A stretch of 64,000 bases of DNA from Mytilisepta virgata (Eukaryota; Mollusca; Bivalvia; Mytilida; Mytilidae), in contig CM051520.1 of assembly GCA_028015205.1 (NCBI GenBank), forward strand, positions 66,472,694 through 66,536,693, written 5' to 3'. A program made the position numbers and the translations under genes. The notes under the pieces are model-generated. The model did no database searches and had not been told where the DNA came from. It saw only the letters and a program-made list of their open reading frames with translations. Within the stretch, counting starts at the first letter, position 1. Each line of letters begins with the position of its first letter. Of this stretch, positions 1 to 64,000 are shown one piece after another.

Positions 1-649
1 TTTATCAGAACCCTAGTCGGTTCTTGAAGCAACTTTTAAAAGGTCTAAAGCTGTTAAACATTGAGTTTTAGTTCAATATGAAACAGAAGTCCAAGGAATT
101 TGGTTTCTTTAACAACTTTATTGGATGTGTTATAGAGTTTAAGATCTGAGTCTACATGCACTGTTTGTTTTTTATAAAATGCATGCAGACTGTTTTGGAG
201 ATGGAAAATCCATTTTCCGTAGCCCATTTTTCAATTTTATTTAAAGATAACTGTAATCGTCGCTGAACGTTTTTCACATTTTTTTCTCTGTAACATATAA
301 AATAATCCTCAAAATAAAGAGAACCATCAACATTCTTCATCGAAGAACTATTGCTAAGCCACGAAATTGATACACACGGCAATAATTGTTTCCATAATAA
401 TATCCCAGCTGTTAACAGTAAAAATGATCCGTAACTTTGATTTTGGGCATGTTTACCAATTTTATTAATTAATGTACCATGTAAACTGAAGATATGATAA
501 TTTCTATAGCATATCTTAAAAAAACTTTTTTTTTGCGATTGACTCAGTAGCAATAAGTACTTCATCAACTTTAAAAAAAACACATAATTATTAATTCTCC
601 GTTTTAATTGTTTTTCTGACTTTTTTCTAAACGATGAAATCTGTTTCAT
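1..649 (-). pseudogene. Jockey-type LINE reverse transcriptase remnant
   Basis: A 165-residue open frame (649 down to 152, minus strand) contains a stretch typical of the reverse transcriptase of Jockey-clade non-LTR retrotransposons: a palm-like segment DGSLYFEDYFICYREKN, then LNKIEKWATENGFSISKT and VCMHF. The family's catalytic YADD-type box reads YFED here, so the copy is probably inactive. After the stop the similarity resumes in another frame toward position 1 (VVKETKFLGLLF), with further stops, so the fragment is frameshifted and runs out of the window. There is no start context or upstream endonuclease domain. It is a dead 5'-truncated copy unrelated to the host genes. Confidence 0.8.
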
Positions 650-735
650 ATAAATGTTTTAGATAATCAATTATAATTATTATTATAAGGCATATGAAGT
701 ACCTATTTGACGCAAACATAATCTCTCGGACCTTA
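631..735. repeat. Direct repeat, copy 1 (partner at 1553-1668)
   Basis: This stretch, beginning near AACGATGAAATCTGT and continuing through CAATTATAATTA and GCATATGAA to a CATTTGAC-like segment, is repeated about 0.9 kb downstream with moderate divergence. Copy 1 overlaps the 5' edge of the LINE remnant. The pair may be parts of one dispersed repeat family rather than target-site duplications, since they are too long and too diverged for the latter. Confidence 0.55.
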
Positions 736-940
736 TTTGTTCCAAAATAATTTTATGACAGTAAGATCCATTTCACTGGTACTCATGGACAGGAGACCAT
801 ATGGTACCCTCCCCCATTATGACAAAAAATTGACTCTATATGAAAAAGGGCATTTTCATACATGTTTAAAAAAGAATCTGTTACATATCAGATCAAACCA
901 AAGATATTATAATTTCTGCCTGTCCGCTGAGCTCAAGGCA

Positions 941-1090
941 TTATGGAGACTGCGTAAGCATTGGCCAGTTGGGGTCAGAATAAACTGTGCGAGTGGGGTG
1001 ACATATCCAACTGCTAAAGTAACTCCAGTGAGTGTGCTAGCAATATATTGTAAAGAGACTAGGAGGATCAGATATTTTTGGCTATATCGA
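941..1090 (+). repeat. Interspersed repeat (family also at 12250-12540 and 42590-42700)
   Basis: The segment around TGGGGTCAGAATAAACTGTG and GGGGTGACATATCCAACTGC is a diverged copy of the sequence at 12270-12320, which reads TTGGAGTCAGAATAATGTG and later GTTGACATGTC. The same family appears in reverse orientation near 42600. Open frames of 131 aa (+) and 63 aa (-) overlap here but have no recognisable domain, so I treat them as chance frames in repeat DNA. Confidence 0.5.
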
Positions 1091-1366
1091 CAATGCAAGT
1101 TAAGAATAATTGAATCCAGTCATAAAATTTAAATTGTGTTCCAGTGTGTATGCTTAACAAACTGTGTGTACGTAAAAAATGAATCAAGTTTAAAGTAACA
1201 AAAAAGAAATTGTGGCCGGTAAAATTTAATTATTTTTAACAAAGCGACCAGATTCTTTAATAAAAATCTGCACCAAATCGGATATTTTATAAATTGTTAT
1301 TAAAATGTGTGTTATTATTAATGAAGCCTTGACCACACACACTTGTCCCGCTTTTTCTTCTGTCAG

Positions 1367-1442
1367 ACATGTACCCTACTGTAATGATGGATACATGTTT
1401 GATGGTACAAAATTCGAGGCAATTATCTGTCAGCCGGCCTAA
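1367..1442 (+). pseudogene. Possible orphan terminal exon (two-cysteine module)
   Basis: A good 3' splice site (pyrimidine tract from 1350 ending in TGTCAG at 1366) is followed by a short open frame giving HVPYCNDGYMFDGTKFEAII then CQPA and a TAA stop at 1440-1442. The spacing of cysteine, Gly-Tyr and a later Ile-Cys recalls the end of a sushi/CCP-like or other secreted cysteine module. No companion exon is visible upstream, and a LINE remnant lies beyond. It may be a lone relic, or chance. Confidence 0.25.
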
Positions 1443-1552
1443 TGAAGTTCTTCATACGGTAAATATGAAACAAAAACGGATGTAACACATTTATTTCGAA
1501 CCCTAATATTACAATTTTCCGAAGACCGGCTCATTAAAGATTTTTTTTCGAA

Positions 1553-1668
1553 ACGATGAAATCTGTGTCATTACTCTGTTTAGTTGGATCAATTATAATT
1601 ACTATTATAACGCATATGAATTAAGTATCCATTTGACCCTAACATAGTCCGTCGTACCATGTTTGTAA
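1553..1668. repeat. Direct repeat, copy 2 (partner at 631-735)
   Basis: It shares AACGATGAAATCTGT, GATCAATTATAATTA, ATTATAACGCATATGAA and a CCATTTGACCCTAACATA-like end with copy 1. It has small insertions and substitutions throughout, so the duplication or dispersal is old. Confidence 0.55.
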
Positions 1669-4600
1669 CATCCGTTCTTGAAAAAGGAATTTTTGAGTCT
1701 TGAAAAGCTGAATATTACCATTTATTTTTGATGCCTTAATGTAGGAGAAAAAATTAAACTATTATCACAGAAATATATTTTATTCAATCATCTGGCTTAC
1801 TGAATGTAAAAATGCTGTATCAGAGCAATTTTATTCTCTCCATTGTTTTTCATTTTTGTATTTTTTTTTTAATATGAATGCGTGTATTTTGCAAGAATAA
1901 CAAGAAGGCAGGTGACAGTTTCTAGCTTAGGTGTCCCACTCATTTATTTCTTAATTAAACGAATAAGTCTTGTCTTTAAATTTTGTCGGCATGTATAATG
2001 ATAATTGAAATGGTAGTTTATTTTTAAAATTATATTCCGAGAACTGTCAACTGCCCACTGAAACCTAAAGTGAATATTCTCCCTTAAGGTGTTCTCAAAC
2101 TTACAAGAATTACTCCAAGATCTTTTTTAGAAAATATAAATAAGCGCGTTCCAAATTTTAATCGAACGTACATGTAGAATTAGTGTTGGTACCCAACTCT
2201 TGATTTTTATTCTTTCAGTGCAAAGCCAAGGAAATTTAATTATTTACATTTTTGTAAATTCTGGATGTTATGCGCATAATAAATGTGAATCAAAGTCCTG
2301 GACGGACTGGAAGGCGTAGGCATCTATACTGGTATGAATGGTCTTTTTAGAAAAGTGACTTTTACAATATGTCCAGAGCGGTAGTGGTTATTGTCAGTGT
2401 GTAATACAAATATTTCATTTAGTATACATAAAATTGGAGTCAGATATTCTGTGACTTGCCTGTATTAAAAGTGGTTTCGTTCTGTGAATTTGTGACAATG
2501 TGAGAGAGAATTGAAAATAGAGACATCAACCAAGGCAGTGGTGTGTGAATACAAAATACATCAGAAATGGCCATACATCGATAATAGGTCGGCGTATACA
2601 AAAGATAATTGCATATGCAGCATTTATATTTTTTCTTACTTTTTTCAGATGTTTTCTTTGTCTTCACACGCCAGTACTTATCGGCTGAGTATGTGTTAGT
2701 AGCATCTTGATTTTAATTGTCAACTTAACATAAATATATTTCAATGCTAATCTTAAATCTCATTAACTATAACAGGTCGCTCTGATTGAGAGTAAAGTTT
2801 TAGCAGTGATTACAATACAAACATTCCATTGTATTAAATTACCTGCACATCAGCTGATTATGTCAGTTTACACCACTAGGTGTCTCTGAAAATTTGGAAT
2901 CCGGTATATACATTACGTCAACAGCAATAGCCTAGGCCATAGGCACTCCATGACTACGCCTAAAAATGATATTAAATTTGTAAACTAAAACTATATCATT
3001 CTAGACATATGCATGGAGTAGATATTTATATTTTTATATGAACGTTGTTGAAAATACTCTTTCACCTATGAACCTCAGATTCATACATGTATTTCATCAA
3101 CCTTCGCAAAAATGGGAAAAAAGCTAAATTAATTTTTCATTGACATAAGTTGAAAATATGAAATGTACGTCCTTGACTAATAAGTATGACAGTTGATTTT
3201 TTTAGTTTGTTATTAAGTCAATAAACTTTGTACAAAAATTCGTAGCTGTACGTCATCACCTCCCATTATAAAAATTTTTAACTTTTTATTGCTAAAACGA
3301 ACCAGATAAAATACAAGTTCAATGTGTATTTGATTTGGGTCAATAACAATTATAAGCTCAAGGTTGAGGTGAATAGGAGTTTTAATTAAAAGCGACGAAA
3401 ATGTGTTTGTTATGATTTTATATGTCTATTATAATAAAATTAAATACATGTATGTAAGCTGAAATGGGTAATAGGACAATGTAATACAACAGAAATACGG
3501 GCCCGTTATGGTACCAACCAAGTGGAATAGGATTAGTATCAGTTGTATAACTGCATTCCCTATCCACTATAAATTGTTTAAAAAGCGAAACTAACAGATA
3601 CAAGTAGTTGTGGAATTGGTCGGCCAATATGGCCTTATTCACGAGCAGCTAGAACTGCAAAATTAAATGAAAATCTCCTTGGGTGTTCATGTCTTGTAGA
3701 AAACTGGAAAATGTGATGGTACGTCAATAATTATGTGACAGCCTCAGAAGTAAATAACTTGTCAATATAACACGATTATGAAGTTAAAATTTGTTGCTTT
3801 TAATTCAGTCTTCAGAAGTAATAAAAACATTGACTGTACTGAACCTCTGTCTATATCAGTAGTATGGCTCAAGTAAAAAGCATCATGCTTACCATCAACA
3901 GGTCTTGCGTGTCATTGAATCATAACAATAAAACACTCTCCTTTATCATGAACATGTGTTAGTCTTTTTGCAACTTTTAATCCTGTTTGGGACTTAATAA
4001 ATATCGAGATTAATCTTTACCCACAACTTGATCAAGCTTGTTTAATAGAAAAAAGATAGGAGGTAGCTAGACATTATCGTGTTACAAACATTGACTCCGC
4101 AGAGTGAAAGTTGGCTGATTATTGTCTGTAACAAACCGTTTTCAAAGGTTTATGAAATTATTCTTCAAAAATATACTTCTACGGAAGATGAGTGATTTTA
4201 GCTGATCAGACGAAAAATATTTTCAGAAGATAAACAATTCCTCTTGCAGCTGTCTTTAATATTTTTTTAAAGATGAAACTGGTTTAATTTTCTTGATGGA
4301 ATAAGCAGTTTAAACGATTCAGTTTCTTCTCAACAGAATAAAGGGACGAGATTGTTTAATTTTTTCAATGAATTTTCAAAAAATATTTTTAGTAAACTTG
4401 TCAATAAAAAATCCTGTAAATGTGTTCAATAATTCTCAGCATAAACATCAGCTATTTTCGAGGGCAATAACTCACATTGTGCCTTTAGTTCTAGGCAGGG
4501 GGAACGCATATAATTTCTTTATAACCATTTTATAATACATGCCTGTCATTTTTCTTTTAACGTATTCCGAGGTATTTCATCAATTTATTTTCGCTCCCAA

Positions 4601-5358
4601 ATCAAATAAATCAAATAATTTACATGTATGTTGATGGTATGTATTTTCTCTTTTATTGATTGTGTCTGTACAACTGACTATGATTTTAGGATTTTATTGA
4701 CTGTTTAAAACGTAAAGAATATTGCCTACACTCGCCCCCCTTTGTGTTTGTGCCTTTACTATTAAGAATTCATACTATGTTTCATTTTCAGAGTTTTATT
4801 GTAAAAAAAGAACTCGAATTTAAATTGTCCTATATCAAGGTATTGTAATATACACACATGTATCAATAACATTTTCTTTAAAATGCGGTCTAACTTAGTC
4901 ATATAATTTGTTTTTTGTTTACGTAAACAAGGTTTATTTTTCTGTTTATCGTGATGCTATCTATTACCATTTTTCTTCTATTTGTCTGTGTTGAAACTAC
5001 GCGAGTACTACTGTTTTGCATACATTTAGCTGTGCCTTTAGATGATTTAGGCATTACCCTTTTTCTCAAATCTGATATTTGCACATTCTCATTACATGCA
5101 TTATGATCAATATATTTCGGAAATTAAAAATAAATCTATCCTTTCAGTATATTCGGCATTTAACAAAACTGACTAGCAGCAATTCCAAGAAATTTGCTTA
5201 TTGCATAAATTATAACCAAAGAAACATACATTGTATTCTATTGGATATTTTTTCATCGGATTGTTTATACACATATATATATCCTTATTTACATGAAAAA
5301 GTTTCTTCAGTAAACATTGAATTAACTCCCTTTGGCGGTGTGAAGATCAGAATTTGCT
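1669..5358. other. Non-coding, no gene recognised
   Basis: An A+T-rich stretch with only short, unsupported open frames on both strands (60-93 codons). I see no protein similarity, RNA gene or strong repeat, apart from short homopolymer runs. Confidence 0.6.
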
Positions 5359-5770
5359 AACACTATCCCCATTACCTACCCCTTACCCAAATTCTAATCC
5401 TAACCGTAACCCTAACTCCTAACACAAACCCTAACCCTAAACCCTAACGATAACCTTAACGTGTCACTCACCTTGACTCTATCTCTAACCCTCATCTAAT
5501 ACAAACCCTATAACAATACCCTAACAGATTAGTTACGATAACGTAATCTTCCGGCAAATACTTTACCCTAACCAACAAGACTAACACTAACCCTTCTTCT
5601 AACCCTAACATTATCCTAACACTAACCCTAATCTCACCTTATCCATAATCTTAACTCTATTCCTAATACTAACCCCGAACTCATCCACCAACAATCGTAA
5701 GTCGTACCCTAACTATACCCCTTACCCATATGGCTAACCCTAAACCGTACATAACCATGTTAACCGCTAA
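5359..5770. repeat. Degenerate interstitial telomere-like tract (CCCTAA-rich)
   Basis: About 400 bp are dominated by imperfect copies of CCCTAAC / CCTAACC (for example CCTAACCGTAACCCTAACTC and AACCCTAACCCTAAACCC), interspersed with variants such as CTAACACTAACCC. Molluscs use the TTAGGG telomere repeat, and this is its C-rich strand. The low regularity points to an old internal telomere-like tract or a CCTAA-type microsatellite, not a chromosome end: unique sequence continues on both sides. Confidence 0.75.
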
Positions 5771-7339
5771 ACCATCTTACCGATATCGGAGTCTAGGAAC
5801 GATACCTGGTCAGATATTGGTGAGGTGATATATTAATCTATAATTTTCAAACTTTTACTATAAGAACATTGAAATATCCAAATTTTAATATATAACAAAT
5901 AATCATTTAATACATATGATGCTCAGCAAGAACGAGATCGACCGGAAAGAAAATGGAAAGAGACATATGGCCCATCAATTTAAGTCACTGTATTGCGCTG
6001 AAAAGAAGATGACCTCAGCAGTTTTATATTTCAAGAGACGAGGCACGATATAAATGTAATATACCAATAGCTTTGAGTCAGTGTGGCCGGACAGTTTGAC
6101 GAATTAAAGTGACCTCTTCAGTTCTTCTTTTGTGATACGATGATAGTTAAGCATGAATTGAACGCAAAAAATTATGAATGTTAATGACATTCATACGAAT
6201 GTTACTGATATTCATATGTGATATTCTGATAAGAAAAGGCTGATCAGCATTTAATTTCATGTATTTGGACAACTAGAGGAAAGGTGCACATAAAATACCA
6301 GCAAAATCAAATGAGAGATACAGATTTGCCGGATATTTCTACCAAAGCAAATGTAAGAATGTAAGAATACAGCAGATGATCTTGTTATTTATGATACTTA
6401 TGGAATCTGACAGTTGTTTTGTTTATTTTATAATGCGATCATCTTGATTTAAATGTAAAATTTAAGTCCAAATCGATAATAATGAGATAAATGCATTAAA
6501 AAATGTTAAGAGAAAAGGGTGATTTTTTTATTTGCTAATTGTGTGTTCTATTTTTGGTTTGTTTTATCAGTTGAAAATTTCAGACAAGAAGAATAATCTA
6601 CCTACCGATTCAATATATATTGAATTCGGTAAACCTTCGACTGTATTTTGTTTTATAATAAAACTTCCAAATTTATAGAAGTGATTATTAAAACGTAACG
6701 ACGTTCATTTTTTCATTTGCTAAATTTCTATTTGTTGTTTTCTCAGTTGATCACGAAAAAGGCGAAAATGTTAGGACAAAGGTAGAACATATGAAGTAAT
6801 TAAATTGTTAAACATACCAAGTGAATATATACAAAGCACATTTATCTTCAGATGCGACTGTATTTTGTTTCCTATCACTAAAACTGTACAAGTGTTTAAA
6901 GTTGGAAACAATCATGAAAATAATAAAAAGAATTCCCAAATGACAATATTTGTTCTCAGCAGAACAGGATATTTCATAAATGAGTATTTAATTGCATTTA
7001 AATGTCATAATGACTACAGCATTTTGAAAAAAAGGCTTCTCCAAATAGCATAAATTATATTTCTAAATATACGAGAAAATAATATATAGCACCAAACTTT
7101 GTTTGAACAAAAACTAAAAGTTGTTTATTTTATCAATTCCCGATCGCCCAAGTGCATTTATATACAATTTACTTGGGCATGGTATAGGTGATTTGTGACG
7201 TCACCCAAGTTGACGTGATGACTTCTATAGTTTGATATGTCAGCCAATGAAAAACAAGAACGGCCCATGGCCGTTATATTTGCAGTCCGATAGCGACGAA
7301 ATGAGGACATTTTATAAAGGACTTCCCATATATGCTTCC
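5771..7339. other. Non-coding, no gene recognised
   Basis: Low-complexity A+T-rich DNA. An 82-codon frame (6805-7053) has no recognisable domain and lies in an A+T-rich context, so I do not call it. A short inverted pair around GCCCAAGTG and ACTTGGGC (7146-7180) is the only local structure noted. Confidence 0.5.
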
Positions 7340-7573
7340 TGTTAAGTTTTATACAGTTTGGCCAAGCTGTTTCAGAAGATAAGATTTTAGAAAACTCAGC
7401 CGATGAAGATGAAATGATAACTATGTGTAGACGACCTCACAATCATCATTCCTGCAAAGTTTAGTTCCAATTGGCCCAGTGGTTTCAGAGGAGAAGATCT
7501 TTAAAGGAAAAGTTTACGCCGGACACCAAGTGATGGCAATAGATCACGTGGCCTTTGGCCCAGGTGAGCTAAA
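7340..7573 (-). repeat. Truncated copy of the AGCTCACCTG repeat family
   Basis: Read on the minus strand this begins AGCTCACCTGGGCCAAAGGC and continues with a segment equivalent to 'CATCACTTGGTGTCCG' and the family phrases for 'CTCTGAAACCACTGGGCCAA' and 'TTGGAACTAAACTTTG'. The same family forms the large arrays at 19251-20240, 21935-24091 and 27660-28535. This is a short copy without the internal tandem array. Confidence 0.7.
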
Positions 7574-8039
7574 AAGCTTCAACAGTTGTAAATGAAATCT
7601 GGGTCTTCTCTACTTAAATTAAAATGCAAAATTAAACCGATACCGGGTTTGTTGTTTCCGTATATTGAGATTTCTGTGATCCTAGGTAGTTATATTTTAT
7701 TTTTCGATTTTTTTAAACTCGGTAATCAGTCCTAGATAATCAAATAATCATGAAATATTTGGTCTAGTAATCAAATAATCACTAAAAAACGGCCAAGTAA
7801 TCACATAATCAAAAACCTCATAAGTAAATTGTATTTCCATGCTGAACTAATAAATTATATATCGCAGAATCCAGAGTCATCTTTTTTTGCAACAGTTAGT
7901 CCCCAGAGTCAGAGTCGGTGCATACTCGTCGTATTGTTTATTGTGTGTGTGAGTGGTTGCAGACTAACACATAACCAGTCACAAGATACACCCAGTTTCC
8001 ATTTGTGACACATATACAGTAATCAATTTGTCCGTCCGT

Positions 8040-8500
8040 CCGGTGTCCGGAACAAATGGTTTCCGGATGGTAATTAACGTGGGTATCTTATGCGTGATTG
8101 AAATTAAAATTATGGAAGAAATAGGGAATGGAAAAGCCTATTGGTTAGAGATTAGTAAGTCAAAGGCAAAGGTCAGTGTTACTAAAATATTAGTTTAAAT
8201 AAGTATAAAATTTTTTTTAAAAATGGTTTCCGGATGTTAGCTCGAGTTTTCCTTGCTTGATTGGAATGAAACTTATTTAGATTGAAGATACATAGAAGAG
8301 AAAAAATCCTATTGATTTAGAGGTCAGCAGGTAAACGGTCAAGGTTACTGTTACTAAAATTAGAATAAAAACATTGAAAAATGGTAGTAACTTGAATTTC
8401 TCTTGCTTGATTGGAATGAAATTTATACAGTGTGAAGACATAGGGAAGGGAAAAAACCTTTGATTTTGGAATCGGTAGGTCCAAATTAAGGTCACTGTTA
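8040..8500. repeat. Imperfect ~165-bp tandem repeat, about three units
   Basis: The units share a GTTTCCGGATG-like start (two of the three), CTTGCTTGATTGGAATGAAA, ACATAG(A/G)(A/G)AAGG-like, AAAAACCT(A)TTGATTT, and GTCA(A)GGTTACTGTTACTAA. Starts lie near 8055, 8222 and 8385. A related fragment is near 50330-50400. The 72-codon minus-strand frame here is a by-product of the repeat. Confidence 0.6.
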
Positions 8501-8699
8501 ATAATTTTTTGAAGTTGGTTTATGATTTGTTTCGGACTGAATTATAACGCATTTTTAAAAACAATTAGCAATAATATACGTGCTACACATATATTTGTCT
8601 TTTTAAGTTGGTATCAGACTGAATTATAACACATTTAAACAGGCGGAAAATAAGAAATAATATACATGCTACACCTATATTTGTCCATCCAAGCATATG

Positions 8700-9625
8700 A
8701 GTATTTTGAACCTTTGAAATAGAAATGTTTCCTCTCCCTGAATGTGCAGTTCATTTTACTAGTTTATATACAAAAGGGACCAAAACCAATGGGGGTTAAG
8801 ATTCGAACTTTGTATAAGCCAGATGATACGAAGTGCAGACAGCTTATATAGTACTAGTATGTTGATGTTATGCGTGAAGGGATAGGTTTGTACATTGTTT
8901 TTATTTTCCTACAGCTTTTAAACCAGATGCATGAACACATGCAGTTCGATTGCATGGGTATTGAAGCTGTGAACCTGCTATTATGAATTGTTTTCTTAGA
9001 AAATTAGATGTGGTATGATTTTCGAACGGCGTGGATGTAAGCAACTATATGTCACGTTACAACTTCCAAAAATGAGCAAACCCATGGAGTAGGCCCTGAC
9101 ATGACACAATGTGAAATGATTTAAACAAGAACACCGATTTGGTATGTGGTAATGTAATAAAAGAAAAACAATTATGACAAACAGCAACAAATGACAACCA
9201 CTTAAGTAAAGATTGCATAAAGACTACAGTTGAGAAAGACTTAAAAAGAATAAGGCGAGAATAAACATTTTTGATTTGGTTTATTAAAGTTTGCAAAACA
9301 TTACGGGGTTTGCTCATTCTGGAACGTGTTAAAATGACCTATTCTTGCTCACAACCTCGTAATTTGGTCTTGGGTACATTTAGATAGCTGTCTCATTGAC
9401 AATCATACTACACCTTCTTATTTTTATGTTGATCGCTCAACCTCCAGCCTGTCATGGGACACTACTTGTGTCATAGCACAACATTTCATATAAAAACAAC
9501 CAACGCTATATTTTATGTGACACATGACGATTTTTTATTAGTTTAAATAAGTATAAATTGATTATAATTGTTGGTCCACTGATTATTATTCCATGCATGT
9601 GCAGGACGATAAATCTATCTTATCA
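8700..9625. other. Non-coding; mussel-type repeat near 9345-9480
   Basis: No gene is recognised. The part around TAGCTGTCTCATTGACAATC (9385-9405) resembles an abundant mussel interspersed repeat; that identification is from memory and is unverified. Upstream of it the sequence has no notable structure. Confidence 0.4.
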
Positions 9626-10200
9626 GTATTAACTAACGCGTTATTATACAAAACTATTTATTTTTTTGGTATTTATTCCAAAAATTATCAAACTAACGCG
9701 TTAGTTTTCACAATTAATGCGATATTATTTATTCAAGTAATAACGCGTTATTTTGTAAACTATCGCGTTACTTTGTCAAAAATAAATATCGCGTTACTTA
9801 TGATTGACACGATAGTAAAAAGTAACGCGTTATTTTGTAAAACAATCGCGTTACTTTGTTAAACTAACGCATTAGTTTAAGAAAGTAACGCGATAGTCTT
9901 ACAAAATAAAACAATCGCGTTACTTTGTTAAACTAACGCATTAGTTTAAGAAAGTAACGCGATAGTTTTACAAAATAACGCGTTATTACTTCAATAAATG
10001 ATTTTGCGTTAATAGTGAAAACTAACGCGTTAGTTTGATAATTTCTCGAATAAATATCAAAAAATAAATATCGCGATAGTTTTGTATAATAACGCGTTAG
10101 TTTTGGAAACTAACGCGATAAAATGGAGAAATAACGCGTTAGTGTTTAAAAGTAACGCGATAGTTTAGTAAAATAACGCGTTATTTTCACTAACGCGATA
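9626..10200. repeat. Large imperfect palindrome built from an AACGCGTTA word
   Basis: The motif TAACGCGTTA and variants (TATCGCGTTA, TAACGCGATA, TAACGCATTA) recur about 25 times, spaced by short T/A-rich linkers such as TTTTGTAAA. The whole block folds back on itself. The left arm from about 9631 matches the reverse complement of the right arm ending about 10104, including non-motif linkers such as ATTATCAAAC. The centre is near 9868, at AAACTAACGCATTAGTTT. The central unit is duplicated (about 9842-9900 and 9911-9970). Extra motif units extend past the right arm to 10200. This looks like a foldback or MITE-like element with a satellite-like interior. No coding capacity is visible. Confidence 0.85.
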
Positions 10201-10506
10201 GAATATCCCGAAAATGACATGAACGGCCAGTCATAGTTATCACCCCTCAGGAGTGTGTGCGTAAATTAAACAACTACATGTATGTAAATGTGATGTAGAC
10301 AGATAGACGCTAACCGTATTACCGGATAATATTTACAACCAGAGTATACTACGAGCTGTTAGTAATGAATACATTAGCCCGCAGTTACAAGTTTACGTTA
10401 CAGGTAAATTGCATTTTATTTATAATACGTATAAAATATAATTGTAAACAATCATTATTTACCTCATCTAGGATGCTTGCATTTCAGATAGCCATTCAGT
10501 CCAAAC

Positions 10507-10617
10507 ACCCACGGCCGGTCGCGCTTACACTTTGCTTCCACTAAAACCCACGGCCGTTCGTGCTTACGCTTTGCTTCACTAGTGGAAGCAAAGCGTAAGC
10601 GCGACCGGCCGTGGGTT
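10507..10617. repeat. GC-rich hairpin plus a third copy of its arm
   Basis: Two arms of about 35 nt (10544-10579 and 10582-10617) are inverted copies around a 2-nt centre. They contain CCCACGGCCG and CGCTTACGCTTTGCTTCCAC-like sequence. Only about three positions differ. A third arm copy sits directly upstream in the same orientation as the first (10507-10541). The block is much more G+C-rich than its surroundings and lies about 250 bp upstream of the first recognised acetyltransferase exon. The function is unknown. Confidence 0.85.
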
Positions 10618-10869
10618 TCCGACGATCGATGAGTTAAAATGGGTCGTACGAATTTCACTTTCGCAATCACAAACTACATGTTTGTACGTGACCACAAGAG
10701 TTGTCTCCCTTTAACCATATCGCTTACATGTAAAACTAATCTGCCTTTGTAAATTTTTCATTATTTATTGATTTTATGTTTTTTACAGTTTTGTTTCAAT
10801 GCACTGACTGTCTTTTACTTGTACCGATAAGTATAATTGTTTTATTAACATTTCTTCATTTTCTTACAG

Positions 10870-11073
10870 AATTTGAAGAACAGGTGTATGTCTAATGTAA
10901 CCAAAGAACAAATACGTATAAAAAGAGTCTGTAAGGATGACTTTGATCACGTGATGGCTGTCCGATCACCACATGACATTGCTTGTGGCACGGATTACTT
11001 GGCCGATTTTTTTCATGTGTTGCTTAAAATGCCGAGTGTTGAAATGTACGCAGCTTTAATACATGGCAAATTT
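10870..11073 (+). CDS. NAT16 / histidine N-acetyltransferase-like protein, exon 1 of 3
   Basis: This is the first coding exon of a GNAT-fold acetyltransferase gene (joined 10888-11073, 12773-13006, 13482-14033; 323 residues). A 3' splice site (TTTTCTTACAG, ending 10869) implies a non-coding exon upstream. I choose the ATG at 10888 (MSNVTKEQIRIKRVCKDDFD), the first ATG after the splice site and in frame. The residues that follow (FDHVMAVRSPHDIACGTDYL) match the start of the NAT16 / histidine N-acetyltransferase family as I remember it. Those proteins transfer acetyl from acetyl-CoA to small amino-acid substrates. The donor GTGAGT starts at 11074, phase 0. The substrate in this animal cannot be read from the sequence. 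Confidence 0.8.
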
Positions 11074-11239
11074 GTGAGTATTCTTTCTATTCAATGCAGT
11101 TTTGTCCTAATAATTACAATATACATAGGTATCATTTGGTAAAAATACCAAACAAATGCTTAAAAATTATTATGAAAATGTATTCTTTACAAAATTAAAA
11201 TCGCTCCCAGAAAACAAGTAAAAGATTTATATACGGTCA

Positions 11240-11800
11240 AATTAAGACAGATTATGTTGTAGACAAATTTATTCTGGAGAGTAATTTTGAGACAAGGAGA
11301 CTAATGTGCAGAATGAGAATTAGTGACCACTTCCTAGAAATTTAAACGGGAAGATACGCAAGATTAAAACGGGAAAACCGTATGCAAACAATTTAATTTA
11401 GAATTAGAAGATGAGAATCATTTTTTCTCAACTTTTCCTAAATATAAATCTCTTCGGCAAAATTTAGAAACAGAAATTGATAAAATTTGTCCAGAATTTA
11501 AAAACTTAAAAAAAAACAGAAACACTTCTTTCTTTATATCAAATTATGCAATTTACAGCTCCATTCATTAGAAAGTCTTTAATACTGAGGAGAGTGGACC
11601 CTGCTCCTGCATAGTTTATAGTACATCAATTATGCTCCTGCATGGTTTATAGTACATCAGTTATGCTCCTGCATAGTTTATAGTACATCAATTAATGTTT
11701 TGATGTATTTCTTGTTTGTTTAGTTTATGATTTGACATGTATGCCATCAACCCTTACGGGTATAATTGTGCATTTATTGAAGAAAGATATAAATTTTGTT
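11240..11800 (+). pseudogene. LINE ORF2 C-terminal tail and 3' UTR in the acetyltransferase intron 1
   Basis: A frame-broken translation reads RMRISDHFLEI, a stop, then TGRYARLKRE, and in another frame LELEDENHFFSTFPKYKSLR. This matches the C-terminal zinc-knuckle-like tail of molluscan Jockey/CR1-type LINEs (pattern 'L.I..GR......R.C..C....IEDE.HFL..CP.Y..LR'). The cysteines are lost and stops are present. Three tandem 31-bp units follow (11602-11694, TGCTCCTGCATAGTTTATAG) in what was probably the element's 3' UTR. It is inactive. Confidence 0.65.
11602..11694. repeat. 31-bp tandem repeat, 3 copies
   Basis: Units start at 11602, 11633 and 11664 and differ by one or two bases. They lie at the end of the LINE remnant. 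A separate 20-bp duplication around CTCCAGACCTCTATACG lies at about 11968-12004. Confidence 0.9.
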
Positions 11801-12249
11801 AATGCACTTGTGAAAGAAACGCGGGTTGATGGGTGCTTCGAAAACAATTTCCAGGTTCTGGAGATGGCTAGATAAATTTGAACTGGAAGCAAAAAACCGG
11901 CATAGGGTTTGAAGAATGATGTAAAGAAAAGAAACCTGTGACATTAAAGCAACTAGGACGAGGGTCTCCAGACCTCTATACGACTCTCCAGACCTCTATA
12001 CGCCACCTGGTTATGTGCCCGGTGAAAATAAATGAATGATTAACTATGAACAAGAGATGTTCTGTGGAATAATATCGAGGCCAGCTTTGATTTTTTTCTT
12101 GTGCAATTTTTTTTAGAAGCAATGCTTTCTCTGATTACATAACGCTACGCCACTGTTTTAATCCTTCAAAGAATCAAATGGTTGCGGCTTGGACCGCTAA
12201 ATGTACAAAAATAAATATTTAGATACGAGTACTGATACTGTCATGGCCT

Positions 12250-12540
12250 ACTGTTTTTGAAGATTGGTTGGCTTGGAGTCAGAATAATGTGTCCGGAGTA
12301 GGTTGACATGTCTTTTTGCGGACTATTACACATGTACTCGTGTATAAGCACGCTAAAAATCTAACTAAGCGTGGTGGTCTAGTATAAAACAGGGTCCATA
12401 TTCATACTATATCAATATGTTCTCATCTTGATATGTTTTATACATCAGAGTGTCGGGATAGATAAGATTGGAGGTTTGGGTTCCTATAAAACCGATATAA
12501 CCCCACCACTGTTCAGTGTCTGTACCCAGTCAAACTATAC
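12250..12540 (+). repeat. Interspersed repeat copy in intron 1 of the acetyltransferase gene
   Basis: It contains GGAGTCAGAATAATGTGTCC, GTGGTGGTCTAGTATAAAAC-like and ACCGATATAACCCCACCACTG segments shared with diverged copies at 941-1090 and, inverted, at about 42590-42700. The 81-codon frame starting at 12428 is in this repeat and is not called. Confidence 0.55.
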
Positions 12541-12772
12541 TGACTCTGTTGAGTTTATTTTTGTGATTTGTTTTGGTAATTTTGATTTTGAAAGAATTTT
12601 TTATTTTTTGTACGACCCGTCGTGTATCCTATTGTCCTTCCGCTTGGTATACATGTATATAAACTGCAATTAACACACGTATTTGTACAATTGTCAATGG
12701 CAAACGTCTGAAGATGTTAAATATAAATCAATCTGTACTATTTCCATCGTAATATTTATTTATTTCTTCTAG

Positions 12773-13006
12773 GTCGGGTTTCAATTTATAAGCATTGTTG
12801 ACGAAGGGAAAACACTAGTATTCAGAGGCGGTCGCATTTCCAAACAGTATGAAGGTGTTGGTATTACGGGAGCCATGTTGAGATGGTTTGATGAAGGTCA
12901 ACCGTTACACAAACCAGATATTTTGTACTATGCTATTGGAAGTGTTTCACCTGGAACTTTGGACAGCGAAATAGAAAAAGGAAAATTTAACGAGGTCCTC
13001 AGACAA
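12773..13006 (+). CDS. NAT16 / histidine N-acetyltransferase-like protein, exon 2 of 3
   Basis: The exon is bounded by TTTCTTCTAG (ending 12772) and a GTAGGT donor at 13007; 234 nt, phase 0 at both ends. It encodes residues 63-140. VGFQFISIVDEGKTLVFRGG continues the GNAT sheet, and the segment RISKQYEGVGITGAMLRWF carries the (R/Q)-x-x-G-x-(G/A) acetyl-CoA loop of the GNAT fold, here Y-E-G-V-G-I. It then reads DILYYAIGSVSPG, typical of the same family. There are no internal stops. Confidence 0.85.
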
Positions 13007-13481
13007 GTAGGTACTATATGAAACATACCACTGGCTTGCTTTTGTGGCAATCCCTACAGTTATTTATAAATTTACGCTATATTCCGTCTCGTCTCGATGA
13101 AAATATAGACTGGTCTACTAGACAACCAATATTTTTCAGTAAATTAAATGCTTTCAAGTTCACTATTTGACATCATTCTAGGTTTTTATCGTATCATAAC
13201 ACATTTATTATCTTGATTGTATTAAAATGTGTTATATATGTTCAAAGTACAATTTTTTTTTATAAAAGTAGGGATTCACGCCCCTCAGGCAAAACTTACT
13301 TTACTTGTTTAGACCCGATTGGATGTATTGCTCACAATATTTCGATGGTTGTTTTTGGATTTCCGACGTTTATAGTTTTGGCCAAGAACATACTTGTGGA
13401 TTAAATGTAATCTGGATATTTACATTGTATGTAGGAGATTTAGGGTGCGCAATTATTTTATTTTAATTTGTTTTATTATAG

Positions 13482-14033
13482 GAAGTACGTTTTTACAAGG
13501 CAAGTGTTCCAAAACTGAGATTACAACAAAAGAAAGAAAGAGACAATGAAATAACTACACGTGTTTTGAATAATAAAGCCCTCAGTCAATATTTCATGTC
13601 AGAAGCTTTGAACACACTACTATTTAAACAAGGGCGTGTCATTGTTGATGGGGTCCCGTATCGAATAGTTCCATCAAATGCGTCATTAATGTTACATGAG
13701 AAAACAAGATGCCTTGGCTCAGAATTGGATTCACCTGAGATAGCTTTGCTGAGCTTTGGATCTTACTTCAGAACTCCAATTGCTCTTCTTTGTAACTTAG
13801 ATTTTTATGGTAACTTCTCAAGGCTAGACCATCACGTTCACCACTATGTAAACAACTTCGATATTCATCATGTTCACAAGACAGACTATGATAATTGTAT
13901 TATACGGTGTTCGTGTCCTCCGACAACAGATTGGAACTATGTTTCTACCGTAATGAATAAGTTTGATTTTAGTTCAGTAGATGTAGAAGGGCCTGGATAT
14001 ATTTGTGCCGAGAGAAAGGTTAAAGTGTATTGA
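13482..14033 (+). CDS. NAT16 / histidine N-acetyltransferase-like protein, exon 3 of 3
   Basis: The acceptor TTTTATTATAG ends at 13481. The frame begins EVRFYKASVPKLRLQQKK and runs 183 residues to TGA at 14031-14033. This C-terminal half includes VIVDGVPYRIVPSNASLML, then HEKTRCLGSELDSPEIALLS and LDFYGNFSRLDHHVHHYVNN. Vertebrate NAT16-type proteins likewise carry a C-terminal extension beyond the GNAT core. It has several histidines (HHVHHYVNNFDIHHVH); whether they bind metal or are just composition is unknown. The total of 323 residues is near the family length. No polyadenylation signal close to the stop is convincing. Confidence 0.85.
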   Translation, partial: EVRFYKASVPKLRLQQKKERDNEITTRVLNNKALSQYFMSEALNTLLFKQGRVIVDGVPYRIVPSNASLMLHEKTRCLGSELDSPEIALLSFGSYFRTPIALLCNLDFYGNFSRLDHHVHHYVNNFDIHHVHKTDYDNCIIRCSCPPTTDWNYVSTVMNKFDFSSVDVEGPGYICAERKVKVY

Positions 14034-14395
14034 AGAAATTTGTTTATCAGAAGATAATATTGCAAGAAGATTCATTATTGTATCAACTGTTGCGCTCTAA
14101 TTAATCATACAGAATTACGCGGTGATATAGACATTTATGATATAGACATAATCTTTCGATCATTTTAATTAATGTCTGGAGCTGGCATGTCAGTAACTGC
14201 TAGTAGTCCTTTGTTAATATATATTGATCATTGTCATTTTGCTTAGTTTCTTCTGTTACCTTTTTTTAACATCGGACTCGGACATCTTTTGAACTGAGTT
14301 TTACTGTGTGTATCGCTGTGTGCTTTAGTTTATTCCTCATTGGCTAGAGGTATAGGGGGAGGGTTGAGATCCCACAAAAAATGTTTAACCCCTCG

Positions 14396-14660
14396 GCATT
14401 TTTGCGCCTGTCCCAAGTCAGGAAGCTGTTAGTCTTGTGTGTTTTTTAGATTTTAGTTCGTTTTTATGTTTCGGAGTTTAGTGTGTCGTCCATTTTGCTG
14501 AACTAGTATACATTATTGTTTAGGGGCCAGCTGAAGCCCGCCTCCGGGTGTGGGATTTTTTCACTGCGTTGAAGACCCAATTGGTAGCCTTGAGCTGTTT
14601 TCTGCTCTTTGGTCGGGTCGTTGTCTCTTTAACACATTCCCCCGTTTCCATTCTCTATTC
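14396..14660 (+). repeat. Mussel-type interspersed repeat, forward copy
   Basis: About 265 bp (GCATTTTTGCGCCTGTCCCA, GGGGCCAGCTGAAGCCCGCC, GGTAGCCTTGAGCTGTTTTC) match the reverse complement of 16591-16855 closely. I recognise the family as very common in Mytilus sequences (from memory). Its class is uncertain: no A-box/B-box promoter or TIRs were identified. Confidence 0.85.
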
Positions 14661-14777
14661 GGTTTCATTAAATTTCTTTTCCAAAATCATAGCAAAATAA
14701 AATATTTGGAAACGGTTTTCATAAGTACAGGAATGATAACAAATATGACATTCAACGTTTGACAATAGTCATTCTTA

Positions 14778-14872
14778 TCACTCTAGTGGATTTCATTATA
14801 CAGTTAATAAATGTGTAGTCATGTGTTATCACTCTAGTTGATTTCATTATACAGTTATTTAATGTGTAGTCA
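14778..14872. repeat. 51-bp tandem duplication
   Basis: The unit TCACTCTAGTGGATTTCATT and following bases is repeated at 14778 and 14829 with a few substitutions. Confidence 0.9.
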
Positions 14873-14917
14873 TGCAATAGACCAGAATATTTTTCCCAAG
14901 GCACTGGGAACAGCTTG

Positions 14918-15285
14918 GTGTTCTATTGCCCGAAGCCAACGGCTGAGGGCAATAGAACACTTGAGCGGTTCTCAGTACCAAAAAAAAAATTATGGTCTAT
15001 TGCCTGGCTACACATTCAATAACTGTTTTATTACCTAATGCATGTAGTAGTTTTGGGATGCACGTTTTTGTATTTTCAAAGTTTTGTGATAGAGAGATAA
15101 GAATAAAGTAATTTAAATTGTATTTTTCAAAACAGTTTACAATATACAGTTATTCAAATTGACAAAAGGTCGTCGTTCTATTGCCCGATTGACATAATAG
15201 ACCAATTATAAAGCGGTCCAAAAGGTCGCGGGCAATAGAACGCTACAACAGGCTATAGAACGTCGTTCTATTGCCCGATAGACAA
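14918..15285. repeat. Cluster of inverted TTCTATTGCCCG words
   Basis: TTCTATTGCCCG and its complement CGGGCAATAGAA (or GGGCAATAGAAC) occur in opposing orientation at 14921-14958, 15176-15242 and 15265-15280. They form several potential hairpins, including a tight one around CCGAAGCCAACGGCTGAGGG. This may be a short foldback repeat. No coding potential. Confidence 0.7.
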
Positions 15286-16590
15286 ATTAAAAATTGAAAA
15301 ATGGTTAAAAAATATCTCCAATAGAAAAGTAATTAATATACTATTAGATAATAAAATTATTTAGTATACTTTTATCTTAAAATATTCGCATTAGTTGCAT
15401 TAAATGTTTATAAATTGGCTTAAATTTACGTTAACTACTGAGTATTTTGAAGTTTTGAAAAAGATAAACATAAACATAGTAAAATCGCTGTGCATAAAAT
15501 TGTAAATGTTATTCGTGAGGTAATTCTCATTCAAAGTTGGTTGTAAATTTCAACTTCATAGGATAACGTTGAATTTCAATCCACTAATTTTACAATTGAA
15601 ATGCCCTCTGAGATGACGGCAGGTGCAAAACGTCACTTCCCAATTTCAAAGATCCCACCAACCGTATTGTATTTTAATATTTGTCAGAATCAATTTTTTA
15701 TTGCCTGTTGCAAATATCTAGAGTCTCCAGAAAACTCAAGTAGCAACATTCGAATATACAACTAATATTGGCAAATACTAATTTACAATACAGTTATCTC
15801 TTAAATATTCACCGGAGTCCATAATACAGTACAAGTTACTAGTACATTTTATCTTAAATGTCTTTAATTGCAGATTTCTATGAAATTTTGGTTGACAACT
15901 AGAACATAGGAAACTCCATATGGAACATTTTTTATATCGATGTATTTTGATTATTGTATTTCTAAAAGAAAATTGTCTTAATATTCTTAAAATGAAGATT
16001 TTTTACTGTTGAGCTCATGTAAACATAGCCGAAAATAAACATACGTTCTTAGGTTATTTGTTTTAAAGATTATCAATAAATCTGTGTACCTCGCTTCAAT
16101 TGTATACCTCAAATGATTCATATATAGTTGGTGGTTTTGTTGTTTAATATGGGGGTAAATGTCAATGAGAGACACCCAAAAACAGACTCGGAAAGGTACA
16201 ATAAGGGGTCGTTGTACAGCCTTCGGCATGTGCACACACAGCACGACACACTCTTACATATATTGACCCCGTATAATAACGTTGTAAAGAAATTCGATCA
16301 AAACCACCACATATCCAAAGTAAAACTACACCTAATCTTCGAAAATATAGTAAAGAAAAACGAAAACAATGTCTTCCGAGAGGCTAATAAAACACTTTAA
16401 AATATGACCGGGTCTAAATACATGTAGTGTAATCGTTGTACATGTGACAGTGGTAGGACATGTAAACCAAATGCATACTAGATGTACAAGTAACATGAGT
16501 AAAGTAGAAACCAGTAAAATATTGATTTTGAATGTATGTACATATATAATGTGTCTTTTCCAATCACCAATTTGCTGAATCTAGAATAAA
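15286..16590. other. Intergenic, no gene recognised
   Basis: A+T-rich sequence between the acetyltransferase and the TEP promoter. Overlapping frames at 15987-16400 fall in a stretch with CAATGAGAGACACCC and CCTTCGGCATGTGCACAC, which resembles repeat DNA. No domain is recognisable. Confidence 0.5.
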
Positions 16591-16855
16591 GAATGAAAAT
16601 GGGGAATGTGTCAAAGAGACAACAACCCAACCAAAGAGCAGAAAACAGCTCAAGGCTACCAATGGGTCTTCAACGCAACGAGAAAATCCCACACCCGGAG
16701 GCGGGCTTCAGCTGGCCCCTAAACAGTAATGTATACTAGTTCAGCAAAATGGACGGCACACTAAACTCAGAAACATGAAAATGAACCAAAATTAAAAAAC
16801 CACACAAGACTAACAAAGGCTAGGGGTTCCTAACTTGGGACAGGTGCAAAAATGC
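16591..16855 (-). repeat. Mussel-type interspersed repeat, inverted copy
   Basis: Reverse-orientation partner of 14396-14660, with the arms about 1.9 kb apart. Similarity is high along the whole length, with scattered substitutions and short gaps, so a transcript crossing both could form a long duplex. Confidence 0.85.
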
Positions 16856-17416
16856 TACCATTGTTATAATGATAAAATACCAGAGATCGTTAATTAAACA
16901 AGTTAAATTTGCAAAATTCTCTGAATCCTCGGACTTGTGGACAAGTTCTTAATAGTTTCGCTTTTGTTGAGAAACTATTTTGGATTATTTTAAATTTGAG
17001 CACTTTTAGTAAAAAATGCCAAAAATGCAACATCAAAGCTCCATGCGCTCTTACATGTACACAGTTTTTCTCAACTGAATTTGAAATTGACGAGAAAAAG
17101 CATGTGACAGAGTTCAAAAATATATTGTTATAAATGTTCACTGTACATCAAGAACGAGCAAAAGTCTTGGAATGTTCGGATTGCACTTGCATAAATGTTC
17201 ATTTAATATTTATTTGAAAGGCTGGTCAATCATGCACAGTCATAAGATAAGACTGTCAATCCCCGAAATCACTGTATGTTGTTTACAATCTTACCTATTT
17301 ACGCATAATTCTGTCGATAATGTAGATATCATATAAGCACCTCGAGGTCTACTTTGTTTAAAAATAGAAAACTTTAGAAGAGACATGTTAAAATGACGTA
17401 CTTTTTGTGATGTCTC

Positions 17417-17602
17417 AACCAATCAAATTGTTTGCTGGATCCTGAGGGGAATCCTTAAAATTGATCAGGATGGTTCTTGATATGACCAACATATTCATGC
17501 ATGAATAACTGTCTGGAAAAAAAGTATATAAACCATTCAGAAACGCACAAATTCTTAATTAGAATCTTATACAATATATAATAATAAGGTGTTTTAAAAG
17601 AG
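17417..17602 (+). promoter_or_regulatory. Putative TEP promoter: CCAAT, kappaB-like site, TATA box
   Basis: A CCAAT box lies at 17419-17423. A kappaB-like decamer GGGGAATCCT (17446-17455) fits the invertebrate Rel consensus GGGRNNYYYY. A TATA box TATATAAA lies at 17525-17532. Transcription would then start near 17555. A donor-like GTAAGTATC at 17602 would pair with the acceptor ending 17992 to remove a 5' UTR intron, leaving the short leader GAAGAACA before the ATG at 18001. The site order fits an immune-inducible gene. These are consensus matches only. Confidence 0.5.
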
Positions 17603-18000
17603 TAAGTATCGTTCTTGGGTAAAAAAGGTTTATGATAAAGTAAATTCTGATATAAATTTGTATTATATTTTAAAACACTTGTGTCATTACAAATTTTTAA
17701 TCGTATTTCGTTTTATATATAAAAACCTAAGTAAATCATAGTTTGAAATGATTCCACATCTATAAAAAAAATTCTTTTGTACTTTAACTACTAGGAGATT
17801 AACGCTTTGACAAATGTTTGAAAAATTGATAGCTTTAAATGCATCATAAATTCACGATGACGGCCTTTGAGTGACCTAAAGCTGTAAACATTTGCATTAA
17901 TAAAGTAAATCTTGTACAAGGTGATGTATAACCGCCTAAAGCAGGTTGTTTCTTTACTTATATACGTTGATTTTCATTTTTAATATTAATAGGAAGAACA

Positions 18001-18065
18001 ATGAAGAGAGAGGGATTAATTTTGCTATTGGTTTTATCTGTGATAGTGGAGATATCTGCCAAAAA
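18001..18065 (+). CDS. TEP exon 1: signal peptide
   Basis: MKREGLILLLVLSVIVEISA is a clear secretory signal: a positively charged start, a hydrophobic core and a small residue (Ala20) before the likely cleavage. It is followed by Lys and a split codon. The donor GTAAGT begins at 18066, phase 2. The match in phase to the exon at 33882 supports their joining across a 15.8-kb intron; no better acceptor-exon was found in between. Confidence 0.85.
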
Positions 18066-19069
18066 GTAAGTACTTTTAGTGGGTTTTTTTTTGGTATTTA
18101 GGAATATTTCTTTGTAGCTTGAAGATAATACCCATACCCTGTTTCACTACCACAAAATGTAATTTTATGAAAATCATAAATTTCTTTAAAAATAAATAAA
18201 TAAAACAACCGCAATTCTGTTTTTTTTTTTTTTTTTTTTAAATTCACCAGTTTGTATTGCATGTATGTTAAAATTCTTAGAAACTTTTTGGATGGTTTAA
18301 ACTCTTGAAACAGCTAATTTTGCAATGAAAAATGATTTTGTATTCATTTCAAGTACCGGTTTAGATATATAAATCCTGTTCAGTCTGTTTTTGGTGTGAA
18401 CTGTTTGTTTTGTGTCCAACATCTACCGCTGTAATTCTATTTTAACGCATTACTTCTGTATTCTTATGGTGATTTATAATCCCTTTGAATGTACATGTAT
18501 ATTTATTATAATCATTGCAAGCTAATTTTCGAATCCTTAAAACTGTTGACGTCGAGGTAAATTTTGAATTATTTTGTCCAGTTAAGATGCATCATTAGAT
18601 GAATATTTAAACATAAGGGAAAAAATTATAAGTTTCATGTTTTGAATATGTTGTAAAACTTGTGTGAATATCATTATTAAACGTGGAAATAAAAAATGAC
18701 ACGATATATTGCGAAACTACGTGTATAGAAATCTAAAGCAAGAATTTGAAAAGAAACTGCTTGGCTAAAAGCGTGACATATTTGTCTTATGATACACTGT
18801 ATTCTGTAGCACTTTAATAATCACTGTTTAAAAGTTTAGATCAACCATACCTATCATACTTAAAACATACTTCGCCTTAACACCACTCACCTACAAGTGT
18901 ACCATGCCTACTAAGATACCAAGATCATACAGTAGCTGATCTATTTTACGTACATATCAAGCTAATGCCCATCTTAAATTTATTTCTCACAGTGGTTTGA
19001 TGATATTTTCCTTTTCTAAAAGTCTGATCACCGGCTAGGCTGATGCAGATTAAAGCTCTATATAAGCAA

Positions 19070-19112
<43 letters not shown>

Positions 19113-22100
19113 ACTAAAGTCAGATTGTCATAATGTCAGTGACAGAAAACTGTAATGTCGATGTCTACTGACTACACGTAATTCATTTAATCATGTTTAT
19201 AATGCGAAAATATCCAATATGATTATCTGAACCGTGCGTTCCCAATTTTTAGCTCACCTCGCCCAAATAGCCATCTATGCTTTGGCATTACTTTGCGTCT
19301 GTTGTCCGTTCGTCTTTCCATATTTTATCATCTGAACCAATCTGTGCAGGATTGACTTGTGGAAATGTGGCTGTATAAGTTCCTTATTTTGTGTTGATCG
19401 GGCAGCGTGTATGACGGTTACAGTGGCGCATATGTCTGTATTGAAGGCTTTTGGGAAATTACAATTTCATATCATCTCTGGTTAAACTACAAGGCTAATA
19501 ACAACCACACTTAACAGGACCAATTTAAACAGCTACTCCATTTCAACCTGATCAGCTGAAAAAAACTTTTACGTAGGCAATTCTTGATTCTGAATGGTCA
19601 AATTTTCAAATTTCTTCTCTAAAACTACAATGCAAAATCTTTTCAAGTTTTAGAGTAACGATGATTGCTATATCCTCTTTAAGGGTTCTATATTTTTGTT
19701 GATCGGGTAGCATATATGGCAAAGTTAAAGTGGCACCTACAAGTTTTGTATTGAAGCCTATGGGAAATAATCTCCTCTGGAACTACGAGATCAGTAATAA
19801 CCAAACTTTACAGGAATAATGTGTGGAAGGTCGTTATAAAAAAGTCCTCATTTCATTTGGACTGGATGAAAAATACGGCCGCCACAGACAATTCTTAATT
19901 CTGATTGGTAAAATTTTAAAATTTCTTGTTTTCTAAAACTGCAAAGCCAAATCTTTATTAAAATGATAATTGGGAAATGCTCTTCAAAGATTTAGTGTTG
20001 ATCGGGTGGCATACACGGCGGCTACAGTGGCGAGTAGGTTTGCATTGAAGCCTATATATACATGTATGGGAAATCACAATTTCAGCATCTTCTCTTATGC
20101 TACATAAACCAATCTTGCACGGTATTAGTATATGGAAGGTCCTTTTCATTTCAAGCCTTGATATACAAATAAATGAAATATGCAATAAGTTATCTGTTTC
20201 ATTATCCAGGCGAGGGGTTCAAGCTCATTTGAGCATCTAGTTTAATTGTTCTAATTAATTTTGGATATCATAATCTGTTTAAACAAAGGGATCAGGTTTT
20301 TTTTAGAAGATTTGGATATCTATAACACTAGTTTAGCCCAGTCACTGTTAAAAATCTAGACCAGTTCAAGCCTGACCATTTTTTGTATTTGATTTGTAAT
20401 TTGCCGGCCTTTCTACTGTTTATATAGTTCGGATGAAGGGCATGGTGCTGTTTATTTATTGGGATATCAGTCTTAATTTTTATACCGTTGTCTGGAAGTT
20501 TTTGTTCTTTTTTCCTTGTCATTTTACTTTAAATTATCTCATATGCGCTGGATTCCCTGAATAGCGATTGGTACAGTTTAACAAAATTAATTATAAATAA
20601 TTCTTTTATACATGTTATAAATATTTCAAAATTAATCATATTCGGCACTTCTAAAGAATAAAAAAAATGTTAATTTTGGTTGATTATTTTATTAGCAAGT
20701 ATAACCATATTCCAACGAAAATATTTATTATACATGTAAATTATGTATAGCATTGTTATAGTATTTCTTGTTAAATATATTATTGTATGTACGTACAGTT
20801 ATAGTGCAAGTGTACTCAAGAACTCAGCTGGAAACAGAATTCTTCTAGTCATTCATGCATAAAAGTGGTATCCGGCAAACTTAAGTACACTACAATAACT
20901 GCTCATAATAAATGCATCTAAACATCAGTTAAGATTATAATAAAATAACTCCAATCAGACCGTATATTTTGGGAATTTATTAAACGATAGAAACAAAGTA
21001 TTACGCACTTTTAGGGTTTGAGTTCGATCAGAGGTCCTAAAACGAACCTGTTCTCTTCATACATATATAGTACCTCCAAAACTCCATGTCGCAGCATTAA
21101 CTGAGATTTATACATGTGTTATATGACTGTGATATCATAATGGTCGTGACAACCAAAAATTATAAATGTTGATATCTTATGGACAAGACAAGATACAGGA
21201 AAGGTCAACAATGACGTACCAATCACTTAACATGAAACCCTACAAAAGAGCACAAAAAATTGCATAAACTGCTTGGAACATGCAGTCGCATGATGAATAC
21301 ATGTATATTTTTTTGCTTGAAATATTTTTCTTTTAATTTTTATGTATGGTATTCCGTTCATCCTCATTGTGAATACCTATCCTCCAATATTTTGCATATT
21401 TACATTATGACCATTCATTCTTTTATCTTGAAATACAACTGGGTTATTTTGCCACAAACTTTTTCTACATTGGACATTGTAATTAATTTCAGTCCTTGTG
21501 TTTGTTTACGTGTAATCAATTTCACGTTGTCTTTCCTTGACATTTAATGTTACATTTGTGACATTGTTAACCCGTTTATTTGATGTTTTAAGCACATTTT
21601 ACAAATTATATCGTACCTCTCCGTGACATTTATCAGTTAAGGTTTGTATACCTGCTGTAGTCCATTTTTATGACCTGAAATAGTGGTATGTGTCATATGA
21701 TTTTGCAAACCTTGATATATGTATTAATGATTTATAATTTTGTGAAAAAAAACATCGGAAAAATCTTCATCTTGTAAATATAACAGTACCCTTTACACCA
21801 GGTAAAGGTTTAAAAAAATGTTATTCCATACAATTACATATTCATATGTAAATATAGTTTTTGACAGTCATTTCACTAATGTTTTTTTCTTTTTTTCCGT
21901 TTTTCATTTGACGTTTCTGTGTATTTTCCTTTTTAGCTCACCTGACCCAAAGGGTCAAGTGAGCTTTTCTCATCACTTGGCGTCCGTCGTCCGTCGTCGT
22001 CCGTCGTCCGTCGTCCGTTAACTTTTACAAAAATCTTCTCCTCTGAAACTACTGGGCCAAATTGAACCAAACTTGGCCACAAGCATCATTAGGGTATCTA

Positions 22101-25100
22101 GTTTAAAAAATATGTCCGATGACCCCGCCTGCCAACCAATATGGCCGACATGGCTAAAAATAGACCATAGGGGTAAACTGCAGTTTTTGTCTTATATCTC
22201 AAAAACTAAAGCAATTAGAGCAAAACTGACATGGAGTGAAAATGTTCATCAGGTCAAGATCTACCTGTCATGAAATTTTCAGACGAATCGGTCAACCCTT
22301 TGTTGGGTTATTTCCCCTGAATTGTTAATTTTAAGGAAATTTTGCAGTTTTAGGTTATTATCTTGAATATTATTATAGATAAAGACAAATTGTAAACAGC
22401 AAAAATGTTCAACAAAGTAAGATCTACAAATAAGTCAACATGACCAAAATCATTGATTGACCCCTTATAGGAGTTTTTGCCCTTTAAAGACTGCATTCAG
22501 CGTAAACTTTCCTTTAAAGATCTTTTCCTGTCAAACCACTGGGCCAATTGAGACTTAACTTTGGTGGAATGGTCCTTGGGTGGCCCCCTTCCAAAATTAT
22601 GTCTGGCGTCCCCGACTTCCAACCGAGGTGGCCACTGTTACTAAAAATAGAAAAAAAAGGGGGCTGACTTTCAAAAATCTTCTTATATGAAACTACAAGT
22701 CCAGTTGGAACCAAAGTTGGCAGTAATAGTTCTTAGGAGTTTCTCTTTCAGAAATATGTCCAATGACCGGACTGTTAACCAAGATGGCCGCCATAGCCGA
22801 ATTTAGTTTAACATAAGGCCCTATGGGAAAATTCATTGAAAAATCTTCTTGTCTTAAACCACTTGACCAATTCGAACCAGACTTGGCAGCAATGGTCCTT
22901 AGATGGTCCTCTTACAGAGGTGTGTCCTATGACCCGGAATGTCAACCAAGATGCCCGCCACAACCAAACTTAGTTTAACATAGGGCCCTATAGGAAAATT
23001 CATTGAAAAATCTTCTTGTCTGAAACCACTTGACATATTGGAGCCAGACTTGGCGGCATTGGTCCTTAGGAAGTCCTTTTTTCAGAAATGTGTCTGATTT
23101 CGTGGACTGCAAACCAAGATGGCCGCCACAGCAGAAATTAGTTTAAAATAGGACCGTATGGGAAATTCACTCAAAAATCTTCTCGTCTGAAACCACTAAG
23201 CCAATAAGAATAAGACTTGGAAGCAATGGTTCTTAGATGGTCCTCTTTCAGAATTTTGTGCGATGACCCTGACTTTCAACCAAGATGGCCACCACAACCG
23301 AACTTAGTTTAACATAGGGCCCTATAGGAAAATTCATTGAAAAATCTTCTTGTCTGAAACCACTTGACATATTGGAGCAGGACTTGGCAGTAATGGTCCT
23401 TAGGAGGTTCTCTTTAAGAAGTATGTCTGTAGACCTGGACTGTCAACCAAGATGGCCGCCACAGCTGAACTTAGTTTAACATAGGACCCTATGGGAAATT
23501 TACTCAAAAATCTTCTCGTCTGAAACCACTAAGCCAATTAGAATTAGACTTGGTAGCAATGGTCCTTAGATGGTCCTCTTTCAGAATTTTGTGCGATGAC
23601 CCAGACTGTCAACCAAGATGGCCGCCACACCCGAACTTAGTTTGACATGGGGCCCTATGGAAAAATTCATTGAAAAATCTTCTTGTCTGAAACCTCTTGA
23701 CATATTGGAGCCAGACTTGGCAGCATTGGTCCTTAGGAGGTCCTTTTCAGAAATATGTCCGATCACCCGGATTGTCAACCAAGATGGCTGCCACACCGAA
23801 CTTTGTTAAATATTGGACCCTATAGGAAAATTCATTTAAAAATTTTCTTGTCTGAAACCGCTTAGCCAGTTGGAACAAGACTTAGCAGAAATGGTCCTTA
23901 GATGGTTCTCTTTTAGAAATGTATCCGTTGACCTAGACAGTCAACCAACATGACTGCCACAGCTGAAATTAATTTAACATAGAATCCTATAGAAAAACCA
24001 GCCAAATTGACTGCAACACTTAAATTTTTAGGTCTGCTCAAGGTGAAAAGTTAAATCCAGGTGAGCGATACAGGCTCTTGAGAGCCTCTAGTCTTATGTT
24101 ATAATCTGTTTGCTATGTATATTTATTTTCCCTCGTCGATCTTCTCCGCTTTGCATTATTGAACTTTTGAACCATTACTGGAAACCTACATTTGACACTG
24201 AAATTTAGTACATATGCAAGATTTAATTACTCAAGCACTTTGTTTTGAAAACCTTAATTATCAAACTGAAATATACTATTTTAATCTATTATTATATATT
24301 ACATAATGACGGCCGATTTTTTTCTCCTGATGACCAAAACCCATTTAGTTTTTGCTCTCTTGTTTACCAAACGATAGGGCATGGAGGACACGAACATTTT
24401 TTTTCGCACCTATATATAGATTTGTGAAACAAAAAGGTATTTTAACGATATTGCCACTTGACACTGTTTTGACAAAGAAAAAATATATGCTTCAAATCCT
24501 TATCACATTTTTTTTCTCTTAAAAAGTTAATAGTCGTTTTGTATAGCTGGTGTATTTATCAGTTGTTTACTTTCGCTTTGACTCGCCTCAAGTTACATGA
24601 GTTAACGATCAGAAGATTTAGATGGTTACAGAAGCAAAACATATCAGATCTTTGTGACAGAAAATTTCATTTGAAATAAGTGAAACATGGTAAATTTCAA
24701 TTTATCAGTTTTTTTATGTGGGGGTTTGCTCTGGCATCAAACCAAACCAATGACTGCGACAAAAGGCGACAAAAGGCGTTTTGACGTCAAAAGAATCTCT
24801 TGACTACGCGAGCAGGGGACATTTGGTTATTCATCATTAGACATGATAATGTATGTACGAAGTATGTGGTAAAGTTATTAATATTCACACAACTAATTAT
24901 GAGAATAAACATTACATGATATATCATATCAATCTTGATATCAACAATATATATGCATATTTTCAAAACCCTGGTTGAAATCGGCAAACATGACCAGAAA
25001 AATTAAATGTTATCCTTTCATGTTATCCGTTTTGTTGTTTAACGACAATTTGGGGTCGTTAAATGTTCACTCTGTACTTGAGTAAATAAAAAAAAGTCCG

Positions 25101-28100
25101 TTACTTGCCATATTACTTCAGGTTAAACCCAGAAATTAATAAATATGTATAGATATGGGCGGAATATCAATCGTTTTAAAGAAAGCTTAAGCTAAGCAGA
25201 AATGGAACAATTTTCTGTTTGTCAATAAATTACGTGAAAAAATATCAGATTGTAAGATCTGAAATATATTGAAAGGGCGGTGGTACATATTTAATGGCAC
25301 GGCGGTGAATGAAACTGCAAATTAACCCCCCCCCCCTTTCCCCCCAAAAAGACTCAAACCAGGTCAATTTTAACTCTCCTTTATTGGGAGTCTGAAATTC
25401 TAAATTTTATATTCTTTAAAATTTCGTCATATTTTTTCTATTCATTGTAAAATTCTTTTCAATTCTTAAAAAAATTACTGGGAGTTCAATTTTGAATTTT
25501 AAGTCCGAAATTCAATTTTTAAAATGTTAAAACGTAACTTTAGTGAACTTTAAGTTGAAATTCTTTGAAAAGATATTATAGACAATTTTATCTCTCTAAT
25601 CAATATTTTTCCCAAAGTCTGCATCTATTGTTAAATCATTCTTTAGAACAATATTATTTTCCATTCTTTATAATTTTATGGCCATTATTCCAGTCTATTC
25701 ATTGAACGAAAAAAGGTGCAGAGATGTAATTCAGAGCTATAAACCCCATCCAAACCGTCATGACTAGGTATGTTTTATTCAGAGTGTAATAAAATGCCAC
25801 CGCACACATTAATAAAATTATTTCGACGTTGCATTACAATGTACCTAATATATAAAATATAAAATGATAACGAAAATGTGTACTTTTTCATCTGTTAACC
25901 CTCTTCTTAATATAAAAAGCATGAACAACCACGACATAAAAATCTTTATTTCTAGAATTATACGATTTTTACGTGTTGTTTACATATTTATTTTAGTTAG
26001 TGTATCCGGCTTGACAACTGATGACAACACGATTATTATAATCATAACTGCCCTATGACATATTTACCCCTCAGCAACAAACTTATCATGTTGTCAAGAC
26101 CAGTGCAAACTATAGGACTGAAAAAAAGAAGAAAAACCCCCTAAACCCTTCCCCTTCTTGTAATTTTATCAAATAAAGGCGACATTCTTTTAAAAAGGAT
26201 CCTGTAATATTTTTCTTGACGGTCATATCGTACATTTTAATGCAAAAAAAAAACGGCAGAATGTTTTCTCATTAATCACAATTTTTAGCTGTCTGATTTA
26301 TCATACCAAAGACATGTAGATGTCTTAATGTATTTATATTATGTAATTCTTATGATTAAGAATGAACCCGGTTGTCACTTTTGGGCATATGCTAAGTACT
26401 AGTACTAAATTAAAAACATACCATGGAACGAGTTGCTCCAAGTCAACACATGGAACAATAGTCACCGTGATAATAAAGTATAAATTATTTATAAATTTTG
26501 TACTTGAGATTTCTAGTATATTTTAACTTGGAGAAAGAAGAACAAATATTAATACACAAATATGATGACAGTTTTGATACACTGGATGTGTACATTTTGG
26601 CAATATTTGTGTCATCAGCAATGGAAATTGTCGAAAAAAGGGAAAAATGAACAAATACAAAAAGTACAAAAAATATAGCCAAGACACATTTATATTTAAA
26701 AACAGGTGCACAAAGGAGATACTCTTTTATTTTTTAAAAATATTCAAAAGTATCTTATTGAGGGTTCTCCAATACCGTCTACGGAGTACTACATGTAGCT
26801 GCTGAGCTGGTGACACCCTGGAGGACAATGTTTCAATAGTTAACAAAAGTCATATCTATAGTTTCGGTATGAAATAATTTCGAACAGTGTTATTAAATTA
26901 CTTTGATAACTACTGTTGTAACTTTCTAATTTAGGGGGTGTGACTAAACATCGAGTTTGATATAAAGTTAGAGTTAGAGTTCGAGTTAGAATTGTACTTC
27001 GAGTTAGATTTCGAGTTGGAGTTCGAGTGAACTCGAGATATTAATTTCTAATGTCATTTATCGAGTTACATTTCGAATAAGAGTTACGGTTCGAGTTAAG
27101 GTTCGAGTTAAGATAAATGCACTTGTTCCTGGTACAAACTTTTTGTTCAAAAAGCGATGCCGATATTCGTACAGACTTTTTTCTAATACGGAAATCAGTG
27201 ACGAATTGGAAATGTTGTTCAACAAACATTTTATTTACAGTTCACATGATAAAATCCTGCTACGTGGTCTTCAGAGTGCTTCATCAGTTAATAATTTAAA
27301 TTTTTAATTTTTTAATAAAATGTCAGTGAGAATATAAGCGTTCTTTTATAAATCCTAGCAAAACAAGTTAACCAGACTCGATCATACGATCTTCAACATG
27401 TAGACGGAGGTATATACACACTATATATTTGCCCCAAATTTAGAAAAATGTGAACACGACATATCAAGCCTACAAGTAGTCTGTACTATACAAACAATAT
27501 TTCAAACAAACTAGAGGTTGCAAGGAGCATATATATAAGCTCATCTGTAAACATTATTGGTTCGGTGCATCCTTCGACAAAATTTTGAAACTGAATACCC
27601 CTAACGATGATTGCATAGTAGATATATAGATTAGGTGTTAAAAGTGCATTCACATAGGGTTTAAAGTGAAACTAAGTTCGGCGGCGGTGGCTATCATGGT
27701 CGCGGAGATCTGAATTACCGGATACCGTTTTGGAGGGGAAATCTAAATATCATTAAAGTAAAGTTTGGTTGATATTGACTCTGTAGTTTCAGAGGAAATG
27801 ATTTAAAAAATTTCCCTCCCCCTTTTCTATAATTAGCTCCGGCAACTATCTTGGTTGAAGGTCGGGGACTACAGACACAATTTTAGAAGGGGACCACCCA
27901 AGGACTATTCCATCAAAGTTTGGTTCCAATTGGCCAAGCAGTTTCAGAGGAGCAGGGGAGATCTTCACGCAAATTGTATTCTACATAGGGTCCTAAGTTT
28001 AATTATGTCGGGCCGTGACGGCAATCTTGGATGACGGACGAACACGTCAGATAAATATTTTAGAGGTGACTATCCCATAACAATTATAACCAAGTTTGGT

Positions 28101-31100
28101 TCCAATTGGCACAGTAGGTTTAGAGGAGAAGATTTTTATATTAAAAAAAAAAAACAAACAAAAACAAAAAAGGCTAAAAATCTACAATTCAGGGGCAATA
28201 ACTCCAGGAAGGTTAATTCGATTTCTACGAAAACTGAAACGCAATTAGATCTTGTCATCCTGATCGTTTTTACCTTGCCAGATTTTCTCTAAATGGCAAT
28301 TCTAAAGTGACAATTTTCAAAAACTACTGTCTGATTCATATGCTCTATTTTAGTAACAAAGGCCATTTGGCTTTACTTGCGGCATCCTTTGACACTTTTT
28401 TCTATTAGAGACCTTAGTGATGTCTAGGGCCTGGTTTTATTCCAATTAGCCCAGCAAGTTCAGAGTGTAAGATATTTTTCAAAAAGTTTACGACGACAGA
28501 TGACGGACACCAAGTGATGGCAAAAGCTCACTTGGCCTTTATGATTTTTTGTATAGTAGAGATATTTAACACGGTATACAATCGGCGCATCCAAGACAAT
28601 CAGTAAAACCGACTGTGTTTATATTTCAACTGATTGATTGGCCAAGTATGAAAAGCCATATAATTAAACTCTGATCTCTTTTACTTTCCATAAAAAGACA
28701 CAACGATGGTCTCTGGTGCTCCGGTTGTACACCGTGGTTAAGTTTTGTCTACTTATACGGTACATCGAAGATAGGATGAAAGCATCAAGAAAGCCAATCA
28801 AAAAATGCACAGGGCAATAGACAGAAAGGCAGACAGACAGATGAAGAACAACAATAAAAGCGTTGTTCCATTGTTTTGTTCACTATGTATAAATTGGGAT
28901 TTTGTCTCGTGTACATTTACTCCATATCCCTTCATTTTTCATCCATAACTAAACTTTTATTTTATACCGCATTGTAGTATAATTTAATCAACTGCATGGT
29001 TTTAACTCTACCATTTTAAATCTAAATAAAATATTAATTCAAACACAAATTCCCCTTGAAGTTGTATTTTGGAGCATGATTAGAGCATACACGTATTTCG
29101 GATATTGGGGGTAGCAGATTTCCTTTTCGCTTTGTGATTGTATGGAAATAACATAATTAAATGGATAAAACTATATGTATGTCTCTTCCACATTCGTTGG
29201 TGGGACATAAGGAGAAAGAGAGAAGGAAAACGCGTGAGGAAACGAAGTCGAAAACGTTTCATGTGCCCTGCGTGAGGAGGCGGTCAATCTAGATTCATTG
29301 GTACCTATGTCAGGTGTTCAGATGACTAAACGGCGAAGAATAAAAATAACGCACAATAACTTTATTACAGGGGAAGGGGGGGGGGGGGGGTACCCTCAAA
29401 CATTTTCTGCACGTAAGCTAGTACTATTTTCTGGGGTCAAATTTCTCGATTTTGCTATATATTTTTTGGGGTACCAACAAATTGCAGGTATTTTTTTGGG
29501 ATGCGTTCAAAACTTTTTAACCTGTTTTATGGGGTAAAATGAAAATATTTTTCTCTGTCTGAAAAAAATTAGAGAAATGAGGGTGTCAATAAATTTAGGT
29601 ATTTTTTGACGAGACTATGTACAGGTAATTTTTACCTCCCTCTCCCAACAGTTAATCCGTAACTCGAATTCTAACACGAAATGCAACTCGATAAAATGAC
29701 GTTAGAAATTAATATCTCCAGTTTAAAACTCAAAGAATAACTTTAACTCGAACTGTAACTCGAACTCTAAGGCCCCAACCATTTTATTACGGATGGGGGG
29801 GGGGCTGGGATTTTTGTGCTTGACAAAATATTTTTTTTAGGTCTGGAGAAAATAAAATTATTCTTTTCATACACCAAGCAAAGCATATCTTTTTTTCACA
29901 AGAAAACAAAAATCAGAAATTTTTTTTCTTAGATTTTTCATTAAAAATTCTACATACAATGTATGATTGTATAAGTGGGAATGTTGTAGACATTTACCTT
30001 ATATAATATAACCTTTTCTTTATGAAAAAACCGAAATGAATTAGAACACGCATACACCACTTAAATATAGGAATTGCACATCTTCATGAAAGTGAATGAT
30101 CCCTACATAATATCATATGACATCAACATATTAATGAGAAAAACGTTCCCTAGAAGTATTGGATAGACAGAGGATTCGTTTAATTCAATTAACAGTTTTA
30201 ACTTTTCTGCCTTTTACACAACTTTACCCACAAACTTATTAAAGATAAATTTTCATATCTAATCAAATCATGCTCTGATAAACTGGAAATACCTATATAA
30301 GTTGAAATAACTTGAAAGCTTTCTTCAGTTGTGATAGACAGGACAAATATACTAACTGGACCTATCTGGATATTACTAAAACTTGACAATATTTTTATTC
30401 GTGTCAAGACAGATTATCCGGGTATTCCTATGTGCATGAATTGTGCTCCTCTGGTCGCGGACTTGTTTCTCCATTGTTGTGAATCGCAATTTAGGGCTAA
30501 GCTAAAGAGACCCGACTAAACACGGCCTATTAAAATATTTTAATAACACCTCATATTCTTTCGCTAAATAACCCAGAATTTGAAAAAATTATAATGATGA
30601 AATTTATCCTGCTGAGTTAACTCTAAATACATGAAATAAGACCGATAAAAGGGATAACCATACATTTTTTTTCTAAATCTCAACATTACTATCGAAAGCG
30701 GTAACCATACTACTAAAATGTATGACAAACGGGACGAGTTTAATTTTCGAATAGTAAATTTTGCATTTCTTGACGGAAATGTACCTTTAGCACTCTCTTA
30801 TGGGGTTTAAATATCTCAACTGGTTTGGTTTCGTCAGGTATGTAGTCATGTTTCGGACTTAATAAATAAACATAATGTAGTTCTTACAGAGAGATTGTTA
30901 TATCAAGGATATCAACATCATAAACTTCTAAAAACATTCACAAAATTTTACTATCGATATGAATCTTTGGTATGGAAATTGAACTTCACTAGTTCAACTG
31001 ATTATGCAGGTATGTCACAACCAACATCCATAGTTTAAAAAACTCATGAACTCAAAACACAGATTTGTAGCTTATCAAACCTTTGAACCGACTTATTAGC

Positions 31101-34100
31101 AAGAGATACAACAGTTTCAACTTTCAACGTTATGGTTCCATTTCCTAAATCAAGTATTTTTTGGTACCAAAATCAATCAATTTTATAAGGACAAACACAC
31201 TTAAATCACGTAAAATTGTGATATTGTCATTTTGTCTCCCTAAGTCGCCTGTACACAGTCACAGTTTAAGCTCCTGACCAATACAGTGAAGTTAAGCCGA
31301 AAGGGTTTGCCGATATTCATACATGTAGTGCAATAGACATGATAGATAAAGTAGAAGTTTAATATGTAAAAAATGTTCAATTACCTTCTTTAATAGCCGA
31401 CAACTTCCCTCTAGATCTACCCTGTACACACACTCTTGAAGGTTCAACTACAAACTTTTAAATTCGGGGAATATTCAGGCTTATTTTTTTTTCAACATAG
31501 TGGGAAATGTTAAAAAAAATCAAAAAATCAGATCAAGCTGGACATAATATTTGTTTTTGTTTTTTTAAATCCCAGCACCCCCCCCCCCCCCCCCTTTTTC
31601 AGTAATAAAATGGTCGATGCCTATAATTCGATGTTTAGACTCACCCCTAAGGTAAGTTTCGGTTTCACACTACGAAAGGAAAGCATAATCAAATGGTAAA
31701 ATGCTGGGTATTTCTATTCACGTGACTTCAGCCCTTTTAATAAAATTACCTCTCTTAGTTGTAGATCGAAAATGCTAAAATTGTTTGAATTACGGATAAT
31801 CGAGTCTTTTCCCGTTTCGTCTCTTAAACTAATGTGTCTATGAAAACTTCCTTTAGCTTTGGCGGATATTTACAAATTGTTTGTTTAATTTAGAGGGGAA
31901 AAGGCTTCGGATTTGAAGGTTTACGCTATGGGAGACTTGAAATTATCATGTTTTAAAAACATTTTGGCCGAAAAGGTATAAAATCAGATCAGATAAAAGT
32001 TATTGCCTCATAAAATTTGTCCTCCAAAGTGGTTCTCCATACATTACTAAAAGTCATTACATGCTATATGCGGACAATTTATGTATTATCTCGCCTTGTA
32101 TCTGTATAATACTGGTAAAATCAGAATTGTACAAAAATTTGTACAATTCTGGTAGCATTTTAGAAACCAGAATTGGAGACAATTCTGGTTTTTCCAGAAT
32201 TGTAGAGTATTACAATTCTGGAAAAACCAGACAATTCTGGTAGTACTAGAATTGTGACAACAATTCTGGAACATAAATTTTATACCAGAATTGTACAATT
32301 CTGGTACTACCAGAATTTAGATCATATTCTTCACTTTATCCGTATTATACTGTACCCTCACTCTACGGAGTTGGTGGTATACTGGATTCACTTTGTCCGT
32401 CCGTTCAAACTGAAATTTTTCATCACACTTATTTTGGCTTTTGTGCAACGGAATGTTTTGATATTTGGCTTGTAGCTTTATGGCCATGATGACTTGTATC
32501 ATCTCTCCTATTTTCGGGTCTGTCAAGGAACCACTTAATGTTTGCCGATACTTACAAATTTTACAATACTTATGTTTAATTGAAATTTTTCGCCAAACTT
32601 TTCTGTGCAATGGAATATTTGAAATTTGGCCTGAAGCTTTATGAACATGAGTTGTATTGTCTCTCCTATTTTCAGGTCTGTAAAGGAACCACTTCCTGTT
32701 TGCCGATACTTACAAATTTTACAATACCTTATGTTTACATGAAATTTTCCATCAAACTTTTCAAGTCTGTTTTCCCAATTTTCAAAATTAAAAAGAGTGG
32801 GGTATACTTTGCACGATAACACGTGCAACCTCATGTTTGTAGTTTGAATTTGCATTTTTCACTAATTTTGGTTAATTCATATAGCTGTTATACTATGGTT
32901 AAGCTTCAGTTTTTTAAACTGAAAAGGTAGAAAATTTTCATTACTTACAAGTTATGTTAATTTGCACACGAAGAGAAAGCTAATATTTTGTAGAATTTAC
33001 CTATATCATGTATTTGCGGAAAATTTGCTTATGAGTTATAAGAATTTGAATATTTGCATTTTTATTTTTTGGACAAATTGTCGTCAGAGTAATTCAAAAT
33101 GGCCACTATGCAAATTAGCAAAGTACATGTACCCACAATTTTACCATATGTGATTTGCCATATTTACATATCCGTAACCCTTATGTTCATACTTGATTGC
33201 ATTTCCTGCGGTTTTCTCACAACTTGGCAGTCACATCGGCAGAGTTTTGTTATATCTAGAGTTATAAAGGTCACTTGTTGTATTAGAAAAAATAAACATA
33301 CTATTACTGTAATGTTTACTTTGTATGTGTAAACGTATCACAATGCTAATCAACCTCTTACATGTAATTAGGTAGGGAAATGGTACTTTATAAAAATCTT
33401 TCTGTGTTGTTTTTGATATCTTCTGGCTATTGGTATTTAATTTGAATTATTTTGTAGAAATTTAGAAAAACCATGTTGATTTCAGATATTTGCCAAAGGC
33501 CAATCGTGAATTTACCATCCGCAAATTGAGAAAATGAATATTTGCATCAGAAAAATCCAAAGGGGGTCATCTGCAAGGATTCAACTACAACAAAATATTT
33601 CTATTTTAATGCCATCCTTTACTTAGTCCTTCAAAATAATTTTTTTAATGTAAATGTTTGCGCTTGCACACAAATTTCCGACAAGTATATGGAGTATTTT
33701 TCTGGTTAAAAATTTAAGACATTGACCAGTAAGAATGGTATACGTAAGAGTCAGTGTTACAAACCAATTGCTATGGAATTTCAATTGTTTATGTTTATAA
33801 AGCATGATTGAAAACGAATTTTAGAAATTCCTCTATAGCTTTACTTCTTGTATTTTATAATCATGTATTGTCTGTTTTCAGCACATATATGGTTATGTTT
33901 CCACGTACCATACGACCAGGAATAGATACAGAAGTATATGTGAATATTTTAGAATCTACAGATCCTGTTTCTGTATCGGCGACTTTACAGGATGAGAAAA
34001 ACAATACAATCATTACAGCATCCAAAAACATAACAAGTGGTACTCCAGACACAGTTTTACTGCAGGTATCTGTATTTACTAACCAAATGCATGCATGATG

Positions 34101-37100
34101 TACATTTTAATCTTGGATAAATATAAGTCTTTGTATTATTCATATAGATAAAATCTCTTATTTATATTAATATTTCACTAAGCCTGAGGACGTACATATA
34201 GGTTAATCAAAATTTGATGTTATCTTTTTTTTCTTTTTTTTTCATATTATTTATTCTCTTTTTGGATATCAACACTACATCTTGGTAATCACACAAGTAT
34301 CATTGAGTTCAGAGTTTCATATTCATTAAATGGACGATTGCTTTACATACAACTCCTTATGATCACTAGCCTGTCAAAACTAAGGTTCCTATTTCGATTC
34401 TAAGTCGTTGCAAAGTGTGTTAGATTTCCATTTTAATTGACTAGGATTTCAGAAGTTCTGTGGCTTTGTTGGAATACTCTGGCTTCCCCACCAATAATAA
34501 ATGGCCACAAGAATACAGTCAGTTGCACTAAAAGTGGGGTAAAACTCAATAAACCTAACCAGCCATTTTAATTGTTTTATAATGGATTGCATTTTTTGTT
34601 TGCTCCTTAGGTATATTTATCCTTTTTTCAACCAGGGTCAACTTTTTTCTTATTAAAAACAAATCCCTATATTCAGATCTACCAATAATATCATCTTTAA
34701 ATTTTATTTTCACTTTTGCCTAAGTAAAAGCTTTAAAATCAGCCAATAAAAAATAGGTTCACATAAGACACATATGATTAAATACGGTGCATTTCTATCT
34801 TAAAAATCGTTTAACGTTACTAAGTTACTTTTGCGAACCTTCCATTGATTCCAGCTGTCTTTCTCTTTCACGGAAATCGGGATGTCACAAGCCACTGACG
34901 GCACAATACCGTTGCGCTGCTCTATGCACAAAAACAATTGAAGGATTTGTCTTTAAATTATTTATAAAAAAATTTACTGTAATTGGTATACCGGTAATAT
35001 AACTTTTTTTTAGTGTTATGAAGTTAAAGTAAATCCTTATCAAAAGACATTATTTTGTAAATTATTTAAAAACATTTCTGATGATAGATTACTTCTATAT
35101 TACAGGTACCACACAGTTTATCTGGAGGCCAAAAATATGGGCTAAAAGTTGAAGGTGATGGAGGCCAGTTTTTCAGTAACTGGTCGAGTATCAGTTTCCA
35201 AGCCAAAAGTACATCTATATTAATACAGACAGATAAAGCCATTTATAAGCCAGGACAAACAGGTAAGAATAAATGGCCTGATATTTAGCCACTTGAATTC
35301 CAAAATGAAAAAGTACTGAAAAACTTACTTTCAGCTATCATTAAGTACTATTAAAATGTCGAATTTAAAGGAACGTGTTTTGTTTTCAACAAGAAATTTA
35401 TGTAGTAGTGGCAATATGCTGTCAAAGATAGCTAAATGTGAAGAAATCAATGAAAAACACCGAATATCACTCATTTTTGGACTTTTGAGTTTAAATTTTG
35501 ATATGAGCAATAGCCTTGCCAAAAAAAGATATTTCAATGAAATGTGTTTTTACCCATCATTTTGGGCAAGGCTGTTGCTCATAGTTGTTTTGAACAAAAT
35601 CTACTGTGAAAACTCTCAATTTTCTTAAAATTCTTGATTTAGCAGACTTTCATGACGTCGCTATTGCATTATGGAGAGGAATTATATATAGATTGTGAAA
35701 TTTTGATCATTATATGATGATAAATATGATACAAATTCAAATCTGAAATCTTAATTTTAATTTTTCATCTTGGATGGGGCCAAATAATCGCTGAAATCAT
35801 ACCATCTTCTTTGCTTTAGTTTAACTTAATCAAGTTGCCTATAATAGAAATAAGTTTAACTGTTTAAAGGTAAAATGCAAAGAAATCATTCGAAATTTAT
35901 GTAACTTTCCATCACTGAGAGAAACTTGAAAACTGTAAAAATGACTGTATGTAGATCACAAACTTTCGACAATGCAAACTTTGGTAGAAACTGAAAGAGA
36001 AATTGGGTGCTTCAGAAGTGAAAGACTTTCCATGTTAAACAAGATTTTGAAAATAAAAGAACCAAAAAAATGTGGAAACTTCAAATTTATTCAAATATTT
36101 TAAAATCCATAAATACAACTTTTTAAAGTAAAATGAATTCGAAATATCTTTTATTAATAAAAAAAACGATAAAAAATGTTAAAAATCAAAATATTATCTA
36201 TTTTTATAGTAAAATTCAGAGTTTTGGGAATTTATCCAGATCTGACAGTTGTCAACCAGACTCTCGATATAGATATCCATGTAAGTATGATATATATACC
36301 GAAAATATGTACATTAAGAAAAGATACGTTCTTGAATTTTATGACCGTCATTGGTCAGCAATAACCTGCATCACAACTGTTTAGTCATTTAGAAATGGAA
36401 ATCTCGGAAATACTAATTATTGAAAATTATAGATGTGCAATATTATATGACTTGAAAAATGACCAAGATAAATTGCAAGGTATAGTATAGTCTCCCGTCG
36501 ACAGAAAAATATGTATTCGCTGCTGAAATTCTATTTTTTTTATCCCATTTATGTTTTTTTAACATCTTACATGTATATTATGTAGTAAAAACAGGTATCT
36601 TAGATTATAAAACTATCATTAACTTGCTTGGAATTTTATTCTCTCTGAATAAACTTTTAAATCTATTTATTTATTCTTAAAAAAGACTTTGTAGATGGTT
36701 TTCATTACTTCCTTTATTTTGTAGGATCCAAAGGGTAACAAAATAGCTCAATGGAATGAGGTTCAAGGGCCAAATGGAGTTTATGCTGACCAATTAGTAA
36801 TGTCTGATCATCCTGTTTTGGGTGATTGGAAAATAAAAGTTTCGCAAGGGGTAAGTTAAAAACAACAGTTTTGCAGTGGTCAAATAAAATATAAGCATTT
36901 TACAAAAGGTTGTTCGAACGTCAATTGTTTGGCATTACGATAAACATACATTGTACTTAGTCTAGATGGACTAATTTAAAGTAATTATATAGGAATCACT
37001 TGTCCGTCCGTCTGTCCATATAACTTGTAAGCACAACTCCTCCTAGACCGCTCAATGGATTTCAACGAAACTTTACAGAAAGGAAGTACATCATCCAAAG

Positions 37101-40100
37101 ATGTGCATGAAGAAAAATCTTTGCTTTCCGATATCACACAAGGGAGATAATTGGACTTCAAAAAAGGGGGGTATCCTTTGTGAGCTTTGCTCACAGTACA
37201 TCTAGTTTATAAAGAACAGAAACCTACAGGGAAGGTTTACATATAAGGAATCAAGCATATATGCATGTTTGATTTATATTGGACTTAAACCGGCCTTCAA
37301 GTATAGTTTATAAAGAACAGAAACCTACAGGGAAGGTTTACATATATGGAATCAAGCATATATGCATGTTTGATTTATATTGGACTTAAACCGGCCTTCA
37401 AGTACTCATTATATGATTTAACCAAAATGCATGAAAAATATAATTTGAATTATGTTTTTCCTTTTTGACATGATTTTCTTAATTTTTTTCAGGCGGCGTC
37501 GGAAGAAAAGACTATCACTATTGATGAATACGGTAGGCTAGTCAGACCGTACTTAATGAAAAAGAGGCCTAAAAACAAATTAAAACAGTCTTCTTTTTTC
37601 ACAACTGCAAACATTGCTAGAGTTTTTGTACAATATAGAGGTGCAATAAAGTTGCATGCTATGGTTTCATATAATGTATAAAGAAGGACATTATGGATTA
37701 GTTCACAAATGCATGTGACAAAAATTGGATTAATTCACACGAATGCACATGACAAAAATTCAAAACAAAAAAACAACTATTTTTATGGCTATTCTTCATC
37801 TTAAGAACTGCAAGTTCAAGACCGACCATTTTCGCACATATGTGCATCAAAACTTTACACGTTTATCTGGAGCATAGAGATGTTATCGGGTATCTTATTG
37901 AAATAATCATAGGTAGATGCATTGTTAACATGTGGTCTGTGGATTTTACTGACCAAGGGGAAAATTCTAGTCGTACATAATGAAGAGCAGATTATCAATA
38001 CCCAGAGCTCCTCAATTACAATAATAATTCATAATTAGTAATATTTGTATTATATTTTCAGTATTGCCAAAATTTGAAGTAACTGTTGACCTGCCTCCAT
38101 ATGCACTTACCAAAGACAGATTTTTCTATGTTAACATTAAAGCAAAGTAAGTACCATAATTATCCAGACTATTCTCACCATGCAGTATTAGTCTTAAATA
38201 ATCATTCTACTTTTGTCTCTTATTCATAAGAAAAGAAGACCAAAACCTGACATTTTATATCAAACTCAAACAAGATTAACTGAGATCAGTTCAATACATG
38301 AAATATAAAAATACAATAAAGACCAGATTTGTTTGAACATATAAGCCTGGTTTGCATGACAGACTGACAGTGTCATCTTTTTGTCTAAAAATATGGAAAT
38401 CGATTTAACAAAAACAAAAAGAGTGGATTAGAAGGTCTCTGCTGTTTAATTTATGCATGTTTATATATTGTCAATGGTAATTTCAATGTTCAGTTTTAAT
38501 TAGCATGTTATAAATTGTAAATGACGTGAAAGATGCTGGTTACTAGAAAATTTGTATAATCAAGACAACAACAGCAAAATGGCAGTGTTTTTATCATTTT
38601 TATTGTTAAAGTATTTTAATATTTTTAATAGTTAATTCGAACTGAAGCCTCAAACCCAACAAAATCTAGGTTGACCTTGGCACACATTTTTGATTTAATA
38701 CTGTTATACAAAAGAACAGCTTCTTTGACCTTAAGTTCAATAATTCCATTATTTTGATACTTGTTTTTAGTAATTGTAATTGGATTTTACATTTGCTAGG
38801 TATACATATGGGAAGCCTGTCAGTGGAAAAGCTAATATCAGAATAAAAAAGAAGTACAATTTCAGACCATGGGGGTGGAGAGAAAACCCTGAATTGAACC
38901 AGCTGGTCGATACTATAGAACGATCATTACCGGTAATATTCTTATATTTTTATTAAGATACATGTATGTTAAATGTCCGAAAAATGTCACACAAATAACA
39001 TTTTTTCTAAAAAAATCCACAAATGAACTATTCAGGGTTCACACGGGTGCTTGAAAACCTGGAAAGTACTTGAAATTGAAAATTGGAAATTAAGGCCTTG
39101 AAAGTACTTGAAATTCAAAAGAGGTCCTTGAAACTCCTTGAAAAACTGTGTTTTTGAAGAATAAAAAAAATTGGTTAAATTTTCTGTCATAAAAGTGTTT
39201 TTGATTCGTTTTCAGATCACTCGGTCTCGCGTTTATCGGTATTTTTAAGTTTCGCGTATTTTCCCTTTTCTAAAAATAGCTACTTTTCTGTGAAACAGGT
39301 GCGTAGTAATTTCTGTGATGCGGTCAAGAAATAAATCTGACTGCGTAAAAGTTTTAGTAATTAAACGATCAAGATTGATTTTTTGGTAACTTAAATTAAC
39401 TTTAACTAATAAAACATCTTTCATTTACTTGATTAAATGTATTTTACCGATGAATTTTAGTCACAGTGAGCAAACTGAAACTGAAAGTAGTTCGAAAGAA
39501 CGTTGATGACATGCCTGGGAAATGTAAATTCTGGTCCTTGAAAATTTGGAAATTGGTCCTTTAAAGTCCTTGAAATGTCCTTGAATTTTGTGGTAAAAAA
39601 TGTGTATGAACCCTGACTATTTCTAAATAAAAACATGTTTATATGAATTGCAGTATTTTTGCCCATATTAGTGATATTTTAATGCTGTCCTTTTCAGAAC
39701 ATTAACTGACTTGCAACATTCACCATTTAATAAAAGTAGTTGCATCAAAAAAGGATATCTTTTGCCAGGACTTGCACGTAGGGGAACATTTTTTTGGTTG
39801 CTATGTAAATGACGCTCGTACCATATCCTTATATATATTATATTCCCTATTTTGTAAATTAGAAATTTCAAAATATACGATATATCTATAACATTTATGT
39901 TAAAAACGGTAAAAACAGGTTTAGAAATTCAAGATGTATAATCATGATAATGCTGATTACTATTTAACACACAGGATCACACAATGCTGATTACTATTTA
40001 ACAACAGGATCAGTGAAAGAGTACATTTTAATTATTTTTTAACCCCCCACTCCCACCATAAAAAGTTGGTATTTCAGACAACAGTGTTAAGTTCAGAAAA

Positions 40101-43100
40101 TAAGATAAAAAGTGGTAAATTTAAAAAATGACATAGAAAAGTCAGAGCTTGATTCTCATATTCTTGTAATATTTTAGATTAGTGGAGAAGCAAAATTTTC
40201 AATAGACATGGGTGTAATAAAGAACATTACAAAATACCTGTCGGGGACGCAGTTTGTTGTTGAGGCTAATGTTACAGAAGGTGTAACAGGATTGAAAATG
40301 AAGGATTCTGCAGAAATCCAGTTTTACGAGTCTCCTGCACAAATACAGTTTGTGGAATCCTTACCGTCAAATTATAAACCTGGATTGTCTTACACTGCAT
40401 TGGTAATTATAAATTATATCACACTTCAGAATCTTATATTTACAACATGTGACTGAAATTGTGAAATAGTCTTGTACCAGAATTGCTATTTAGACATTTC
40501 TTCAATTCTAGTTAGATTCCTATTATACATATATTAATTTTATGCAAGAGATTTTATGATGTTTAAATATGGTCATAGAGATATAAATGCCCTTATATAT
40601 AAGTATTTATCTTTAAATTTACCATGATGATTATTGTCCATAATACACACTTTCTTAAATAAAACAAATGCAGAAATTTGTAATAGCAACATTATAGTGC
40701 CACAAAATAGCAGTGATTTGAATCTATTAAATTTTAGTTACAAATGTATAATAAAATGGTTTGACCTTCAGAGAACATGTTTTTTTTTCTTCATAAAACC
40801 AATTGACAAGATGACATAGAAATGTGGAAATCTGCAAATTGTTGCATTCAAATAATAAAACTATACACAACAATCTAAAAATATTGTTTTTCGTAGAAAA
40901 TATTTAATTTCCGTTATTGATATCATTTGACAATGTGATTACAGTTAAAAGCCACACAACCAGATGGAACACCAGTAGTTAACCCCTCTACAAGAATTAA
41001 GGTAGAAACATTCTACAATGTAGAGATTCCTACTACCACGACCAGTACAACTACCACTACGACGACAACAACCCCAGAACCGTACATGGAGGATATGAAT
41101 GCGACGGAAGTATTTGAGGCTGAAATAGTACCAGAAATTATACGAGGTCCAATATGGCACAGATACCCTGAAACTAAACGTGTGCCAATGCCTGTGCAGT
41201 ACTTTGACATACCTCCAGATGGCCTTGTAAAATTTGACCTCGATATCCCTAAGGAGGCAGTATCATATAGCATTGAAGTAAGTAAATACATTTTTAAGTA
41301 GAGAAGACAAAGACTTTAGTTTGTGATAAAATTGATAAGTCTCCCATATCACCTCGATCCAGACAACACAATGATTAAATGTCTCTTTTTTAGAATGTGA
41401 CTTCTTATGTATCTTTTATACTCGGCTTTCACATTTGATCTGTTTGTAAAAAGTATGCAATTTTTTCAGGCACATTATATGAAAGAAATGGCAACAAAAT
41501 ATCTACAGCCTTTCAAATCTCCAAGTAATAACTTCATCCAAGTACGACTTCTGTCAGAAAAACCTACGGTAAGTTATTTATAAATAAGAAAAAAACAATA
41601 CCCATCTTGCAGAACAGAGTACAAGATAAAACTTGATATAATAACCGGTAACAATTTTGGAATTCTTTATTACTGAAAGTCAAAGGAAAGGAGAATTCTT
41701 ATGTTTTACTTCGATGTTTTATTTCATTTTGTAAATTATTTTTTTGTAATAAATATATTGATTTACAGGCTGTTTACTTGAGAATTTTGATCATGTTAAA
41801 TGCATTTATAATTCAGATGTATATGTTATGTATAAAATGTTTGTTTGACGTTTTAAGAAAAAAAAACTCTGACAGCTAGTAGAAGTTCGGGAAAATTATT
41901 GTCTCAAATTTATTTCTGCGCCTATTGTAAAGTGCTAGACAAAATGACAAAACGAGTTTAAAATTTGCCATGTTCTTATCAAAATCACTGTAAATATAAT
42001 TTTGGAGTATTCCTTGACTGTAATGAAATACATGTATTTTTTTGTTGATGCTTAAAGGCAGGAAAAGTGACAGATATCGAAATTAAAGCAACAGAGGCGC
42101 CCGGAACCGTGTATTATCAAGTAAGTATAATTTTATCTAACAACTGATGAATTTGACTTTAGTAAACTGCTTCAATATTAATCAAAGACAAAAAACCATT
42201 TTTGCAGGTTCTTGATAAAGTGTTGTATTGTTGATATTGAAAATATACGGGAAGTCAACTTTTCACAAAAGGTCGAATATATTCTTTTTCTAAAACTAAA
42301 CCAACCAAACAAATGAAAAGCTGATCACTGTTTTCACTTAAAAAAACTATTACATAATAGATACAGAAGGTACACTATAATTACTATGAAAATGATAATA
42401 TTTTTAGTCCACTAGTTGTCCGTAATTTTTCTCGACAATTTTTCACATTTGAAAAGCAAACAACAAAGCAGACATCAGGAAAGGTCCACAATGACATACC
42501 AAGAAATTACCGCCTTCCAAATGACAGAACTTCAGACAAAAGATAAAATGAAGGACACAAAACACAAACTTCACAACAACATAGATTGAGGCTTGTCTGA
42601 CTTGGTACAGATACTGTACAGTGGTGGGGTTAAACCGGTTTTATAGGTGCCCGAACCTCCCTTTTGTGTGTCCCGACCCTCTGGTGTAAAAAACTACAGT
42701 ATGATTACAATACAATTCTTGGATACCAATTTGATGCACAAGATGTGCACATTTCGTCGATCAGTTGTGCTCAAGACCTAAAATGTTGAAAACCAAAACA
42801 ACAATCCAAAAGGTTGAAGAGCAAATTTATAAACACAAAAATGACCAAAAGGGTTAAAGTCAGACCCATCTAAGGACAGAGCTTTGCATGAGGGAGATAC
42901 TCCTTAGTTTTCACAAATTTTGAAATTTTGTAACTGTACATAAAAGGTCACTAGCTATAAATGTTAAAATTATCCCTCTAATAAACAACATAGTCGGAAA
43001 TAAAACTCCCATTAATGTTTTAATGGTATCTCTCATCATTGTGTTCATGCAGTTTTTGTCAGAGGCCACGATACAGTCCTTATAAGAAAGAGCAAATTTT

Positions 43101-46100
43101 ACATTATTACGTAAAATCTCAGATTTTCATCCCTTACTGTGAAAAGATCTTACGGTATTTTGCAATAGACCTTATTATAATTATATTTATTTATAGTTGA
43201 TATCAAAAGGCAGCATTATTAAAACTGGAGAGATAGATATGGGAGCAGAGACCATTATGAAATTTACCTTGCCAATTACAACAGAAATGGCACCAAAGAC
43301 CCGTATGATTGTTCAATATGTGAGACCAGATGGTGAAATCGTCACAGATGGAGTGACATTTAGTGTTGATGGAACATTTAAAAATAAGGTAGAAAGGAAG
43401 AGTGCATGATATTAAATACATTTAGACAAATTTATCTACATATTGTGTATTGTATAAATTTGATAGAAATTTAGTTTTTATCCTTTTAAAAGTCATACAT
43501 TTGTGGTCTGTTTAAGGTGTATCAAGTTCAGTATAATGAATTTATTTTTAACTAATCAATAACATTCAAGATGTCAACATGTCAGAAATTTGAAATTCAC
43601 ACTTTTATGGAATGAAATAGTATCTCATTCACACAGATTATACCCTTTCCATATACAGTCACGTAGGTCTTCTTGGAAATAATAAGTAACGAAAACATAG
43701 AATTTAATCCAGAAACATGCAGTTATCGTAATAAATTGGTATCTTATAAAAAAAAATATAAATTAAGGAACAGAAAAATATTCATGAAATTATACGTGTT
43801 ATAGGTGTCACTGAAATTCATGAAAGACGAAGCTTTGCCAAAATCGAGGATGTTAGTTGATCTACAAGCTGACCCTCAATCCCAGATAAATGTGTTGGCT
43901 GTAGACAAAAGTGTTCTTCTACTGAAGACAGGAAATGACATAACGGAGGATGAGGTATTATTTTTCAGAAAGATAATTTTGTTTTGTAGATTTAGGAGAG
44001 AGACTTTGGTGAAAATGAAGTGATAAACAAACATATTATTTTCATTTTCATGTATTACCTGACATAAATTGTCAGTGTCAAAATAAAATTAGAATGGTCT
44101 TTCTAGATTTTCTACCTATTATGCTGTTTGTTGGATTCAGAAGTAAGCTAGAATAGACAAAAATACCCTGGGAGCAATATTTATTATAGGCCGTAAAACA
44201 AATCCAATGATACTATATACTGCTTGATACAGAGCAATAATACGTGGAGTGCTAGTTAGTGTAAAGTATAAAATTTACACAAAATGGGTAATTTATGTTG
44301 TAAAAATTAGTGTTATAGAAAAAAATTGTTTTCAAAGTCTTTGAAGGAATATTTAAATATTGTGTAATATCCATTTAATCATCAACTAATAATATTAATG
44401 TTTTGTCTTTACACTTTTTGTCCCTCAAGAAATGTTAAAAAAATGGTTTGAAACATGAATATGCATGGCATTAAAAATTTGCATAAAAAATTGTTTATTT
44501 GAAACAGATTTCATTTTGCAAACACTTTTGTTTAGATTACAGAGGAATTACAAAGCTATGACAATGGTGGTGGGGGATATTATCCATACTATGCTAGAAT
44601 GTGGTATTGGCCAAGTACTGGTAGAGATGCAAGCGATGTGTTTGATGTAAGTCTAGAATATTTGGTATTGCTTTTACGCAGATGATGATGATATTTATGT
44701 CTCCCAAACGAAGTTTGGAGACATGTTGTTTTTGCTCAGTTCTTATTATTCTTATTATTATTATTATTATTCTTATTATTATTATTCTTATTATTATTAT
44801 TATTATTATTATTTTTCTTCTTTCCGGGCGCGTTTTTTCGAACACTTGTGTGCACCGTTTCTCATAAACCAATAGACGGAATCGCTTGATATCATACGAC
44901 TTGCTAGGCCCATATTCCTAGATGCGCCTCCCGAAAAAAAAATTTCAATCTGTGGGAGGGAACATATATTTTGGGGGTCTCAAAAGGGGGTGGGGTTTTG
45001 CAAAATTTTACTATAGAAGTCTGTGGGAAAAGTGATATAACTTGATCATTTGTGATCTTAACTTGGAAATACTACCTGTTACCTTGGATATTTAAGTTTT
45101 TATACCCCGCCACACGAAGTGGCGAGGTATTATGTTATACCCTCCATTTCGTTGTCTTAGGGGGGGTCATGCCCCACCCCCTCAAATAACAAAATACTTA
45201 ATATTTTGAAAACCATTGTGATCCCCACCCTATAACCATATATATTATTACTCCTTATGATAAGACAAATCATTTGGTACCATAGGGGGGTCTGAGGGGG
45301 GTCATGCCCCACCCCCTCAAATGATAAAATACTAAATATTCTGAAAACCATTGAGATCCCCAACCAATAACCATATATATTATTACTCCTTATGATAAGA
45401 CGAATCATTTGGTACCATAGGGGGTCTGAGGGGGGGTCATGTGTCAACATATATTTGTTCCTTATAATAAATGTTCTATGTGAAAATAATATTATGGCTA
45501 TATATTTAAAAAAGAATAAACATTACAGAACATAAATTCTCTTCTTATAATAAAATATCCCAAAAAGTCAAAGAAATTATATTATTGTATATAAAATTAT
45601 ACCTGTGTCACACTTCAGCAATTTTAAAACATTTTGGTGATTATGTTGTCACATGATAATGTTACCTGGATGAACATGATTAAATGCATGAACAGATAGT
45701 GTGTAAACAAAATTGAAGGTGTTTTGCCATGGAAGCAGAAGAGTATAACAAAATTTTAAAGTTTTTAAATGAAGGAAAGTTCAATGAAGGTAAGCAAATA
45801 TGTTGATGCTTTCAATTAATTCATTATTCTCAGAAATATAATTATAAGCTATTTATTCAAGAGTCAATGAGTATAAACAATTAAAATGCATGAAAATTTG
45901 TTCACCCCTCTTTATATTAAAGAATATAAAGAAAGATATAATACAAAGTTGAAAAATATTGGACTAGTCTCTGAGCATATATGAGAATCATGACACACAT
46001 TTATAAATTATAACAATTATGACATAAAGTGACATTATAATATTATGACACAACATGTTATAATATTATGAAACAATGTTGTCATTATAATGTTATGGTA

Positions 46101-49100
46101 CAATGTATAATAATATCATGAAATCATGTGATAGTATAATATTATGACACAAAATGTTATAATATTATGACATAGCATGATAATTCCTACATAATATTTG
46201 TTACTTGGAACTTTTGTTATGTTATAGATGTTCTCTGTGGAATATATTTTATATAATATTCATACCTATAGTTGGAAACTTTTATTCTGACTATGGAATG
46301 AATATCATATAAAATATGTTCCACAGAGAACATCTATAACATAACAAAAGTTCCAAGGAACAAATATTATGAAGGAACAAATATCACATGACACATGCTC
46401 CACCCCCTCAAATGACAAAATACTTATTATTCTGAAAACCATTGAGATCCCCACCCTATAACCATATATATTATTACTCCTTATGATAAGACGAATCATT
46501 TGGTACCATAGGGGGTCTGAGGGGGGGGGGGGGGGGGTCATGCCCCACCCCCTTAAATGACAAAATACTTATTATTCTGAAAACCATTGAGATCCCCACC
46601 CTATAACCATATATATTATTACTCCTTATGATAAGACGAATCATTTAGTACCATAGGGGGTCTGAGGGGGGGGTCATGCCCCACCCCCTCAAATGACAAA
46701 ATACTTATTATTCTGAAAACCATTGAGATCCCCACCCTATAACCATATATATTATTACTCCTTATGATAAGACGAATCATTTAGTACCATAGGGGGTCTG
46801 AGGGGGGGGGGGGTCATGCCCCACCCCCTCAAATGACAAAATACTTATTATTCTGAAAACCATTGAGATCCCCACCCTATAACCATATATATTATTACTC
46901 CTTATGATGAGACGAATCATTTGGTGCCATAGGGGGTCTGAGGGGGGTCATGCCCCACCCCCTTAAATGGCTAAAGGGGAGGTGGAGGCCATTGCACCTT
47001 CAATAATAAAATATTTTGATAAAACATCTGTTAATCATGTTAATACCGATTACAACATATAAAACTGCAGATATTGAATACCATATATCAAACATTTTGC
47101 ATATACTCAATCTCTTTGTACACTTGCCCAGTATTTCAAACACTAGGAATTCCAAAAATACCCTGAAAGAGAAAGAGCTTCGTTTGGGAGACATTCGAAA
47201 CTGCATCCAGTTTCAATTATACCTTGTTGTCTTTAATTTACAAGATCAAATTTTTGTTTGTTAGACTTGGATTTGAATATTTCCTCAAATTTATTTTTGA
47301 CAAACAGTACTTTTTGGTTGGTTTTTAGACAGAACTGAATGTACATTTAATGAACTATTATGCATTAGGGACATAACATTTGTAGGGAAAATATATTCGT
47401 AGCATTAGGAATTACGCCTTTGCCAAATTGTTCAAAGCAACTATGAAAATTTTTATGTAACAATGTAATATCAAAATCATATGGACACAAAATGATTGCA
47501 GTTGTGTGTTGTATTACAAAAAATAGGAATAAAGGCAGCAAATACTGGTTCAGGATAGTGATGTTTTTACGTTGTCATTGTAGAATAACGGAATGATAGT
47601 ACTGACAGATGCCGTGCTGTATAGTTATGTAGAACCATGTAAGTTATTTTATAAGCAGATAAAGAATGTCATTGCATGAAAATGAAAAAATTCTGCCAAA
47701 TTGTTAAAATCCAATGTCTTAAAAAAGACCAAGATAACATGGCGTATGGTCAAGTGTACCGCAGTAGATTGACAATTACATGTGTAAATAACCTGATCTC
47801 AGGAAACGTCAATGGTGAAACCACCATCAACTAGCAACATCTAACCTGGACTAGAGGCTACACCCAACCTTTCTGGAGAATAAATAAAGTGAATAAAACC
47901 AAATCGCAAATACTACAGAGAGGCTGGATAGTTAGACTTGGGAGATGGTGAGATGAACTGGTTTTATGGGCAATCTTAATTTCCCATTATATATCCTGAA
48001 AAAATATATAGAATTTTAAAATGTATACTTTCATGCAGTGATGTTCTTTTTTGTGTCAGTAAGAAGATCTTAATACATTTGATGAGGTTTTGGCAATTTT
48101 TGTTTATCAAATCCAGTTTTTCCAACAACAAAAATTTATTTTAAAAAAAATATTCTGATTCATGTAAAACAATTCAACGAGTAAGTCAATATATATATAT
48201 ATAATTATATTATTAAGTATTAATTGGACTACATGTATATAATATCCCAGAGTTAAATAACATAAAAAATACCCAAAATGAAGCGGTATATTTAAATGTT
48301 TCTTTCTCAAATACTGAAGTCCTAAATCAATAAGACTGTAATTTCAACCACTTAGAGCAAATTGGTTGTTCAATATTTCACAATAGTTTAGGTGGTTGGA
48401 CCATTTTTGTTATGTGTTCTTTGACTACAAATGTACCAGAAGGGTACGCTTCCTGAGCTTTAAAAAAAGTCAACCTTGTATATATATAACTCGTTATTGA
48501 AGGATTGTGGGTCATGACTCTATTCATTATTTCATGGTACTGGTGTAATGTATAATAGAAAATATCATAGTTGGGTGTTGGTGTTTTTATGCATCTCTTT
48601 ATATTCTCTGTAACAAATGGATAGCAGTTAATTACTATGTTTTTCGAATTCATAAATTGTTATGAATTAAAAAGTTTTTTCTGACATGAAACTTTCATAA
48701 TTGACGTGATTATACTAAAGTTCGCCCCATGTTAAGAAGAGGAGGACCAGTTGCATTTGCAATGCCAATGATGGTACAGAACTCGCCACCTGTTATGGCT
48801 GAAATGGCAAGACCTGCCACTGGTGACCTCAAACCAGTATCTCGAGTTAGGAAAATATTCCCTGAAACTTGGCTCTGGAAAAACTCAACGTTAGGGTAAG
48901 AAAACATTGACAAAATAATTCAGAAATTTGAAAACTTTACTAATCTGGCAAACAATAAAATATAGCCTTAACCACAGGGATGCACAAGTAAGTAATCTAT
49001 TTTGTCCAAAATATAGAATGCAATGAAAAAAGAAAAAAGTAAAGAAACACTGCATCTTTTGAAGCAGGTAACGTTACTCGAACTCATTTGCGTGACTGGA

Positions 49101-52100
49101 GAATCTTGCAATACGTCTACACAATCGGTTAGTATGATGGACCAGTAAAATTTGCTCATTGTCAGTTTAATAATTTTAATAATGGTATTTTTAATTCAAC
49201 AGAGAAACATAACTATACTCGCAGATAATTAGAAATCATCTCGTCGTGTCTTATATAACATAAATTAAACTCCTGCAACTATTTCTAGAAAAATAACTAT
49301 GAAATCGACATATTTAAATGCAAAGTCTCTTTAATACTATCCATTCATAGGAAAGCTTGAACTATAATTTTGTACTGCTAGGTTTAGTATTATGAAAGCA
49401 TGTTGTTTCAAATTCTTTATTTTATGACTGGGACGGATATCTGGATAATTCTGGTTATATGGTTTTATCATTTATCTTGCTACTTCGTTAATTGTTTGCC
49501 GATATACAAAATTATATATCTATAGCATTACATTGGATATGGCATTTAGACAAATTCGTGAATTTGAAAATTAATATTATACAGCTTCCTATGATTTGCC
49601 CTTTACTTTTGAGTGTTATACAAGGCATACATTTCTCTAGTCTCCCTCCTCTTTCAACCTTCTCCCATTTCTAATCATCATTTATGACATAGATAATGGA
49701 AATCATGTAATTTGTAACTTTTTGCAACAAGCAGTTTATATTTCAATATGATATTATCTCCACATAAGTGATAACGGAACCATAACAGGATGTTTTACCC
49801 TCATGTTTTAATGGAAATCAGACTCCATCTTCTATATGTTTTCCCCAGGTCCTCTCTCCTTTCGTATATATCCCATTCTCCTTTCATCTGTTTCATCTCT
49901 TGTTTCTCCATTTCCTTGTCCCTCCTGTTCTATCTTTCAACCCTCCCCTCAAGTCTCCTAATACCTTAGCTCTTCGACTTTTACCACAATCTACATGTAT
50001 TTCTGTCTTGATATGCTATTTTTTATCAACATAAAATATTTGCTCTACTTAATCAAATTGGCCTTAAATATCTGGCCTGTTCAGTCTTGCCTGTCTTTTC
50101 ACGAAATCTTAATTTTTAGATCAAATAAAAGACCAAAACAAGATTTATTGCCATGAAGTTATTATGGTTCATATTTGATCAGAAAAATTTACCTGTTCTG
50201 AACAGCTGAACATGCTGAAGGCATAAAAAGTGACATTAAATCAAAGAACAGCAATGCTTTTGTTACGTATATGTAGAAAATTGATGTAAAGAAGGAAATC
50301 ACCACATCCCTAGCAAATAATACTCCCATGGGATGGAGAAAACCTTATTGATTTTTTTGTCATAACATGCATAAGGTCAAAGATCAAGGTCACTCTTACT
50401 GAAATAGAATTTTCAGTACACATTATATTTACTATGTTTTCATGGACTGCAATAAAACGTATACAGATAAACCATATATGTTCCTGGTTGTCTTGATAAG
50501 ATGAATTAAATTTTACCATTTTGGAATAATCCCCATCCCCTCCCTTTCACAAATGTTAAAATATTTTGAAAATTGCTGGGATCCACATCACTTAATCTTT
50601 CCCATAATAAAATAAAATAACATATAACATATCCAATCTATTTTACAAAGGTTCATTTATCTTGGAAGCAGTTGAGATCCCAGCTCCTACACCAATTCAT
50701 TCAGTTGATTTGGTACTTTCTGGAGATATCCCCATTCTTAACCATTCTTTATCTACGGCAATGCAATAGATCTTATATTGGTTTTGTAATTGTGAAAATT
50801 TAGATATTGTAAAAATCAACACAGTTGAGATTAAATGGTCGTTATTTAAATTTTTTTATCATATCTTAAAAGCGTGTCAGTTTATTTTATAATTGATTCA
50901 TTGAAATTTTCCTTATTTTAAAGTTGTTCCCATGATGATGAATTCAGTGAAAGTATTCAAAGAGGGTGTACCTGGTCCAAATGGCAACTTTGGGCATATA
51001 GCACCTGTCAGTCGTGTGAGAAAAATCTTTCCTGAAACTTGGATGTGGCTAAATGAAACGTTAAAGTGAGTCAAAAGCTCGGTATCGCTTGGTAAATAAA
51101 ATTGTTATTTGCATGTGGAAGTCAGAAAATTATAAATTGACCTGACATATAACAAACAAGATGAAAAAGATGAGGAATGCTAATTTTTTAATATACATAC
51201 ATTGTATATACATCTATAAGGTAAGATATTTATGAAATACTCCGTGGGGACATCTTCATACAAAAGACAAGCTGAAAATCTTACAGGAGTTAGATCTACA
51301 GCTTAACCTTTATTACTTTTATCATTTGCCATTTTTTTTTACCGTATTGAAGTCGAGTCATAACTTCTTAATCAATATTATGATATATGCAATATTCTTA
51401 TTGTTCCCCCAACCGCTCAAAAATGATCACTAATGTAATTTATAACGACATTATTAAAGACTTGTATGATGAAATCGATGAAGATGACATGGACGATGAC
51501 GGAAATGGAGTCAGTTATAATGGAGAAGTACATACTGATAAATCTGGCATAAAACCGGTTGCCCAAGTTAGGAAGTTCTTCCCAGAAACTTGGATTTGGT
51601 TAAATGAAACTGTTTAGTAAGTTTCAGTGAATGCTTAAATGGACACATAAGGGTGTAACATGATATAATTTGTAATGCCTTTCTATAAATGGCTGCGCCT
51701 TTCTATAGGTTTGCGGTGTGATTGATTGGTTCCAAACAAAGGTGAATGTCAACCTTCAAAAATGTGACATGGACACCTATTTCATTAATTAGAAAGGTGT
51801 GTTCAATCTCCATATAAGCCAACCTAATTTCGACCTTCTCGTAGAGTTTGATTTGTTTTTATGCTTAAAGTTAATATGCTAATATACATTAATAATACAA
51901 ATGCGTTTATTTTCTATGAAGCCCAAATTTTTCGTCGGAAGTGGAACCTCAGGACAAGTAGAGAAGGATTGGAACGAGAAATTATTGCCAAATCCATGCA
52001 TAAAAGTGTAGATCATAAAACCAAACCACAGAATTTAAAACCAGTTACAAAAGTCAGAAAAATATTTCCTGAAACCTGGTTGTGGGAAAGAATTTTTTCT

Positions 52101-55100
52101 CAGTAAGATTTTTTCATGACTTAAATACAACTCTCATATTTAAAAAATCACATAAGACCAAAATTTTGAAAGCCTTAATTCATATATTTCAAAGTTTTAA
52201 GGTCTATAGGTATAAACCTGTCCGATAGTCTGTCCATGATTGATGGAATTCAATGAAACTTCATATGAAGATAGAAAATATGTAAGCATGTGCATAAATA
52301 AGACTTATTATTATCCCAAATAATGACAGAAGATAACCATACAAACACAATTATTTGTATTAAACTCGTCACATGGGTGTGACCTTGGAATTGATCTTTA
52401 CACAAAGGCAGTATACTATCAGAAGATGTGCATGAAATATAAAAAAAATTCTTGACCAGTTATTGTTTTGTATTCATTAAATATTCAATTTGTAAGTGCA
52501 ACTCCCTCTAGAACGTCTGATGGAGTTTTAAGAAATGCATAAATTAGGGCAGGAGAATTATTTGTTGGTGTGCACACAATACCTCTAGATTTTCTCCAAT
52601 TTTTTCTTTTATTATTTTTGGCTTCTTTGAAAAAAGTTAAAATTGAGCATAATTGTTAGTTAAGGGGGTGCATGCGAGTTTGCTTAATGCGAATTGCATG
52701 ATTATGTATACAGCATGACTTCTGCTTTTTGTTATTTATGAAATAATTGTCAATATCATATTATACAGTGCATGTACCTGAACAATTCTTTTTGAAAATC
52801 ATGTACGGCATACTATATGTTGTAATGAATGCATTCACTTATGACAGTGACGCTGTAAGGCAGTCAAAGAAAACATCAATTTTTCCAATAATTTGTATTA
52901 CTTTAATCGATTTGAATCATCTTGTCACTTGGCTGAAAGATTCAATTAACTCATCATTTACACACTAAATTAGATATCCAATCTTGTTCAATATTTTCTT
53001 CCGGAGAAACAGAAACACTTTGCCTTGAATTTTCAACGTGCAAGGCAGATAAGTTTTCTTGTGAAATTGGGTTGCACCAAATTGCTCAAAATGTATGAAA
53101 ACATAAAAAATAATAGCTTACAAAATTTTAAGACAGCACTGATTTAATATTTCCAAACTTACATAATTTTTTTCAGTTTTCACTGCTTTTATTAATATCC
53201 TGTTTGTTGTACAAAATTACAAACATTCAAAAATTAATATAAAGAACTTTTATGTTTGTATGTTTTCTCAGACGACTCAAACCACCAAAAGAATTGCCCT
53301 ATTATTCCAGTACTTCGGGTTTGCTAAAAAAAAAAAAACCAATCCACGAAGTGAGGTTCACAGTGACTATTTTTTTTTTATCTTTTATTACATGTACTTG
53401 CATGGATATCCTGGTTTATTTTAATATGTTGTTTACCTTTCCCTAAATCTTAAAACATTTCTAAAAATGAATAGTTATTTTAAAGTTCAAATTGTATTTA
53501 TGTGGTTCCATACATAAGTCCAAAGTTTCTGATAAGATACAGTTACCAACTCTATTTATACTCACATATATGCTTGTAGTATTCATTTTTGTTCATATTT
53601 GTCCGTTTATAAAATAATTATTGTCTGTTTTATAGTCCCTTACATGATGAACGGAATAAACTTTGCATCAACTGCTTTAGACAGTTTAAATGCTGGATTT
53701 CCGGTTCCAGCCCCTCCCTCCTCAAAAAGTCTAAAGCCCATTCAGCATGTTAGGAAGATTTTCCCTGAAACCTGGATATGGCTGAATAAAACATTATCGT
53801 GAGTAAGATATCACGCCTTTCATTTGCTTGTGTGGGGTTTAGTTTAAATACAACAGCTTTATATTATGCATCTTCACATAGGAAGGCATTCAATAAGGGT
53901 GATATTCAACAGGTAAGGTTGACTCAGAGAAGGTTATTCATTTGTCGTTATGAATTTCTGGATTCAGTCTTTCCATCTCTTTTCCTACAGTCCACATTTC
54001 CGTAATCATCCATTCAATCACCAATTTTATGGATTGTATGTATTAAGGCACGAAAACAACTATATATAATTGGATAAATATTAGCAAGTGTTTTATGCTA
54101 GGGTTTGTCTAAAGGAAAAGTAGGAAAAATAGTCAAAATTTATATAATAGTACTAATGTGGGAGAAAATTTTGCACGCAAATCGACAATGGGACAATAAG
54201 CTGTCAAATGGGCTAAAGGAGAAGAAACAAAATCATTTGACATTGATGCATGAAGCCGAAGGGTGCTTGGTTTGAAAATAATCATTTGTCCTTTACATTT
54301 CATCACCAACCCGTAAGCTGTTCGGTTATGAGAATATTTGCCAAACTATGATCGAAGTAACCATAAATAGGGCAGTCATACAACTTTGACCTTTATTTAC
54401 ATAAGACTTAAGATATAAATGACGTATCTGTATTTATGATTTACATGTTTATCCTTGGACAGATTTGCTACTACATGTATACATATCATATATGAAATTT
54501 CAAAGATTAATAAAATAACATAAATATATAATTAAGGTTGTATTCATATCAGTCTTTCAAAAGGTTTGTAAGGTTTATGTTTGAAAATATTATTTTGAAA
54601 ATAAAACAAATAGTCCACAAAGTAAATATAAACAGGTGTGTTCTAAATATACGGAGCTCAATGTACATTGTAAGTATACTCATCAAATGGTAATGAAAAC
54701 GGTACTTTAAAACACTTAAAAGAGGATGCAATTTATTGAAGGGGATGGACGTTTGTATATGATGGAATCTGCGGCTGGGGCCTTTGGTGGTGCAGGTGTT
54801 GCCGCTGATTTGGCTCCAATAACAAAAGTGCGAAAGAATTTCCCAGAAACATGGTTATGGTTAAACAAAACTATTCTGTGAGTAAACTTCGAGGGGTCAT
54901 GGGTTCTCTGATTCATAGGGCACTCGTAAAACAGCATTAAAATACAGGTTAAATGGAAATCTCCAAAAATATAGAATGTGAAAAAGATCGAACATACTCT
55001 GAAGAAAAGTATTAATAAAAAAAATTAATAAATGCATACTTTGCGAGTGTTTTCTGAAATACAAAGAACGTAGTTTCTGTTCTAGATACATTGTGAAAAA

Positions 55101-58100
55101 CTGAATTCCTGCATGCAATGCATGCCTTTAAATATTTTTATACTACTAAAGTTTTGAGCAATAATTTGTTCAAACATACATATGTATTCAGGAAAGTTCT
55201 ACACCACCTTCTACATCTTCTCATGTTTTGCAGTATATACTTTTGGTGCTGGAGTTTGTACCCACTTGCATCTTCTATTATTTATGTATGCTCACTTTTT
55301 CTCATCTCCTTTAAAAATGGCATCATGAAATTGAGCCTACCGTCAGAATTATGTATCTTTTTCCGGTTTTTATAGAAAACATGTATCAAGGTTTTTGTTG
55401 TTTGTAAAAGAGAGTATTATGTATCCAGTAATTCCAATAAAATATCTGGTCATAATGGCCGACTTAAAAATGTCAATATTAATAAAAAAAGTAATATACG
55501 AGCTTTAACCTCTGTTATGATAACATATAATGTTACTCTTATACTTTGAGATGTATGCTTCTACTTTCATAGTTATTACGTATTAATGCTTTAGATAACT
55601 TCATATATGTACATCCAGTAATATAGTCTCTCGTCATAATGGTCGACTTGAAACAAATTGTCAATATCAGTGAAAGAATTAAGTAATATATGAACTTTAA
55701 CCTCTGTTATGATAACAGATTGTGTATGCCCTTATAGTTTGAGATGTATGCTTATGGCGCATTTATCCTTGAAGTAACTTCATATATGAACATCTGTTTT
55801 CTCTTTTGGCTTAATGTTTATATAAAATCTGGTACAATTCGTAGAAGTTGGCCTGTTTACGCGTACTTTACATCAACTTATCTAACATATATCCTGATAT
55901 GATCATAATAGTTAATATGTTTATGTTTTTTGACGCAAATTGCGAGATTATATGGAGAGGTATGACTGTACTTTTTACTTTTCTTGCCTGTAATATTGTA
56001 TGTAATTTGTGAATTATCCTTCAGCTATATCCTTCAATTCATAGCTGTGACTAAGTTGACATTAGGCCAAGGGCTGCTAGGATAAAACTTATGATTATAA
56101 GCGAGTTCGGTCTTCATGTTGAAGTCCTCGCTATGACTTTTAAGATGAAGAACAGCAATAAAAGAACTTTGCTTAAACTTTCAGGCTATATGTAGGTATT
56201 TGTATTGAAGAATTAATCGGCCATATCCCTTATTCCGTTTAACATGTATAAATGATGCTACATTGAAAGAATGAATTATTATCACGATAAACTTTGACAA
56301 ATTTGATTGAATTTAAAACCAATGCCATCAAGATATATTAAATTCTTTTAATCTATATTTATAAATAGTTTTTGAATAAATGATAGATAAACTAGCATTT
56401 ACACTTAAAAAATATTCAAAATGTACAGTTGTATGCTAACTAAGAACAACCCTGAGTAAACGCGCAGTGAACGAAAGTATATATTTTATGTCAGACCCGT
56501 TAGCATTTTACTTCCCGACAGGTAGGTATAGAATAAGCATTTTACTTCCCGACAGGTAGGTATAGAATTAGAAAAAGGATCAGTATCAAAAGCAAGGTGA
56601 GTATTAAGAAAATGCATGTAAAGTATATCTTCTGTTTATATAGAATTATGCATGTGCAAATGCATATCATATGGCATATCTGTATTTCCATTTTCGAATG
56701 ATTTTGAATTAATTATATTTTATAATTTTCTCAAAGAAAAGGAAAATCGAATTACGACAACACTTAATATTAGTATTGATCATGTTCTCAGTTAAATATT
56801 CTTAATTTACCTTATTTTCTCAACGCCTTTATAGGATTTAAGAAAATTTGCCTTTAAATCACATTTATACAAGTCATAAGCTGTCAATAAATCATATTAT
56901 TTTCTATTTTGTGGTTAATTGTTTCGTTGTAAAATAAATGCATTTTATTTTGTGTGTAGTTAGTTCTTGCTTTGTAGAATAATTGTGATTTGCTCTTTCG
57001 GATGATCTGTAAAATAATTGCGATTCGCTCTTTTGGATGATCAATATTAAATAATCAAAACTCCTAAAATTTGGCATATTTTATATTTTCTATAATTATA
57101 TTTTAGTGATGATGGAAAAGCAACTTTAAATGTTGAAGTTCCAGATACAATTACATCGTGGGTGGCCACTGCCTTCGCAGTAAATCCTGTAACTGGATTC
57201 GGATTAACAGATTCACCTTCAAATGTAAGTCTTATTGCTACTTGTAATTATATATTGTCACTAGGTACATGTACATGTACATGAACATATAAGGACTTTT
57301 TAAATGAAATTATAAGTTATTTTCTTTGTTAACAAATTTAGAGTCAAACATAATGGCTTTACTTCTAATTTTTGTCGTGACGAAAAATAATGAACAATAG
57401 CACATGACACTGACAATTTATTGACTGTAGGTTCACCGCAAAAATAATACTTGTACAGAAAAAAAAATTTATTATGCCACATGAAGTTTTTACACATGTA
57501 AAATAAAATTAGAGTAACAACTTATATATGAAAAAAAATAAAGGCATAAGTATAATCAATGAATTTTGAGTCGTCGAACGATGCATTTAAAAAAAATACA
57601 TCGAGACCCAAAATAGCAATAATGGATCTGTTTGTTTTTCTTAGTTTAAACAATAACCATTTAAATACTGTAAATTCGGAAATTATTGTGACATTTTTAT
57701 TATTGCGATAAATGTGACAGGGTTGTAATCGCAATAATTTAAATTCACATTTTGGATTTTTTTATATGAATGAAGCTTGATTTTTCTCAATATCGCAAAA
57801 ATTAAAATCGCATTTTGGTCTAAAATAACAAAATCACAATAAAAAATGCATGCAATAATTTCTGAATTTACAGTACCAAATACATGTAGTTATTGATTTA
57901 GTTTTACTTCATCTGCATCATTATATAAAATATTGTTTTATATTTCAGCTGAATGTGTTTATGCCATTTTTCATACAATTGGTTTTACCATACTCTGTTG
58001 TCAGAGGAGAATTGGTAGTATTACAAGTGAACATTCATAATTATCTCCGTGAAACTGAATGGGTAAGTAACTATGCGACAGCAAAATGACACGAAAATGT

Positions 58101-61100
58101 ATGGTTAAGTAACTATGTGAAAGCAAAATGACATGGAAATTTATGGGTAAGTAACTATGCGACAGCAAAATGACACGAAAATGTATGGGTAAGTAACTAT
58201 GCGACAGCAAAATGACACTAAAATGTATGGTTTAGTAACTATGCAAAAGCAAAATGACACAGAAATTTATGGATAAGTAACTATGCGACAGCAAAATGAC
58301 ACGGAAATTTATGGGTAAGTAACTTTGCAACAGCAAAATGACACAAATACAGCAGAGACTTCCTAACAGCAGAAATTTGATTAAAAATGCATAACTAGAT
58401 ACCAAAATATAATGTTTTAATTCGACTTTGAAATTTTTCATTACATGTTGTACTATTATGTATATAAATTTTCTTATTTATTGTCACAAAAATGTTTATT
58501 TTTTTTCAATCCTGACAAATAAAATTTGTACATTTTTACATGTTTTCTCTCCATTATAGGTATTAGTCATTTTAGAACAAAATAATGGTATGAAAAACGT
58601 AATAACATACAGTAATGGAAATCAGATGCTTAGAAAACGGTCACATGCAAAGGTTGGAAGATGGCTAAAGGTAGGCTATAGTTAATTCTGTAATAACAAT
58701 TTGGTTCACAAGATATACACATTTCGCCGATTTACTACTCATCTGTTGTGTTGAAGGGCTAAAATTCTAAAAGCCAAAATAATAATTCAAATCTTTTGAA
58801 GAGCAAATTCAAAATGTGTACCAAAAAATGATAAAAAGCGTTAAGCCAAAGCCATCTAGAATATGCTTATATATGTGCGAAATGCTAGCATTTGAAATTA
58901 TGTATAACCTTATTCAGTGGGGAATGCAACAGACAAAAACTTAAAAATATTTCTTGAATGCTTATGTTTGAATGGTTGAAGTATAGTTAGTGAAAAATTC
59001 CATGTTAACATTATTTTATTTGAATTTCAGATACCAAAAGGTGGAATAGGATCTGCGTTTTTTCCAGTTGTTCCCATGGAAGTAGGACAGTTGAAGATTG
59101 CTGCTAGTGCAAGAACAACGGACGCTTCAGACGCAATTGAAAAGACATTACTTGTAGAGGTATATATCTTTGACATTATAAAATGAATTCTCAGTGTCCC
59201 TTGTGTTTTCCCCCTTACTTTTTTTTTAGGTTGTCACCGTGGCATAACATTATAATCGTCATGCTTTGTATGCTAGGCGGAGTTGCCGTAAGGGGTCTCA
59301 GAGACTTCAATAAATAAAATTAAACTCATACGGACGTCCGCTGGTTGAAAAAGATGTAAAATCACTGCCTTGGATTGATCCTATATCTAGAGAATTTAAA
59401 ACTACAGCCTAAAAACACAAGACTTCCTGTGTGTGCAAAGCATGACGTTTATAAGTACGTCATAGGAACAACTATTTTTTAGGTTGTCACCGTGGCGTAA
59501 CGTTATAATCGTCATGCTTTGTATGCTAGGCGGAGTTGCCGTAAGGGGTCTCAGAGACTTCAATAAATAAAATTAAACTCATACGGACATCCGCTGGTTG
59601 AAAAAGATGTAAAATCACTGCCTTGGATTGATCCTATATCTAGAGAATTTAAAACTACAGCCGAAAAACACAAGACTTCCTGTGTGTGCAAAGCATGACG
59701 TTTATAAGTACGTCATAGGAACAACTATTTTTTAGGTTGTCACCGTGGCGTAACGTTATAATCGTCATGCTTTGTATGCTAGGCGGAGTTGCCGTAAGGG
59801 GTCTCAGAGACTTCAGTAAATAAAATTAAACTCATACGGACGTCCGCTGGTTGAAAAAGATGTAAAATCACTGCCTTGGATTGATCCTATATCTAGAGTA
59901 TATATATATATATAAAAGTCTATAAAAAAGACCAACCAGCAAATTTAATATGTACCGGATAGTCTAGAATAGACGATAACTGTGCAGATAAGGAAATAAT
60001 TATATAAGTCTAAAGATTTGCACAACGGTACTAATATAAGATGGTAATATACTAAGATGATGTTATAAAATCGTGTTGACAAATATTACGACTTAACAAA
60101 TAGCCTTCGTCAGTGTCGATAGTTTTTGTCTCGCCTGCGACGAAAGTCGCTGGAAGCGAGACATAGGTATAGCAATCCGGCGGCGACGGCGAAGGCGACG
60201 GCGACGGCGTTAACTTTTTGTAAAACCTTAATAACTTTTAAAGTATAATACTTACAATGTTCATCTTTGGTCCACAGGTGCATGAAGTGATGACCTTTTC
60301 AGCAGCACATTTTTAGATGACCTTGACCTTTTTTTCATGGTTCAATACCCACATAAACATTGCGACATAGTTTTACATTCAAATCCTTTTCTCAGAAACT
60401 ATAATACCTAGAGTTATTATATTTGGTCTACAGTGAGATCTATATGGGTACATGCCAGTCTGACACCTGTCATTTGTCCTTGACCTCAATTGCACGGTTC
60501 AGTGAACTTCGAAAATCTGCGACATAGTTTTACATTCAAGTCCCTTTCTTAGTAACTGTAATGTTTAGAGTCATCATATTTGGTATATAGTAAGATCTAT
60601 ATGGGTACATGGGAGTCTGACACCTGTCATGTGTCCTTGACCTCAATTTCACAGCTCAGTGACTTTGTCAATTTTTTCTTCTAAAGTCCATTTTTCTGCA
60701 ACTACAATGAATAGACTCATCATACATGGCTTATAGCAAGATCTGTATGGGTACATGCCAGTCTGACACCTTTCATGTGCCCTTGACCTCAATTTCATGG
60801 TTCAGTGACTTTGTCAATTTTTTCCTCAAAAGTTTATATTTCAGCAAGTGCAATGACTAGATTCATCAGATATGGTCTATAGCTAGATCTATATGGGTAC
60901 ATGCCAGTCTGACACCTGTCATGTGTCCTTGACCTCAATTTCATGGTTCAGTGACTTTGTCAATTTTTTTCTTTAAAGTCTATTTTACAGCAACTACAAT
61001 GAATAGACTCATCATACATGGCTTATAGCAAGATCTGTATGGGTACATGCCAGTCTGACACCTTTCATGTGCCCTTGACCTCAATTTCATGGTTCAGTGA

Positions 61101-63334
61101 CTTTGTCAATTTTTTTCTTTTACAGTCCATTTTTCAGCAACTGCAATATCTAGACTCGCCATATATATAAGAACTTGCCCACCTCATATTTTCAGATTGA
61201 TCACTAATGTTTTAATTAGGGGATAGACAAACAGGAAGGGGGGGGGGAGAAGTATAACTTTGTGTATAAAGTTCCATCTAGTTTTTTCTCTTCGAATGGC
61301 ATACCTAAGATAATTGATACAAAACTTACATGATTATGTATATAATCTATTTGAGAAAAAGTATTTTGTTGATCATAAAACCAAAGATCTTGTTTATTAA
61401 ATTTCACACATAAATAATTTCACAACCCTCAATAGCCCCTGGCAAAATTGTGAGAACTACTAAAACATATCAAAACTATTGATCTATTGATTCATGACTT
61501 TGTAAATAAGTCTGTAATGTAATGTTAATTTTTGTGTGGATGTCCTTTCAATAAGAATATTTGGATTGATATAAATATAAAAAGGATAAGTATATATTTA
61601 AACTTTGTTTCAAAATTGTTATATTTGTTGACACAAAATTTTATATAAATATGGGTGGTTCTGAAATTTAAAATTAGCATACAAAAAAGCCATTGATTTA
61701 TCACTTGAATGCCGGTTCTCGAAGAATTGACATAAAATGAGCGATGGTGCGCGCAGTATGGTGCAATCATCAAAATTTTGAGACAATTTATTTATCTTTT
61801 GGTGGTTTGCACGAAATACTTAAAATGCACAGTTTGATGATCCATAGAAAAATTATTGATTGATTAGTTATTGTTATCCCCTCGCCCAACTGAGTTGTGG
61901 AGGGTATATAGTATCTCGCCCGTCCGAGTGTCTGTCTGTCAGTCCGTCCGTCCGTCCGTCCAAGTGTCTGTCCGTTTGTCCCACCTCAGGTTAAAGTTTG
62001 CATTATCTAAGATACTACATGTGCTACATCAATCATCTTTGGTCAGTAGATCCGTCTTGGAGAGTGATGCTGCTTCAAATGATAATTGGATCACTCTGCC
62101 CTACATTTTCTGCTTGAATGACTCAGGTTAAAGTTTGTGTAAAGGTTCATATCTAAAATACTACATGTGGTACATCAATCATCTTTGGTCAGTAGATGCG
62201 TCTTGGAGAGTGATGCTGCTTCAGATGATAATTTGGTCACTCTGACCTACATTTTCTGCTTGAATGACTCAGGTTAAAGTTTGTGTTAAAGCATGGTCTT
62301 TGATAGTGCATGTTATTCTGGGTCAAGCGCGGACAGGCGAGACATCTTTTAGGGTCCACACTTGTTACAATATTTGTCAACACGATTTTATAACATCATC
62401 TTCGTATATTACCATCTTATATTAGTACCGTTGTGCAAATCTTTAGACATATATATATATATATCTGGAAGCATACATCATATAACAATTACTCTATGGT
62501 TGGTTTGATTAGAAATTATTTATCAAATAAAGTATTATATCAAAAGTGGTACCCTTTCAGTAAAACCTTAATTTTTTGTTTTTATCGTCCTTTATAGCCA
62601 TCAGGAACACCTCAGGAGTACAACATACCAGTGCTAGTTGATCTAAAGACTGTGGGGACATTTAGCAAGAAGGTCAATATTACATTTCCAGAGAAGACAA
62701 GTCCAGGTTCACGACGTGTTACTGCGTCAGTAATTGGTAGGTTTCTTGCACGTTTCCTTAATGTACTGTATACATACACATGATACAGGGGTTTGGATCG
62801 GTTCTAAATCACGTGAGGTTAAGACGACTTCGATGATGTATAACTTTTCTTAATAATTTATAAAACCTAAAAAGCTTCAAAATTCTCAAGACTTCTAAGT
62901 AATTTGGTAGGTGTTTGTTATGATCACTTTAAAAAAAAAAACAACAAAACGAATAACAGGAAGGTCAACAAAGACATACCAGGCTATCCAATTGTCATTG
63001 GTTTATTTTTTGACCGATTCTAATTTGTGCTAGTATTTCATTATTTGTTGTCGCTAAATACTGCACACAAAATATAAGTCAGTGAACTAAAACAAAGATT
63101 TAAAAAAAATAAAGATCTTATCCAAGAATAAATATATTTTTTTAATGTATTTTCCAGGTGATTTGATGGGTCCATCCATTAATGGTCTAGATAAGTTAAT
63201 AAAGATGCCGTATGGATGTGGAGAGCAGAATATGTTAAACTTTGCTCCAAACATATTCGTGAGGAAATATCTTACTGTTACTAATAATCTTAAATCTGGC
63301 ATTGATGCTGACTCCAAGAAGTATATGGTTAAAG
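18001..63334 (+). CDS. Thioester-containing protein (TEP / CD109-A2M superfamily), 5' part of gene
   Basis: Gene-level entry; the exons are listed separately. The product is a secreted alpha-2-macroglobulin-superfamily protein: signal peptide, macroglobulin domains MG1-MG6, a bait region with alternative exons, MG7, CUB, and a thioester domain starting with the intact GCGEQ motif. In this family the Cys-Gln thioester covalently tags microbes or traps proteases after cleavage of the bait region. No anaphylatoxin domain is seen, which excludes C3/C4/C5. The joined frame (constant exons plus one cassette) is open for about 1,005-1,020 residues to the last exon seen. About 450 or more residues (rest of TED, receptor-binding domain, C-terminus) lie beyond the window, so A2M, insect-type TEP and GPI-anchored CD109 types cannot be separated. 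Introns range from a few hundred bases to 15.8 kb and hold repeats only. Confidence 0.93.
19077..19111. repeat. Poly(A) run
   Basis: An uninterrupted A tract of more than 30 bases in TEP intron 1, just upstream of the 305-bp repeat element. It may be a retroposon tail or simple slippage. Confidence 0.9.
19251..20240 (+). repeat. AGCTCACCTCG element with ~300-bp internal units
   Basis: It begins AGCTCACCTCGCCCAAATAG and ends CAGGCGAGGGGTTCAAGCTC then TTTGAGCATCTAG, an imperfect inverted terminus of the same family as 21935-24091. Three internal units of about 300 bp are marked by GATCGGG(C/T)(A/G)GCAT at 19396, 19701 and 20000, each followed by ACAGTGGC-like and TATTGAAGCCTATGGGAAAT-like text. 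It is a non-coding, non-autonomous repeat in TEP intron 1. Confidence 0.75.
20241..21934. other. TEP intron 1, no feature recognised
   Basis: A+T-rich sequence. A fragment near 21190-21240 (GGAAAGGTCAACAATGACGT) is shared with 42475-42500 and 62955-62985, so it belongs to a dispersed repeat. Short frames have no support. Confidence 0.5.
21935..24091 (+). repeat. Element with a ~166-bp satellite array
   Basis: It starts AGCTCACCTGACCCAAAGGG and TCAAGTGAGC, with a GTCCGTCGTCC-rich stretch at 21978-22018, and ends CCAGGTGAGCGATACAGGCT and GAGAGCCTCTAG. The interior is a tandem array. The landmark AACCAAGATGG recurs near 22777, 22944, 23112, 23278, 23445, 23611, 23777 and (degenerate) 23943, a period of 166-168 bp, with phrases such as GGTCCTTAGATGGTCCTCTT and CTTCTTGTCTGAAACCACTT. 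The arrangement of a unique head, a satellite core and a short hairpin-like tail recalls non-autonomous Helitron-like or similar mollusc elements; the class is not proven. The short open frames inside are repeat by-products. Confidence 0.85.
24092..26940. other. TEP intron 1, no feature recognised
   Basis: A+T-rich DNA with a C run at 25326-25338 and many short unsupported frames. Nothing gene-like seen on either strand. Confidence 0.5.
26941..27116 (+). repeat. GTTCGAGTTA-rich repeat, forward copy
   Basis: Multiple GAGTT(C/A)GAGTTA-type words flank a core GAGATATTAATTTCTAATGT and CATTTATCGAGTTACATTTC. The reverse complement of 29645-29780 contains the same core and flanks, so the two are inverted copies about 2.6 kb apart. 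Confidence 0.7.
27660..28535 (-). repeat. AGCTCACCTG-family element, reverse orientation
   Basis: The right end reads GGACACCAAGTGATGGCAAA then AGCTCACTTGGCC, the complement of the head of the 21935 element. Inside are TTTGGTTCCAATTGGCCAAG-like phrases complementary to the satellite units. It has only two or three diverged internal units. The left boundary is uncertain. Confidence 0.7.
29376..29830. repeat. G-runs and inverted GTTCGAGTTA repeat copy
   Basis: A G run at about 29377-29390 and another at 29796-29806 bracket a segment whose part 29645-29780 (AACTCGAATTC, AACTCGAACTGTAACTCGAA) is the inverted partner of 26941-27116. A complementary C run with similar flanks lies at 31577-31595 (CCAGCACCCCC, then CAGTAATAAAATGGTCGATG). 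These pieces look like fragments of one rearranged element. Confidence 0.6.
30190..31020 (+). pseudogene. Degenerate reverse-transcriptase relic (GIPMGxxCAPLLADLF type)
   Basis: Fragments in several frames give YPGIPMCMNCAPLVADLFLH, then PAELTLNT, MYDKRDEFNFRIVNFAFLDG, NVPLALSYGV and KLLKTFTKFYYRYESLVWKL. This order is that of a widespread animal retroelement reverse transcriptase (consensus GIPMGTNCAPLLADLF ... YDKRDDFNFPIVNFPFL ... YGVYISQL). I think it is Penelope-like, but the clade is uncertain. Stops and frameshifts are frequent and the expected G is C in the GIPMG box, so it is inactive. It lies in TEP intron 1. Confidence 0.7.
31640..32100. other. TEP intron 1, no feature recognised
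   Basis: No coding or repeat structure stands out between the C-run fragment and the palindrome array. Confidence 0.45.
32123..32320. repeat. Array of palindromic ACCAGAATTGTACAATTCTGGT words
   Basis: CCAGAATTG and its complement CAATTCTGG alternate about 13 times in 200 bp. They include near-complete palindromes (GTACAATTCTGGTA, AGAATTGTACAATTCTGGTA) and a nested hairpin TTTTTCCAGAATTGTAGAG / TACAATTCTGGAAAAA. Frames on both strands (60-73 codons) are mirror artefacts of the palindromes. Confidence 0.85.
32380..32830. repeat. ~158-bp tandem duplication, about 2.5 copies
   Basis: TTGCCGATACTTACAAATTT recurs at 32542 and 32700. CTCTCCTATTTTC(A/G)GGTCTGT and GAAATTTTTC(A/G)(T/C)CA(A/C)ACTT-type phrases recur in step. 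The overlapping minus-strand frames are repeat artefacts. Confidence 0.7.
33882..34065 (+). CDS. TEP exon 2: MG1
   Basis: The acceptor TCTGTTTTCAG ends at 33881. With the two carried bases the frame reads NTYMVMFPRTIRPGIDTEVY, the standard MG1 opening of A2M-family proteins (family pattern Y-x-V-x-x-P-x-x-x-R-P-G). The donor GTATCT is at 34066; 184 nt, ends in phase 0. Confidence 0.93.
35106..35262 (+). CDS. TEP exon 3: end of MG1, start of MG2
   Basis: VPHSLSGGQKYGLKVEGDGG closes MG1, and ILIQTDKAIYKPGQT is the near-invariant MG2 entry (family: QTDKPIYKPGQ). 157 nt, phase 0 in and phase 1 out; donor GTAAGA at 35263. Confidence 0.95.
36210..36280 (+). CDS. TEP exon 4: MG2
   Basis: The split Val codon leads into VKFRVLGIYPDLTVVNQTLD and IDIH, the usual continuation after KPGQ. 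71 nt; acceptor TTTTTATAG, donor GTAAGT at 36281, ends in phase 0. Contains an N-Q-T glycosylation sequon. Confidence 0.93.
36725..36850 (+). CDS. TEP exon 5: MG2
   Basis: DPKGNKIAQWNEVQGPNGVY, then DQLVMSDHPVLGDWKIKV: the family's D-P-x-G-N-x-I-x-Q-W and G-x-W-x-I signature. 126 nt, phase 0 at both ends; donor GTAAGT at 36851. Confidence 0.95.
37203..37405. repeat. 101-bp tandem duplication
   Basis: TAGTTTATAAAGAACAGAAA and following bases occur at 37203 and 37304 almost identically (about one base different), in TEP intron 5. Just upstream (about 36990-37200) is a GTCCGTCCGTCTGTCC / GAGCTTTGCTCACAGTACAT repeat fragment. Confidence 0.9.
37493..37532 (+). CDS. TEP exon 6: end of MG2
   Basis: A 40-nt exon: AASEEKTITIDEY plus a split Val codon. 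It joins to the VLPKFEVTV start of MG3, a canonical junction in this family. Acceptor TTTTTTTCAG, donor GTAGGC at 37533. Confidence 0.9.
38062..38146 (+). CDS. TEP exon 7: MG3
   Basis: VLPKFEVTVDLPPYALTKDR then FFYVNIKAK. Acceptor TATATTTTCAG; donor GTAAGT at 38147; 85 nt, phase 1 in, phase 2 out. Confidence 0.95.
38800..38932 (+). CDS. TEP exon 8: MG3
   Basis: KYTYGKPVSGKANIRIKKKY, the family A-x-Y-x-Y-G-x-P-V-x-G motif, then NFRPWGWRENPELNQLVDTI. 133 nt; donor GTAATA at 38933 is weak but keeps the frame; ends in phase 0. Confidence 0.93.
39032..39616. mobile_element. TCAGGG-ended MITE-like element with CTAT duplication
   Basis: Ends TCAGGGTTCACAC and GTATGAACCCTGA are inverted. CTAT flanks both sides (39028-39031 and 39617-39620) as a likely target-site duplication. 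The interior carries repeated CCTTGAAA(G/A)T(A/C)CTTGAAA phrases and no coding capacity. It sits in TEP intron 8. Confidence 0.7.
40178..40402 (+). CDS. TEP exon 9: MG3 end, MG4 start
   Basis: 75 codons: ISGEAKFSIDMGVIKNITKY, then FVVEANVTEGVTGLKMKDSA and VESLPSNYKPGLSYTALV. The Y-K-P-G-L-x-Y phrase is the MG4 entry. Phase 0 at both ends; donor GTAATT at 40403. N-x-T sequons at KNITK and ANVTE. Confidence 0.95.
40945..41277 (+). CDS. TEP exon 10: MG4 with a threonine-rich insert
   Basis: 111 codons in phase 0. LKATQPDGTPVVNPSTRIKV is ordinary MG4, as is the end (FDIPPDGLVKFDLDIPKEAV). Between them lies PTTTTSTTTTTTTTPEP (41029-41082), then an acidic piece (EDMNATEVFEAEIVPEI). The Thr/Pro tract is mucin-like, a likely O-glycosylated loop and unusual for the family. 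The poly-Val minus-strand frame is its mirror. Donor GTAAGT at 41278. Confidence 0.93.
41470..41568 (+). CDS. TEP exon 11: MG4-MG5
   Basis: AHYMKEMATKYLQPFKSPSN then NFIQVRLLSEKPT, 33 codons, phase 0. The S-P-S-N-x-F-I-Q-V/I pattern is typical of the MG4-MG5 joint. Donor GTAAGT at 41569. Confidence 0.93.
42058..42120 (+). CDS. TEP exon 12: MG5
   Basis: 21 codons: AGKVTDIEIKATEAPGTVYY plus Gln, leading into LISKGSIIKTG of the next exon (family: V-x-Y-x-I-x-S-K-G). The acceptor CTTAAAG has a weak pyrimidine tract; donor GTAAGT at 42121. Confidence 0.9.
42590..42890 (-). repeat. Dispersed repeats in TEP intron 12
   Basis: 42590-42700 is an inverted diverged copy of the 12250-12540 family (GTGGTGGGGTTAAACCGGTT). 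42720-42890 (GATGCACAAGATGTGCACAT, TTGAAGAGCAAATT) is a second family with another copy at 58690-58870. Confidence 0.6.
43197..43388 (+). CDS. TEP exon 13: MG5
   Basis: 64 codons: LISKGSIIKTGEIDMGAETI, LPITTEMAPKTRMIVQYVRP, DGEIVTDGVTFSVDG. The M-A-P-x-x-R-x-I/L-V-Y pattern is the MG5 core. Phase 0; donor GTAGAA at 43389. Confidence 0.95.
43805..43954 (+). CDS. TEP exon 14: MG5 end, MG6 start
   Basis: 50 codons including INVLAVDKSVLLLKTGNDIT. The VLAVDKSVLLLK string is one of the strongest family signatures. Phase 0; donor GTATTA at 43955. Confidence 0.96.
44536..44646 (+). CDS. TEP exon 15: MG6
   Basis: 37 codons: ITEELQSYDNGGGGYYPYYA then RMWYWPSTGRDASDVFD. A Gly/Tyr-rich loop precedes the bait region. 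Acceptor TTTTGTTTAG, donor GTAAGT at 44647; phase 0. Confidence 0.92.
45729..45789 (+). pseudogene. Exon-like segment inside the 2.5-kb element
   Basis: A Kozak-like CCATGG starts MEAEEYNKILKFLNEGKFNE, followed at once by a good donor (G|GTAAGC at 45790). The peptide resembles the first exon of molluscan integrase/KRAB-A-domain-2-like proteins, which often begin with an E-Y-x-K-x-x-x-Y/F-L-x-x-G-x-F/Y pattern. That link is from memory. No second exon was found. Confidence 0.35.
46183..46377. repeat. Long hairpin, ~80-bp arms
   Basis: 46183-46262 and 46299-46377 are inverted copies with a few mismatches (GTTATGTTATAGATGTTCTC versus GAGAACATCTATAACATAAC) around a 36-nt loop. It separates the two 143-bp repeat blocks. 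Confidence 0.85.
47584..47638 (+). CDS. TEP exon 16: last constant exon before the bait cassettes
   Basis: NNGMIVLTDAVLYSYVEP plus one base of the next codon. Acceptor TTGTCATTGTAG, donor GTAAGT at 47639. It ends in phase 1, which every cassette exon A-F matches. In this family L-T-D-A-x-x directly precedes the bait region. Confidence 0.93.
48721..48895 (+). CDS. TEP alternative bait cassette A
   Basis: 175 nt, phase 1 in, phase 2 out. The variable part begins FRPMLRRGGPVAFAMPMMVQ and is Met/Pro-rich. It ends with the shared module KPVSRVRKIFPETWLW and KNSTL, joining downstream as G-DDGKATL. Acceptor ACTAAAG (weak pyrimidine tract), donor GTAAGA at 48896. Arg-Arg and single Arg/Lys sites are potential protease targets of the bait. 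Confidence 0.92.
50924..51065 (+). CDS. TEP alternative bait cassette B
   Basis: 142 nt, same phases. The variable part is FVPMMMNSVKVFKEGVPGPN, then GNFGHIAPVSRVRK and the module IFPETWMW with LNETL. The F-x-P-M start is shared with A, suggesting they are close duplicates. Acceptor CCTTATTTTAAAG, donor GTGAGT at 51066. Confidence 0.92.
51460..51616 (+). CDS. TEP alternative bait cassette C (acidic)
   Basis: 157 nt, same phases. The variable part is strongly acidic (YLYDEIDEDDMDDDGNGVSY), then KPVAQVRKFFPETWIW and LNETV. The acceptor TTAAAG at 51459 is the first AG after a pyrimidine tract at about 51396-51410. The reading frame stays open upstream of it, so a longer form starting at another acceptor is possible. 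Donor GTAAGT at 51617. Confidence 0.9.
51922..52102 (+). CDS. TEP alternative bait cassette D (basic)
   Basis: 181 nt, the longest. The variable part is Arg/Lys-rich (SQIFRRKWNLRTSREGLERE), then KPVTKVRKIFPETWLW. The tail ERIFS differs from the (L/K)N-x-(S/T)-(L/V/I) tail of the other five and lacks their N-glycosylation sequon. Acceptor TTATTTTCTATGAAG, donor GTAAGA at 52103; phases as the others. Confidence 0.9.
53272..53360 (+). pseudogene. Probable decayed bait cassette
   Basis: A good acceptor (TATGTTTTCTCAG, ending 53271) is followed by a frame reading RLKPPKELPYYSSTSGLLKK, then KKPIHEVR. The KPIHEVR piece resembles KPIQHVRK of cassette E, but FPETW is missing, an A run interrupts it, and the frame is phase 2 at entry instead of phase 1. 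In the expected phase it meets a stop. It lies between cassettes D and E. Confidence 0.45.
53636..53798 (+). CDS. TEP alternative bait cassette E
   Basis: 163 nt, same phases. The variable part is FPYMMNGINFASTALDSLNA, then Pro/Ser-rich FPVPAPPSSKSL and KPIQHVRKIFPETWIW with LNKTLS. Acceptor TGTCTGTTTTATAG, donor GTGAGT at 53799. Confidence 0.92.
54742..54877 (+). CDS. TEP alternative bait cassette F
   Basis: 136 nt, the shortest. The variable part is Gly/Ala-rich (WDGRLYMMESAAGAFGGAGV), then APITKVRKNFPETWLW and LNKTIL. The phase-compatible acceptor is TTATTGAAG at 54741; other upstream AGs give the wrong phase. Asn replaces the aliphatic or aromatic residue before FPETW. Donor GTGAGT at 54878. 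Confidence 0.88.
55415..55800. repeat. ~192-bp tandem duplication
   Basis: CCTCTGTTATGATAACA recurs at 55509 and 55701, with shared flanks GTCATAATGG(C/T)CGACTT and TTTGAGATGTATGCTT. The copies are moderately diverged. Confidence 0.8.
56502..56569. repeat. 34-bp tandem duplication with splice-like ends
   Basis: AGCATTTTACTTCCCGACAG followed by GTAGGTATAGAAT occurs at 56502 and 56536. Each copy contains a plausible acceptor (TTTTACTTCCCGACAG) directly followed by a donor-like GTAGGT. Confidence 0.85.
57107..57224 (+). CDS. TEP exon after cassettes: MG7
   Basis: DDGKATLNVEVPDTITSWVA, then TAFAVNPVTGFGLTDSPSN. The V-P-D-T-I-T-x-W and G-F-G-L/I strings are family hallmarks. It enters with one base completing the cassette's last codon (phase 2) and ends in phase 0; donor GTAAGT at 57225. 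Confidence 0.96.
57666..57875. mobile_element. Short MITE with 23-bp terminal inverted repeats
   Basis: TACTGTAAATTCGGAAATTA (57666 onward) and its near-complement ending ATTTCTGAATTTACAGTA (to 57875) bracket 210 bp with TCGCAATAA / TTATTGCGA words. One mismatch in the 23-bp ends. Flanks are A+T-rich and no target duplication is clear. Confidence 0.75.
57949..58062 (+). CDS. TEP exon: MG7
   Basis: 38 codons: LNVFMPFFIQLVLPYSVVRG, then ELVVLQVNIHNYLRETEW. Family pattern P-F-F-x-x-L-x-x-P-Y-S-V-x-R-G-E. The cysteine often found after N-Y-L in A2M proteins is absent. The donor GTAAGT at 58063 is the first unit of a 42-bp minisatellite. Confidence 0.96.
58059..58356 (+). repeat. 42-bp minisatellite starting at the 5' splice site
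   Basis: Seven units begin at 58063, 58105, 58147, 58189, 58231, 58273 and 58315, each GTAAGTAACTATGCGACAGC then AAAATGACAC and A(A/T)TTATGG-like. Units 1, 3, 4 and 7 keep TGGGTAAGT; units 2, 5 and 6 have lost the GT. The unit contains an in-frame TGA. Minus-strand frames here are repeat artefacts. Confidence 0.95.
58560..58670 (+). CDS. TEP exon: MG7-CUB joint
   Basis: 37 codons: VLVILEQNNGMKNVITYSNG then NQMLRKRSHAKVGRWLK. Acceptor CTCCATTATAG, donor GTAGGC at 58671, phase 0. Less conserved in the family, but placed by frame and order. The basic KRSHAK stretch could be a processing site, though an RXXR furin motif is not clear. Confidence 0.88.
58690..58870 (-). repeat. Dispersed repeat copy (family also at 42720-42890)
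   Basis: Shares CACAAGAT(G/A)T(G/A)CACATTTCG and TTGAAGAGCAAATT with the copy in intron 12. Orientation is the same relative to that copy; the strand of the element is unknown. Confidence 0.6.
59031..59159 (+). CDS. TEP exon: MG7 end / CUB start
   Basis: 43 codons: IPKGGIGSAFFPVVPMEVGQ, LKIAASARTTDASDAIEKTL, LVE. The F-P-V/I-x-P-x-x-x-G-x-x-x-I-x-x-x-A pattern is the usual family sequence before D-A/D-x-I/V-x-K-x-L-x-V. Donor GTATAT at 59160; phase 0. Confidence 0.95.
59217..59899. repeat. 253-bp tandem repeat, about 2.7 copies
   Basis: AGGTTGTCACCGTGGC occurs at 59228, 59481 and 59734. Copies are nearly identical. Each unit contains GCAAAGCATGACG and CGTCATGCTTTG in opposing orientation, so the unit junction is palindromic. 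The third copy is cut at 59899 by a TA microsatellite. It lies in the large intron before the CUB exon. Confidence 0.95.
60008..62448. mobile_element. 2.4-kb element with 80-bp near-identical terminal inverted repeats
   Basis: 60008-60087 (GTCTAAAGATTTGCACAACG ...) is matched in inverted orientation at 62369-62448, differing at about one position in 80 by eye. Inside is a second inverted pair, GTCTCGCCTG (60128-60137) and CAGGCGAGAC (62334-62343), enclosing a GGCGACGGC stretch and repeated units of about 150 bp with CAGTCTGACACCTGTCATGT and CTTGACCTCAATTTCATGGT (five copies, about 60450-61090). Further in is another repeat with GTCCGTCCGTCC (61940-61960). No transposase found. The high TIR identity suggests recent insertion or gene conversion. 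Confidence 0.8.
62598..62736 (+). CDS. TEP exon: CUB-region segment before the thioester domain
   Basis: PSGTPQEYNIPVLVDLKTVG, then KKVNITFPEKTSPGSRRVTA and SVI. The P-x-x-x-V-x-G-S-x-R/x-x-x-x-x-x-G-D-L/I-M-G path to the thioester domain is standard. Acceptor CCTTTATAG, donor GTAGGT at 62737; phase 0 in, phase 1 out. Confidence 0.94.
63158..63334 (+). CDS. TEP exon: thioester site GCGEQ (last exon in window)
   Basis: GDLMGPSINGLDKLIKMPYG, then CGEQNMLNFAPNIFVRKYLT. The GCGEQ motif is complete at 63214-63228; Cys and Gln form the internal thioester. The catalytic His that sets substrate preference lies about 100 residues further on, outside the window. Residue number of the Cys is about 966-981 depending on the cassette. 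Donor GTAGGC at 63335, phase 1: the gene continues. Confidence 0.97.
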
Positions 63335-64000
63335 GTAGGCAACTCATGGATTGAACGTTTACAATCTGAAACAATTTGTAAAGTCTACAATTTAAAATTT
63401 CTTATACAGTGTATAATGTCTTCTCCTATTTTACAATCTATTACACAGACTCCACACAGACAGCTACTATTTTTGAATCCAAATTAGAGTACATGTATGC
63501 TATATTTTAATATTGCTGAATCAAAATGTGAAATGTTTTCTTCTGTTTTACGATCTTTGAAACATAGCTTTTAATTTCTTCTAATATTTTTATTTCTCTG
63601 AACCAACATCTGCATTGTCTTCTATTATCATGCATATTTTACAATCTTGACATACAATGTATACTGTAATTTATACTACTATTATACAATCCAACACAGA
63701 TCCTGCAGTTAATTCTACTATTACACTTAAAAAGTCTTTTTAAGTGTAAAACAGTCTGGATTGTTTTCCTCTACGCTGCCGTCTTCTACTATTTTACGAT
63801 CTACGAATCATTCTACAATAACTTCCAAATTGTCTGAAAGATTTTACAATGTGTTTAGTAAAGGATCATCTTTTGAGATTGTGTGATCAATAATTAACAA
63901 TATATAACAAACGATTTTTGGCCGGGTTGCACAAAGTGCAAATGCGGGTTATAGTATGGTGATATTGGGCATGCCGGCAGACAGTTGGGCAGTTGGGCGG
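63335..64000. other. TEP intron at window end
   Basis: Degenerate repeats of ATTTTACAATCTA-type words run from 63410 to 63810, with a perfect short palindrome TTACACTTAAAAAG/CTTTTTAAGTGTAA (63721-63749). The last 80 bases (GGCCGGGTTGCACAAAGTGC onward, then AGTTGGGCAGTTGGGCGG) begin a different repeat that runs off the edge. No exon seen. Confidence 0.6.

What the first reader, a model, noticed from the sequence alone, without database searches (positions are those of the whole stretch)
47584..57224. Six mutually exclusive bait-region exons with a frame lock
Exons A-F (lengths 175, 142, 157, 181, 163, 136) all enter in phase 1, leave in phase 2 and have length 3n+1. The flanking constant exons end in phase 1 and start expecting phase 2. 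Using none or two cassettes therefore shifts the frame, and only one (or four) preserves it. Each cassette carries its own bait sequence plus a conserved VRKxFPETWxW module, so one gene can make at least six protease-sensing or trapping proteins. Alternative bait exons are known in Drosophila Tep2 and have been reported for a scallop TEP. The introns between cassettes (about 305-2030 nt) are too long for steric exclusion, so frame-dependent decay or RNA pairing is the likelier control.
Basis: partly seen in the sequence, partly recalled or inferred. Interest (0 to 1): 0.9.

Follow-up and report, generated by a model that had tools for sequence, protein, structure and literature searches.

The report
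Mussel immune gene with swappable baits
A shellfish immune gene carries six interchangeable copies of the short stretch that proteases cut, and its reading frame makes sense only if exactly one copy is used; this resembles arrangements already reported in a scallop and a snail, here in a different gene copy.

Summary
Six exons (48721-54877) each encode a bait region plus the VRKxFPETWxW module, all 3n+1 nt long with identical phases, between constant exons 47584-47638 and 57107-57224 of a CD109-like thioester gene. All six single-cassette isoforms are open; 21 of 21 constitutive exon starts align without gaps to a Mytilus trossulus protein (74% identical).

The frame lock is stricter than stated: all 58 other sets, four cassettes included, meet a stop. 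Codon permutation shows this needs no selection. The module matches the A2M-family trigger plug, so each cassette carries its own trigger.

A docking/selector RNA-pairing scan was inconclusive. A new clue: AAG acceptors in 5 of 6 cassettes against 1 of 21 constitutive exons (post hoc).

Tandem mutually exclusive bait exons are known (snail BgTEP2, twelve; scallop CfTEP, six; fly Tep2, five isoforms). This gene lies in a different, supported clade from CfTEP. Bait A is recognisable in mussel and oyster relatives; B-F in none of 115 proteins compared. No transcript was found; use of each cassette and its protease targets are inferred. New member of a known kind.

The parts
33882..44646 (+). Fourteen upstream constitutive exons (MG1-MG6a) of a CD109-like thioester protein: 33882-34065, 35106-35262, 36210-36280, 36725-36850, 37493-37532, 38062-38146, 38800-38932, 40178-40402, 40945-41277, 41470-41568, 42058-42120, 43197-43388, 43805-43954, 44536-44646. 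Signal-peptide exon not located.
   Evidence: phase-consistent, open; starts align without gaps to P0001; Pfam MG2, MG3, A2M_BRD
47584..47638 (+). Upstream constant exon NNGMIVLTDAVLYSYVEP, leaves 1 nt
48721..48895 (+). Cassette A, 175 nt, acceptor AAG; bait FRPMLRRGGPVAFAMPMM...
   Evidence: matches Mytilus trossulus P0001 and Crassostrea virginica P0007 above null
50924..51065 (+). Cassette B, 142 nt, acceptor AAG
51460..51616 (+). Cassette C, 157 nt, acceptor AAG; acidic bait (11 D/E, 2 K/R of 31)
51922..52102 (+). Cassette D, 181 nt, acceptor AAG; basic bait (11 K/R, 4 D/E of 39)
53636..53798 (+). Cassette E, 163 nt, acceptor TAG
54742..54877 (+). Cassette F, 136 nt, acceptor AAG; Asn where the others have Ile or Phe in the plug (KNFPETW)
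57107..57224 (+). Downstream constant exon DDGKATLNVEVPDTITSW..., needs 1 nt
57949..63334 (+). Five further constitutive exons: 57949-58062, 58560-58670, 59031-59159, 62598-62736 and the thioester exon 63158-63334 (PYGCGEQNML). Gene continues beyond the window.

Best explanation
This is a CD109-like thioester (alpha-macroglobulin family) gene of a mytilid-like bivalve with six mutually exclusive bait exons. Each exon supplies a different protease-cleavable bait and its own copy of the conserved plug (R-x-x-F-P) that, in A2M-family proteins, sits in a channel and retracts on cleavage to fire the thioester. So one constant body can be armed with six triggers. Exactly one cassette gives a full protein; every other combination is truncated (shown on sequence), presumably degraded by nonsense-mediated decay (inferred). 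Choice of cassette probably rests on the weak AAG acceptors of most cassettes plus unidentified regulators: once one cassette is joined, its donor should prefer the stronger TAG acceptor of the constant exon, so doubles are rare and the main leak should be zero-cassette RNA, which the frame lock removes (inferred, about 0.35).
For: Cassettes, phases and open isoforms; stop in all 58 non-single sets; Pfam MG2, MG3, A2M_BRD, A2M and TED above cut-off, GCGEQ present; nearest solved structure to the relative P0001 is human CD109 8s3o, whose bait aligns with the cassette position; A2ML1 plug residues R730, F733 and P734 correspond to R, F and P in 6 of 6 cassettes (PMC9156758 passages); purifying pattern on the module; Pinctada relative P0006 in the same clade holds two cassette-like stretches in one prediction; AAG acceptor in 5 of 6 cassettes against 1 of 21 constitutive exons, Fisher p=4e-4, post hoc, with the constitutive starts checked against the relative.
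Against: No transcript of this gene was found: the two fragment searches listed nothing near-identical in their best 120. Only cassette A has a recognisable relative; B-F have none above null in the 115 of 120 listed proteins that gave a bait segment, and those records are one per 90% cluster. AAG acceptors may simply be inherited from one ancestral exon, and the comparison was chosen after looking. Cassette pyrimidine tracts are not significantly weaker (p=0.15). Weak acceptors alone would also favour skipping every cassette. NMD was not tested. Cassette F has Asn at the hydrophobic plug position.
Confidence: 0.78

Rival explanations
1. Cassette choice is made by competing RNA pairing (a docking site pairing with one of several selectors), as in insect Dscam.
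For: PMC6071210 (abstract and passages) calls this the major mechanism; the right-intron best worst-case pairing energy (-16.9) was lower than all 12 shuffles (-16.1 to -14.3).
Against: Best mean pairing energies lie within shuffles on both sides (left -19.6 vs null best -21.5; right -18.5 vs -19.0), and the left worst-case (-16.2) is within null. Upstream flanks score below null and the best downstream pair equals the 95% null value (32 vs 32). One species, so power is low.
Confidence: 0.3
2. Only one or a few cassettes (such as A) are used; the others are decaying or rarely used duplicates.
For: Only A is recognisable in other species; no transcripts seen for B-F.
Against: All six are open, with GT-AG splice sites and a module under purifying selection; no decayed cassette is recognisable in the window.
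Confidence: 0.15
3. The truncated zero-cassette RNA is itself a product (a secreted N-terminal fragment), not merely waste.
For: Scallop CfTEP has seven isoforms from six exons (PMC7016707); that the seventh lacks the variable region is recalled, from no call.
Against: The zero form stops 7 codons into the constant exon, with at least five exons downstream, so it should be NMD-sensitive (inference).
Confidence: 0.12
4. Cassettes change where or how the protein is activated or processed rather than which protease cuts it.
For: Cassettes C (net -9) and D (net +7) differ sharply from the other four baits (net -2 to +3).
Against: Position and plug match bait regions of known protease traps.
Confidence: 0.15

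Closest known systems
BgTEP2 of Biomphalaria glabrata (PMC7016707, passages and section 13)
   Same: Tandem mutually exclusive exons encoding the variable cleavage region with a conserved C-terminal part
   Different: Twelve exons, gastropod; transcripts seen there, none here. The Biomphalaria proteins in my tree (P0112, P0113) fall outside this clade, but which TEP they are was not established
CfTEP of the scallop Chlamys (Azumapecten) farreri
   Same: Six mutually exclusive exons (as cited in PMC7016707)
   Different: Different paralogue: 44-46% identical, in a different supported clade; the genus Mytilus has members of both clades (P0001 M. trossulus, P0045 M. edulis)
Drosophila Tep2
   Same: Five isoforms by alternative bait exon 5 (as cited in PMC7016707)
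   Different: Insect TEP; phases not compared
Mytilus trossulus CD109-like isoform X2 (P0001)
   Same: 74% identical; A-type bait; same constant body
   Different: Protein record only; its cassette number and phases were not seen
Human CD109 (PDB 8s3o) and A2ML1
   Same: Domain order, thioester, bait followed by the R-x-x-F-P plug
   Different: One bait in the aligned CD109 chain; human CD109 is GPI-anchored (start of the PMC7960916 abstract, listing), whereas the relative P0001 ends in a Cys-rich tail with no hydrophobic anchor by eye

Membership tests
A2M/TEP superfamily, CD109-like | MG domains, A2M and TED domains above curated cut-off | tested here: met
   TED cut by the window end
A2M/TEP superfamily, CD109-like | Thioester GCGEQ | tested here: met
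   63158-63334
A2M/TEP superfamily, CD109-like | Channel plug R-x-x-F-P after the bait | tested here: met
   6 of 6 cassettes; defined in PMC9156758 (passages)
CD109 sensu stricto | GPI anchor at the C-terminus | not testable with these tools
   C-terminus lies beyond the window; relative P0001 shows no hydrophobic tail by eye
Tandem mutually exclusive bait-exon TEP genes | Tandem exons of equal phase, variable bait, conserved C-terminal module | tested here: met
Tandem mutually exclusive bait-exon TEP genes | One exon per transcript | not testable with these tools
   No transcripts found
Docking/selector RNA-pairing clusters | Common docking site complementary to several introns | tested here: inconclusive
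   three of four measures within 12 shuffles, one just beyond
Steric-interference exclusion | Donor to branch point under about 50 nt (criterion from PMC5740500 passages) | tested here: inconclusive
   Shortest intron between cassettes 305 nt, so simple steric exclusion is unlikely; branch points were not predicted, and distant ones exist elsewhere (PMC7969005, abstract start listing)
U2/U12 incompatibility | Mixed spliceosome types | tested here: not met
   All 27 exons GT-AG; cassette donors gtaag or gtgag

The most novel reading that the evidence does not exclude
A frame lock can enforce 'exactly one' in a cluster of more than three exons, contrary to the published statement that decay cannot serve clusters of more than three exons, because out-of-frame reading of the next cassette meets a stop before a fourth could restore the frame. 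Together with retained weak AAG acceptors, this could let bait cassettes multiply freely without a dedicated pairing system.
Probability: 0.3. Interest if true: 0.6.

Novelty: new member of a known kind. Interest (0 to 1): 0.42.

Why it matters
It adds a second bivalve TEP paralogue with tandem baits, which suggests that swappable triggers are a recurring solution in molluscan immunity. It gives a clean test case for how 'exactly one' is enforced in large exon clusters, and it separates a bait shared by a mussel and an oyster relative (A) from five with no relative recognised here.

Tried and rejected
RNA docking/selector scan: three of four measures within 12 shuffles per side, one slightly beyond; left inconclusive. 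Intron-flank similarity: upstream below null, the best downstream pair (A-F, 32) equal to the 95% null. Pyrimidine-tract weakness: not significant. Search for a seventh or relic cassette: none recognisable. Selection for hidden stops: rejected, because codon permutation gives a stop in all 15 pairs and all 15 four-sets in 2000 of 2000 trials. Transcript fragments of the same species: none near-identical among the best 120 listed of 169 and of 438 hits; one search used five of the six isoforms, A left out. Rfam: no match in the window at gathering threshold. Paper searches: nine were answered. In the listings (titles and abstract starts, open-access library only) I saw no account of this gene in mussels. 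PMC13428168 was checked by term and does not hold the word thioester.

AAG bias check: my acceptor score penalises A at -3, so constitutive starts were re-checked against P0001. All 21 align without a gap; the junction of cassette A shows a gap close by in the bait. Against the pattern: one of six cassettes (E) has TAG, and one of 21 constitutive exons (42058) has AAG.

It also called an unnamed record (P0010) an oyster and marked steric exclusion as not met; both are changed.

Full report
What is there. The window carries, on the + strand, most of a large secreted-type protein gene of the alpha-2-macroglobulin family. I built a gene model from open frames and splice sites. It has 15 upstream constitutive exons from 33882 to 47638, six cassettes between 48721 and 54877, and six downstream exons from 57107 to 63334, the last with the thioester motif GCGEQ. 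The signal-peptide exon was not located and the 3' end lies beyond the window. Pfam finds MG2, MG3, A2M_BRD, A2M and TED above their cut-offs (MG4 is just above for the whole protein but has no passing stretch).

The cassettes. A profile of the six finds those six and nothing else significant in the whole window. All six single-cassette isoforms are open. Over the 20-codon module, third positions vary most in 15 of 15 pairs, dN is 0.15 to 0.45, and dS is 1.2 to 3.2 in 7 pairs and not calculable in 8, so the module is under protein-level constraint. The baits differ in length and charge: C is acidic (net -9), D is basic (net +7), and A, B and F are rich in Ala, Gly, Met, Pro and Val (0.58 to 0.62; E 0.42).

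The lock. Of the 58 other sets, 56 stop in the second cassette, C-F stops at its junction, and zero stops 7 codons into the constant exon. Codon permutation gives a stop in all pairs and all four-sets in 2000 of 2000 trials, so the result follows from composition and needs no selection. [quoted passage not shown] this cluster shows that length alone does not settle it. A lock of this type is common: 60% of human mutually exclusive clusters contain exons not divisible by three (PMC5740500, passages).

What a cassette does. In A2ML1, residues R730 to P734, just after the bait, form a plug in a channel, and the authors propose that cleavage of the bait lets the plug retract and starts the change that fires the thioester, as a general feature of the family (PMC9156758, passages). 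The VRKxFPETWxW module holds the equivalent R, F and P in 6 of 6 cassettes; the position before F is Ile in four, Phe in C and Asn in F. In the alignment of the relative P0001 with human CD109 (8s3o) the cassette stretch faces the CD109 bait. So each cassette is a complete trigger, bait plus plug. That different baits sense different proteases is inferred, not shown.

How one is chosen. The shortest intron between cassettes is 305 nt and all 27 exons have GT-AG borders, so simple steric exclusion and U2/U12 incompatibility are unlikely; distant branch points were not tested. A scan for a common docking site gave three of four measures within 12 shuffles and one slightly outside: inconclusive. 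Intron flanks have diverged. Five of six cassettes have an AAG acceptor against one of 21 constitutive exons (Fisher p=4e-4, post hoc). That AAG is a weaker acceptor than CAG or TAG is recalled. Weaker splice sites of mutually exclusive exons are part of the docking/selector model (PMC6071210, passage). I propose that weak acceptors limit double inclusion, that zero-cassette RNA is the main leak, and that the frame lock disposes of it.

Relatives. In a tree of 31 rows the window and M. trossulus group with scallop, pearl oyster and oyster proteins (10 rows, 100/99), apart from scallop CfTEP and the two Biomphalaria proteins (in a 15-row group, 100/99); the root is for drawing only. Bait A matches M. 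trossulus and C. virginica above the 95% null (72 and 67 against 51). P0010 (unnamed, 50), Saccostrea (46), Ostrea (43) and Potamilus (43) do not exceed it, though the first three share the PMLRRMGGPV stretch with C. virginica. B to F match nothing above null in 123 segments from 115 of the 120 listed proteins; five proteins gave no segment. Records are clustered at 90%, so other isoforms may be hidden. Of 356 proteins fetched, six gene predictions contain two or three copies of the motif, which I read as fused cassettes: Pinctada (same clade), Haliotis cracherodii, the chiton Liolophura, Tegillarca, Branchiostoma and Mytilus coruscus (names).

Novelty. Tandem mutually exclusive bait exons are published for BgTEP2 (12) and, as cited there, CfTEP (6) and fly Tep2 (5 isoforms) (PMC7016707, passages and section 13). 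This is a new member of that kind in another paralogue, with two modest additions: an exhaustive demonstration of the lock and the AAG acceptor signature.

Noticed in passing
window 58051-58344: Seven copies of a 42-nt tandem repeat begin at the donor of exon 57949-58062, so the intron carries several near-copies of that 5' splice site; using one would read into an in-frame stop.
   Followed up: partly
window 46394-46969: G-rich 136-140 nt tandem repeats (about 4 copies, 95% alike) in the intron before constant exon 47584; a similar array lies at 45154-45441.
   Followed up: no
window 22673-23997: 167/333-nt tandem array about 1.3 kb long in a stretch of higher GC (0.40) than the rest of the window.
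   Followed up: no
window 59222-59898, 60370-61166 and 61990-62291: Three further tandem arrays (253 nt at 98%, 146 nt at 83%, 146 nt at 92%) in the intron 59160-62597.
   Followed up: no
window 13482-14030: Open frame matching Pfam Hisat_C (histidine N-acetyltransferase, C-terminal; E 1.6e-12), a likely neighbouring gene upstream.
   Followed up: partly
window 40945-41277: Exon with a threonine run (TTTTSTTTTTTTTTT) giving a mucin-like linker; the Mytilus and oyster relatives have similar runs.
   Followed up: no
P0132, P0334, P0339: Metagenome proteins labelled Dehalococcoidia or Dehalococcoidales with A2M domains appear among hits to the bait-region queries.
   Followed up: no
window 56502-56568: Perfect 34-nt tandem duplication in the intron after cassette F.
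   Followed up: no
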